The position numbers and the translations under genes are program-made. Below the pieces are notes generated by a model that saw only the letters and a list, made by a program, of their open reading frames with translations, was not told the origin of the DNA and did no database searches. 64,000 bases of DNA from Rhynchonema sp. JSB1_4 (Eukaryota; Nematoda; Chromadorea; Monhysterida; Xyalidae). How positions within the stretch are numbered: position 1 is the stretch's first letter; every line of letters begins with the position of its first letter. Below, piece after piece: positions 1 through 64,000 of this stretch. Location: positions 62,001 to 126,000 of the forward strand of contig JASAMV010007285.1 in the NCBI GenBank assembly GCA_030248065.1. The letters run 5' to 3'.

Positions 1-930
1 AAACGCTAGTGACAATCACCAAGAGTTATGGCAGCGCGACGTTAGCTAACAGGGGAACAGCCGCGTTAATACAATAAGCGGGCGGCACATGATTTACGAC
101 ACCCAGTGCAGTGCCCCCTCATCACCAACGCAACTGGCACAAGTATATGCCTACCGTAACCCAACGGGCGTCTGTTTCGGGTGTTGAATACGAACCAAAT
201 TAATGACCTGGTAAACTTGCGAGGTATCCATTCTGTTTGGTGGATGGGCCGGCGGGCAACAGAAAAAAACGGGCCTGCATTTGCGTCGGCGAAGAAAAAT
301 GACCAGATTATGCGCGCTCTTTTCTCTTTGCTACTGTTACATATAGCTTGGGCCATAGATGTCGGATAGTTGGGTGCATTGACATCAGACTGGATGGTGT
401 TGAGCGTTTGGTTGGGTGTACCCTCGAAATGGAAAGGCATGGAGTGTGCGGCAGACGGACAGAGTGGTGTGTGAAATGGGGTTGGGCAATGTTATTGTTG
501 GTGATCTATTGTTTCAAGTGCACACACGCACACATAACGGAGCAAAACAAACGCACATGTAGACGGGTGCGATTTGGGGAGCGGACAAAATTAAGAAACA
601 AATTTCACACAATTTACACATTACAGTATAATCTTGATAATCACCCACAATACAATTAATGTATAGTCCATCCATCAGCTCATGACACTTTTTGTCAGCT
701 GAAAAGCTTAACAGGATCCAGTGCTGTTCCGGTTCCGGTTGGCTTACGAAAAAGAAAAGAAAGAGAAATCGGTTTTTATTTTATTTTTGTGCGCCGTTTT
801 CTCTGACATTGCCTTGCGGAGGAACAATTTTTCACAACGGAATCTCAACCTCCCGTACAAAAGTGCCATGAGCTGATGGATGGACTATACGCCAACATTC
901 ACGATCGTCATTCATTGTTGTTTGTTTCAG
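1..930 (+). other. Intron upstream of the Hox1 homeobox exon
   Basis: No convincing exon is seen. The short open frames have no recognisable protein character. The segment ends with a C. elegans-like TTTGTTTCAG acceptor at 930. A complete MITE (662-889) sits only about 40 bases from that acceptor. Confidence 0.55.
662..889. mobile_element. MITE family 1, copy 1 (TIR TATAGTCC)
   Basis: A 228-base element bounded by a perfect inverted repeat of about 23 bases beginning TATAGTCCATCCATCAGCTC. The other three copies start at 21070, 49729 and 53408. The interior has no coding capacity. Copies 1 to 3 are preceded by G and followed by C, so the outermost TATA can be read as a TA duplication plus a TIR starting TAGTCC, as expected for a Tc1/mariner-type non-autonomous element. 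The superfamily is inferred from that target only. Confidence 0.85.
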
Positions 931-1346
931 TGAAACGTCGCGCGCCGATTCTGCTCGACGATCCGTCAGCGAATCGCACGAATTTCACGACCAAGCAGCT
1001 GACCGAATTGGAGAAGGAGTTTCGCTATCAGAAGTATCTGACGCGCGCGCGCCGACTCGAGATCGCCACGCAGTTGCAACTGAACGAGACGCAGGTGAAG
1101 ATCTGGTTCCAGAATCGACGAATGAAGGAGAAGAAACGCGAGAAGGAGTCGGCGTTCCTCGCCGCCAACGGCATCGGCCCGTACGGCGGTCGCGTGGCCG
1201 TGTCGTCGCCGTCGGACAACGCCTCGGACAACAACGACAGCAACGCGTCAAACTCACCGCCGTCCACCAACGAGGGACTTGGCCAACCGCCCACCATGAC
1301 CACGCAGTACGCCGGCATCAAACCAGACTGCTTCACCACGCTCTAG
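931..1346 (+). CDS. ceh-13: Hox1 (labial/ceh-13) homeobox gene, last exon only
   Basis: This is the 3' terminal exon of a Hox1-class homeobox transcription factor, a sequence-specific DNA-binding nuclear protein that patterns the anterior body. The exon follows a TTTGTTTCAG acceptor (921-930), starts in phase 1 and stops with TAG at 1344-1346. The 60-residue homeodomain spans about 963-1142. It has the Hox1 hallmarks [16 protein letters not shown] in helix 1 and [15 protein letters not shown] in helix 3, including Gln50 and Asn51. It continues into KEKKREKE, which resembles nematode ceh-13 rather than the KQKKR tail of other animals. The remaining roughly 65 residues are Ser/Asn-rich and look disordered. 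The hexapeptide and N-terminus must be encoded upstream, outside the window or in exons I cannot identify; an ATG-led reading from 876 would run through the intron and is not the true start. Class assignment is secure; the orthologue name assumes a nematode. Confidence 0.93.
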
Positions 1347-4300
1347 TCATCTTATACATATAATTATGTATATAAATATATTTTTCACTATTATTCTTTT
1401 TTATATTCTTCTTGAGCGTAGATTGTTTATTATTCGCGTCGCGTCCATTGTTCCGCGTGCCTCAGTGTACTGCGCCGATGATGTTTGAACGGTGTTGGTT
1501 GGTTGAAGAATGGAACATCATTTATTTTCGGAAATCTCATTTTTCGGCTTTATGTTTTCCGTTTTCTACACTTCAACATGACTCGTTAGGATAGCAGGGT
1601 ATTTTCTTTCTTATTACGTTTTTTCTATACTTCAAAATGCTGAATGTACTGTTGTTATCTTTCCGCAATCACGAACAAACTTTCACACATTTCTGATGCA
1701 GTTTTTACTGAAGTTGACGTGATTGTGGGACAATTAAAGTATACTTGATGGCTTTACTGTGGTTCCCAGTTGGTTATAATTCATATTGTATTTATATTTT
1801 ACTAAATATTGTTGCATATTGTCAACTTTGTTTATGATTTTTTAGAATTTTAAAACTGTTGCCCGCTAAAATGCGTATAAAAACGTATTGTTATTGTAGT
1901 ACAGCATCTCATGTGATACAAGCAAGATTACGATTTTTAAAGTCCGAAATTCTGACAATTGTACAAAACCGCGTAAGAGCGTAGATAGGCCCACGTTATC
2001 GACTTATCAACACCGCAAAACGGCTTTGTTGTTCAAAATATTGAAATTATAGAAATTTACAATGAAATACCAAAGAGTTGTCGTTCTTACAGGTTCATTA
2101 TCGTCTTTATCCCTTTTTATTTTGTCGCGCATGATACAATTGTGGCGTAAAATTAAATGAAATTATAAAATAAATTTAACTTTGAGAAATGCTTCAAATC
2201 GACCCAAATCGCTTTATCTAATCGATTGGAAAGTGGAATCAAATAATGGCGATCTCATTTTTGAGCACACAGCACCACGATCACAATAATCCGATCAGCA
2301 TTAATTGTCCGCCAAGCCTTGTCATTGTCATCACATCATAACCGATCCCGCACCCTCCCCTGGGACAGCAAGGCAATAGCTAAAAAAACATGCGTGCACT
2401 TGTCCCGCTCCAAACATGCATCTAATTCGCAGGTCATACATTCATAATCATCGTTGTGTTGAGAGACATGACCCCCACCCCATATCGTGTCATAACGAAT
2501 CAACCACATGTCCGACAGGCCTGCTCTTGCTCCCACAAAATCGCTAGCCGCACTCACGGTTCGGAATTTTTTGGAAACGCAAATTTACACATCGCCCCCA
2601 AAAAAACGAACCAGAAACAGCGCAGGTGAAGCGTCAGATTTGAACTGCAGATGTTTCTCAGAGGGAGGGTCCTTCGAATACGACAAATGCAACTGACCGT
2701 CCCAGCGAAACATCAACGTGCATGAGATACATATGTCCACAATACCGTAACCATAACGCAAAGGGGGACAGTTCATAGGGTATACAGCTGTGCCAGTGCG
2801 TGTCGCGCAGCGTGGGAAGCAAAATACCAACCAACAACGATTTCTAGTTTTCAAAGTGTTTTGTGGCCAATACCAATTTTTTGAGCACTTTGTCTCTCGC
2901 ACTGTGCGCTGCGAAAGTGTCGACAAAAATGTCAGGACAATTTGCGTGGCAAATGATTGATCAAAGGCGGGGACGCCGGCATTGCGAAAAAACATTTATA
3001 GACACGCGATTATGAGGGCGCAGCGTGAAATGCGCACATTTGTGTGTGGAGAAGTTTACTTTGGACATTTAAAAGTTGTATTATATCAGGTACGCCAGTA
3101 TTCAATGTTGTGATTCGCACTATCTGGTTGATTATTTTCGAATCAACAATCACTTGGGCAGGAAAAGGGCAATTTCCTCAAAACCTTCAGCTAAAAAACT
3201 TGAGTTCGAGTTGTCAATCAAGTCAATCGGATGGATGGGTCTCCGGGGACATAAATCGCGATTTTATGCGAGTCAAAGATGCGATTTCCAGATCAGTCGT
3301 TTTCGCTCGATCATCGGATAATCTTGCAAAAAAGCAAAATCACTCATTTTGGCCTTTCGAAAAAAGTACATTGTACATATCGATGAAAACAATATTCTGG
3401 TCGTGCTCTGTCTGACAGACCACGAATTTATTCATATAATCTGCCTCTGCTCTGGGAGTTTGTATAACTTGGATTTGTGCATTATTGATCACTAGTTCGA
3501 GAGCCGATTCCCCCAGTCAAAAATTATCATGGTATACCAGAATGTGCATATTTGCTGCTGCACACCATACACTGCTGCTGCATATTCATAATACCCACTT
3601 ATACCTGTCGTCACCAGTTATGGCGTTTCCTGCCCCAAATTGATCACAACAACTTTAATGAACCAAAGAGGCTCCACAATACTGATCGATGAGTTCGTGA
3701 TCGTGTGCAATCGTTTTGTATCCAGGTGAACCACAGAAACACCACAGATCGTGACTACGAATACGATTATCGACCAATCAACTGCCAATGCGCGGCACAA
3801 GTCAGGTTATCCTGATAATAATGATGCCTCGAAACTTGACCCCGATTACTGTGCTGCATACGCCTCCTAACTGCACTGAGGTGAGAATGTTTATGCAGTT
3901 GCACCCTATGGTTGCTACTGTCTGTGTGTATGGTGGGGACGGTAAGACAGAAAGCATATCAATTGGAAAGGAATGCTAGTTTTGGGTCTGGTTGTACTGC
4001 GGCCGGTTCACAGATGTGCTGTCTGTGTGTGTATGCGGCGGCGATCCCTCTCTCAAATACACCGATCAATCAAAATCAGTGCGCCAAGCAGCCAAATATG
4101 ATTGCAATCATCAAAAGCCAGGCCCGACCCGACGTGTCACTGCAAACAGTTGTGTACAGCCATAATGTGCAAGGATTATTACAGTCGAATGCAGAGCATA
4201 TGGGCTGCTACAGATGACCCGCTCTGACTTTTGCTGGCTCATTGAGACGGCAGGGATATAAATCACCCGAACAGTGAGATGTTCGTACCCATTAATGACC

Positions 4301-6172
4301 TGCTAAATGGCGACTTTTGTCTTTGACCATTAAGTCGTGCTCGAACAATATCCGACTTTTCTTGAATGAAATCTGTTGAGCTCATCTGAGCCTGCTTTGC
4401 AGTTGCAACATACAGTAGTGATAGTGTGCATTAAACAGTTGTGAACGTGCTCCAGAACATGTTGGTCATGTGGTGTGCCCTGGTTTGATCTGGGACTAAT
4501 AAAGACCGAGTCTCACTGACTGCTTGCAAGCAGCAGCCAAGTGTGACGACGCCGAACTGTCGGCCAGCTGCGACATTCGATCATAATTTTGCAACGTCAT
4601 ATAATCTGCTGCACCTGACCTTCCGGTGCACGACTTGGAACGGGGGCGCCGTTGTTGTCTAATTGTTAGGTCATATGTACGGTCATGCCATGCCTTGCAT
4701 CCGTTTGCTACCAGTCTAGCTAATCTTAGTAGCTAGATTGTAACAAACCAATGGCATTGTCGTCACGCATTTAATTTCAGTTCTACATCATTAGTATGCG
4801 AAACAGAGGTATACGTGTGACCGGGTGTTATTCAAGAACCTGTACAAATCCGATACGGCTAATTTTTGTGTGACATTTAACGTGACCACTTTCCTGGCAA
4901 TAAATAGTGCTATCAAACATACCATAGCCTAGTCTGTCTGTAGTCTGTAGGCGCCGCAGAGTCTGAGCCGCGTCCGACTTGATCGTGCGTAATGCCCACT
5001 TACAACCGTTTTGGCAAATGTATTGGGCCGGCTGGAGTATAAATGGATGCACCGTAGTCAGAGACGTATAAGTTCCACCTACCGTAACCCAATGAACGAT
5101 CGATCACGCGAACGCAGCGGGGCCGGGTTGCACATCGAAATTAGCCATAAATCACTTTGTTTGCAAACAACAAATAGCTAAGCATGGCCATCCACACAAA
5201 ATACGGTGTACGTGTGTGTGTTTGCACTGGGTCATTTCGAACAGCAATGAAAGAACGCCAGGATTTATTCATACAAACGTCTGCTGTACATTTATATGGG
5301 CAGCGCCAAGTTGGCAGGATAAATACAATCAAACGCATAATGACAGAACGAATGCAAGTAATACATCACGATCGGCACCGCCATACTCCTATGTAGACAT
5401 TCAATTGCTGCGCGCTGGTTTGGGCACAACCTTCGACCTGGATAATCAAAAAATAAAACTTTCGGATCCATCAGGCAAGTGAGCAAAGCCAGCTTGTGCA
5501 AGACCACTTTGAGCAAACAAAAACGAGCAAAGAAGACCAAGCGAGTAGAAACGAAAAAAGCGACCAAAATCTGCCAAAGCCGTAGGAACAAAAACGAAGT
5601 CTGCTCTTTCTGGTTTGATCAACGCTTTTGCTCACTTGCCCGGTCACCATTAGGTGAGGCAGGAGCGGTCCCACCTTGGCCTTTTGTACAAGCCTATTTC
5701 AACGTTTACTGATGATGCTGTGGTGACTTAAGGACGAAAGGTTTATCAAGCCACGTATGTGTCCGTGGACAAGTTTTAAGCCGATTGCAGCAGTTGTAGC
5801 ATGACCGGCAAATGTCAAAATATCCCCTGCATTCAAATACGACTAAGGCCATACCTGTCCCGCGACCCTACTGATATATCTCTGCACGAACAGTGGTACG
5901 CATTTACGATTAGGTGGAGGCTTAGCAAAGGCCTGGTGTAAGATTAGGCCTAAGCCAAAGCCGAAACCCAAACCAGACCAGCACTGGCAATGAGCCAGGC
6001 ACGGCACGTTGTCATCCGCCAACGCCAAGTAAATTCCTATATGAAACTGACCAAATTGGGAACTTGCAGTAACTAAAGTTTGAAGACTGCTGGCATGGTA
6101 AGTACTCAAACAAGTGCTCTTATTGGCAAGTGGCTGAATGAATTTAGAAACAGCTCCAGCTCATCACCTCAC
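1347..6172. other. Region without a supportable gene
   Basis: Downstream of the Hox1 stop the sequence is AT-rich (1350-2250) and should include the 3' UTR. The open frames in 2.3-5.7 kb lack domain character, consistent splice phases or recognisable families. One or more terminal exons of the minus-strand SWIM gene B should lie here, since its last recognised exon ends in phase 2 at 6173, but I could not identify them. A foldback element occupies 5476-5642, and a run of degenerate GCCTAA units lies near 5930-5975. Confidence 0.5.
5476..5642. repeat. Foldback element of the TGAGCAA family
   Basis: The left end (AAGTGAGCAAAGCC, then ACCACTTTGAGCAA) is answered by an inverted right end (TTTTGCTCACTTGCCC). 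The same words form the arms of a better preserved element at 48343-48600, so the two belong to one family. No coding capacity is seen. Confidence 0.6.
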
Positions 6173-9100
6173 CTGTCCGGATTGTGTGCGACCGATTCAC
6201 CGTGGGGCAGGGGCGTGTCGTGCAGGTATTGCTTGTAGTCGGTGTACACATTTAGATGGCCGGCCACTGACAATGTGTGCATGCACACTCGTTGCAGCGC
6301 CTGTGCACCAGGTGGTCAATGGATTTTTTTAACCTGCGCAATTTCAAAAAAAAACACAGCCCACGCAATTAAATGGGCAACGACCGGACTGACGCCGGCG
6401 GACAGTATCTTGAGCTGGCTCTTGCTTGAACATCGTTTTACCTGCCGGACCACACGTTGGGTCCGCGCACAGCACGGGTGCCGATCAAAAAAATGGGGAC
6501 AACACCGGCTGCAGGGCAGTACTTGGGGGGTCCTCCCAAATTCATCTATCTATCGTCAACACTTTTTGATTTCATCTATCTATCGTCAACACTTCTGGGC
6601 TAATCTATCTATCGTTAACAAATTCTGGGAACAATCTATCTATTGTCAACCCCAAAATGGACATTTTTGACCTAAAAGGGCTCAAAATCGGTATTTTTTA
6701 CCCCAAATAGTCAAAAAATCGCGCGCTACGCGCGGATTTAGTACATCTAAGTACATTTTGTCTAATATTTAAACATTATTAGGTACTTACTGCACTATAC
6801 TATACCTTGGTTTTTGGTTACCCCCACCATCTATCTATCGTCAACAAGTTTGGGTCGACCCTCCCCCAGATTTTGGACTTGGGTCATCAATCTATCGTCA
6901 ACACCCTGACCAAGTACTACACTGACCGGATGACACAACAGAGGCTCTCCATCTTGAATAACGGTTTCAAACTTAAGACTACGGCTTGCACATACTGCCT
7001 CAGCAGACAAACGTCTGCACGAACCGTGAGTTTTCGAAAACGCCCTGTTATGAGCCCGCTGTTTTGGCAGTCACACACACGCACACACAGCGTACAACCT
7101 AGATAGAATTGAATACAGCATGCCACTCAAAGCACCGTCGCGCAACAAACAACCCACCTCAAACTGGTCACAGTTGCACGTGAACCAGCCGTCCTGCAGT
7201 CGTTGCACAGTGAACGTGTACTTGTCGACGTTGACCGCATAGACGTCATCATGGCCGCGCACCGTCTGTATCAATCTGCGTGTCACCACATCGCACGCGC
7301 GCGTCTGCATGATGTGCCATTCATCACGACCCACGCCGAACATGACTGGCTCACGCTGCAATTGCAAACAACGATTCAATACAACGATTGTTGCTGCATA
7401 AATGCATGTGTTTAATACGGTACAGGTACACTGTCATAAAAGCACAGTTTTTTCCAAATATTTGTCCAGTACTGGAAAATAGGTAAAATCAAGAGACATT
7501 TTTAATCCCAAACAGGTTTTTGAACAAAATCGATTGAAAATACCACTTTCTGCGCCCTTCTGGGACATTTGGTCCGAAGAAAAATTTCGTTCAAATTTTT
7601 TTGTTGGCAAAATTAGTGTTTTGAACTGTAAGTGTTTGGTGCGCAACATCGCTGTAACCCTGGTGCCTTCCAAAGTTATAAAAATTGAAACTGGATTCTG
7701 TAGGTAAGGTAAGCTGTTTCTGGTGCGGCTGAAAAATTCTCACCTGAATAATCATTATGCAACGAGGTCGGCATCAAACTTGTGCGCTCCGTGCTGCAAA
7801 AGCCCGGACGCACCCAGTTTGATACCGGCCCCAAATGTTTTTGGTTCCAATAATGGGTTTGTTGGTTGCTATAAAGGAAACTGCTTGCAGAACAAACGTC
7901 GTTTCTGTCAACTCTTTGAAGGGAGGTCTATCGCGAGTGTAACATTTCCGAGCCTGCCATCTCAGCCAGTTCAAGCATAGTAGCGCCATGCCTGCTGGGT
8001 TACAGCAACGTAGCAATTACGTTAGATCAGCAGACCAGTGCGATGAAACAATGAAGGTCACGTGACGTCGCACTGGCTGTCAGGCGGACGCGGGTGTTTG
8101 AATGTGGTCGCCAACACAAACAACAACAATTACCCCACACCAGACAGGGTGGTCAATTTATAAACTCGGTATCAAAATGTTATCACGACCAACTAACTAT
8201 ACTTGCGGATGAAAAAATACGTTTTCTTCGCGAGAAAAAAGTTTTTTCGTAAAAAACGTTTCTTCGGTATTTCCGACAGTTTTTGGAGATGGAAAAAAAT
8301 GCAGCAGCTTGAAATTTTTCTTAAAAGCATGTTTTTTCGTTAACTTCAGAAAACATTTTCGTGAGCCAGAGCCAGACTTTGGTTTTAATAAATATACATT
8401 TTTAAATTCTTCTGTTCACAACTAATCTTTTGTCATACTCTCGCATCCTTTGGTCCAAGGCGTGGTGTAAAAGGGCCCTGCTTTGATCATTTTGGTCGTA
8501 ATGAGTGTCAAAAACACGCCAAGACACTGTCTGTACTGACGTCAACATGGGTCGAAAAGGCGTTATTTTGGATTCCCCTATACACCACGGTTCTCTATCG
8601 GTTTTTTCAGGAAATTTTTCAAAAACATAAAAAACCGGTTTTTCTGCAAGTATACGACCAACAGACTGGAACGCCGCCTTTCCTCAACATGATTGAATAA
8701 AAAACGAACAACAAGAAGCACATAAAAATTATTGTGGTTGTCCACTGCACAGTTGCGAGTGCAAAACAAGGGCTTGCTGACATTTTTTCCAGGGCCCGAT
8801 TTTCCGATTCCGAGGATTTACGGCACTCTTCGGAATTTGGTCCAAGCCTAGGCATAACATTTAGCCTGAGCCTCGGCTTGAAGGTTAGGCGCTAATGAGA
8901 GTGCTGTAACACGCGTTGCAACAAAACAAAAAAAGTTTAAAAAAATACTTGTTTTTTTAAAAAAAAGCCGGCACTTTTTTAAAAAAAAACAAAAAATAAG
9001 CACAGGATATTTTCGACTTTTTTGTCCCCAGAATGCACAAAATCTGCTCAATTTACACCCCAAAACGCAAAAATTTTCAATAGGAGTGTGTAACAGTGTT

Positions 9101-10368
9101 TCATTTAGTTCTTATAAATGTGAGCAAGATTAGTACTATAAAGCTGCATATATAGTTTCGGACCCTCAAGTTTCTACCCGTACACATACTTTTCCTTCAT
9201 TTGTTCTTCGATACTGGAAAAAGTTCACTTCGTCGACTTTTTTCAAAACAAAAAAAACTTGTTTTTAAGAAAAGAAAAAAACGATTTTTTATTTTTTTCC
9301 AACGCTGGCCGTAACGGTTCATTGCACTGCCCCCAAATCTGCTGGTCACCTTTTCGTCGTCAACAGCATCGCGTTGTGCGTGACTCGGAGCACGGACGTC
9401 AGCGAACACTTTGTTGATGTACGCTCGGTAGGGTTGTTCGTCGCGATTGTAGATTGCTGCGGCGTACGTGTGCTCACACACCACACCACCAACTTGGAAT
9501 GTATCGCACGCGCACGTATAGTGCACCAGGGCTGGCTGCAACAACAGATGAGAAAATGTGCGCAACAAACACCAATCATCAATGACCCCTGCCAACGACA
9601 ATCGACAGTCTTCTTGGCCACGTTACGTGTGACTATTCGTCCAGAGCGGTCAACCGTTCGGGATCAACTGATGACACGAATAACCAACAAAAATTCTGCC
9701 AGACAGCGGTGGTGACAACAGAAAATCCGGGAATGGTCACGAGATGACCAGATGCATATTTGATGAGGTGATAGCGCGTGACATTTGTTGCGTCATCGGT
9801 GCCCAATGCGAATGATCAATGAAGCTTGGACGCATGAATGCGACATTTACGAGCCTTAACCTTGATCGGCAAAACCAACCGTGTCCGGCTGAGTGACCAG
9901 CACGAATCGTTCCGTCTGGAACAACTGCATGTCGACGAGCACAATGTTGAGTGATGTTTCACCCGGATACTGTAGCACGTGCTTGACGGCGGTGCGACGT
10001 GCCAGTGACGTCAGTTTGCGGTATTCGGCCAGCTGGTAATATATGTGAACGTGAAATATCATAGTGATCACATCGGAAAATAAACGCATGATTACAGTAC
10101 ATCTTCAGCCGGTAGCTCGGGGTCAGGCACCGTTGGTTCACTCGCTGATGTTTCATGTGCGGCATTAGTAGGCGATAATGACGACACCTGCAACGCACAT
10201 GGACATTGCGATTGGTCGGCGAACACACGCTGACGATGCCCTGGTGCACAGCCAGTCTGTCTGACGAAATAGGCAACGAAAAACACGCAACAATTCAAGG
10301 CTGCCTACTCGTTCGTGGTCGTCAGCCGTGTTCGGTTGGTTGTCGGTCTGCAGCTTGACGTCCGTCAT
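6173..10368 (-). CDS. SWIM zinc-finger gene B (paralogue of the 3' half of gene A)
   Basis: Six exons join in phase 0: 10309-10368 (start ATG), 10101-10187, 9880-10032, 9350-9535, 7158-7355 and 6173-6300, the last ending in phase 2. This gives about 271 residues with the C-terminus missing. Exon 4 carries a complete SWIM-type zinc motif (CAC, nine residues, CEH). Exons 5 and 6 carry a second one split by an intron (CNC in one exon, CMH in the next). SWIM domains bind zinc and usually mediate DNA or protein contacts; this protein's role is unknown. Exon 2 is an acidic, Ser/Thr/Pro-rich linker. Exons 3 to 6 match the exons of gene A at 22.38, 21.89, 20.82 and 20.41 kb in order, motif and mostly phase, so B looks like a partial duplicate of A. 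It is read in the same direction and lies just downstream of LIG4. Its introns contain repeat arrays and transposons. Confidence 0.7.
6544..6903 (+). repeat. Six spaced copies of ATCTATCTATCGTCAACA
   Basis: Copies at 6544, 6574, 6603, 6634, 6829 and 6886. The first four are spaced 29-31 bases apart; the last two are further off. Copies 3, 4 and 6 carry one to three changes. The unit is 18 bases and the intervening sequence is unrelated. It lies in the gene B intron between the two halves of the second SWIM motif. Confidence 0.85.
7684..8860 (+). repeat. Four-copy intronic repeat, copy 1 (split by an insertion)
   Basis: A dispersed repeat containing the block CCCAGTTTGATACCGGCCCC, a second block around GGGAGGTCTATCGCGAGTG and a third around CACGTGACGTCGCACTGG. 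It is shared with 23466-24176, 28040-28395 and 32140-32455. All copies run in the same orientation, antisense to the host genes, and all lie in introns. Only copies 1 and 2 retain the right part (CAGACTGGAACGCCGCC to about 8860). Copy 1 is interrupted at 8193-8653. No long reading frame is conserved, so it is non-autonomous; the class is unknown. Confidence 0.8.
8193..8653. mobile_element. 461-base insertion with 8-base target duplication
   Basis: The insertion is flanked by ACGACCAA at 8185-8192 and again at 8654-8661. The repeat copy at 23936-23943 shows the uninterrupted site (GCGACCAA, with only one instance). Both ends contain an inverted ATACTTGC word. An 8-base duplication is typical of hAT-type elements, so a hAT-derived non-autonomous element is the best guess. 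The interior is AT-rich with many GTTTTTTCG-like words and no coding capacity. Confidence 0.75.
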
Positions 10369-11062
10369 ACTGTGGTTGTGTGCACTCCACTGTGTCAAAG
10401 TGTGCGTGTGCTGAAAGCATATCCAATACAACGAAACGAATCCAATTCAAATATCCAATTCAAACATTAGAGTCACTTCACAGACACATTCGGTAACCAC
10501 AACAGCATGTGGCCTGTTCATACAACAGTGGATTGGATGTTCACGTAGTTTCTGACAGCGCCATTTTTATCGTGCAATTATTAAAGCGTCCACAGCAACA
10601 CAGCGATCACCATACACAGCCAAAGTTAGTGGCACAATCCAGCCAAATGGTTCACCGTCAGACCATAATATACCGACCGGTTATATGGTGAGAGAGTTAT
10701 CACAAAAATACTTGCCAACAGAAAACAATCGGGGCCACATGGTCATATTGTCGGGGACGGGGTCGCTGGCAAATGTTTGTTTTGATAGTGTCGGTTGCAG
10801 CAACTCGATGTCGGCCGACCAGTGCGAAAATTACTCTCCTGAGCACAGTCAAAAGAACAGTCACGCTGATCGAAGGCCTGTGCTCCAACTCCGTCACCAG
10901 AAACGATCAAAAGCAAGACATTTGCGAAAATCAGTACGATCTGGATTTATGGGAAAATAAAGTTGTGCGTGCGCACGCGCGTGACGAACGATTAATAGTG
11001 ACATGCATTCAGCAAACTTAAAAAAGAACTTTCTAGACTGACAGCGTCTATGTCACGAACAG
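10369..11062. other. Spacer between LIG4 stop and gene B start
   Basis: This is the interval between the ligase stop and the first ATG of gene B on the same strand. I see no exon, RNA gene or repeat here. It must contain the LIG4 3' UTR and the gene B promoter. Confidence 0.5.
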
Positions 11063-14000
11063 TCATTCCCTGGCTGCTAAGGGATGGAATGCTTCTTCAT
11101 CCAGTCGTCTGCCGGCAGCAATGCTCCCAGTCAGCCAACCGACGGTGACCAGACGTAATTTGTGAGCACGCGCACGATTCACGTCATTGATTGCAGTCAG
11201 GCGCGTCAGATCGCTGCAAACAACAATAGATTTGCGGAATGCACACAGCGAGTGTTCACGTATTTTGCGACCGGCAATACAGGTACGAAGTATGCCACAA
11301 AGCTCGCCCCCAACGCAGCGGAAATGCTTGTGTATAATTACGAATGAATTTAGGCGTAAGGGCGAACTTAGGTTGAACACGGAAACCGGAACACGGAAAT
11401 AATTTACATACAAACCAGTTTCGTGGATTTCCGTGCACGGAAATATTTCCGTGGCACGGAAATATTTCCGGTTTCCGTGTTCCGTGTTTTTTATTTTCAC
11501 GGAAGACGGAAATATTTCCGTGTGAATAGTTGTTGCTGTTTGCGTCAACACGCTGGCTTTTGACGTCAGAACGCTGGCTTTTGTCATCATCACTGCAAAA
11601 GCATCGTTTGCGTGCCTGAATCATTGCCGTGTTCCGTGGCACGGAAATATTTCCGTGTTCCGTGATTCTCCAAAACATTCACGGAACACGGAAATATTTC
11701 CGTGTTCTGTGATTCTCCAAAATATTCACGGAACACGGAAATATTTCCGTGTTCCGGTTTCCGTGTTCAACCTAAGTCCGCCCTAAACCTACGTCTAAGG
11801 GCGCCCTTAGTCATAGTGGAAAATGGAAATGAAACAAAACATTTTCTGCGTAAAATTTGACCAATCAGCGGCCGAGAACTGAGCGGAACAGGTCACATGT
11901 CAAAACATGACTGTTGCAGTTTCATTTCCATTTTCCATTTTCCACTATGACTAAGGGCGCCCTGTTTTCCATTTCCATTTTCCAGTATGACTAAGGGCAT
12001 ACTGGAAAATGGAAATGGAAATGAAACAAAACATTTTCTGTGTGAAATCTGACCAATCAGCGGCCGAGAATTGAGTGGAACAGAAAATGTTTTTGTCACA
12101 TGTCAAAACATGACTGCTGCATAAAATGTTTTATTTCATTTCCATTTTCCATTTTCCAGTATGCCCTTTGTCACATTGGAAAATGGAAATGGAAAACTTG
12201 GACATGGATTATTTTTTCATTTCCATTTCCATTTTCCACTATGACTAAGGCCGCCCTAAGCGAACGCGTAAGCCTACAATTTGGCTTATGTTAGGCGTCC
12301 GCATAAGCCTTCGTGTGCTGGAGGCCAGCTTTCGCAGCGCCGCAACCAACAGAGACGCGTCCGACTACATGGTCAGATGACAACAACAACAACCAACTTT
12401 GCATCCATCAACACATGAGTGCAATCGGAGTGCAACTGTTGTGCGATCACAGCGCCGTACATACGTGCGTTCAATTCACACAATTCCAATGGGCTATTCG
12501 CAATCGGCGTTAGCAAGTCCGACACCGTCATGTACCGATCCACGTACAGTCTGCGATCAAATTGAGTCGAAAATTTCAACATAATCACGCAATTTCAAGA
12601 CAAAACACGCACCTGACACCAGCAAACATCGAGTATTTATAGGTCAAGGTCAACAGTTCGTCTTTTGCGTCGTCCATCGCCGATTCAGGTAGGTGTCGAT
12701 TCTGCAACAATGATCACGTGAGCAAAGGTCGATGCGAATAAACAATCACAATCCACCAAGCAGCCGACCTGGCAATTCATGTTTGCGAATATCTGCTTCA
12801 GTTCAGCGGCAGTGACCGCTTGAGTGTAGCTGTCACCGAACACATCGAATGACGCATCGAATTTGGCCAGCTCGCGGTCGGTGGCGTGCCACAAATCGGA
12901 CGGCGACCTGCGGGAATGCAAAGGTTGAATGCGTGACGGTCGAATGAAACATCAGCCAATCGGCCAGTGCACACGCACCAATCGATCAATCGTTGTTGTT
13001 GTCGACATCGCAACAGCCAGTCACTCTTCGCCACCGGAATGCTGAACAACTTGGATTTGACGATGTTCTGCACGCTGCGAATACGATTAGAATTGGCGAC
13101 CACGCACCACGTTTGTGAACCTGCGCGTTCATGTGGAAATAAGCCAAAAAAATGTTGTTTAATCGATGCACAGGGGAACAACTTTTACGCTCGTCGAAAC
13201 TAGTGCACCAACTCGATCACAAAGTCTGCCTACGCGCAAGCAAAGTTCTTGCCAAATGATTTGCCTTCAAAGTCGATACAGGCGCAAGAACAAGCCAAGC
13301 CAACCAGCGTTCAGAGCGACCGTCCCGCCGAGCTCACGCACAGTCTTTGTGAGGAGGTCCTTGTCATCAGCCAGTGGTTTGTCAACGAACACACAAATCT
13401 CCCTGCCCTCCAGCACGTTGGTGACGCGAGCAACTTTGCTTCGATCGGCTCGCAGATACGACGGCACCGCAGCTTTGACCACACCGCGGGCGCCGCCTGC
13501 ACACATGACTGGTTGGTGGTTGAAACATTTCAGGGCGCAATCATAATTGGTGATCGGCCAGGCCCGTTCCGGTCTTGCAGCTTGCTTACGTGAATTTTTT
13601 CATCAAGGACATTTCGATAGTTATAGACAAGCAAGCCATGCTTCGCAGACCTGGACCATACCGTATCACCCTGAATTCTTACATGCTTGAAATGTTTCGG
13701 GTTACTGTAGACACGTCGTGCTTGGCTTGCGTGTGAAAGAGCCAAGATCATGAAACATTTAGCGCGCGTTTGTGTGCGTTGTTTATCGGCCAACCGTGCT
13801 GGTTTGCCTTTACTCATGCCACCAGTTTTGACAAGCATAAAGGCTTCTTATTAGCTGTGTAGGAACAACCTTTAAACAACTGTCTAAATTAGTGGTATCA
13901 GTCATTTTCGAGGTATTCTGAGTGAAACAAGTCACGTGACCAAGGCAAGACAGGACAGGGGAGCGATCACCAACTTGGATTTCGGCCTGAGACTGGTGCA

Positions 14001-17000
14001 CCAATCATGAGCACAGGGTTTTCTGCCACTAATGGCGGCTCATTGGGCCACCACTAAAAATTTGAAGCAAGCCACACAAAACTCACTGCTGTTACATTAT
14101 TTGGCGAATGAGGCACCTTAACAGCCACATTCACCCTGTGTACCCAAGCTGTCAACACAAGAGTCGACCTAACCAGTGGCACGTTGTCGTTTCCTCACAG
14201 TGCTGCTATTGGTCGTCGCTGTTGTTTGTGCATCAGAGTTGTTGGCCAGTTGCAGTCGATGCGCGATCTTGCCATCGCATTCCTGTTATCACACACAATC
14301 ACTGAACATTAGATCACGATCTCGCGTCCGTTTCGTTTCAAACACATAATCGGTGATCCGATCGGATCTGCTATCGTCACGCGACTTCTTTTCTCAACTC
14401 AAGAATAATCTTATGACAGTTGACATTTGTCATTTCATTAATCGATAATATTCGGAATAGCCCGAAAACACGAGAAAAAGGCAGATCCAAACACCAAGTT
14501 CGATCTCAGAGCCCAAAATCGCACGCACCAATCGCATTTTCTCAAAGTCGACCGTCGTCATACAATCTGACCAGCCCTTGTCGGTTCGTATTTTCTGCGC
14601 ACGCGCAAAACGCAACGTGTGGCCGACGGCGTATGAGTCACTGCGTGTGATCTCAGCCGCGCGCACCTGTTGGTGAAAATGCACTAATCTGCTGCTTGCA
14701 CTATACACAACACCCGAAATATCACTCGGAACTAAAATGACCCAGAGGAAAACTTGCTTGGTGGTCAGTGCTTTTGCACGAACGAGAACGCGAGAATTCG
14801 CACTGTCATCAGTTTCGACAATGATTAAAATTGATGACGGCAGCTACAGTGAGAAAGATGCACGGCGGTCAAAAAGATAGACAATCCAACACACTGCTTT
14901 CGGATTTCTTTCTAAGTAACGATATTCCGCACCATCCGCTATCACACCGTTGTACATTGTTGTCGCTCTGCGAACATTTAGTTTCTAATAGCATGTTGTC
15001 CGTGTCTGTCTGTCCGTGATTTCGTCCACGTCAGCTAATCTTGAAAGATCATGTTTTGAAGTATTCCGCGACTTTTCAGACCCGATCTTTTCAGGCCCGG
15101 TCGATTCAGGCCCAGCATGTTTGACCCATTTATAGGCTTAGGCTCCAGCGGGGCCGGAATCGGTCGGGCCTGAACCTGTGCCCCGGGACTGAATCGTCGC
15201 GCAATAGACTTCAAGATGAGCCACGTGCGCTAAATTTGATACCGCCGACTAGTTCACACACTTGTTACACAGCAATGCACACACACGGTCGTCACCTGAA
15301 TGAGTTTCGACAATTGTGGTTTGATGTACACGTCGGGCGTCTCGGAGCCGACGACCAGCCATTGGGGCACACGTTTGACAGTCGATGCCAGACTCAATGC
15401 CCCGGACTGATTGAGGTGTACATTGAGATCGTACAATTCCTTTACTTTGTATCCACTGCCAACTTTGCACAACGTATGGAATCGCTCCGGTGGCTCGCCT
15501 GCGCACACAACGGATTGGTAGTGTATGTCGAAAAGGTGGTCAGCAGCTTTGACTATGGAGAAAACAAGCGGATCTGCACATTTTTCTGAACAATTTCCGC
15601 CTGCAAAAATGTCGATTCCTAAAAATTGGAATGTTGGATGCAAGCAACACCCGAAGTTTTCCATTTTGCACACAAAACACCGAAAACAGCCTTATTTTAC
15701 GGACACGTTGCTGCGAATTGTACCCGATTTGAAATAAGGACGAATTCCAACCGCCGAGTCTCTACAGTCTCAACAACCAATCAGCCAAAAACCATTCAAG
15801 GTCAATCGGCAGCGACGCACCGGCGGTCGGACTGGGCTCAGCGAGCGCCAGCAGAAAATGCGACATGATGTTCGACCGGGGTCCCTCGCCAAAATATCCG
15901 CCGACAATGCAGACGTCGAAGTCGTCGTTGAGCGCGTCAATGTAATCGGGCTGCAATGCGACAAACAGAATTATGACGAGCACATGATCCACAGATATCG
16001 ACAGCACCAGTCGTCCAAATGCCGGTTCTCTTTAGTTCTGGCAAAAACACGAAAAAGAATAAATAGTGTTGGTGTATAATCACCGGGGAACCCAAATCAA
16101 ACACGTTAGGCACATGTTTTACTGCTGCTGACTTGTCAGTGTTATGCTATGTCCAAAACGAGCAAATACGACCACTTTCTCCACGATAGGCGTTGATCAT
16201 GAAAAATATAATTTTGTCCCCAAATACGATTGTCAGAAATCGTACGTTTCAGTCAGAAGGAAAAATAACAAACAACAACAGCCTTGTTAAGCCGAATGGT
16301 GCACACAAATCAGAATCCACCATCTTCACCTTAATTTTCAGCCATCCAGCAGCCTCACTTCGCACATTCAGCTGATAGGTCGAGTCCATTCGTTTCACGA
16401 CGATGCCTTCCTCGCGTGCCTCGATCGCTGCGTTCAAACACGCGATCAGCTCGGCGCTGCAAACATTGAACATTCATTTAAAATGCATCATACTCTTTTG
16501 GAGGATTTAAAATCTATTTGAAATAAAGTAGCAGATGAAAAATTTTCTACCAATAGCAAATAAACATCAAATACGATACCAACTGACCAGGTCTGTTTGG
16601 TCTCGCGTTTGGCCAGCATCAGACGACCTTCCAGTTCGCTGGTGAATATTTGATTTTCTAGGACCTGCAAACAGGACATGATGCACAACCGAAACCCGCT
16701 GAATGAGGAACATTGAGCACATGAGAATTTTTACAAATAAACACGAATATTTAGCAGCTCTGTCGCCAGTTTCAGACGAGCGTCACAACCGTTCCGGATG
16801 ATACCTGCAGTCTGTCGGCCAGTGGCTGCGCGCTGAGCACTTTGCCGTTCAACATCAAACAGTCGAACACGACCAAACACGGATGTAGATCATCGCCATC
16901 ACGCAATGACTTCACGTCGAAGTTCTCGCCCTTGGTCGCTAGAATACAGATTATTGTGCGGCGATTCAGTCCCGGGGCACTGGTTCAGGCCCGGCCGTAG

Positions 17001-19831
17001 CCTAATCCCAAGCCTATAAATGGGTCAAACATGATGGGCCTGAATCGGCCGGGCCTGAAAAACAGGGCCTGAAAGGGTCGGGCCTGAAAAGTCGCGGAAT
17101 AAACACAGATAATTAAACAGTGGGTTGTTGCCGCAATGACTTGTAGTTCAATGATCACGTCGTTTTACGCACAGCCAACTCGAACGCTGATGGGTTGTCA
17201 CACTAGCGGTGTTAAAAAATAAAAGTATGTGATCTTTTTGGCCCAAAGCGGCCTCGAGTGCCGACACTCTACCGGGAAGTCCTTCGGTCCTCAGCAAGGT
17301 GCTCCCCTCACGGAGGGCCGGATTGGCCTGCGACCGAGATGTCTCACGAAACAAAACAAGCAGTAAACCTGCATTTTAGCACCAAAAATCATCTAAATTT
17401 TGATGTTTACCACAAACGCACCGATACATTTGGCAGCCGGATTCCAACCGACCATTTCCGCGTCCAGTATGCACGATTGCACCGAGTCCATAAACAGACC
17501 ATCGATGTACGGCGTGAGACTGCCACCCTTCACGGAATCACCGTAGGACGACGTGAAATCGTTGCCGCTGCACATGTGCGTGAAACATTAGGTGGCGGAC
17601 ATACCAATGTAATATGTCGATATCAAACGCGGTGATCGCATCGCATCTGCCGCAACTTGCATCGAACACGTGTCGCAATATGCGGATACGTATTTCTGTT
17701 TTCGACCAGAGAGTGTGAAAATTGGTCGCATGTACAACGAACAAGAAACTGATTGACCGATCGAATACAGAACTATCATCAATGCACATCTGCCTACTTC
17801 AAAAAGTCACGTGTTCAGAACAAATCCCCCTCTGGTCATATGCAATCAGCAAGGTTGCTGCCGCTATTAGCACGCACCCAAAGACGATTAGCACACGTGC
17901 ACGACCCATAACGCACTTTCTCGAGTAGTATTTGTAGGCGTGTGCCTGTTTGTGCACCTGCACCCGTTCACCGTCGTACTTGACCTCGACATAGAACGGT
18001 CGATTGTGCATTGCGTCCGGCACCCTGTCGATCGACACGCGCGCTGCCAACATTGGACGAAATGGCTGCCACAGTTCGATCTCGATCTCGTTCATACTTG
18101 TGGCTGGTGAGTGCAGCTTCTCGGCCACCTGTGTCACACGCACATTTTGGCCTGTGTACTCTTGCATTTGACGCACGTTTTGCTCCGACGGGATTATGAA
18201 TTGTACAGCAATGTGCTTTTTCGGTTGCCCGTTTCGAGCTACCTTCGCAGACGGGGGGCGCTCATGGCCAAGGTCATGATCAGGGCGTGAGCGCCAGATG
18301 GCAAATAAACACACGAGCCACAGATTATGCGAAATTGGCAAACATGCGACACAAAATACAGGCGCTGGGGTTCAAGTGATCGCACCTGTTTGAGCGAAGT
18401 GGTCACATCGTAGAGCTTGCTCGCATCAGGATGGAACACCGCGAACACTGTCGACTCGCTCACGCCGATCTGTGAATTGATATTGATTGGCGATATTATA
18501 ATCATAACTGAGTCAACCACTGATTGAATGATCACCTTCATTTGTTTGAGCAGAATTCGCACCAGCCATTTCAGTTGACTAGATGTCACCGTACGACACA
18601 GCTTCTCCAGTTGCTGTTCGGCGCGCGCTGTAGCACAACAACAAAGCTAGCTCATCGTGAAAGCAGTCAATTGACCAGTAATTGCCGAGAATGACGTCAT
18701 ACATGGCAAGATGGCTGATGTTTCACAGGCACTGTAAAGTCACACAAGCGAGCTAAAACTGGCGCACCCTTGTCCTTATCAGTGTTGGCATCGACAATGT
18801 TATCAAGCACGTTGTTGAGTTGACTGATTGTGATGGTCCCCTGTGACGGCAGGCGACTCTGCAGCACTTGAGCGCACGTCGATGCAAAATCGCCGATATC
18901 CTGTTCAGACCGATTAATTCATTTGTCAATTTTTGACGGTAAAAATACTGGCGGATAAAAACGGATTTTTTTACAGTTCGTGAAAAAAACTGGTACTTTA
19001 TGACGAATATTAATCTCATCACAGATGGTAACAGTGGTGTCAATAGGCGTGTTTAATACTCATTGCGACTCACATTGTTTAAAAATGCGCACTGACATTG
19101 TCCGCACTTGACTGAAGGTGTTATGAAGAAAACTGCTTGCCAAACTTCGGACAAAAACTTGATCGTGACAAAACCGATGTTTTCCCTCATGCAGCAGTTT
19201 TTCGTTTTTATCGGTTTTTCTCACATCGCAGATGGACCCGGTTTATTCAGTAAAGCCCTTTTTTCATCCACCAGTATAACGGCAAACAATGAACATTGTT
19301 CAATACGAACTGTATTCAGCGACCAACCAACCGATGATGGCGCCGCGGTGTGTGGCTTGCGATATTCGAGCAGACAACGCGCGTCTTCCGAATGCGGCGA
19401 CAGACAGAACACGCCCATCAATTTCTTGGCCAACATGTGCTGCAATAAAGGCATCGGTCAAAACACGGGATGTGGAGCAAAATATGAGGCCCCTAATTAG
19501 AAAACTCCACTGGTGCCCAACCTCCTTGAAACCGTAACTTCCGCGTTCCTTGTCGAAACTCGGGAGAATCAGACGCAGTGCCGGAAAGAACGAGTCGCCC
19601 TGAAATCGCAATTGCACGTCGGTCAACCACACCAACAGCCTGTCCAACAGCACCCGACCCGACCTGTGCGGTGGCATTGTCACTGGCATGCAGTTTGCGG
19701 TGCGCATCCCGCCACGAGGCAATGAATCGGCCAAGTATGTCCCGACGTCGCTGCTTGTTGCTCGTACGACTCACTGCGTCCAGCATAGCACACAGATCGC
19801 TGAATGGCACCAGATCGGACACCGTGCTCAT
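11063..19831 (-). CDS. LIG4: DNA ligase IV
   Basis: ATP-dependent nuclear ligase that seals double-strand breaks in non-homologous end joining with XRCC4. Exons, 5' to 3': 19664-19831, 19522-19599, 19332-19439, 18768-18900, 18536-18627, 18386-18469, 17917-18128, 17422-17567, 16805-16938, 16588-16664, 16330-16456, 15821-15950, 15296-15498, 14529-14666, 13305-13496, 12979-13120, 12769-12907, 12613-12701, 12398-12550 and 11063-11213. All phases agree except one short missing exon (phase 0 to 1) between 13497 and 14528. The total is about 900 residues (human, 911). The N-terminal domain starts with VPFSDLC. The nucleophile is Lys271 in KYDGER. Motif IV is EEGIVVK and motif V GWLKIK. BRCT1 begins near 13.5 kb. 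The linker ending in FGDSY, which in the human protein binds XRCC4, is present, and BRCT2 ends in a Trp-containing helix (VGWLTGSI). No inactivating change is seen. Confidence 0.93.
11353..11783. mobile_element. Foldback element with CACGGAAATATTTCCGTG palindromes
   Basis: Inverted termini of about 40 bases begin AGGGCGAACTTAGGTTGAAC on the left and end in the complementary word on the right. The interior holds many copies of the palindrome CACGGAAATATTTCCGTG and its half sites. It lies in the last LIG4 intron and is non-coding. Confidence 0.8.
11795..12268. mobile_element. Foldback element built from TGGAAAATGGAAATG
   Basis: Starts CTAAGGGCGCCCTTAGTCAT followed by AGTGGAAAATGGAAATG and ends with the inverse, CATTTCCATTTTCCACTATG then ACTAAGGCCGCCCT. 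Internal copies of the same termini at 11930-12010 and near 12150-12190 suggest two or more nested or tandem units. The AGGGCG edge is shared with the element at 11353-11783. Non-coding; in the last LIG4 intron. Confidence 0.75.
15061..15206 (+). mobile_element. MITE family 2, copy 1
   Basis: About 146 bases with imperfect 20-base inverted ends (TATTCCGCGACTTTTCAG and, inverted, TATTGCGCGACGATTCAG). The interior is rich in CAGGCCCG and GGGCCTGA words. It sits in a LIG4 intron; an inverted copy is at 16952-17102. Confidence 0.8.
16952..17102 (-). mobile_element. MITE family 2, copy 2 (inverted)
   Basis: Same termini and interior as the copy at 15061-15206 but in the opposite orientation, 1.7 kb away in another LIG4 intron. 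It contains AGCCTATAAATGGGTCAAAC, shared with copy 1 on the other strand. Confidence 0.8.
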
Positions 19832-20171
19832 GCTGCCGACTACATGGGTGGGCAGAAGAACGAAAGTATTAAAATGATTATGAATAAAAGACTAGTTTAT
19901 TATTCGATAATGCAATAAGATCGCATTCTGGTCAACACCAACGCACACATGACATGACCAAATCGCCAGCGATTATTATCGTATTTTTCTTTGTTGCACA
20001 CAAGCATGACACTATCTAGCGCACACTTGGACTTGCACAATAGACAATCACTCGCACATGAAACTGCAGGATTAAATAAAACAGGAAAAGTGCGGAAGGT
20101 AGCTCAAATGTATATAATGATAAAGGAATAGTGTTTTAAATCATTGTCAATCAGATCTTGGATGTGCACAA

Positions 20172-23100
20172 TCAGGACTGGGTCTCAATCACCACATTGT
20201 CGGCCACCTCTGTTGGCACCACCAGCTCATCCGTATCTGCAGCAAATGATCGGTAATTTTTTTCTGAAAATAAAAAAATGACAAAAAAACAACTCGAGCG
20301 CACCGACGACATGCGTTGCACCGTTGCGCACAAATCGTTTGAAATCGTCGGCCAGCCCGAGCGCAACTGCCACCGCCAACGTGTGCGTGCAGATGGTGCG
20401 CGTGCGCTGCAATGTCTCAATATGGTTGCAAACAAAAAAAAGTCGACGTGACGTCAGTCGGTTCGACTTCAGCTTTGCCAGCATCGTAATGCAACCACTA
20501 CTGCGAAGCGACATAAAACACCCGCGTAGTGTTCACGGAACCTTACAGCCACGCACCACAGGTCTCAAAAAGCTGCCATATATTGACATTTCAACAGCAA
20601 AAGACTGCTATGGTTCCATTTTTCATCTTCCAGCTGGTAGTCAATATTTAAAAAAAATCAACTAGACCACCAACCCCAAATTCGTTACATTCGCAGGCGA
20701 AGCACGCATCGGCCTGATGTTCGACCATGAACGGTCGTCCTGCGACGTTGACCACGTACAAGCCATTGTGCTCGGGATACGCACTGATCAGTCGATTGTC
20801 ATGCATGGCCAGCGCGCGTTGCTGCATTCGCAACCAGCCACTTGATGACACGCCAGGCACTGGCAAACGATCGGGCACGTATGGCTGGGTGGGTGGCAAG
20901 GGTGCGGCGATAGGGAATTTGGTTATATTGTCACCAAGCTGGTGGTGTGCACGCTGCTGGCACTGGGTTGGAGCTGACTTTGACTTGGCATAGACATGTT
21001 CGATACGACGCACCCACCCGTAAAACTTCAACAAGCGGTGACGCATTCAAAACACGCGCCTGTTCGATGTATAGTCCGTCCATCAGCTAATGGCACTTTT
21101 TGTTGGGAGGTTCAGGTTCCGTTGTGAAAACTTGTTCCTCCGCAAGGCAATGTCAGAGAAAATGGCGCACAAAAACCGATAAAATAAAAACCGATTTCTA
21201 TTTCTTTTCTTTTTCGCAAGCCAACCGGAACCGGAACAGCACTTCTGGATCCTGTCAAGCTTTTCAGCTGACAAAAAGTGTCATGAGCTGATGGATGGAC
21301 TATACGACCAGCGTGCAACTAGCGACTAGCCACGGTATGCGTGAGAAACCTGAGCATATTTTGAACTCACGTCAAAGTCAACACCAATCCTGATCCACAG
21401 CTAAAGGCAATTCCAGCAAAGTGCATACCGACCCACAATTATGGGGCATCATCTGGGCTAGCTTGCACGTAAAACGCCGTGTGACGCGCGTACTGACACT
21501 GATACAGAGCTTCCTCACACATTCACACGCGCTGCTGTCTGCGTGCCTAGTTCACAAGCAAACAACAATTAGGCTTACTGTCATTTATGGCTGCGTCTAC
21601 TCTTCGTCGCACTGTTGCTCAGCTGCGTTGTCACGAAATACATGCGCAGATGCGTAGACTACAATAGAACTAGCCAAAAACGGGATCAACGACGATGGTT
21701 GATCGATTCCCACCTGCGGCGGCGGATCATTGTGTTGTTCCTTGACGAGGTCCACCTTTGCCAGCAATGTGTGCACCAAGTCAACGTACTCAGTGACGTC
21801 ATTGCACAGTTCGGCAGCAGCCAGTGCGTGCACGCAAATGTACGAACACGACACAAACTCGTCGCAGTCGCACGCGTAACGATGTGCATCCTGCAATGCA
21901 AAGTTGAAGAGTCACACGCAATGAAAAAAAGTTTTCGGACATTTTTCGGAACAAAAACAGGTCGCCCGTTGAAATGGGGGCGCGTTTTAGCCAAACAACG
22001 TGTGCTGTGAGCAAAAACACCAGGGATCGGACAGCGGACAACATCCTAAAAAAATTCCGAAAAACAGTAATCTTCAGCAAGAATGGCAAAAACGTTTTTT
22101 ATTCATTCCAAAAGTCATTTTTGTATGATAGCCTAAACGTCGGTCAAGTCGACTACGAGCAACAGAGGGGTTTTGGTGCGATTTGAGATGTTAGATTGGC
22201 GGCTTGCCGCCGCGTTTTCGGAACTTTGACGATTTCCTCCAACCAACCGTTTTGCGCACCAGATGACTTTGTCGTTTGAGACAGACGATGAAGGCCGAGT
22301 CCACGTCCGGATAACGCAGCACCCGATCGTAGCGCACGGCCTCCTTCGAACGCAGACGCATCTGACGCCAATGACCCGGCTGCAAGCAAACAAATTATCT
22401 TGCCCAATCGGCTGGTACAACCTAATATGCATATTCGGACCAATGAACGCCAACACGATTTGAACTTGGAAGCATACCGTACAAACTGTGCGAATTTTGA
22501 CTGTTCCGGGTGACGATCACACCCAGGTTTGGAAGTTCGGAACTAACTCCATAAATTATCGGGATCGGGATCAGAAATAAGTTCGGGATTCAGATTCGGG
22601 ATAGGAATTAGAAAAGTTCGGGATCGGGATCCAAAAGCCCTTCGGGATTCCTAACTTCGGGATCGAGATCGCGCTTGAACCCAAATCACACCTAACCACT
22701 GACTGAACAGGTTAACAGACTGCAGCTACAAAATCTTGGCCTAAAATTCTCATAATCAAAAACGAACCCGAATATTGGCCGGCTGTCGAATGACGGGTGG
22801 TTTGCGCTTTGCTTTCTTTGGTTCTGGCGCTTCACTGTCCAGTCCCTTGACGTCCAGTCCGATACGAGGGTGACGTCGCGGCACAAGTCGTTTGCGAATG
22901 TCGTGCAATTGCGACTTGCTGCGAGGCAACACAATCGATGCTGACGCGGGTGTGGCATCGCCGGACGAAGCTGAACACAACAACGGACTTGGTTGAAATT
23001 GTGCCGAAAACACGTCAAACTTTGCACACACGTAAACGTGAGAGGTCAGCTATAATTAATTTCAAGGGAGTTCTTCATCCTACCAATGGTATCAAGAAAC

Positions 23101-26100
23101 CAGCAAGATCAAGTGCGATGCGAGAAGTGGTTTTCATTTCAAAAAAGTCCACGTGCAAAATGCACCAAAGCTGTCAATTTTTAGGTTTGAAGTGCAATTT
23201 GCACCAAAAAACAATAAAAATCATAATGTGCGTGATGCCCGTGAATGCAACGGGCAGATTGCTGCCTGCGCCCTCCTGGAATATTTGTCGAAAGAAAAAT
23301 TGGCTAAAAATTCTTCTCTCGGCGTCCCAAGAAACCGACACCCGACATCGCTCTAACTCTGGCACCTTCCCCAATTAATATGAGTTTAGCTGACAATTAA
23401 ACGCTCATTTTGTAATAAGCACAAAAAAAATGAAAATGGATTCCATCTTCAAAAAAGGAAAAAAATGAAAGTGGATTCTGCAGGCAAGCAGTTTCTTGTG
23501 CGGCAGAAAAATTCCCACTACAATTATTATGCAACGGGGTCAGCATCAAACTTGTGCGTTTCGTGCTGCAAAAGCCCAAACGCACCCAGTTTGATACCGG
23601 CCCCAAATGTTTTTGGTTCCAATAATGGGTTTGTTGGTTGCTAGACGTGCGAAATCTGTATCGTTTCTGGCAACTCTTTGAAGGGAGGTCTATCGCGAGT
23701 GTAACATTTCCGAGCCTGCCATCTCAGCACGTTCAAGCATAGTAGCGCCATGCCTGCTGGGTTACAGCAACGTAGCAACTACGTTAGATCAGCAGACCAG
23801 TGCGATGAAACAATGAAGGTCACGTGACGTCGCACTGGCTGTCAGGCTGAAGCGAGTGTTTGAATGTGGCCGCCAACACAAATAACAACAATTGCCCGAC
23901 ACCAGATATCAGACAAAGTGATCAAAATGCTATCGCGACCAAACAGACTGGAACGCCGCCTTTCCTCAATTTGATTGGATAAGAAACGAGAACAACAAGA
24001 AGCACATAATAATTATTGTTGCTGTTTGGCTTTGTCCACAACACACTTGTGAGTGCAAAACGGGATGTTGCTAAATTTTTCCAAAAGCCGATTTTCCGGG
24101 CATTAGGAAAACATCGAAACTGTAGAGATTCCGAGAATTTACGGCACTCTTCGGAATTTGGTCCAAGCCTAAGCCTTGTTTGAGGGGTAGGTGGGTGAGA
24201 ATGAGAGTTGCAAAAATTCATTGAATGCCCTAACGGCTCGTTACCTTTGAAGTGAGCGCGGCGCACTAAAAAGACAAGAAATCTGGCCCACCGGCGTAAC
24301 GACTCTGGCATACATTATGGATGCGGACAATGTGTCGGTACGCCTGACGGCGGAAAAGACCCGAATTTTGACAAATCTTGTTGAAAACAAACTGTGTATT
24401 ATTTACGCCAGAACATTGATGGTCCCAGTATGCCCAACGGCGAAACGGGCACGCTACGCCCATAATGCGGAAAGGACCAAGTACGCCCAATAGGCTGAAA
24501 ATCCCGGTACGCTGTCGGGAAAGTCTCAGCACGTCTGAAGACAGAAACGACCCAAATCTGATTCGTCCTTCCCATCCGTCATTCGTCAGCGTTTGACCAA
24601 CTGTTTTTCATTCTTGTCTAAATCAGTATGATTCTTCGCTCACCAAGAGAACAAACAAATGACCGGCTGCAACAGCTCAATTGAAACTTCGCCTCATGAT
24701 TAAAAATTAATTTAACGGGCGTCGAAAACCCACCCGACCCTGGGTTGGGTACGTGTATAAACCTCTGACAAATGAGGTTCCACACTAGCGCGGCCGCGTC
24801 AACGCACGACAACAACAACAACAGCACTTAAAAAATAATCATAATGTGCGTGGTGCTCGTGGATCCAACCGGCAGATTGTTGCAAGTCCTTCATCAACGT
24901 GGTCACGTCCGCAGTCGGATTCGACACCGCCACCTCCTTCAGCTTATTGAACACCGACGGCAACGTCCGGACGTACGGCGTTTTGTCTGAACGATTATTT
25001 AAATTGCGCTTTGCCACTCACACACACACACACGCAAGCTAGGGTGTTTCCTGTTTTTCTTGGTCCGAGGAAACAAGCGGCCCCCGTGTTATAATTATAA
25101 CCGAACCTCTAGTTGAGGTCGAGATGACAATTTCGACACAATCACATATAGTGTTTTCTTTTTATGCAAGTCAAAGGAAACAAGCTACCCCACGTTATAA
25201 CTCAACTCCAGTTTGGGGTCGAGATTTCAGAAACCAATGAAAGAGATTAAGAATGTGTCCTTGTTAATCCAATCACGACACTCAGCAGCAAACATGGTGA
25301 AATGTTTCATTGACATGCTGGCAGCACACACGCACAAAGCTCACAGCGAGCATGTGAAACATTGTTGTTGTTAAATTCCACAGGCAAACTTTTTTTGCCA
25401 GCTGCTTGATTGAATCGAAATTGTAATCTCGACTTCAACTAGAAGTTCAGTTATAACACGGGCCCGCGCGTTTCCTTGGACCAAGAAAAACAGGAAACAC
25501 TATAGCTGGCAAAAACGTGTCAAAGTTTGCCTGTGGAACCTAACAACAACAACAATGTTTCACATGCTCGCTGTGAGCTTTGTACGTGTGCGCTGCCAGC
25601 ATGTCAATGAAACATTTCACTATGTTTGCTGCTGAATGTCGTGCTTGGATTAACAAGGACATATTCTTAATCTCTTTCATTAGTTCCCTGAAATCTCGAT
25701 CCCAAACTGGAGTTGAGTTATAACGTGGGATCGCTTGTTGTCTTTGCCTTGCATAAAGAGGAAACACTATAGTCAACAAGCGTGTCGTCAGACGTCTCTC
25801 TCACGCGCTTTGAACAAATGCAACTCCCCGCCCAGAATATAGTTTTGCATGTTCGAGTCCCATTTGTTTGTACCACGCTGTTTTGTCCACGCGATTGTGC
25901 TCGACCTGACAGTCAACGTCTTCGACAACAAAAACTTGCCGGCAGTGTTGAATGAGCGACAGAGATTGAATGCGGCGATGCACTTTATCTATCAATCAAC
26001 CACCGAATCCCTCTCACCAACCAGTTTTTCGATTTCCATGTGGTCGCGGCTTGATATCGAACGGTTCGACCAGCCACTGGAACGATATCATCGCCCATCG

Positions 26101-29100
26101 CGGTCGCAATTCAGCATCCGGCAGATGTGCGTTGGCCGCGTCGTATACTGCAATTGCGGCAAACCTGGTGATTGGATCGAACTAGGATGAGAGGTCGACG
26201 GCGTACCCGACAGCCGACATCTAGTTTTTGAACCAAAAACAGACAAAATTTTGCTAATTTGCATCATTAATGCAATTTTTGGCTCAATTTACTGAATTCA
26301 AGTTTTTTCAAACGAAACAAGTACCAAAATGTTATAGTGTTTCCTGTTTTTCTTGGTCCAAAGAAACAAACGACCCCGTGTTATAACTGAACTTTTGGTT
26401 GAGGTCGAGATTACAATTTCGAGTCAGTCGCGCAGCTGGCAAAAACGTGTCAAAGTTTGCCTGTGGAACCTAACAACAGCAATGTTTCACATGCTCGCTG
26501 TGACCTTTGTGCATGTGCGCTGCCAGCAAGTCAATGAAACGTTCCATTATGTTTGCTGCCGAGTGTCGTGCTTGGATTAACAAGGACACATTCTTGATCT
26601 CTTTCATTGGCTTTCTGAAATCTCGACCCCCAAACTGAAGTTGACTAATAACGTGGGATTGTTTGTTTTGCTGCTCTCAATGACGCATAAAACCATGCAG
26701 AAAATTAGTGATAGAAGCACAGTTACAAGACCAGGTCGGACAATTAAGGAGATCGTGGGATCGTTTGCTTCCTTTGCCTTGCATAAAAGGGAAATACTAT
26801 ACATTCTGTGCCTTCGGAAACATTTGGTTAGAAAAAATTTTTTCCTCAAAATTCTTCTCTCGGCAAAACTGATGTTTTGAATCGTAATGGTCCGGTCACC
26901 GTCCACAAAAGCCCGACAAACGACATCTGGGGCGACCCGACACCTACACTTTTTTTGGCACCCGACATTAGGGTTAGAGGTCGGTACCTGACACCCGATA
27001 TCTGGAAGTACCCGACATCTGAGAAAAAAAGCCGACACCCGACAGTTCCAAAAAACCGACACCCAACATCTAGTTTTTGGACCAAAAACAGGCAAAGTTT
27101 TGCTCATTTGTATCATTAGTGCATTTTTAGCTCAAGTTACTGAATTCAAGTTTTTTCACACGAAATAAACAAAATGTCACGTTGTGCGCCTGCGGAAACA
27201 TTTGGTTCGAAGAAAATTTTCTCTCAAAATTCTTCTCTCAGCAAAACTGATGTTTTGAATTGTAAGTGTCGGGCCTTAAAAAACCCGACACCCGACATCT
27301 GGAGAGACCCGACACCTATATTTTTTGGCACCCGACGCCCGACATCTCTCTAACCCTAGATCGAACATGGATAATTGACTTCACCAGCATTTTATTTCGA
27401 AATTTGCTGGCGAGCGGCATTTAATTTTGACCAGCGTAACGCCTGTCCAGGACTACTTCTACACCGGTCACAAAACTGTTCGGTAAGTATTCATGCTGAC
27501 GAACGCTTCACCCGTCGACTTACCGAGAAACACATATTTCCTGAACTTTCCCTCAGCAGCCTCATGTCGCCAGGCGCATTTGCGCACAATCCAACTGCAT
27601 GTGATCTCGACTGTCTCTTGGTTCGGATCCAGCTCTTTCGGTATCGACACCGGATTCACCGAACGCATCTGAATCAATGTCTAATTGCCTCATACCAGTT
27701 TGACCTAGCAACAAGCAACCGACAACGGCTACTTGTGGGTGGTTAGGCATAGAGATCTGGGAGGCACTGACCGACACCCGATATCTAGAAGTACAGTACC
27801 CGACATGCTGCACCTGAGTAAAAACCCGCCAGTTCTAAAAACACAAGACACCCTATTTTTGACCAAAAAAACATGGTTTTTTTTTGCTCATTTCCCTCAT
27901 TGGCGCACATGGTTTCCTTGGAGGTCATTTGGCCAGAGGTGTTCACACCGCGAGACCTGGCACCTCGCCCGTCAATAAAAACAGGCCGAAACGGGCAAAA
28001 CTCACTGCTGTTACATTATTTAAACCAAATGGACACCAAAATACAGCAACGAGGTCGGCATCAAACCTGTGCGTTCCGTGCTGCAAAAGCCCGGACGCAC
28101 CCAGTTTGATACCGGCCCCAAATGTTTTTGGTTCCAATAATGGGTTTGTTGGTTGCTACACAGGAGAAACGACGCGACGTTTCTGTCAACTCTTTGAAGG
28201 GAGGTCTATCGCGAGTGTAACATTTCCGAGCCTGCCATCTCAGCCAGTTCAAGCATAGTAGCGCCATGCCTGCTGGGTTACAGCAACGTAGCAACTACGT
28301 TAGATCAGCAGACCAGTGCGATGAAACAATGAAGGTCACGTGACGTCGCACTGGCTGTCAGGCGGACGCGGGTGTTTGAACGTGGCCGCCAGTATGGTTC
28401 CTGGGGAGCCTTTCAGTGGTGTAGTTAGGGGGGCGGTTGGGGGGGGATTACCCCATGGCATGGGCATGGGGTATGGGGTATGGGAAATCGGCCGGGGGTA
28501 TGGGAAATTTTTCACTTTTGGAACAAGCACCCCCTAATAAATGACTTTTTGACCCCGAGAAGTGCCAAAATTGACCATTTTTCGTCCAAAAGTGTCAAAA
28601 ATCGCTTGTTACCGCAAGAAAACTCTGTTTTAAGCACCTTTTAGATCAATTTTTGGCACTTTTAGAAGATTTTTGGGGTCATTTTTTCAAAAAACCCCCG
28701 CCCGGGTATGGGAAATTTTTGAGTTTTTGGAGAAACCCCCTGGTAGGGAAATTTTTGATTTTTGGGGGTATGTATGGGAAATTTCCCGAAAATTGGGCTG
28801 GGTATGGGAAAATTTTGATTTCTCGACGACACGACTGGAGCCTTTACTTATAACACATAATTCCCAGACCATGGTACAATCCTTGGGTTCAAATGTCAAA
28901 AATAGCCAATATACCAGTTATATCGGGATTTTTTCTGAGGGCAAAAGTAGATGAAATTTTCCCCCTCTAAAAATGACTTTTCTCCGAAATTGGGTCTTCC
29001 ATTCCCCTTCCCCGCCTTGGGGTACAGAATGACCAACAGACAGAGCCAGCCAACCTCGTAGTCCGAGTTGTAGAATGCGCGTTTGGTGCTGAACGTGCGT

Positions 29101-31726
29101 CGTCCCCACGAGCCGTAATTGTCACAAAACAGGTCACGATAGTGGTCGACACTGGATCCATCGATGATATACGTCACCGATCGATACCCGCTCGGACATT
29201 CAGTCGGTCGTTGTGTACATATGCGACTCGCATCGCCCGTCCCGTACAGTATCGTGCACAACGCCGTCGGTGTGTCGTTGACACACTCGAAACTGTAGAT
29301 CACCACACCATCGGCCACCTCCAACAATCAACACACGCATACACGTTTTGTTGTGCGATACGGATTTTTTGACGTTGCAACTTGGAGACCTCGGTGAGAA
29401 GGTTTCCTGTATAGAGAACTTTCGAGAGAAAAAGAGACGCCAACAATACCAGTATATTCACGTGCGGCAAAATCGCGTATTGCGCTTCAACAATACCGAA
29501 AACTGGCCCGTTTTCCTGAGCTACATAACTCACCGTGACCGCGTCCAACTGCTGTTTGGTCGGTTGCGGCAGCTGTTTATACACCCACGTTGCCGATGAT
29601 CGTCGTTTGACGCCACTCTGCAGCTGTGCAACCAATGACTGACGAGGTTGTGGGATACGATCCATCGGCGTGCTGTAATCACCAACCGCCGGCGGATGGC
29701 TGGCTGATGTTTCATTGCCGGGTGTATTGACAAACGATGCCGATGAGCGAGCGGGCAGCATTGAACGCGAATCGATCACACCCGTCAATGTCATACGAGG
29801 ATGGGCTGCAATGGAGTTTGGAACGCTAACAAAAACTGCTCTCCCGCGAGACGAGTAACCGCCACACATCGTACAGGCGCAACCATTTGAATCACGCAAT
29901 AATTATTGCACTTTTGTTCACAAACGTGGCCGGACAATCGTGCAGAGACACTATGAGTAATAATGAGACCAAAAAACAGACGCGTATGAACAAAGCAGCC
30001 AGCTGTGGCAAACTGTACACTGGCGAAAAAACGGTTTTTCCAAAAACAGAACGGGTTTTTTTGTCTGCCAGCATTTGGCGCTTGCTCACAACACCACATC
30101 GAGTCGCCCAGTCAAACAGCAATCAAGCACCCCCGCTACCACCAACCATTGCAGTCGGCCATTTCACTGCCGTCCGTCCATTGATACGCGATCACATAGT
30201 ACAACAGTGAGTCACTCGTGTTGCAATAGACCTCGTTGATGACTTTGCGAAATTTGCTGCGTTTCGTCGAACTCGGATGCACGTAGAATCGTTGTACCAG
30301 CGTGAACTCCGACGAGATCACTTTCGGACCCTTGCTCGTTGGTCTGCACGCAGCAGGTTTCACTACTTTTTATTTACAGTACTGTTTTCTCGGTGGTTCC
30401 GCAACTTTTCCGCAAAAATTTTATCAGTAGTTTTATCTCCAATACCAGGTCAACGCAAATGCTAAGAACGCGATCAGAACTGCGTGATCGGACTGACCGC
30501 TGGCCAATCGCTGACTTTATTGAATGGAGCGCATTTTCGAAATTTATGGCCGTCGCAAATTTCTATCAGTGCAAAAAGACGCCCTCCCACCGGACAGCCG
30601 TCAACAGGTTGAGATTTAAGCGGCACGGATAAATCTCGGTCCTTGGTTTGACAGAAAGGCAAGTCCAATTCGACCACCTACGGTAGTCGATAATAATGAC
30701 CGATCGCAAACCCACTTGAACACCTTCGAGCACCACGAGCCGTACGCGTCGCGTCGCGAATCCCTCGGATCCGGCACGTGGACGGCATCAACCACGTAAG
30801 TGGCCGACGGCATGCCACGTGGCAACATCATCGGACACGACCGGCACACCTTGCCCGTCAGTTCGGCATCGCGAATCGCCGTGATGATGCGAGTGATCGT
30901 GTTGGCAAACTGCTCCCACACCTGCAATCAGCGATAGGTAGCCAGCCAGGGAACGGATGATCAGGCCATCTCGAGCTAGCTTAGCTATTGATACCTAGCA
31001 AATTCAGGAATTGGCCGGCGGGTGAATGGCGATAATGATTGCCAAAAACACTCCTGAAAACAACGCCTTTGTCATTTTTGGGTACTCAAAAGGGGGAGGG
31101 CAGAATACCTCCCAAACCCCGCTTTCTGCAACCAACAGGTTGACGGGTGCATACTTTGTTGCAAGCATTTTGGATGAAGTGCCATACCGAAATGCAACAT
31201 AGCCCAACCAAACCCAGAAGACGACAGCCGAAGCCAAGTGTGTCCTGATATGTGCTCTTTTATTGCTTGATGGCTAACCTCTCCAGTTTTACTCGGAAAC
31301 GAGAAGAGAACTCAGCAGACGAATGTCGTTCATTATGGTGTCTTGTCTTGCTCCGACCTGCTATGTATGCTCCATGCACATTGTAAATTTGGGGTACGGC
31401 CAAAATTTTTGCCAGAAGTGGCAAATGAAAGACACGTTTCGTTGCCATTTTGGAGGAGCTGAAGCCGGCCAGCCGGGGGTTTGGGATTCGTAGATTTCTG
31501 AACTCAAACTACCATCGCCCCAAACCACATGCCAGCTGAACCGCCCTACCCCATCTACACCAACCGGTTCGCAGCCATTCGGGTCGACCACCGTGTCAGC
31601 AGCACTGCAAGCATGTTGACGGCTCACCAAATCATCGGGACACGTCGGTGATGCACAGCGATGGCGCATGTCGTCCTCACACATTGGCTCGCTGCAAATA
31701 CACTGCGTCTCACAAAGGCAGCACCC
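20172..31726 (-). CDS. SWIM zinc-finger gene A, main part with C-terminus
   Basis: I do not recognise the family beyond its zinc motifs. Exons, 5' to 3': 31565-31726, 30701-30921, 30147-30343, 29534-29805, 29055-29318, 27524-27668, 26022-26147, about 25805-25980, 24870-24986, 22768-22970, 22260-22379, 21714-21890, 20675-20821, 20304-20406 and 20172-20236 (stop). Phases agree throughout except at the 26.0 kb junction. The first exon is Cys-rich (eleven Cys). The next ones hold a repeated module ending in YGSW (30.8 and 29.1 kb), followed at 30.2 kb by a YYVIAYQWTDG module. A basic stretch (EPKKAKRK) near 22.8 kb could be a nuclear signal. The exon at 21.8 kb carries one SWIM motif (CDC then CVH); those at 20.7 and 20.35 kb carry a second, split by an intron (CEC, then CTH). 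It ends about 340 bases before the LIG4 start. An intracellular zinc-binding role is likely; the function is unknown. Confidence 0.65.
21070..21304. mobile_element. MITE family 1, copy 2
   Basis: A 235-base element with the TATAGTCC termini. The interior matches copy 1 (662-889) in reverse orientation, including the AGCCAACCGGAACCGGAACAG block. It lies in the gene A intron between the two SWIM motifs. Confidence 0.87.
22555..22680 (+). repeat. Degenerate TTCGGGATCGGGATC array
   Basis: Repeated TCGGGAT units with drifting spacers, in a gene A intron. The same motif recurs, mostly inverted (CCCGATCCCGA), at 41285-41360 and 41885-42015. Confidence 0.7.
23466..24176 (+). repeat. Four-copy intronic repeat, copy 2 (uninterrupted)
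   Basis: The fullest uninterrupted copy. It contains all blocks of copy 1, including the right part, without the 461-base insertion. It lies in the gene A intron between the exons at 24.9 and 22.9 kb. Confidence 0.8.
25039..25771 (+). mobile_element. TIR element (TATAGTGTTTCC family), host copy of a nested pair
   Basis: The left end (25039-25146; GTGTTTCCTGTTTTTCTTGG) and the right end (25505-25771; GAAACACTATA) belong to one forward element, as shown by the intact copy at 26333-26801. It is split by a second, inverted member of the same family at 25147-25504. All lie in a gene A intron. Confidence 0.8.
25147..25504 (-). mobile_element. TIR element (TATAGTGTTTCC family), inserted inverted copy
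   Basis: A complete 358-base element from TATAGTGTTTTC to GGAAACACTATA, inserted head-to-head into another member of its own family. A frame of about 50 residues (residues KEIKN to SEHVKH) is open in this copy and, with changes, in the other two. It may be a transposase relic or chance. Confidence 0.8.
26333..26801 (+). mobile_element. TIR element (TATAGTGTTTCC family), third copy
   Basis: Same order of segments as the nested host copy. It contains an extra piece of about 100 bases (26655-26756) near the right end, bounded by GTGGGAT words, which looks like a local duplication or insertion. Confidence 0.75.
26925..27360 (+). repeat. Degenerate ACCCGACATC repeat region
   Basis: Interspersed CCCGACACCCGACATCTGG-like units with short unique spacers. 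Weaker traces lie at 27770-27840 and 31755-31800. Part of the segment (around 26820-26880 and 27190-27270) is duplicated: AAACATTTGGTT, then AAAATTCTTCTCTC, then GCAAAACTGATGTTTTGAAT. Confidence 0.65.
28040..28395 (+). repeat. Four-copy intronic repeat, copy 3
   Basis: Nearly identical to copies 1 and 2 across the CCCAGTTTGATACCGGCCCC to GACGTCGCACTGGCTGTCAG interval. It is truncated on the right, where it runs into the GGGTATGGG repeats. Confidence 0.8.
28440..28815 (+). repeat. GGGTATGGGAAATTTTT degenerate array
   Basis: Five or more spaced units related to GGGTATGGGAAATTTTT, with unrelated T-rich spacers, in a gene A intron. Confidence 0.7.
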
Positions 31727-32139
31727 CTGAAGCGACACGCGACAACGTGAGAATAAAACCGACACCCAACAGTTAGAAAACATCCAACACCCCACATCAT
31801 GTTCCTGAACCAGAAAATAGGCCAAATTTTGCACGTTTGCTTCGTTAATGCAAATTTTGGCTCAATTTACAGAATTCAAGGGGTTAGAAATTAAAAAATA
31901 TTTTCTGTCAAATTATTTCCCGAAATAAGTTGAATTCAATTTTGGTTTTCTAGTTTCAAATGCGATTCTTTCATGCTCTCGCATCCTTTGAACGAAATGG
32001 ACAGGAAAATACAAGTTTCTACACCTTGGTGGGGCTTTTCTGCATTTTCACTCAAACGTTTTCTCTCACATCACCCTGAATCCTCCTCAATTAATGTGAG
32101 TTGAGCGGACAAAATATGCTAATTTTCCACGACGAAAGT

Positions 32140-32455
32140 GGATTCTGCAGGTAAGCTGCTTCCTGTGCTGTTGAAAAAATACTGTGCAACGATGTGCGTT
32201 CCGCGCTGCAAAAGCCCGAACGCACCCACTTTGATACCGGCCCCAAATGTTATTGGTTCCAATAATAGGTTTGTTGCTTTTATTTAGGTCACCAGCTTTG
32301 CAAATCTCAGCGTTGAGATGAAGGCATCGTTTCTGTTAACTCTTTGAAGGGAGGTCTATCGCGAGTGTAACATTTCCGAGCCTGCCATCTCAGCACGTTC
32401 AAGCATACAGTGGCGCCATGCCCGCCGTGTTATAGCAACGTAACGACTGCGTTAA
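32140..32455 (+). repeat. Four-copy intronic repeat, copy 4
   Basis: The most diverged copy. It retains the CACTTTGATACCGGCCCC and GGGAGGTCTATCGCGAGTG blocks. It abuts the left arm of the large hairpin. Confidence 0.75.
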
Positions 32456-33103
32456 AGGGGAAATTGCACATTCCTAATCGTCTTTCAAGATAACAAGTGT
32501 TTAGACAGCAATGTTGGCATCACAAAAGTCAAATAATTTGGTACAAACTCTCAAACATGTACCCAGGAGATTCCGTTTAAGACAAGCCACAGGGAACAAA
32601 ATTCGGCGCGGACCGGCCGAATTTCTACCTGCGCATTCAGGCAAATTGCCTGATCAAAAAGCTCTCAAGGCGACAGAATGTTTCGCACGATTCTTGAAAC
32701 TCACTAACTATAGAATTTCGCTTTTCTTTATATTTCGAATTTCAACGAATTGTTCCAGCGTGTCTGCTAAATGTTTCATGCTCTGCTTGTCACGCTGGAA
32801 CAATTCGTTGAAATTCGAAATATAAAGAAAAGCGAAATTCTATAGTTAGTGAGTTTCAAGAATCATGCGAAACATTCTGTCGCCTTGACAACTTTTTGAT
32901 CAGGCAATATGCCTGAATGCGCAGGTGGAAATTCGGCCGGTCCGCGCCGAATTTTCTTCCCGATTGTTCCATTGGAACTGCTTCTCCTGGGTACATGTTT
33001 GAGAGTTTGTACCAAGTGATTTGACTTTCATGATGCCCACACGACTGTCTAAACACTTGTAGAGTTTGAAAGTCGATTAGGAATGTGCAATTTCCCCTTT
33101 AAA
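32452..33103. mobile_element. 650-base near-perfect hairpin (foldback element)
   Basis: Left and right arms of about 310 bases are inverted copies of each other, from AAAGGGGAAATTGCACATTC at the left edge to its complement at the right, with a loop of only about 20-30 bases near 32770-32790. The arms differ at a few sites, mainly indels between 32480 and 32620 and their mirror. Non-coding. It lies in the interval where an exon of gene A is missing. Confidence 0.88.
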
Positions 33104-34180
33104 GCGGCCCCGCCGCCATTCTTCTTTTGGTTTTCGACCTCGGTTTTTTTTATTTATATCGTTTGTTCGAATCGAGATCAAGAAGATTACTTTTGACGAA
33201 CTTCACCAAAGTGACGATTACCAATGTGTTGTCAACCTACCGTAACGCGCCGCCTATACCACACCACAGTGATTTCTATACACAGATAGTGCGTCAATAT
33301 TGGGGTGATTTGTTCCCGTACGGCCATGTTGGTGGATCGATTTCGGTGGGCAAACGGCAGTTTGGTGAAGTTCTTGAACGTTAATGTTTGCCAACTAACG
33401 ATTAGAATTAAAAAACCGAGGTCCAAAACCCAAAAACAAAAGCGGCGGACCCGGTTTCAGCATTTTAGTTGCAATTTTTCCAGAAAAATATAGTACTGAA
33501 GAAACGTCTTTTCCGAAAAAGAACCGTTTTTTTTTCGATATGTTTTCAGGCCAAAAGTTGGTCGCCTGTTCAAACGGGGCACACTTGAGCAAAATATGGT
33601 GTAAAATTGCTTCGTGAGGAAAAGCCATGCCGGACAAGCCAACCAAAACACATGAAAAATCGTGTTTTTGCCCGATTTGAGAAACTGACCTCGCGACTTT
33701 CTAAGTTTTTTTGGAAAATTTCCGATATTTTTCAAGTGCCGGGAAAAATATTAGATCGTTATTTTGGCCTCTGAAAAAAACGAATTGCCCAACCCGCCCC
33801 GCCAAAGTAGCCACAGCACTGATTTCTAACATGTACTTGATTGTTGCTTTCTCGAGATGTGCGATTCGATAGGGTGACAAGAGAATAAACGAAAACAACA
33901 ATCATAACCTCAGCTGTGGAGTAAGAAGTAGCCAGAGACAGGCCACTCGAACCAGTACTGTGGCTACTTTAGAGGGGCGGGTAGGTACATAGGGGGGAAA
34001 ATCCGAAGCGGGTAGGGGCAGGGGGCAGTGTACCAGGTCGGGGTTGTTAGGATGCCATTGGGGGAACCACTCCCCCCCCCCAGCCACAGCACTGACTCGA
34101 ACGCAACGTGCAAACAAGATCGTTTGCACGTTTTTATGCGCAAGTGCGCCGAATGCTCCGGTGCTGGATATTTGACCCAC

Positions 34181-36858
34181 CAGTTCACATATTCACTCTG
34201 TCCGTCTTCGTCTGCCTCTTCAATCCTATTCACAAGCAACGATCGCTGCGTGTTGCGTTCGGCGATCGCACTTGCCAACTCGTCCAGCTGTCGTTGTTTC
34301 TCTGCCTGCGAATTCAACACCATGTCTGCCTGCTGTGAAGGAAATCAACAATCACTTGAATGTGATTGATGGCCGTGCAAACTTCATAGGTATACGTTCG
34401 GGTGCGCTGAGGCCTATTCTTTTCCGCTTGTTTTCAGTGACCGCATTTTCTGCGATGGAGCATTAATTTTGACCGTCGAATAATTTTACTAGCTGCAGGG
34501 TGCATCAGCAGAACGCCTTTTACGCTGGTCAAGCTCTGGAGCCCAAAAATCAGCCAAATTGTTGTAAAAAAATCCCACCCGCTTGTTTGCGCACCTGTTC
34601 CTCCTCAAACTCGTCCAGCTCGTGACACTGTCCGTCCGACCAGGCGTACGTGATCACATAGTACATGACATTGCGATGCACCTGACCACTGCTGATGTGT
34701 GCCTTGTCCAGAATTTCATAGACGCGTTTCAACAACTTCACATCAATGCCACACCGCGGATGCGTGTAGTTGTGCTGCACGACGGCGTGAGGCGTGCCCG
34801 GCTGGGGCATCGGGCCGCGCTTAGACGGCCTGTGCGCAAAATAAATCAACCACTGAGTTGACAATCGATGAGTGTGACTCTTGATGTGCACTATCGTCTG
34901 CTTTTTAATGTCTGGGCAACTAACTCCATCACACATAACAACGATTTTTCATAAATACCGTAAAACCGTAACAAAGCAGATTTTGCAGATGCGGGTACAA
35001 ATCGTTGTCGTTCTTTCGGTCAACTGCTGGAGTGAAGCACAACCATCAGCCATCATACACATGTGTGGGGATCGGCGTCGGTCATGTAGACCGACACCGA
35101 CGCTTTTTTGGAAGTATCGACACCGACGAAAAAACACACCGACAGTTCAAATTTCCCCGACACCGACTTCGATCGTTTTTTCGTCGAAAATTTGCAATTT
35201 TAGCGCGCGCAAAATTTGTACGTTCAGTGCATTATTGAGATTTAGAGCATTATTAGAGGAAATAGAATAATTTTACTCAAGGAAACTGCTCATTTCGGAA
35301 ATTTCCTTGCGCACTTTTCCTAGATAACTCAAATTAACAAAAGTTTTTATAGCAGTGGTTTGGTGCCCGGTGTGCTGCTATTCTTGGGGGGATTGGACAA
35401 TGAGCCTAAAGTATGGCTGTGAATTTGTTGTCATTTGCAACCGAAAATTTTTTAATTTCGACCCTTTCAAGAGCCAGTAGGCCATTTCCTAGCACGCATC
35501 GACCAAAATTTCGCATTCCTCATGTTGATCTCTGTGATATATTCCGTTGTACTGAATAACGAATACTAATATATGAACAACAATTGCAAAGATCTCCAGT
35601 TGAATACAAAAAATTTTGCAAACTTTTTCATCTGGGAACGAAAATATCAGTAAAACTTAGCCTTTTTGATAATAACATGGGGTCAAAAAGTTGCCTACCG
35701 ACACCGGAGAAAAACCGACACTTTTGGCCGCCGACACCGACACCGGCGTTAGTAGTGTCGGTACCGACACCAACCTTTTTCCGACACCGACGCCGATCCC
35801 TACACACGAAAAAGCAAGAAGCATACGACTCAGTGTGGACTTGCACGCAACCAACTTGTGATATTTGTCAGTCCACGCGCCCATATGGTCCCTTCTCAGC
35901 TGTGCACGTCGTGCGATGGCAGTGGACGCGACGACAAAAGTTGCAGCCGGGTAATTGGTGGGCAGACCGGGTGGTAGCTCGTTGAGCACCCGATCGTGTT
36001 GTTGCGCCAGGACAACGGCGTGCAACGCCGACTCCATCGAATCCACGAACGTGTCCGATAGCGGCATCACGCCCTCAACCACCTGCAGCAGGCAGTGCAC
36101 GCAATTGGTGGTGTCGCACAACGAACAAAGCACAGGGCATGGTATGGTGCACAAAAGATCCAGAGATGAAAGAAATGATTTTTTTCCCGAAAAATGGAAA
36201 AAATCGAGGCCAAGTCAACGAAAAGGTGTTGTTCCGGGCACTGGAAAAACATGAGAAACATTTGGAAAACTTGGAAATATTTCCAACTTTTTCAAAAAGA
36301 CTTGGAAACTTCCGAGCTCAGTTTCTTGTATCGCGCAAAACACCATTTTACGTGTTTTGGTTGTTAACTTGTCCCGCAAGAATTTTCCTCCTGAAGCAAT
36401 TTTAGACTACTTTTTGCCCAAATGTGCCCCATTTTAACAGGAGACAAGCTTTTGGCCTGGAGAAATGTAAAAAACGGGTTTGTTCTCATCAAGCCGAGGA
36501 GAATTGGGCTGACGCCTGCTCAAAGCAACCAACAAATTGACAAATGGCGAATTTTGGCAACGGCGACCAACCTCATTCACCAATGCCTCAGCCGTGTCCG
36601 TGACGCCACCAGATTCCACCAAGGCTTCATGCCTGGCCATCTCATCTGCTGAATTAGTCGATGTTTCAACCTCTAGTTCATCGTCGTCAGCAATAATCAA
36701 TTGAGTCGATTCACCAGCAGCAGCAACGCTCGTTTCGTGCGAGCTCACCGTCATTTCAGCTTCGCCGTCGTCAGTGACATGATCCACATGAGGTGTCTGC
36801 TGTGTTGTTGTTGTTGTCTGCACCTGTAGTTCGTTCGCTTTGCGTTCAATGTCGCCCA
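34181..36858 (-). CDS. Probable 5' part of SWIM gene A (or a separate paralogue)
   Basis: Four exons join in phase: 36572-36858 (starts in phase 1, Thr/Glu/Asp-rich and acidic), 35841-36082, 34595-34829 and 34181-34329. The second and third match the exon pair at 30.8 and 30.2 kb. They end and begin in the same phase 2 junction, have a Tyr or Ala-Thr-Phe strand followed by MGAW in place of YGSW, and then YYVITYAWSDG. The fourth is a charged, probably coiled-coil segment that ends in phase 2. The next recognised exon (31565-31726) needs phase 0, so at least one exon in 31.7-34.2 kb, an interval full of repeats, is missing, or there are two genes. No start codon is assigned; a candidate first exon is at 38.57-38.84 kb. 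Confidence 0.55.
35065..35165 (+). repeat. CCGACACCGAC degenerate array, copy 1
   Basis: Repeated CGACACCGACG-like units in a gene A intron; a second array is at 35690-35805. Confidence 0.65.
35690..35805 (+). repeat. CCGACACCGAC degenerate array, copy 2
   Basis: The same unit as at 35065-35165 (TACCGACACC, GCCGACACCGACACCGGCG). It lies directly beside the gene A exon at 35841-36082. Confidence 0.65.
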
Positions 36859-37949
36859 CTGTTTGTCTCGATGCGCGTGCCGGCCGACGGTGAGCGTTGT
36901 CATGCTACAATCGAAGAACACCATTTTTTTGCAACACACACATTAATCATCACTAGATTGGTGCTTGGGATTCAAAATATGCGACATAACTGGGGGTAGG
37001 GCGGTTTGAAAGGGCCCGAAACACCTGAAAACTACGATTGTTCGTGCATAAAACACACACGTTAGACTTAACGAACCACGACTAAGGCAAAAATTGCGTA
37101 CAATGGGTGTTTTTAGCTTCCGAATTCATCAAGTACTGGTAATTTTACAGTAACTACACGGTAATTTATATTTTCGGAAAAAACGTTTTTTTTTCCGAAA
37201 AACAGTTTTTTCAAATAAATTACCAGATAGGAAACCCGAAGCCAAAAACATCCACTTTTAGCAAGTTTTGCGTTATTTATGGGTCGCTAAGCCTTGCCTG
37301 TGTGTTTTAGTTACGAAAAAGGGTCGTTTTCCGGTGTTTTAGGCCTTTTTAAAATAATTTTATAACCTTTTATAACATGGCTTGAACCATCAAGAAAACG
37401 TTTTGCCATTTTAGACAAAAAACACTTTCTCGGAGAAACAAACAACCGGTAATTTTTCCGGGCATTTTATTTTCAAACATTACCAGGCATCGTAAGAAAG
37501 TTTTCGTTTTTTCGGCAAAAACGTTTTTTCCGTTGTCACTGTGGGTAACTTATTGGGGAAAACGGTTATTTTCCAGAAAAAATCGTTTTTTTGTTCCGAA
37601 AACACAAACTACCGTCACTTTAGTCACAGTCACACACAACAATTTTGAGGCTGTTGAAAAAAGCACTAACTGGTTGCCTATTTCTGACCAAAATTGTGGT
37701 CTCAAGGCGGCGTTTTTTGCCTTTTTGAGCGACCAAAATCGGGCACTCCCGGAATATACGGGACCTGGCCAGAAAACTTCTAAATCGGCATTGAAATGAC
37801 ATAAAACTTCTCCTGGGGTTTTCAGAGGCGCTGAAAACGATTATGGAAACCATTTTGACATCGCAGCTAAGCCGAACACCTGAAAACCTGATTGAACCTG
37901 AATAAGCCTAACACGCTGCTTGGAGCTCTTGTCCAGCTGTTTGTACCTT

Positions 37950-37990
37950 ATGCCTAGGCTTATGTTCAGCTTTAGGCTTAGGCTTAGGCA
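37950..37990 (+). repeat. Interstitial TTAGGC repeat
   Basis: Three consecutive units or near-units (TTTAGGCTTAGGCTTAGGC). TTAGGC is the telomere repeat of many nematodes. Confidence 0.7.
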
Positions 37991-38573
37991 CCAGCCAGGA
38001 AGACCTGTCCATACAAAGCATAAAATCCAAAAAAGTTCAGCTTTACACTTCGAGGTGGTTGTCCACGGTGGGATTTGAACGAACCCGCCTAAGCACCACC
38101 GCCAACCGATATTTTAGCAATGATTTGGGACCAAATGGCACAAGGCTGGGAGATCTAATGATGTAAAAATACTTTCCGTCGTATTCAGCATCCATGAAAA
38201 CCCCAGCAAACGTTTTATGTCCCTTCAGAGCCCATTTGGTCTATTTTGGTCAGGTCCCGTATATTCCGGGAGTGCCGGGGGTACATTCGTACGTCTCAGT
38301 TCTCACGTACGCGTTCGGTCCATTCCCCAACCCAACCCCGCATTTACCTCGCACACATGGGCATGCCGCCGCCACTGTACAGTACAGTAAAAAGTCGACA
38401 ATTGAACCCCCGCCCCGCCCCAGGCCAGGCTCCGGTCCCGCTCCAAAACTGGAACACAACGCTACCTAAGAAGCTAAGGCAAAAAAAAACAGAGCTCCTC
38501 CTGGCTCGCTTTCTGTGAAAGTGGAAAAGAATAAGGACGGGCGGCACGGACACTAATGTCACGATCGCAGCCA

Positions 38574-38840
38574 GCAGTGGATCGTGTTCCGCGTCGTTTC
38601 GGTTGGTTTTTCCCCATCACCAGTGCCATTTTTGCCGGTGGATCCTCCACGACAGTTGACAAAGTTGATGACTGTCGGCCTTTGCCTCCTCGTCCACCAC
38701 CGCCAGCCCCATGTGCCGCCGACCCCGATGATGGTGATGTTGATGTTGTCGCTGTTGCCCCGTCACGTGATTGTTGCGGATGCGGATGCGGATTGGAGCA
38801 ACGCGGCGAACGTCGGCGAGGGCGAGGTGACGAGCTCATT
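38574..38840 (-). CDS. Candidate first exon of SWIM gene A (disordered, basic)
   Basis: An ATG at 38840 opens a frame rich in Ser, Pro, Arg and Gly (MSSSPRPRRR at the start, a GGGGRGGKG segment later). A phase 1 donor (ATT A, then GTGTCC) near 38.53 kb would match the phase 1 start of the exon at 36858. On the opposite strand a 261-residue frame (38556-39341) covers the same bases, so GC-rich composition alone could explain both. No homology is recognised. Confidence 0.25.
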
Positions 38841-40425
38841 CTGCTGCTGTTGTCACAAATCGGCACGCACACACAACAGCAATTTTACGTTGACGGACGA
38901 CTTTCCTGCAGGTCAAGTGGGTATTATGTTCGATTTCCGATCATCTGGTTGGTTTTGAATTTCCCGCAATTCTCCACCAAAACGTCGATTCGGCCGAAAG
39001 GCCATACGATTGAAGCCGAACCTGCTGAGCTGAAGCAGGCAGAGCGGAATTGCAAGACGGCCACCGAACAATCTATCTTTCTGGTCACCGCGTTTGAACG
39101 TCCAGCTGGGGACGTTTTGGTCGATGAGACGTCAACAAGACATCAAGCGTTAGGTAAGCGTGGCGTTTTATGCGAATTGGCAAAAACAATGTGTTCCGCC
39201 GCCCGTTCCTTCGTCTTTCGTTCGCGACCGTCTACCGTACCACGCTTTGCTGAGCGTGCTATAGGCGGCAGGCGGCAGTTCAAATCAGCTGTTGAAACTG
39301 GGCTGTTTGCGCGTGAACGGAAACAACAGAGAGACCCATAAGCTTGGCAGACGACGTCCTTTTGGTGTGTGTATGTGCTCCAGCTCATGATGATACAAGG
39401 CAATGGTCAAACTGCTCTCCACTTTTTCATGCTTGGGTCATCTGGAGGTCATTTCCAATCCTCAAATTATCTGGGGTTTAGTCTGAGCGCAAGGTCGAGT
39501 CAAGTGGACGTGCTGAGTACCAGTCCTGGCAGTTCCCATGCGAGACCTAGACCTTCTGAATCGGTGCTTGTCTACATTCATGGCCGAAACAAGACAGCCA
39601 TTTATCTATAGCTATTATTAATTTCTTCTTTCGTTAATTTAATTTCTAATTTTCCTAGTCTAGAAAATGGTTGTAAAAGCCCATTCTCTAGGAACTCGTT
39701 TTTTTCCTAATCGTAAAGAGGGAAAGGACGGGGAAGAGTGGTGATCGCACACAAAGCAAAAAAACAACAAAAAAAAACAAAAGCCAAACACAAAACAACC
39801 CCCATACCCCAACACAAACAAACACCACAAAATAAAAAAAAATATTCCTTCCTCTGCTTTTTATGGGGCTAGGTTTCTAGTTTATTTGATATTTTCCGCG
39901 GCGGCAAAAAAAAGTTTTTATTTTTCACCCCCCCCCGCGCAAATTTTTTAAATTTGCTCTTGCTCGTTTTTTTGCCTTCATTTATTTCTCTGTTTTTTCC
40001 TTTTCATTGCTGCCTTCATCAAGCTCTCACTTTTTATAGTGTCTTCTGCTAATAGATAATATTAATCTGTCACAACTTTCCATTTTTAAAACCAGATTAC
40101 ATCCCAAAGGTCAGCAAAGCACACGATCTTTTGGTTGATATGCTAACGTCGACCGATCTTCAGCATGGATTTTAAAATATGTATTTTCAGCCCACTTTAG
40201 AATTTCGCGTTTTGTATCAATGTCAAAATATCATACAAAATGTGGCAAAATTTTGGCACGCACCTTTTACGCGCGTGAAAGCCAAATTTCTTTAAAAATG
40301 GGTGTCTGATGCGCGAAGCGTGCTATTTTTGAACTTTTCGAGTATATCAGAATGAAAATCCTGCGAGTTTTGGGGGGTCCTTTTTTGGAAAAACGAACCG
40401 CCCCGAACCCCCACCGCCTCCCCCG

Positions 40426-40467
<42 letters not shown>
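40426..40467 (+). repeat. Poly-C tract
   Basis: Forty-two consecutive C residues within a pyrimidine-rich, Pro-codon-rich stretch. The length is likely to be unstable or an assembly compromise. Confidence 0.95.
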
Positions 40468-41100
40468 ATTGTCCTTCCGAAACAGTGCCTCCCTTCAGAT
40501 TAGAGTGCAAATGGACTCAAGGGGGAGGCCCGGCCCCTGTGCTCCCCCCCCCTTTATCCGCCCTTGGCACAATCGAATTATGCAATCGAAATTGTCCATT
40601 GCTTTGAATTAAGCTGCGACTGAGCCAACATGTTTCTTATATCTGTACAATTGTCAATCGAACGGTGGCACTGGCCAGTGCATTTGTGGAAACTTTTTTA
40701 AAACAGCGAACCACATTGACTTTCTGCAAACAAACAGACAATCAATCACAGCAAGCCGAATACACAGCGAGTGCACACAGTTGCGCAACACGGAAGACAA
40801 GTTCCATTGTTCTGGTTGCCAAGCAAATTTGGATATTTGATGTGCGGACTTTGTGTGGTGCCCCACGCATCAGCAGATGTGACAAACAGCATAATGTACA
40901 TACGTTAAGGCCTACATTTTCTTCGGTTCCACAAAAAAAAAAAAAAAAACTCTTTGGGCCCCGTTTGCGCCCAAGTCATACACAGCCCCAGAACGCCCCC
41001 GTTTTTTTCTTTTTTTACCCGAGGGAAAAAGCAGTGCTATTACGCATTGAAACTGGATTGATAAGTGGACACCCCTTGGCATTGCTTTGACTGCGGTATC

Positions 41101-44100
41101 ATGTTTTTGGTGTCTGTGCTGTTGTCGGTCGAACAGCATCAGCAGCGGGTGGCAATTGCCGTTGTTCTAGTGTTGATCTTCGGCCTCAACACCGCCATCG
41201 CACACCCTTCAGGTCAGTTTCATAGATTTCAACGCGATCGGATCGCACAGCATTACCAAATGAGATGCAAGGATTCGAACAATATCGCGATCCCGAACGG
41301 TTTTTGAATCCGATCCCGAAAATTTCAAGATGAATCCCGATCCCGGTCCCGAACTTTTTCGGATTAACACTGACTGTTCGCAAGACTCTGCATTCAAATG
41401 ATTATTTTTTGCTCAAAATAGTTCGCCTTAGCATATTTTTGGCACTCTGAAAGAAATTACTAGTTTTTATCTGATATGTATTTATTGCGCAATCAGAGTT
41501 TAGCCAATAATTGTCAGTCAGCATTTTGACGCCGACTTTTGCCAGAATTTGCTTATTTGGCATCACAAATTGGCGAACTACATTATATGCTGAAGGTGGG
41601 ACATCGACAATAATTCATGTCTGATAATGTCTGGAAATTCAGTTTCGAAGTCAACACCACACATTTTCAAAGCTGTTGAAGTTTGCAAACAGACGTGGAG
41701 CCGAGAATATTCTCGAAAGCAATTGAAAGATTTGATTTGAAAACATGAATACGAAGGCTAACATCACTTTTCGTGGTTTTTAACACAAGTGGTGGTCATT
41801 CGATACGATCAATGTATTTCCAAACAAATTTTCTTTGCTAAATTTGGGAAATGAACCCGAAATTTTGGGCAAAAGTAGTATGAAACACGTTTACTCCGGT
41901 CCCGATCCCGAATTCCGAACGTTTGCCAATCCCGGTCCTTGTCCTGAACTCTATTACCGATCCCGATCCCAAAAAATAGTCATCTTGGTCCCGATCTCGA
42001 TTCTGAACTCGTGGTCCCGTTCGAAACCCCAGGTTCAAGGGTTGAGGACAGGCAGTAATCGAGTACGAAGTCATCACAAATTCCTGTGCACACTGGACAA
42101 ACTTATACCGTACACGCGACACGTTCCGGTCCAAAATCAACCCAGGTGGGGTTGTAAAATAAATTTCGTAAAGTTTATGTCACCAGTGATACAGTGGCGG
42201 TCATTACTGATCAGATCCCCAGTAATCATTCACATATCCTGCGCCGTTTTCCTGAGCGCTTTGCAGACAGTAGACCTTTATGGTTGACTATGATGATTGC
42301 CACAAGTGTACTCGACAACTTTTAGTGTCAATGATATACTGTACATAAGCCCCATGATATCGATCCAGTCTGCTGTAGGGCTGTCTCAGCTGAACTTATT
42401 GAACGTCAAGTCATAAGTGATTAGACCACACAGACGATCATCCCAAAAGACCAGGTCCTGTGCGGATAATGACACAAAACCAAAAACTGACTGTGCCCGA
42501 CTGATATGAAAACGTGCCTTGCCTGCCTTAACAGTATAGTGAACAGTATTTGGGAAATACTTCAAATCCTCTGTTTCCCACTTCAAGGCTTTGGATTAGG
42601 ACTAAAAAACTGACCGGGTCCACTGATTGACATCACAAAAGCCGGCTTCCAAAGGTTACAAATAATGAAAAACCAATTTTCGCGCGTGCTGCAAAGGCCC
42701 AAAAGTTGCCCAAAGGCTTGTTAGCTGCGATGTACGATGTACATACGTTAGCCGGATAAAAGAATAAAAATCGCACTTTTCAAAACTGCCCCCCCCCGAA
42801 ATCTAATCCTGTGTTCTAATTTGCCCATCCAAAATGTCACCCAGATGATCTGCGGGCAGCGTGCGCCACGTACAGTCAACCCAACCACCAAGCAGCCTAC
42901 ATCGGGCGATCGTGCTGGGTCAGAGTGATTGGTGTCCTCCAAGATCGTGCCACAGCAATTGGTATCTGTGCGGGCTTGACTCTGGCTCCGGGAATTGACA
43001 ATGGACGACTGGGAGTGATGGCACAAAAACGTGCGATTCAAATTGCACTCGAGTCAAAGGTTGGTGACATGTTGCAAAAATGCTTCGTCCAGGTGTACTG
43101 TATATATACTGTACTGATTGACTTTACGGAAGAATATATAACTGTGCTACGCGTGCTGTCTCGGGAAACGGTTTCTCTGCTTGTCGCCCTGTTATAGCAT
43201 TGTGGTTACCTGAAGAGAAGCCTCCGGGCGGGGTTATTTTGACTGATATTGATCTGATGAATTTGAATATCACTGTCACACGTCCAGAGGATTTATACAG
43301 ATGGGCGGAGGAGGGTGCACACACGTCAGTCTCAATCGAGTGCCGGGCACCGGTGTACCGATTGGTCAATGGGAGATCTGCGACGATGCCGCACAGACCG
43401 ACTGCTATCAGGAACGCCACATTCTACATATTTCATACAAATTACGCGCATTTAAGAAAACGCTACATTTTGCATGCTGTTTGGCGCGCAACTACATATA
43501 GTTGCATGAAATTTTCACTGGCGTACATATTTGCAAGTCACAAAGCGTGCTTTTCAAGTCACAGAATAACCTAATGGCAATGTTATAAAATACATGACGC
43601 AATAAGTGTTTTGTGGACAATTTTCATCTCAATGATGGCACGCGATGTGCACCATGGCTTGGTTAAATTAAATTACGCTCTTAACTATGATGATCTTCAT
43701 CACACATGACTACAATCAATGTCACCTATGTAGGTAGGTATTCCGTTGTAGATGCCGGGTGAAGTGCTGCCCTGGAGTTCAAACACGAATCCATACGCTG
43801 CAATGTATCCGAGCAACGTCGCCAATGCCGATTACGGCATGATCGCCTTTGGAGACTATCCGACTTGGAACCATGGACCTTTTAACTACGAGGCAACCTG
43901 CTTTGTTCTCTGCGAATTCCGTACGTTCCGCTTGACTGTTTCACTGACACAATGCGCGCCATCATACAGTATTAATGACTTGGTGCGCTGTGCGTGCACA
44001 CAGTTTGGCCTACAGTAATGTCGTCAAATCGTGTCGTCGCATCTTGTTGTCAAATCTGCGTTATTTTCGCGCTCACGTATTATTGCTTGTTTTGACGACA

Positions 44101-45165
44101 AAACTATCAGCCGACGATTTCCAGCTGACGTGCACGCACGACAAGAGACGTACGACTTGGTTGCCCGCGGTCAGCGCGCTCAACTGGCAGGTCAGCTGCC
44201 AATCACTTTCGCGACGCCGCAATCCAAAACCAGCTGCGCAGCTGAATGTTTCAAGGAACGTGCTTGTGTCAGCATCGCTTACAATCCGACCATCAGTTAG
44301 TCGTTTTCACTCTGATTTCATCATTACCAAATATGCATACAGGAGAATGTCCTCGGAGGCTGGTTGGTGAAGTTTTCCTGGGATTTAGCATTTCAATAAA
44401 ATGATCCCCTGCGTGTTTGGAGATACAGAATACGATGAATATGATGAATTTATCGGTTGGGACACCCCCATTTTGTTCACCATAATATAAGACACTCACT
44501 ATGCAATCCACGTCCATGGTCGAACCATGACCATAATGCCCGAAGCAGCGATTGCATTGAACGTGAATAAGCCGATTTATACCTATACTTATATGAATAC
44601 CAAGATTTCAAGTCCTGAACAGCAGACAAAGCACCAAATCATGTCAATTTTTGTCGTTTCAGCTGATTTGTGCCGTGCTCATCTCATCTCATTTACATTG
44701 GCCCTCGGGCTCAATTTAGAACTTGAATTTCTGGTGTCTCAAATTTTGTTCACTATGGGGAGAGCCGTTTCGGTATTTAAGGAACCACTTGGATTGCGCA
44801 ATCGTTCACTATACAGAATAGAGAAATATTCACTCACGTGAACATTCGAGACATGTCAAGTCGTTCACTATTGAGTTGCAGCGCTAAACTTGACAATCGT
44901 ATTTTTTTATTTCGTTTAAGTAGAACAACCCTTTAACGCTGGCCAAAACTGGTGCTGCTTCTCTGTATCCCAAAACACGGTTGAAACAAAATTTATCCTG
45001 TGATACATATCCGCCAAAAGTTAATGATGTGCGCAACAATGTTGCAAGCATGATTCAGGCGGCTGTGTGCTGCAGTACATCATGTTCCAATGGTACGCGA
45101 GCTACGACTACGTCCAACCGGAGTTTGCAGCAGGCTGGGACTGGTACGAGCCGACCTATCTGTGA
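41101..45165 (+). CDS. Secreted PAN/apple-like protein
   Basis: Exons: 41101-41212, 42845-43059, from 43301 (end uncertain, phase 0 on both sides), 43752-43920, 44125-44295, 44924-44964 and 45076-45165 (stop). Phases agree across every certain junction. The first exon encodes a signal peptide with the core AIAVVLVLIFGL and a likely cut after AIA. The mature protein has about a dozen Cys. The exon at 44.2 kb has the PAN/apple-like pattern CAAEC, five residues, C, then IAY. The next exon gives QNWCCFS and the last an aromatic-rich tail (WDWYEPTYL). PAN domains bind proteins or carbohydrates outside the cell; the specific role is unknown. The ATG at 41101 is preferred to one at 41065 because it starts the hydrophobic segment. 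The gene converges with the reductase gene, 563 bases between stops. The third exon may be as short as 24 bases (donor GTCAGT) or longer. Confidence 0.68.
41285..41360 (+). repeat. CCCGATCCCGA degenerate array
   Basis: Inverted version of the 22.6 kb array (GATCCCGAACGG, GAATCCGATCCCGAAAAT), in the first intron of the secreted-protein gene. A further patch is at 41885-42015. Confidence 0.65.
41885..42015 (+). repeat. CCCGATCCCGA degenerate array, second patch
   Basis: Units such as GGTCCCGATCCCGAATTCC and CCGATCCCGATCCC, in the same intron as the 41.3 kb patch. Confidence 0.65.
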
Positions 45166-45728
45166 TTTTTTCCTGATGACGCAGCACAAAGCAGAGTTGG
45201 AAAAAAAATTTTTTAAGGTCTCAGATTCTGGGAAATATGACCAAAAATTTTTGTCACTAGCAAATCGCGCAACGGTGGTATATTTGTGTTGTCAGTCAGC
45301 ATTGTTTGCCAAAATGGGTTCGTTGCATGTTGGTGTCTTGAATCACGCAAATCGGAGAAACAAAGCGCAAATGACGAATAGATTTGTATTTTTTGGTGTG
45401 ACCATCAATAAAAAGGATTGCTGTTTTACGACACACTATACACATTGCAGTATGATGCTTACAAAAACAACAACATAGAAATAAAAGCAACAACATTGAT
45501 TGGATAGAAAATATATGTAAAAATATAAATGTAAAGATAAAAATATGTTCAACACGAGCATAAACCATTTTTTGCAATTTTTCAATAACAATTAGTGAAA
45601 AATGACTATTATTCTCCTGTTATTGTTTAACGCTTATCATTTGATTTGTTTGCGAAGAGACCGCGAGTGAAAGTGTGCCGAATTGCTCGCACCCACGCAT
45701 CCTCCAAACACGATGTATTGCTTCAGCG

Positions 45729-48700
45729 TCATATTGGCGCTGCCGTTGGCTCGACGAGTATTTCATTGATGGCCACATGCGTGGGCGCACGTGCGGCGAA
45801 CAACACCGCCGCCGCTATGTCCTCGGGATCGAGCACTTTGTGCGCACCCAGTGTACCGTCGTATTGTTGACGAGCCTGGCAGGTGATGTCTACTGGTATA
45901 CGTATACGTGACGACATGGCCCGTACCCAGTCGGGGGATATTACGCAATGTCGCTCAGCGCGTGCATTGGGTGATGTTTTCGAAACGGTGTAAAGGTCAG
46001 TTGGGCGTAAAGGTCGGTGTAAAGGTCGGTGGAAAGCTCGGTCGACAGCTCAGTGTGATAGACCTCGGTGTAAACTTGAAACATTCCACGTTAATAACAG
46101 GCAACGTTTCACGTTTACACCGAGCCACGCCGACCGAGCTTTCGACCGAACTTTACACCGACCTTTACGCCCAACTGACCTTTACACCGTTTCGAAAATT
46201 CCACCCATTGACCGTGGCTCCATTGTGCCCCGCCAAGCACCGGCCGGTGACGAACTCGGTGCGTTTGCACAAGCAAAAAAAGCCGGTTTTCACATTTTTG
46301 GAGTGACTTGGCCATCTCGTTCATGGGCACGGACGATGACCTGGTGCGCCACCCGTCGTCGGTGAAAACAGAAAGGCGTTGCCAAAAACAGGCTGCGTGA
46401 CAAAACATCCAGGTACCGACGTGCATTGTGGGCTTCTTACATCTACCTGTGTGAGTAATTGAAACACGTTGAAAGATTGTGATTAACGCGCGACCAAGTG
46501 ATAAACAAATGTCTCATGACGCAACGTTATTCTCGATGTTTCACACACACACACACCTGCATATCAGTGCTTCGTCCGGCCAATTCGGTCTGCACATCGC
46601 CCGGTTGTATGCAGGTGACCTTGATGTTGTGCTCGGCCACCTCCTCCCGCAGCGCATTCGACATGCCTTCGATGAAGAACTTGGTGCCCGAATACACCGC
46701 CAGACCAGGGAACGCCTGTATGCCGGTATGCGGGCAAATTTACCACACGTGATCGTAAGGTTGATATTTTTTGCGAAATTTCGGAAAAAACAAAAATCAA
46801 ATATGTGGACACGAACCCGTCGGCCGGCATCGGACGAGATGTTGATGATGTGGCCGGCCTTGCGCTCAACCATGCCCTTGATGGTCGCGCCAATACAATT
46901 CACTGTGCCCTGCATACACAAACATTCACTTGTTGTTCAGTCATTGTGAAACATCAGCCAGGAAGCGCCAACCTTGCAGTTAACGTTGATCTGCGTCTCC
47001 CACTGGTCTTCGGCACAACTCTCCATCTTCGTGTAGTACATAATGCCGGCGTTGTTCACCAGAATGTCGATGTCCCCAAATTGGGCGTGCGCTTTACGCA
47101 TCAACTCACCCACCTACAGTGTGGCCCGAAAGTAGCTTACTATAGTGAATGGAGATCCACGCGCGTAGCCGGCTGCTTGCATATTATTGGAGTAACATCA
47201 GCCCCCGCGCACGCAACACAGCCAGCATGAGCTTATGTTTCACCAATGTTATATAAACAGTCTGCTGGCGCGCTTTCTTCAATAAAGAACGGTGTGTCCC
47301 AACAAGCAAAAAAGTCCTTGGTTAAAAAAAAACAAAAATTAAGCATGGGATAATTTCGACTTTTTTGTCCCCAAAATGCACGAAATATGCTCAATTTTCA
47401 CCCCGCAACGCAAAAATGTTCTCCCGAATGTAATTTATAACCACGTTTTAGTCCCTTGTTCTCAATTCCTCCAACACCTTTGGTAAACTTGTCGTTCAAG
47501 TTTCCTATACAGACAGATACTTTCCCTTCATTTTTTCTTCGATACTGGAAACAGTTCACTACGCCGACTTTAAAAAAACAAAAACTTGCTTTTTTAAAAA
47601 AGAAAAACACGACTTTTTCTTTTTTCAACGCTGAGGAACCGTACTGCGCGTCGTCAGACACATGCCTAATCGGTCAGTGCTTGGTGATCGGTCCGGTGTT
47701 GCTGATCGAACCTCTTGCAAACAAAACTGATTCCACTAAAGCGAAAAGTTGTTCCTTGAATAGGCATTGAACATCTCGACATATGTAGGTATGCAGCTAT
47801 TGTAAACCAGAACCTGTTGTAAACATCAGCAGTCAAACACCAAGAAGCGACCGATTCAGGGCGGGCCGATCACCAAGTGGGTGGGACACCGGCCACATAA
47901 TCCAGTGTCAAAACCTAGTCAGGTTACTACTGACTTGAGTCTCCTAAATTGACCAACCTGTTCGCGATCGGTGACGTCACAGGACACGGCGTAGGCGATG
48001 CCGTTGTTCTCCTTGATTTTTTGGCACAAACTCAACAATCTGAGGCGTAAAATAAGGATCTCACAGTTTTCTAAAATGCGCAAACTGCGCGGACAGCAAC
48101 CAAAAAGTAGGTCAAGACCGACTTGTCCTCGCGTCGGGCGGCGATGACCACTTTGGCGCCACCTTCGACCGCCAATTTGTACGCGATCGATACACCGATG
48201 CCGCCACTCGCACCCGTGACGATGCACACACGACCCTCGAGTGGTTGTGCTGCAATAAAGCTTGGTCACATATGTATGATGGGCATGATAACAGGGACCA
48301 GTGGCACGAGTTTGTAGATCACTGGTTACCTACATACTGAACATTTGAGGAAGAGCACTTTGAGCAAGTGAAAAAGAGCAGGGCCAAAAGAGCAGAGCAC
48401 TTATTTTGTGCCAATGGCCTAGGCTTAGGCTGATTTTGGTATCAGGCTTAGGCTTAGGCTTAGGCTTACACTTAAGATTAGTTTTGTGTTTGGGCTTAGG
48501 CTTAGACTTAGGCCTATTCGTTTTTAGGTTCTGCTCTTTTGGACTCTGCTCTTTTTCACTTGCTCAAAGTGGTCTTGCTCAAATGTGCTTTGCTCAATTG
48601 CCCGTCCGCCATCCCAATGTGCCAGACAGCGACCGAAGTTTTGGCCCGTTTCCCCAGATTCACAGCACGCTCAGAAACAGCGCAGTGATAACGAGGGAAA

Positions 48701-51700
48701 GACCAAGGATTACGTGAAACATCAATACCAACAACAACACACCGGCGGTGGCCAAAGGCCTGGGCATCTGTCCCTGCGAGACCATGCGTTTCAGCCAACG
48801 ATGGAAGACCTTCTCGTTCAGATCCGGGTACGTCCAGCCCAACTCTGTCAGCAGCGCGTCCGTGTTGTCGCGGCGCAAAGTCGGCTGTAGATCGACTGTG
48901 AACGCTTTCTCGTCGCTGTGATAAAATGGCAAAAAATTTGTTTGGCTCACGATTGAAAATATACCGAAAGTGGCATATCGAGCTTGGTGATCGAATCGGG
49001 AACGGATCAGCTCTGCCTTGGTCGCGCCACGCTACTCTGGCTTTTTTGTTGAGAACATTATTCCAAGATTATCGCTGATCCCAGTGTACAACCGACCAAA
49101 AAGTAATTCAGGCACATCGGAAGCAATTTTTTGTATCATCAGTTCTCAACAAGATCCCGAACGCGCAAGAGACAAGGCAGGCGGGCGGGAGCGATCCGAT
49201 CCTAGAGAGAATCAGATCACAAAGTTTGATATCGGACAAAATATCAACGCGATCCTTTTGATTGACGGATTGTCAGAGCTGATGTGATTGAGGGAGCACA
49301 CACACGAGCCGGTGTGTGATGTTTTAGTTTACATGACCACCACCTCCACAACCACGGCAACGAAACTCAGTTTGGTTTTGAGAAGCTGGGAAATCCTGAG
49401 ACACACAACTCACTGCAGATAGAGCTCGAGCAATCGATCAAGCATGCGAAGGTTCGGGTTGGAATCGGATACCGACAGCGCCTTGCCGATGCTGAAACAT
49501 TTGTGGTGAATCATAACCAAAAGTTTGTTGTTCCAGATTGTTTTAAGGCAATCAGCGTTCTGTGCTAAGAAAAGCAACATTTATCGTGTGTATGTACATA
49601 TTGTCGTGAACAGGCGAAAACTTCCGATGCCGAATAAACCCAAGAAGTGGTTGGATGGAACTTATGTTTCGGCTGGGGGTTTTATATAAATATTGCTTCT
49701 TCCGATACCGATGATAGGAACCACAGCGTATAGTCTGTCCATCAGCTCATGTCATTATGTGATGCTGCTGGCCGATTTGTTCCCTTCCTCCACGTTCTAA
49801 TGAAAGAGAAATTGAGAAAAATTCTTTTTGTTACTAAATTGCTGTTTTTATGAAATCGACGTTTTATCGATTTTAATGTAGTTTAATTTTAAATTTGATC
49901 GAAATCAATCTTTTCGACACATTTTATTCTTTTTTACTTTTTTTGCAAAATCGCTCACACTCAATTTCTCTTTCATTAGAACGTGGAGGGAGGGAACAAA
50001 CCAGCCAGCAGCAACACAAAGTGCCATGAGCTGGTGGACGGACTATACATTACATACCTGGCCTTCCAGTCACTGTACGAGATGAGACTCATTTCGTATC
50101 CGAATTGTTTCAAATGACTGACCACCTTCTTCCAAGGTGGCGGACTGCGATTGACCAGATGGAAGATCTTGCCGACGTCAGTGGTGAAGCGCTCGGTGGC
50201 GATTTTGGTGATGAAACGCGCCGTAAAGTCGACCGGCGTCATTTCGCACGACCTGCACACGCATAGACATGTACAGTAGTTGTGCAAAACAATAAGTCAA
50301 GTTGTGTGTCAGCGTAATAACTCTTACTGAATAGCTGTTGTTTTGATTTGACTCTATTTCGATTTTGAACTGGATCCATTTGTTTTCCTGCATCTTATGC
50401 AGACCTGTGTATTTCCATAAAGCACAAACGCAATTCAGTGAATTCGAATGACTCCCACCTGAACTGGGCGAGGTTTCAGAAACACTACGTAGGCGTGTCA
50501 TAAAAACCAAGCATGTTCTCAAAACCACAAATTTGCAGCAAAGGTGAACAAATTTCTGCACATCTTCATACCAGCAATGTGCTATACCCACATCGATAAT
50601 TTTTTGTTACTCGCGAAGCTGAAAAAATGTATGATCCCACTTGCCATTGCACAGACGGTGCGAGCCCGATTGACGCAGACCCGTACAACATGAGATACGT
50701 GAAATCGGCTGGGTTCCACATGGCCACCTCAGAATCGGGCGCTTGGTTGCCTGAAATGGAAAGGGGAGTGACTCATTGTCGACTCCAACACCATGTACAT
50801 GCGGGCAAACACAATTCTGACGAAACAGACTTTAACCAGATCAATGCACGCCCACCAAGTCTGTATATGAAGACGGGCAAGCCTCGTTTCTGTGATCGCA
50901 AGACGAGTTGTTCGGCGACCCACTTTGATTGACCGTACCCATCCGTTAATCGCTCCCAAATTTCGCCGAAATCAGCCGTCTCCGGGAAATCCTTGACATC
51001 AGGCGGCACCACTGCGTCGCTACTGAAACATCACCCATTTGTTTGGCCATGTGTGTGATTGTGGGAAAAGACGGACGATCGGCGCCGAACCGACCTGACG
51101 TAGTGCAACGGTTTGACTTTGTTGGCGTAACAGAAGATGATGACGTTCTGCGTGCCGAGCACGTTACCGCCGTGCAGCGCCTGTTGATTACAAAGTCGCC
51201 TTATTGTCTGTCGAACATTCGCAGTACATTGGCTATAAACTGGCATATATACCTGATAGGGATAGATGAGATTGACATAAGCGGCGGCATGAATGACGAA
51301 ATCGACCTCGTAGGACACAAAATGGTAGTCATCATCAGTTAGTCCGAATTGCATCAGGGTCACATCACCTACAGCACAATCAATCAAACAAAAGTTCAAA
51401 CACAATTTTGTGACAAATTGTACGTGAATGCCGTACCCTTGACTACAGTAATCCTGTTGTCGATCCATTCCTTCATTTCGGCGTCCAGCAGACAGAATTT
51501 GGACAGTGCGTTCTTCAGTCGCGCCTCGGCCGATTCGCTCGCTGATTCACGAATCAAACAGATGCATTGAACCTGACAATCAGGTACATTTCGGTGCAGA
51601 TCAGTGAAACACAAGCAAAACAGAACAAGAAATTACTAGGTGCCGGCGATTTCCGTTTGAGGACGCTGTTCCGGTTTGGTTTTGGTTTTTTTTGAGATCA

Positions 51701-54700
51701 AAGAAAGCAAGCGAAGCAAAGTTGGAACGTATAAGGGTGCTTCATGGTCATCCAGTATAATAGTACACAATAAAGTCATACACTTCATTCAGCCCTAAAA
51801 TTCCTCCTCATAAAATCTGCTCTTCAGTTCTGATATCCAAACCTCGCCCATTTGTGTGCCCAACCAACCTTCGAGTATCGCATCAAATCGCGCAGAATCG
51901 TGCTGCCCAGAAATCCAGTAGCGCCAGTCAACAGCACTGTGCCACGGGCAAATCGATCATCGAGCATTTTCACCGATCTCCAGAATGCGCGCAGATGCAA
52001 GTCCATGCTGAGCGTGGTTGGAAGTTGAAATTGGCACTTTGTGCGTGCATTGAAACATCAGATTGTACACACACCAAAACGCGCACGCTCACTCACTGAC
52101 ACCACAAATCACAACATGGAAAGTTACCCAACTGTTTGTCACCAACCTTAGACTGAAAAATAAACAGAGGGATTCTACTTTTGGTTAGTTTTGTCGTGAC
52201 GTGACCATTTATCGTCGTTATGGTATATACGTTAGGCAGAATAGGTACTATCGAGGTGGTGCCAAATGACCACAAATAAAGCCTAAAGCACCGCGCTCGA
52301 CGTACACGGCATCCCTGAAATCGTGTTTCTCCACTTCGTCCTCCAGATTCAACGTCGGTGTGGGCGTCGCACATCGTTGCGTATCGTCCGTCTCCAGCAG
52401 CTGGGCAAAAGACGACACCGATGCGTGCGTGAACAGGTCGCGTACGGCCAGGCGAATGCCGAACTCCTCTTGGATCTTGCCCAGCAGACGCGCAGCCAAC
52501 AGCGAATGACTGCAATTATAATACAACCACCGAATAATTACAAGTTTGTTTATACTGTAACTATAATATCTTCGTTCTCTGAGAGAACAGAGAACAGTTT
52601 CCTGACACTCTTGTTGGCTTTAACGCGTTCGGCAGCCAACCAGCACGCGAGAATTTCTTCTCTGTCCTCACAGAGAAAAAAATATAGTCACAATAGGGCA
52701 TATATACTGATGACTGGAAGTTAAATTTCAGACGCAAGTATAACTCTGTCTTATCAACAGCGTTTGCATGCCCTAAATTTAGACCCCCTAATTTATCGCC
52801 GGACCGTGAACGATCTTGTGCTTGTGTACAAGGTCATTCACGGTCACATACCTGGGGTAACCAAGGAATCCTTCTTTCCATCTCGTGACACCGGCCGCCC
52901 AACCCGAGGGCACTCCCACAGTTTGTGTCGAGTCCATGGCGCGGGTGCAGACTTGTCCGGATACTGGGCCTATCGTGTCGTGGACCTCTGGAACAGGCTC
53001 CCAGAGGACGTCGTCTCTGCTGCCTCAATTGCGGCCTTTAAAACTAAACTAAACTCACGTGGTCGAGACGTAGTTTCTTGCCACATTTCATCAAAATTTT
53101 CAGCTGTCGTTGACTGATCCCCTCAGTCACTGGGTTGCTGCTTTCAGGTCATCATCAATTTTGTTGACATCTGTTATCATCTCGTGTTCGCCATCAATCG
53201 CCGATTTATCGCCTGCCGTTGCTGTGTTGTTTGTTGTTATTGAATCTCTCCGGTACGTTTTGTCGTTTGATCATTCATGATTATAATTTTGTGTGCTATT
53301 TACTGATATTGTCTCTTTTTACTGATATTGTCTCTTTTTAGGTGTTTGCCTGATCTCCTGGAGGTCTTTGCGTGAGCTAACAGATAAAATTTGAATTTGA
53401 ATTTGAACTCCATCGGCTCATGGCACTTTTTATACACACAGCGCATGCAGCAGCACACGCCATTTTCTCAACAAAATGTACACTTTGAGCGAGTGTCATA
53501 CTTTGATGGCCGCTTTGTAATTTACTCGGTTTTCATTAGCTGCTTTACATAACACTTTTCTGCACTGTTGCAAAATTTGGGGATGTTTCAACGGATAACT
53601 GCAGAGAATAGATGCATTCATTGACGGCAGTAATGCAGCATGCAGCCAGTGTGTGCGAGTGCCATGAGCTGGCGGATTGCCTATACTGTACGTAATTGCA
53701 CTGCAAGGCTCTGACATGCAAACTTTCAGTGTTTTGGCCCAGAATCTGCTGTGTTGAAGATAATGTCATTTGGACTGGACCACGATGAGCACAACAAAAA
53801 GTTGTTGTTGTGGGAATTTATTGTTATGCAAATAAAGCAAAGTTTATGGTCGATTCCAAGTGTTTAATTTATAGTCACCAACCCTCCGAGATCAAAGAAG
53901 CTCTCCTGAATGTCGATGTTGTTCAATCCGAGAATGTCCATCCAAACATTGGCCAGTCTTCGTTCGGTTTCGGTCTTCGGCAACGACTCCGGTTCGACCA
54001 TATCTTTCACCGCGTCGACTTTCGGCAATAAATTCTTGTTCACTTTGCCCGTCGCTTTCAGCATCGGCAGGCTGCAACGTAGTATGACAACAACATCGGT
54101 GATGTTTCATTTCTGAACTGTTGTACTTGGCTGTCGCTTGTCTTGATGCGTACAGAACATAAACATCGCGCCTAAGCAAGGGGAGCCGACTACTACGCAA
54201 GTCTGGTGGCCATGCTTTGTACCACAATCAGACCATCAATGATTATTTTATTCTTGTTATCATGCCCATTCAAACACTGTGATATACAGTGAACATCCTT
54301 TTCAGCACTAAGTCGGTCTTGAAATTGGGCGGTTTCTGTGCGTGTATAGTCATAAATTTTGAGCATAAAAGCTTGGCCAGTCCAACTAAATCATAAACTT
54401 TTGTTCGACCGTAAAATTGCAATGTTGAATTGGCGCCCTGCACAACCAGCATAGAAATTGTTGGTCAATGGTCAATGTGCCTGCCATGCCTTCAATGCGT
54501 CATGCACACCCACCTTTCCATGACAATAAAGAACGTCGGTATCATATAGAACGGCAAGCGACGTTTCAGCGTGGCCCTCAGCTCCTTCTTGGTCTTGTGC
54601 TCTTTGAGCACCAAATACGCGGCCAGCTGTTTGTCCTCACCCTCAGCGCCGTGCGCCACAACTGCTGCTTGAATGACAAAGGGCAACTGTAGCAGAGTCG

Positions 54701-57700
54701 ACTCGATTGCCTGAATCAATAGACATAGAATGTTGTTCGCGCCAAAAATTGAAGAGACAAAATGCAAGCACGCAAAAAAATGTCGACGTTGGACAAATCG
54801 GACCTGCAACTCGACCGAGTAGCCCCTGACTTTGACCATCGAGTCGCATCGCCCGCAAATCTCCAGGTTTCCGTCCGACAACAAATAGCCCCAATCGCCA
54901 GTTCGGTAGAGTCGAGGGCCGAACTCGTCCTTCAGATCGGTCGGCGTTTCGATGAAACGTTTGGCGCTGATCTCGGGTCGATTCAGATAGCCGATCGCCA
55001 GTGTTGGACCGCCGACGTAGATCTGGATGCGTTCATATGGCCATCGAGTCACAAACATTGAACTTTTTGGAAGAAAAAGTGCCCGGATTATGCGCCATAC
55101 ATGCAGCACGCGTAACCGAAGACTGGGCTTGCATGAAAGTTGCTGCCACTGATGAAAAATTACATAATAACGGGGAGCGCATGAGCATGAAAAATTACAT
55201 ATATATGTGTTTGGTTGCAGCTGGAAATCCTCAAATCCATCAAACACATAACATCAAATCCACAGCCAACCTCGCCGGATACACCGATCGGCTGTTTCTG
55301 CATCTGTCCATTCAGTATGGCCACCGTGACTTCATCAAACACTTCGCCCGCGGGTGCAAACTGGCGACGGGCCTTCTCTTTGCTCTGCAACACAAACGGA
55401 GTGGGGAATCTTGAGACTTTGGTGCTTTCGGGGTGCCGAAGTTTTCCAAGGCACCCAAATTATATCGTGTCCAAATATTATTGGTCATGTCTGCAAAATA
55501 CGTACATTAGAGCAAAAGGTCTTGCTTTTGAAACATTAAAATGCAGCCTGCAGGCTTATAGTAATGTTGTCAAATCATCTCCTCAATAATAAAATCGTCG
55601 TACACATGCATTAGTTTTCGCGCTCATTTGTGGCTCATGTGTTGGACGACTTTGCAAGATGATTTCACGACAAAACTATTAGCCCAGCTGCTTTTGTGAT
55701 CTGACCGATTGTACGATGAATGGACTTTGGGGGCACACAATTGGGGTTGTGCCTGGAAAACCACGGTGCGATTATACTGGTGTGGGGTGTGACTCTGAAC
55801 CTGGCAAAGCACATGAACATCAATATTGCTCCTACACAGAATAGTTCGGCATTACAGTTGTACACGCTGTACGAAATTACAGTACGACATTGTATAAATT
55901 ACAAAGAACCAGTATCTTAACCTGACCATTACCATACATACATAACTGTCAATCAGACCGTTACTGTAGCCATGCGCCAAAATTTAATTATCGATGTTCT
56001 AACATTTGTGCTCCAGCAGTCCCATCCCAGGCATTACAACATCTAAATTTCATAGCACACCAATACAGTTGTCAAATATACCACTCACAACAGTCCATTT
56101 GTGTCGCTCTCTATGTTTCTGATATAAAGATAGACCCATTCATTTGGGCACGTAGGTATGTACGAGTGTGTCCTACCGTAAACCTGTTAGTACCGTAACC
56201 CACATCAATGTTGCGTATCCAATTGGTCAGATCGCACACGCCAATGTCATGGCATTCGCTGACCGAGTACAGATTCAGTATCTGCACCCAGGGCAGCAGC
56301 ACGTCGGCTGCATCCATCAGCTGTACGGTCACCACCTCGCCGCACAGCCAGATTATGCTGCAATACAGGGGATGGTCACGTGATTGGTGAACACGACATA
56401 CAAAAGACTTACTTCCCTATTGAAACATCACCCTGCAATCATACTTTTAAATATACTGTGTGCCGACAGTCAGCGCGACCCGACCAAACCCGACCTCGAT
56501 GACAAACTCGTTATATCCTTATTCAAAAAGTCACGGCCTGAGAACGGCGTGAGAGTCCAGAACCAGCTCAGAACCGTCCGGTGCATACGCACGACCAAGC
56601 CATAAGCCAACCGAATTGATTCGAACGATTCCCTGATGAAATCCTGTGTCTGCGTATCGATGATTGTCTGCAACAACGACGGCGTGAACAGCACACGCGT
56701 GATCTTGTGTCGCGTCAGAAACTCGCATAGCGCTTGTGGATCGTAGATCACCGTGTCTGGTATGATGTACATCCGCACACCTGCCATACAGTCAAGCCTT
56801 GATATAATGAACCTCTGTGTAGTGAACGATGCTTGGTTCCAACCCCATCCAATTAGCCGTAAAACGAACGCCTGGTGCCCACTCGATAATGTGAATATTC
56901 TTATTTGGTGATCTGTTCACAATCACGTCTTCACAGAGTTGTTGTTGGAATAAAGTTGTTCCTCTGTGAACTGTTTATTCTATAGGTTTTGGTTGAAGGC
57001 ACCGAAATAAAATGTACCAATCCTCCGACTACCTAGTAAACTGCACGCCGACCTGCATAGGTGTGCACCATAAAGTATAGTCCAGCAACACACGCAAATA
57101 TGCAGCCACACTCCTAAAAACGAAAAACCACAAAATCCCTAACCGAACCCACACCCTTTTTTTTTTTTTTTTTCTTCCCCTTCTCCCCCCCCTCCCCTCC
57201 CTCTCCAAATTTTTTTTTTTTTCTTTCCTTCTTCTCCCTTGCACGAAAAATTCATACTTTGGCCACTTCTTTTTCTCTTTCTTTCTTTCGCGGTCTTTTG
57301 CATGCTACCGTAACCCCCAGTCGAACCATTCCAATTTTCATGTCTGAAGCGAGCGCGCACGTTTTCCGCTTTACGGATCAGGCAGATTGACTGCCATAAA
57401 TTCTGCGTTGGTTGTTGTCGGACTTATACCTAATGAGTAGATCATTTCATCTCAATCCACCCAACGTCCCAATGTTTGTGCCTACCCTGGAGAATCGGCC
57501 GCAACATTTCCCAGACGAAGAACACATTGCACGCAACGCGGTCATCGTCCTTGAACGGGTAGTGCACAAAACGCCATTGGTACGACAGCACGGCACCACG
57601 ATGCGGACACATGATGCCTGAATTGGCAAGCTCACTCACAATGAATGTTCTTCTCAATTGTGATTCTGTATGTGCCTAGATCCTGGCTGGTAGTGTGTTC

Positions 57701-59653
57701 TAGGCGGAAAACAGAAAGTTCGAAGTTTGTTCTATAAGTCATGTGCTGCTAATTGTCCATAAACCATAAGGTCGATAAGCCCAACAATTGTTGCTCGTTT
57801 CGACCTGCTGTGCAGACGGGTGGTGTATTGGTCGCACAATGACTTTATAAGAATTGGTCAATTTTTTTTCCTGAATCGTAAAGAGGGAATGTGAGGGGGG
57901 AACTTCGCCCCGCGCACTCCAAAAAAAAACACAAAGTTTCAGACAATCAGCAACATCGGTGCTCTGCTGGATTATTTTCAGATGAAATTGTTTTGTGAGA
58001 ATCACAATTAGCCAAGTGGCCAAAGACAACAATCAACATATTCCAAGCGCCCACCACCAAAACCCCCAGATGACGACATATGCATGACCATAAAACAGTC
58101 TACTGTATGTACATACCTTTCGGTTGTCCGGTGGTGCCACTCGAATAGACGACATACGCGAGATCATCTAGCAAGATTTTGGGTAGTTTCGACGCCAGGT
58201 CGTTCTCGATGGGCAACTCGTTGCGCCATTTGTGGTCGTAAACGAACACGTTCTTCTGCAGTCCGAGCAGATTGACCTGATACTCGGCCTTGGTACACAC
58301 AACGGCCGGCTTGGCTTCCTTCAACACTGCCTCCAACAGCGGACGGGGGTAGCTGATGTCCAGTGGAAGGTAGCCACCGCCTACAAACACAATATAACTA
58401 TAGCTGGTCATAGTGCAAACTTGGGCTTCTTCTGCTCTGGTCGACGCCAATCGTCGCTTTTCGCTCAAGCGGCAGGCGGTGCTCACGTGTTGCAGCGGCC
58501 TCTGCGCATGCACATGTATGTATTGTGTGTTCAGTAGACGGAAATGACCCGATAATTTGCCATTTATAGAAGGAAATTAAAAATGTTTAGCTTGTTTTAA
58601 TGCTAAATGTTTGTAAAAAATTACAGCATTCCAACCGTGCCGCACACAACGGTACAAACATAAAATGGCAATCAGCGCCTCCATCCCCTGATGAGCGTCT
58701 AATATTTGATACAGTATGCCCATTGTGAAGCATCACCCAGAGTTATACCTGCTTTCAACGCAGCGATGTATGTGAGCACGTACTCGGCACATTTGTCCAT
58801 GTAGATGGCAATGGTGCACCCTTTCCACGCACCGTAACGTTCCACAAACAGCACAGCCAGTGCGTCCGTGATCTTGTCCAGCTCACCTAACGTCCATGAT
58901 GGATAATCCTCCGTGCATATAACCTGAGGTAGCAAGGCCGGCGTTAGATAACGGCACTTTGTCACGCAGGGATATGCATGACGTTCTGTTCAGTGGACCC
59001 TGTTATATCTCTGGTAAGTGATGTTCCACTGAATCTTTTCTCACCACCCACCAAATCTTGAGCCCCCTCTTTTAGCCCTGAAACGAGTCGGCAAATGGGG
59101 AACTGTCCAAGAGCTTAGGTGAAATGGCTTGCTGTGGCGTTGTGGCTTATGCATCTCTGATGCGTCAGCACCCAACAAACACGATCTCCGATATCAAAGC
59201 ATGAAACTTGGTGACCGCACCAGTCAGGTCTCCACCTCGGTCGCGTGACTCATTTATAGATGAGGAACATTTCGAGATTTACCAATGCCACAAATTTTGA
59301 CCAGCGTAAAAGGTGGTCCTTTTCAACTGGCAAACAACAAAAAAAAAAAACGAAAAAAGAAAAAAAAAAAAAAAAAAGAAGCAAAACCACAACCAAAAAC
59401 CAAAATGTCTGTATGACAACGTGTCTCAACTACATTAATTAGCCAATCAAAGAATTATTATCAAAAATGTTCGACGAACGGTGTTGTCGGGCACACGTCT
59501 GGCCCTGTCCCTGAACATGTGCACCAACGAGCCCAGATGTTCGTACGGACCGACGCCGTTCGCACGCAGATTGCTGCGCGATCGACTTGGCTGCATTTGG
59601 AACGCTTTGTCGATGAATTTATTGTACGCGACTGGAAATGGTGATGATGCCAT
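45729..59653 (-). CDS. NRPS-like carboxylic acid reductase, A-T-R-SDR (ATRR-type)
   Basis: The enzyme adenylates a carboxylic acid, loads it on phosphopantetheine, releases it as an aldehyde and probably reduces that to an alcohol with NAD(P)H. 27 exons join in phase to 1,336 residues: 59480-59653, 58749-58923, 58117-58380, 57486-57617, 56612-56780, 56177-56357, 55271-55384, 54804-55022, 54514-54710, 53883-54071, 52306-52509, 51869-52007, 51437-51572, 51253-51368, 51095-51180, 50856-51022, 50645-50750, 50058-50252, 49414-49491, 48965-49012, 48743-48915, 48123-48249, 47958-48039, 46973-47113, 46817-46909, 46557-46715 and 45729-45875. A domain: [11 protein letters not shown] (about 194), YRTGD (442), [11 protein letters not shown] (459), Lys551. 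Carrier: GGHSLL with Ser607. R1: GATGFLG (701), Tyr860/Lys864. [11 protein letters not shown] (1099), Tyr1243/Lys1247. The A4 motif reads NVFFVWE, lacking the alpha-amino-binding Asp. The start could also be 59677. The R1-SDR join is phase-consistent but has an alternative with a hydrophobic tail and stop at 48660. Confidence 0.85.
45969..46205. repeat. Hairpin of GGTGTAAAGGTCGG units
   Basis: The left arm (TTTTCGAAACGGTGTAAAGG, GTCAGTTGGGCGTAAAGG) is answered by its inverse ending TTTACACCGTTTCGAAAA, with a loop of about 60-80 bases. The arms are themselves built from short GTAAAGGTCGG repeats. It lies in the last intron of the reductase gene. Confidence 0.82.
48343..48600. mobile_element. 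Foldback element of the TGAGCAA family carrying TTAGGC repeats
   Basis: The arms AGCACTTTGAGCAAGTGAAA plus AAGAGCAG and their inverse (CTGCTCTTTTTCACTTGCTC) enclose a core of TTAGGC units (48416-48520, at most four in a row). A related, decayed element is at 5476-5642. It lies in the intron between the R1 and SDR parts of the reductase gene. Confidence 0.8.
49729..50047. mobile_element. MITE family 1, copy 3 (long hairpin variant)
   Basis: Family termini (TATAGTCTGTCCATCAGCTC and inverse) but a different interior. The inverted arms extend for about 100 bases (GTTCCCTTCCTCCACGTTC and inverse) around an AT-rich loop. It ends 10 bases from a splice donor (GTATGT at 50057) of the reductase gene. 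Confidence 0.85.
52736..53407 (+). mobile_element. 5'-truncated LINE remnant
   Basis: The frame 52764-53117 reads like the extreme C-terminus of a non-LTR retrotransposon polymerase: a YRR...[11 protein letters not shown] segment, then RGHSHSLC and [22 protein letters not shown]. About 290 bases of untranslated tail follow, ending in repeated TTTGAAT units (53388-53406), as in CR1/L2/Jockey-type elements. The endonuclease and reverse transcriptase core are absent. It lies antisense in an intron of the reductase gene. Confidence 0.8.
53408..53686. mobile_element. MITE family 1, copy 4 (decayed)
   Basis: Edges CTCCATCGGCTCATGGCAC and GTGCCATGAGCTGGCGGATT match the family termini with several changes. 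The interior differs and has weak inverted arms. It directly abuts the LINE tail. Confidence 0.65.
57155..57230 (+). repeat. Polypyrimidine T/C tract
   Basis: Runs of T (about 16 and 13) with C-rich stretches between, in the reductase intron near 57.2 kb. Low complexity only. Confidence 0.9.
59337..59378 (+). repeat. A-rich tract
   Basis: Runs of A broken by G and C, in the first intron of the reductase gene. Confidence 0.9.
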
Positions 59654-59677
59654 CGTGCGTACCGCGATCACGTTCAC

Positions 59678-62600
59678 TCGGATACGGTATGAGGGAGTTG
59701 AGGACAGTACTGGGCACTATTCGCTTGCTAATGTCACACTGACAGCGATTGGCACAAAACAAGCCGTGTAGGCTGGCGTGTGTAACATGCAAACCGCGGT
59801 TATAGTCAGACTTGCTAATGAGTACCTTGTCAAGTGTGTAGTGGTACGCACAAGATTGTTAGCGGGCGGTTAAGAAAAGGTGGCAAAAACTAACACTGTA
59901 CAGTATATGTATGCACTGGAGCACATTGTTAGTTTGCATCGGGGGCACGAGCGTTGGCAAAAATTAGGCACGCGCGTGCATGCAAAGATAGAGACAGGCT
60001 GCTACATACATTTGTACAGAACAGAAAAACAAAAATCTAGTATGCAATAATATGACGAAGAACTGAAGTGCGGGCTTTCGGCTTTGCTTCCCAGCTGTTG
60101 TCCATGGCTGTGCGCGCAGTCCTTTTGCGCCAAACCGAAAGCAAACAGCAGTCGCGCACGTGCGCGTGCATGCAATCTAGCCGAAACCACACGCCCACAA
60201 CCGAAAACGCATATGCCTGTCGCTTGTTGTTCATCATTGAATCCCTGTGGAATTCGAAACTTTCTATGCGTGCGCTCATTTTGGAAAACTGTCCTCCACC
60301 TGGTATATTCGTTGCTGTTGTTTGTACCCAAAACCATCTGGTGGGGAGACAGAAGCGCATATTTTCGTCATAATCATCCACCAAAGATAACATTTTGAAC
60401 GAAATAACTTGCAAATAACCATCGCAGCAAATATGGAACAAGCGCACACTGTGTCCCCAAACCTATGTATGCACTTTCTAATACAACATGTGCGCTGCGC
60501 ACACAACAGTGTTATCAGGAAAACGATCTGTTCATCAGGTCAACAAAGTGCGAAACTGGCAGACCACAGGAAAGGGCACACTACCCACAGATCAACAGTT
60601 TTTTTCGTAGTTGCGCTTTTTGCTAGATTGATTGTTTGTCGTGTGCCCACCTTATAAAGTTACCGCAAACCGCGTGTTTGACTTTAGCGCATTTCTATCA
60701 TGACCAAATGAGTTAGCATCTCGCACGGACTTCGACAGATTTGAATATAATAATGTATTTTTTGGAACTGGCACAGCACTGGCTACAGTAATGTCCGCAA
60801 ATATGCGCCCATATTTTACAAGGTGCGCTCGAGGGGTACCAACCGACCAGCAACATGCAGAGCGAAGCTGCGCGGGCGCATCAACTTGGATGAAAATCAA
60901 TTTTATCAAAAGTGCACTGAACGACCACCGCCGAACATCTTCTTAAAATTGGATTCACTGGGCTGTGTGCATCGCATTGAATTGAATTGGGACCGTTTCA
61001 GTTTGCACCAAACTTGGCACTATACTTGTTGTTCTCAACGCAACGTGCAAACGCAGATGTTTTTTTGTGCAACACACATGTGTGATGCATGAATACTGCA
61101 AGATGGGCGCGAATGAATAAACCTGCGTTTTGTGCGTTTTGACCATAGTAAACATAAATAGGTAGTTGCTTTGACAACATTAGCATAAGCCAAAACACGG
61201 CACTGACAGACTTGTGACCGTAAAGGCATACTGCACGAAAATAGCCGTTTTGGGCCTGCAGCAAATAAATACAGTAACCGAAAACTGCGAAAACATGGTT
61301 GTTTTGGCAAGCATAAATATTCGTGAAGACATCGCACCGCACCATACACAGCCCATCGTCAACAATCGCAAATTATGCCGTATGCCTCGTTCGTTGTTGG
61401 TAACCATCCCAACCGAATCGGTTTGGACAAGAAAAATGGGTTGGTGCCATCACATGGCTGTTCAGTTACTTGCATCCAGCGTGCAAATGGTCAGAGAAAG
61501 CCCGGGTTGATATGGCTTGCCGTGTCTTTCGGGAGAAAAACCAGCAACGAAAAAATTTCACACACACAACCCTCGATAAAGTTGTGGGCTGAGACCAAAG
61601 CGCCCACAAGCTGCGTGGCGCTTGTTACCGTATACTTGTTGATGCGTGGTCCAACCGTGCAGTGGCCTGAACAGCTGAAGCACCTGTGTGAGAAAAGTAT
61701 GGCGTTTTCCCCGATCGCTTTTTTTCGCTCACCACCACACACCCGGCTGCGTGGGCGGGAGTGGCGCTTCTGTACGAATACTGATAAGCGGCAAAAGAAA
61801 TTGGTCTTTCCTTTTTTCGATAGTTGCTGGTTTTGTATTCACTCTCACACAACACAAAGAATCCAAAACATGCAGCAAACAACACAAAAAGAGGTCTTCG
61901 TGCTGAAACGGCAGTTTGAAAACAAAAAAAAAATAACACACGTCGATATACGGCAGAAAAGCACCGCTGCAAGTTCGCTAGTGCGTTATCGTGTGGGCAT
62001 GTTTGCAAACGGCAACAGCTGGGTGCAAAGCACAAGCAAGCGAGAGGGCACAAAGTTGCAAATCCCGGCCAAATCCATCTGAGCAGCATAACCAGTGATG
62101 CAGCCCCGGTGGTCCAATTTGAAGTGCACGCCAGTGGGCGTGTGGTGTATCCCCAAACTGGTTGCTTGTCGATCCGCCACCCCCACCCTCTCGTGTGACC
62201 AAACCAATTTTCATGCGAAATGTTCCCACGGCCGCACTTCATCCGACGCAAGTTCGCGCATCTTATCAATTCAAATAAATGCACACCGCATGGTGTCTTA
62301 TCACCAGACACTCTGATAAACTCCCGTGTTCCGTACGTATGTATCTCTCCCACCAGCTCTCTCTCTCTCTCTCAACCTCCCGCCTCTCTTTTTGAACTTG
62401 ATTTTCAAGCACATTCCGTGTCCCGTCCGGCACACAAACGCGTGTGCGCTAACCGGAAAGATGTTTCCACTTATTTTTGAGAGCATCTGCAGTGCGTGCC
62501 CAAAAAAACTGTCGTGTCTACTTTTCGGGCTGCAGCTGTGTTGCGGTGGTACCATTTGAGTGCCACTGGTGGCAGCGGCAACAAGCCGCGGTATCGACCG

Positions 62601-64000
62601 ATTTTTGGCATCAATACAAGCATACGCGTGTGTTTTGGTGGCCATTTGCGAAATTCAAGCCCGCTCTCTTGTCGACTGAGTATGTGTCAGGTATCGAGTC
62701 CTCTGGTGTTTGCCTGTAGCTGCAGTGATACTACATTCACGGTACCCATGTGCAGTCAGGCCACGGCCAATTGTCTTGTGTCCTTTCGTCAGTTTGTGAA
62801 TACATGTATTCCATGAATTTGGGAAGGAGTTACAGTGAGCAAACCTGGATGCAGACGCACAGAACAAGAGTAGGGATCTTTTTACTCACCGATTCAACAA
62901 ATATTCAAGTCCAGGTTACAAAATATAACGGGGCTGCTCTCGACCAAGACAAATACCGTATATTATGTATCTCACTCTCTCACATGAATTTTTGAATGAT
63001 GAAATCATTGTTCAGCGACCAAACGGACATCAAAATTACGGAGCAACATCTGGATATCCAAACGACAGCAATGAGATTGTAGTGTGATGGTTAGGTGGGA
63101 CAATCTCGGTACAAACAATAAACTGAGACACGAGTTTCAGATATTCATGACTGCAAGCAAGACAGGGTGAACCCATGGTCGATATCAAATTCGGTGATCG
63201 GATCGGACTTGCGTTGGTGACGTGAAATTTTTAAGAGATCTACTGTAGCCACCCTTTCCACCACCAGCGTAAAAGTTTTTCATTTTAGGTATAGAAACGA
63301 CCGGTCGGAATTAGTGGCGGTGCAAAAATTACACAAGACAGGTCCGATCCGATCGCCAACTTCATGTTGCTCTGTACCTCAGAGAAAAACAGCTCAGCAG
63401 CCAACTACAGTATGCGGTCAGATACGCCAACAATAACGTATTCGGTTTGCGATAAAACGGAACAACTTTCGGGTAAATTCTGCGCACTTGCGAAGATCGA
63501 TAAACCGGACAACACAATGATAAACTGTAACAAACCAAATGTAACCACGAGGTGCAAAAACTGTACACATCAGCAGTAGACTAGCAACCTGTTATAATAA
63601 AACAATCCAAAAGGATAATTAACGAATACCCAATAGTACTGTACATTTCACACAAAACATCGAAATGACATCATTCTAGCTGAGAACAAAATATAATGTT
63701 ATGATAGGCTATTATGTGTGGTACTAAAAAAAACACAGGCCACAGATCTACGCACATAAAATTACAAATACAAAGTAAAAAACAATGAATTGACGAAAAA
63801 ATGCGTTACAAAAGAAGAAAAATACGGTAAATAAGAGGACAAAAAGGATACATCTGGCTAAGATAAAGCTGATCACACATTGGATGCGGGTGTGTGTAGA
63901 AGACAACCATTCGAAGGACAAGCGCAGTACGGCAAAATAGAAAGTCACATCAAATACACAGATAAGCGGAGAAAATACACAAAGCGTGTTGTTTCTACAT
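59678..64000. other. Region without a recognised gene
   Basis: Upstream of the reductase start. The promoter should lie in the first few hundred bases. The longest frames (61375-62082 on +, 61625-62353 on -) overlap each other, have no recognisable domain and no clear splice partners. I see no transposon family shared with the rest of the window here. Confidence 0.45.

Follow-up and report, generated by a model that had tools for sequence, protein, structure and literature searches.

The window analysed here, a stretch of 64,000 nucleotides from the nematode Rhynchonema sp. JSB1_4, holds on its minus strand a predicted gene of the ATRR type, whose product would carry an adenylation (A), a carrier (T), a thioester reductase (R1) and a short-chain dehydrogenase (SDR, R2) domain. 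In the splice model rebuilt from the raw sequence, this gene runs from an ATG at 59653 to a TGA ending at 45729, and the predicted transcript comprises 26 exons and 3,963 nt, encoding 1,320 residues with consistent exon phases; 24 of its introns are GT-AG, and intron 17 is GC-AG. The exons are predictions from the genomic sequence, guided by the conserved core, by phase and by the signals for splicing. The features of the gene, all derived from the splice model with any further evidence in brackets, are the following:

45729..59653, minus: whole predicted ATRR gene, ATG to TGA (homologs, genome matches)
53883..59653, minus: A domain, exons 1-10, AMP-binding 47-416 and AMP-binding_C 478-551 (Pfam)
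52306..54071, minus: T carrier domain, exons 10-11, residues 580-643, phosphopantetheine Ser607 in GGHS (Pfam, alignment)
48743..52007, minus: R1 thioester reductase domain, exons 12-20, NAD_binding_4 699-937 (Pfam, structure-relative search, alignment)
45729..48249, minus: R2 short-chain dehydrogenase domain, exons 21-26, adh_short 1079-1271 (Pfam, structure-relative search, alignment)
59480..59653, minus: exon 1
58749..58923, minus: exon 2
58117..58380, minus: exon 3, P-loop YSSGTTGQPKG
57486..57617, minus: exon 4, pocket motif NVFFVWE (alignment)
56612..56780, minus: exon 5
56177..56357, minus: exon 6, donor uncertain (alignment)
55271..55384, minus: exon 7
54804..55022, minus: exon 8
54514..54710, minus: exon 9
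53883..54071, minus: exon 10
52306..52509, minus: exon 11
51869..52007, minus: exon 12 (alignment)
51437..51572, minus: exon 13
51253..51368, minus: exon 14
51095..51180, minus: exon 15
50856..51022, minus: exon 16, R1 YxxxK (alignment)
50645..50750, minus: exon 17, followed by the GC-AG intron
50058..50252, minus: exon 18
49414..49491, minus: exon 19
48743..48915, minus: exon 20, where R1 ends; its phase-1 donor leads into the SDR exons (alignment)
48123..48249, minus: exon 21, R2 TGASGGIG (alignment)
47958..48039, minus: exon 22
46973..47113, minus: exon 23, R2 NNAG (alignment)
46817..46909, minus: exon 24, R2 catalytic Ser (alignment)
46557..46715, minus: exon 25, R2 YxxxK (alignment)
45729..45875, minus: exon 26, with the stop

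Several donors of this model are weak, and that of exon 6 is ambiguous by 18 nt, with an in-phase alternative end at 56195 and a shorter loop in this region in the nematode rows shown in the alignment. At the junction of exons 11 and 12 the query reads VMDLHLRAFWRS, where MDLHLRAFWR is common to all nine nematode rows shown. A preliminary description of this DNA had given the same start and stop and had claimed mutually agreeing exon phases, both of which are borne out by the 26-exon model; its 27 exons and 4,011 nt, 48 nt more than in the rebuilt gene, were not reproduced. Three inverted repeats, perhaps small hairpin elements, are found within introns (45965-46210, 48341-48586 and 49728-50048), with arms of 49–89 nt that are 90–93% complementary.

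The introns, as well as other parts of the window, also hold a dispersed 10-mer present on both strands, TGATGTTTCA, with a consensus of about GGCTGATGTTTCACAATG. Examples of its sites are as follows:

9951, 10145, 12945, 18715, 29704, 46947, 48715, 51024, 52051, 54099, 56421: sites of TGATGTTTCA in the window

This word occurs 11 times in the window against 0.12 expected with uniform bases; 30 kb taken from six other contigs (L033-L038) likewise contain 11 copies, against 0.06 expected (about 190-fold), and the reversed word was found in neither set. When one mismatch is allowed, a form of the word occurs 15 times in the window versus 2.5 in shuffles; other words, such as GGAAATATTT (14 copies), are commoner in the window than TGATGTTTCA itself. 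Genome-wide, a 15-base extension of the 10-mer is present 202 times, as opposed to 0 for the reversed control. The 10-mer shares GTTTC with the plectid piRNA motif and resembles the piRNA or SNAPc motif of early-branching nematodes, which contains GTTTC (PMC6436959, available text). A role as a piRNA promoter was rejected, as 34 instances displayed no downstream T signal, with a largest z of 1.8 between +25 and +59.

Other elements of the window include a homeodomain exon (807-1343, plus strand) with best matches to Hox1/labial-type proteins, the first ten of which include nematode ones (Syphacia, Thelazia) as well as those of an ostracod, a bird and a fish. An ATP-dependent DNA ligase, perhaps ligase IV, has exons at about 15-18 kb (about 15257-18371, minus strand; DNA_ligase_A_M above the cut-off and DNA_ligase_A_C below it), and a SWIM zinc finger, barely over the cut-off and perhaps part of a mobile element, lies at 9200-9622 on the minus strand. 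In the genome, 20 matches to the homocysteine S-methyltransferase family PF02574 were obtained (L004-L011; contigs C1043, C127 and C3874), with five of them on C1043 in both orientations; some might represent betaine-homocysteine methyltransferase. The mitochondrial contig C2636 (L002) carries cox1 and, recognised by eye, cox3, under code 5; the best database match of this cox1 reaches 76% and the next ones 61–71%, while the first entries bearing a name, from arthropods and Heterakis, reach 62–65%.

In the predicted ATRR protein, Pfam recognises AMP-binding at residues 47-416 (E 5e-55), AMP-binding_C at 478-551 and PP-binding at 580-643, followed in the C-terminal half by NAD_binding_4 at 699-937 (E 3e-56) and adh_short at 1079-1271 (E 1e-57), which, together with the splice model, places A, T, R1 and R2 in this order in a single predicted polypeptide. 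The residues usually regarded as catalytic in these four domains are present: the A domain holds the P-loop SSGTTGQPKG, starting at residue 196, and Lys551; the carrier holds Ser607 within GGHS; R1 holds Ser833/Tyr861/Lys865; and R2 holds Ser1214/Tyr1227/Lys1231, the Ser-Tyr-Lys of a C-terminal YdfG-like classical SDR. Aligning the query and the 120 listed homologs gave 121 rows, of which several are partial; position 833 is Thr in 111 of these rows and Ser in 8. Pfam and the alignment hence confirm the adenylation, carrier, thioester-reductase and short-chain dehydrogenase domains with catalytic motifs reported in the preliminary description, whose A-T-R-R order and resemblance to the glycine betaine reductase ATRR also hold in view of Pfam, the homologs and the trees. 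Moreover, 678 of 1,249 aligned residues (54%) are identical to a Steinernema protein of the same architecture, which argues against the gene being a product of chance. When the whole 204 Mb genome was searched with a Steinernema ATRR, at least 22 matches were obtained, 20 of them at the locus described here, covering residues 20-1258 of the query with gaps; the remaining two (C4420 and C4009) comprise only an SDR, and 45729..59653 was the only such locus found, these counts being lower bounds.

The sequence relatives with solved structures were LgrA modules in the case of A-T, MxaA in that of R1, and bacterial SDRs in that of R2. The relatives of R1 include the bacterial carboxylic acid reductase CAR (PDB 5msc) and the R domain of MxaA (4u7w). 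CAR proteins have an A-T-R order, are not known to carry a C-terminal SDR and halt at the aldehyde; unlike them, the query protein has an SDR in frame after the R domain. ATRR from Aspergillus nidulans and the query have the same domain order and a predicted two-step reduction. The A. nidulans protein was reportedly identified as a glycine betaine reductase by Hai et al. in PNAS in 2019.

Considered as a whole, the following mechanism is quite likely: the locus would encode a nematode-type ATRR that reduces glycine betaine to choline within one A-T-R1-R2 polypeptide. Reductase activity is presumed for the predicted protein, and the splicing, cofactor, product and reaction direction are predictions for this copy, with glycine betaine as the best guess for the substrate. 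A phosphopantetheinyl transferase (PPTase) would arm Ser607 of the T domain. The A domain would then take glycine betaine into a pocket devoid of the usual amine-binding Asp and lined by the aromatics Phe237, Trp240 and Trp308 together with Asp342, spending ATP to form the acyl adenylate, and the acyl group would be passed to the carrier thiol. Next, R1 would release betaine aldehyde with NADPH, and R2 would reduce this aldehyde to choline with a second NADPH. If this mechanism is true, the animal would draw choline from its own betaine pool. The genome contains a PPTase-type exon (AASDHPPT_N, PF22624, E 4.8e-8) of the animal PPTase type, and a genome search with the PPTase family profile PF01648 gave no match.

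The choice of substrate relies on ten mapped pocket positions: V236, F237, W240, S283, W308, C310, L334, D342, I343 and K551. They were mapped with the LgrA alignment and with the GrsA pocket numbering. The stretch before residue 240 is five residues shorter than in LgrA, which makes the mapping of the first positions uncertain. The mapping is supported by the five plant-parasitic nematode rows shown (P0091, P0098, P0106, P0005 and P0007), where 308 is the variable one of the ten positions. Across the 121 rows, F237, W240, S283, D342 and K551 are invariant wherever filled (113 of 113 filled rows for both Phe237 and Trp240), and the others vary little with the exception of 308, which is W in 69, I in 20, L in 10, H in 9, V in 8 and another residue in three, with 2 gaps. 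An Asp is characteristic of the amine-binding site of amino-acid-activating enzymes of the Lys2/Ebony type. None of the 121 aligned rows has an Asp at residues 232-245, the expected site of the FDxS Asp, and the query reads NVFFVWE there. The candidate betaine pocket would thus consist of NVFFVWE, Trp308 and Asp342, its first positions being uncertainly mapped and the set compared containing no fungal sequences. Such a set of aromatics plus an acid suits a trimethylammonium group, and the fungal ATRR study is said to explain betaine binding by cation-pi interactions.

The wide variability of position 308 could tune the pocket, and this true ATRR might have another quaternary-ammonium acid, such as gamma-butyrobetaine or carnitine, as its natural substrate and produce the matching alcohol. 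This is a rather unlikely alternative, given that the nine other positions are either invariant (five) or nearly so, and that the pocket equals at eight of ten positions that of M. incognita (P0091), from which it differs at 308 (Trp versus Ile) and 343 (Ile versus Val), and whose phenotype in yeast is observed with glycine betaine (PMC11050029, available text). Five of the ten pocket sites differ between the M. incognita and A. nidulans ATRRs, according to the same text.

An enzyme activating alpha- or beta-amino acids like Lys2 or Ebony, or one stopping at the aldehyde, would be in keeping with the general A-T-R likeness and with LgrA, an amino-acid-activating protein, as the nearest solved A domain. 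Nevertheless, this is very improbable, since residues 232-245 hold no Asp, the motif being NVFFVWE, and the catalytic residues of R2 are intact, so that reduction to the alcohol is expected.

Regarding the integrity of the gene, 112 of the 120 listed homologs, as counted by eye, combine a PF00106 SDR with A and R domains. These span 13 animal phyla and a protist, which indicates that the fusion is genuine. The eight listed homologs devoid of PF00106 (P0091, P0098, P0103, P0106, P0109, P0110, P0119 and P0120) and P0093, which ends 48 residues past the start of the linker, early in the SDR, make up nine short homologs that stop near the linker. Among them, P0091 is the database entry for the M. 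incognita ATRR without its SDR part, whereas the cloned cDNA includes R2 (PMC11050029, available text). Alternatively, the locus might hold two head-to-tail genes, one for an A-T-R protein with a hydrophobic tail from intron 20 and another for a separate SDR, because the frame continues, if the donor at 48743 is unused, for about 26 mostly hydrophobic residues up to a stop at 48662-48660. This arrangement is very improbable: the donor and acceptor phases of exons 20 and 21 match exactly, a short linker occupies the equivalent place in fused relatives, the R1 and SDR trees are concordant, and the tail is found in none of the nine short homologs, although three of these stop before the linker and are uninformative. 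Retention of intron 20 would add a membrane-like tail, encoded by the hydrophobic frame with which this intron begins (48660-48743, minus strand); a role of the tail as a membrane anchor was rejected, since the relatives seen do not have it and the fused splice is in phase.

The phylogenetic position of the query was examined in a quick full-length tree with SH-aLRT support and no bootstrap. Its 85 rows consist of the query plus 84 of the 120 listed homologs, those that carried a name tag and were longer than 1,080 aa. The query groups at 100% with 13 nematode rows, consisting of ten named species, presumably from clades III and IV, and three others; P0091 from M. incognita is part of the alignment and was left out of the trees. 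In this tree the query branches outside the nematode ATRR copies compared. When the A, R1 and SDR domains were each given a tree of 37 rows, the query was sister to the same 13 rows, with support of 100, 99 and 95%, respectively. The identity of the query is 50–54% to nematodes, 47–50% to other animals and 43% to the named protist; as the first value barely exceeds the second, the placing among nematodes relies on the trees. In the full-length tree 13 forks are open, the acoel sits on the one long branch, and 13 rows have an odd composition. Its named phyla mostly cohere, but its deep order departs from accepted animal relationships, with nematodes beside tunicates (93%) and insects nearer to cnidarians. 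Five protist-like rows, of which Hondaea is the one with a name, cluster in a separate clade attached to the flatworm and acoel rows, likely a long-branch artefact.

The gene is an animal one, and probably of the nematode type, judging from these sequence comparisons. A fungal or microbial gene acquired by recent transfer or contamination, which the fungal origin of the first ATRR characterised might suggest (PMC11050029, introduction), is practically negligible in the face of 26 predicted exons, a full-length and three domain trees that place the query with nematodes (in a comparison set without fungal sequences), an identity of 50–54% to nematodes compared with 43% to the named protist, and, in the same window, an exon for a Hox1-like homeodomain. 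The preliminary description had proposed a single fused A-T-R-R gene of animal origin, had used the dense introns as an argument against transfer or contamination, and had suggested a phylogeny of the A and SDR domains including fungal ATRR. The single gene is upheld by the architecture of the homologs, the in-phase splice and the concordant R1 and SDR trees; the A, R1 and SDR trees, each branching with nematodes, and the Hox1-like homeodomain bear out the animal origin and strengthen the argument against transfer; and the A and SDR domains both fall beside nematode ATRRs (100 and 95%), with named fungal proteins outside the comparison.

One of the closest known relatives is MiATRR from M. incognita, which overcame in yeast the growth inhibition caused by glycine betaine, a growth rescue rather than a detection of the product, and which exhibits higher expression in parasitic juveniles as well as RNAi effects (PMC11050029, 2024, available text). 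It resembles the query in holding A-T-R1-R2 in one protein, of 1,306 aa compared to 1,320 aa here, and shows 32.62% similarity to the A. nidulans ATRR (same source). Its database entry P0091, without the SDR part, is identical to the query at 496 of 992 aligned positions (50%). On the other hand, the query has Trp308, where Ile or His is found in the five rows from plant-parasitic nematodes; the query branches outside the nematode copies, and its function is a prediction from sequence. ATRR-like proteins from other animal phyla are also similar in sequence, for example two that NCBI names glycine betaine reductase ATRR or ATRR-like: P0019 from the mollusc Haliotis rufescens, with 48% identity over 97% of the query and the same fusion, and P0093 from the sea anemone Nematostella vectensis, with 46% over 82%, this isoform stopping shortly after the SDR begins. 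In public databases, the names fatty acid synthase and linear gramicidin synthase subunit D are attached to many of the animal ATRRs.

The surprise of an ATRR in an animal, implied by the preliminary description, does not stand, since a nematode ATRR with yeast and RNAi evidence was already published (PMC11050029, available text) and many animal copies are present among the 120 listed homologs. The gene is an expected, ordinary member of an ATRR family already in print. According to the available text of PMC11050029, atrr genes of fungi, protists and invertebrates were reported in the 2019 PNAS study; that of PMC10947199 contains just a citation of the same study. Neither 'ATRR' nor 'betaine' appears in the accessible part of a 2023 survey of animal NRPSs (PMC10531068). 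In the open literature, covered by titles and the beginnings of abstracts and with subscription papers mostly outside, PMC11050029 was the sole direct ATRR report among the results, and no paper mapping ATRR across animals was found.

The 120 listed homologs include members of Nematoda, Arthropoda, Mollusca, Annelida, Brachiopoda, Nemertea, Platyhelminthes, Echinodermata, Hemichordata, Chordata (tunicates), Cnidaria, Placozoa and Xenacoelomorpha. The phylum labels were assigned to the homolog names by us. No named vertebrate, Caenorhabditis or fungal protein occurs among these 120, which for vertebrates and Caenorhabditis is only suggestive of absence. Within nematodes, an NRPS gene has been described as absent in clade I and NRPS-like genes as absent in clade V, with one in an aquatic nematode of clade C (PMC11050029, available text). 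The breadth of the homolog list, together with the grouping at the phylum level, fits an enzyme that was already present in ancestral animals and was lost later in some lineages, and argues against an origin for plant parasitism. There is about an even chance that a single fused ATRR was ancestral to animals, kept in most invertebrate phyla and lost in clade V nematodes and perhaps in vertebrates, with its role in plant parasites arising late. The probability of this reading is tempered by the deep order of the tree, which is at odds with accepted animal relationships; the same order neither proves nor excludes early transfers of ATRR.

The oxidation of choline to betaine in animals is usually taught as a one-way process. 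If the ancestral reading is true, this process would also be run backwards, with betaine serving as a recoverable store of choline, and the role in plant parasites would represent a late use of a housekeeping enzyme, and no invention of parasitism. The presence of ATRR in a nematode outside the copies compared, as well as in 13 phyla, cautions against reading the nematode ATRR as an adaptation to plant hosts, and makes the recycling of betaine to choline in ordinary invertebrates directly testable.
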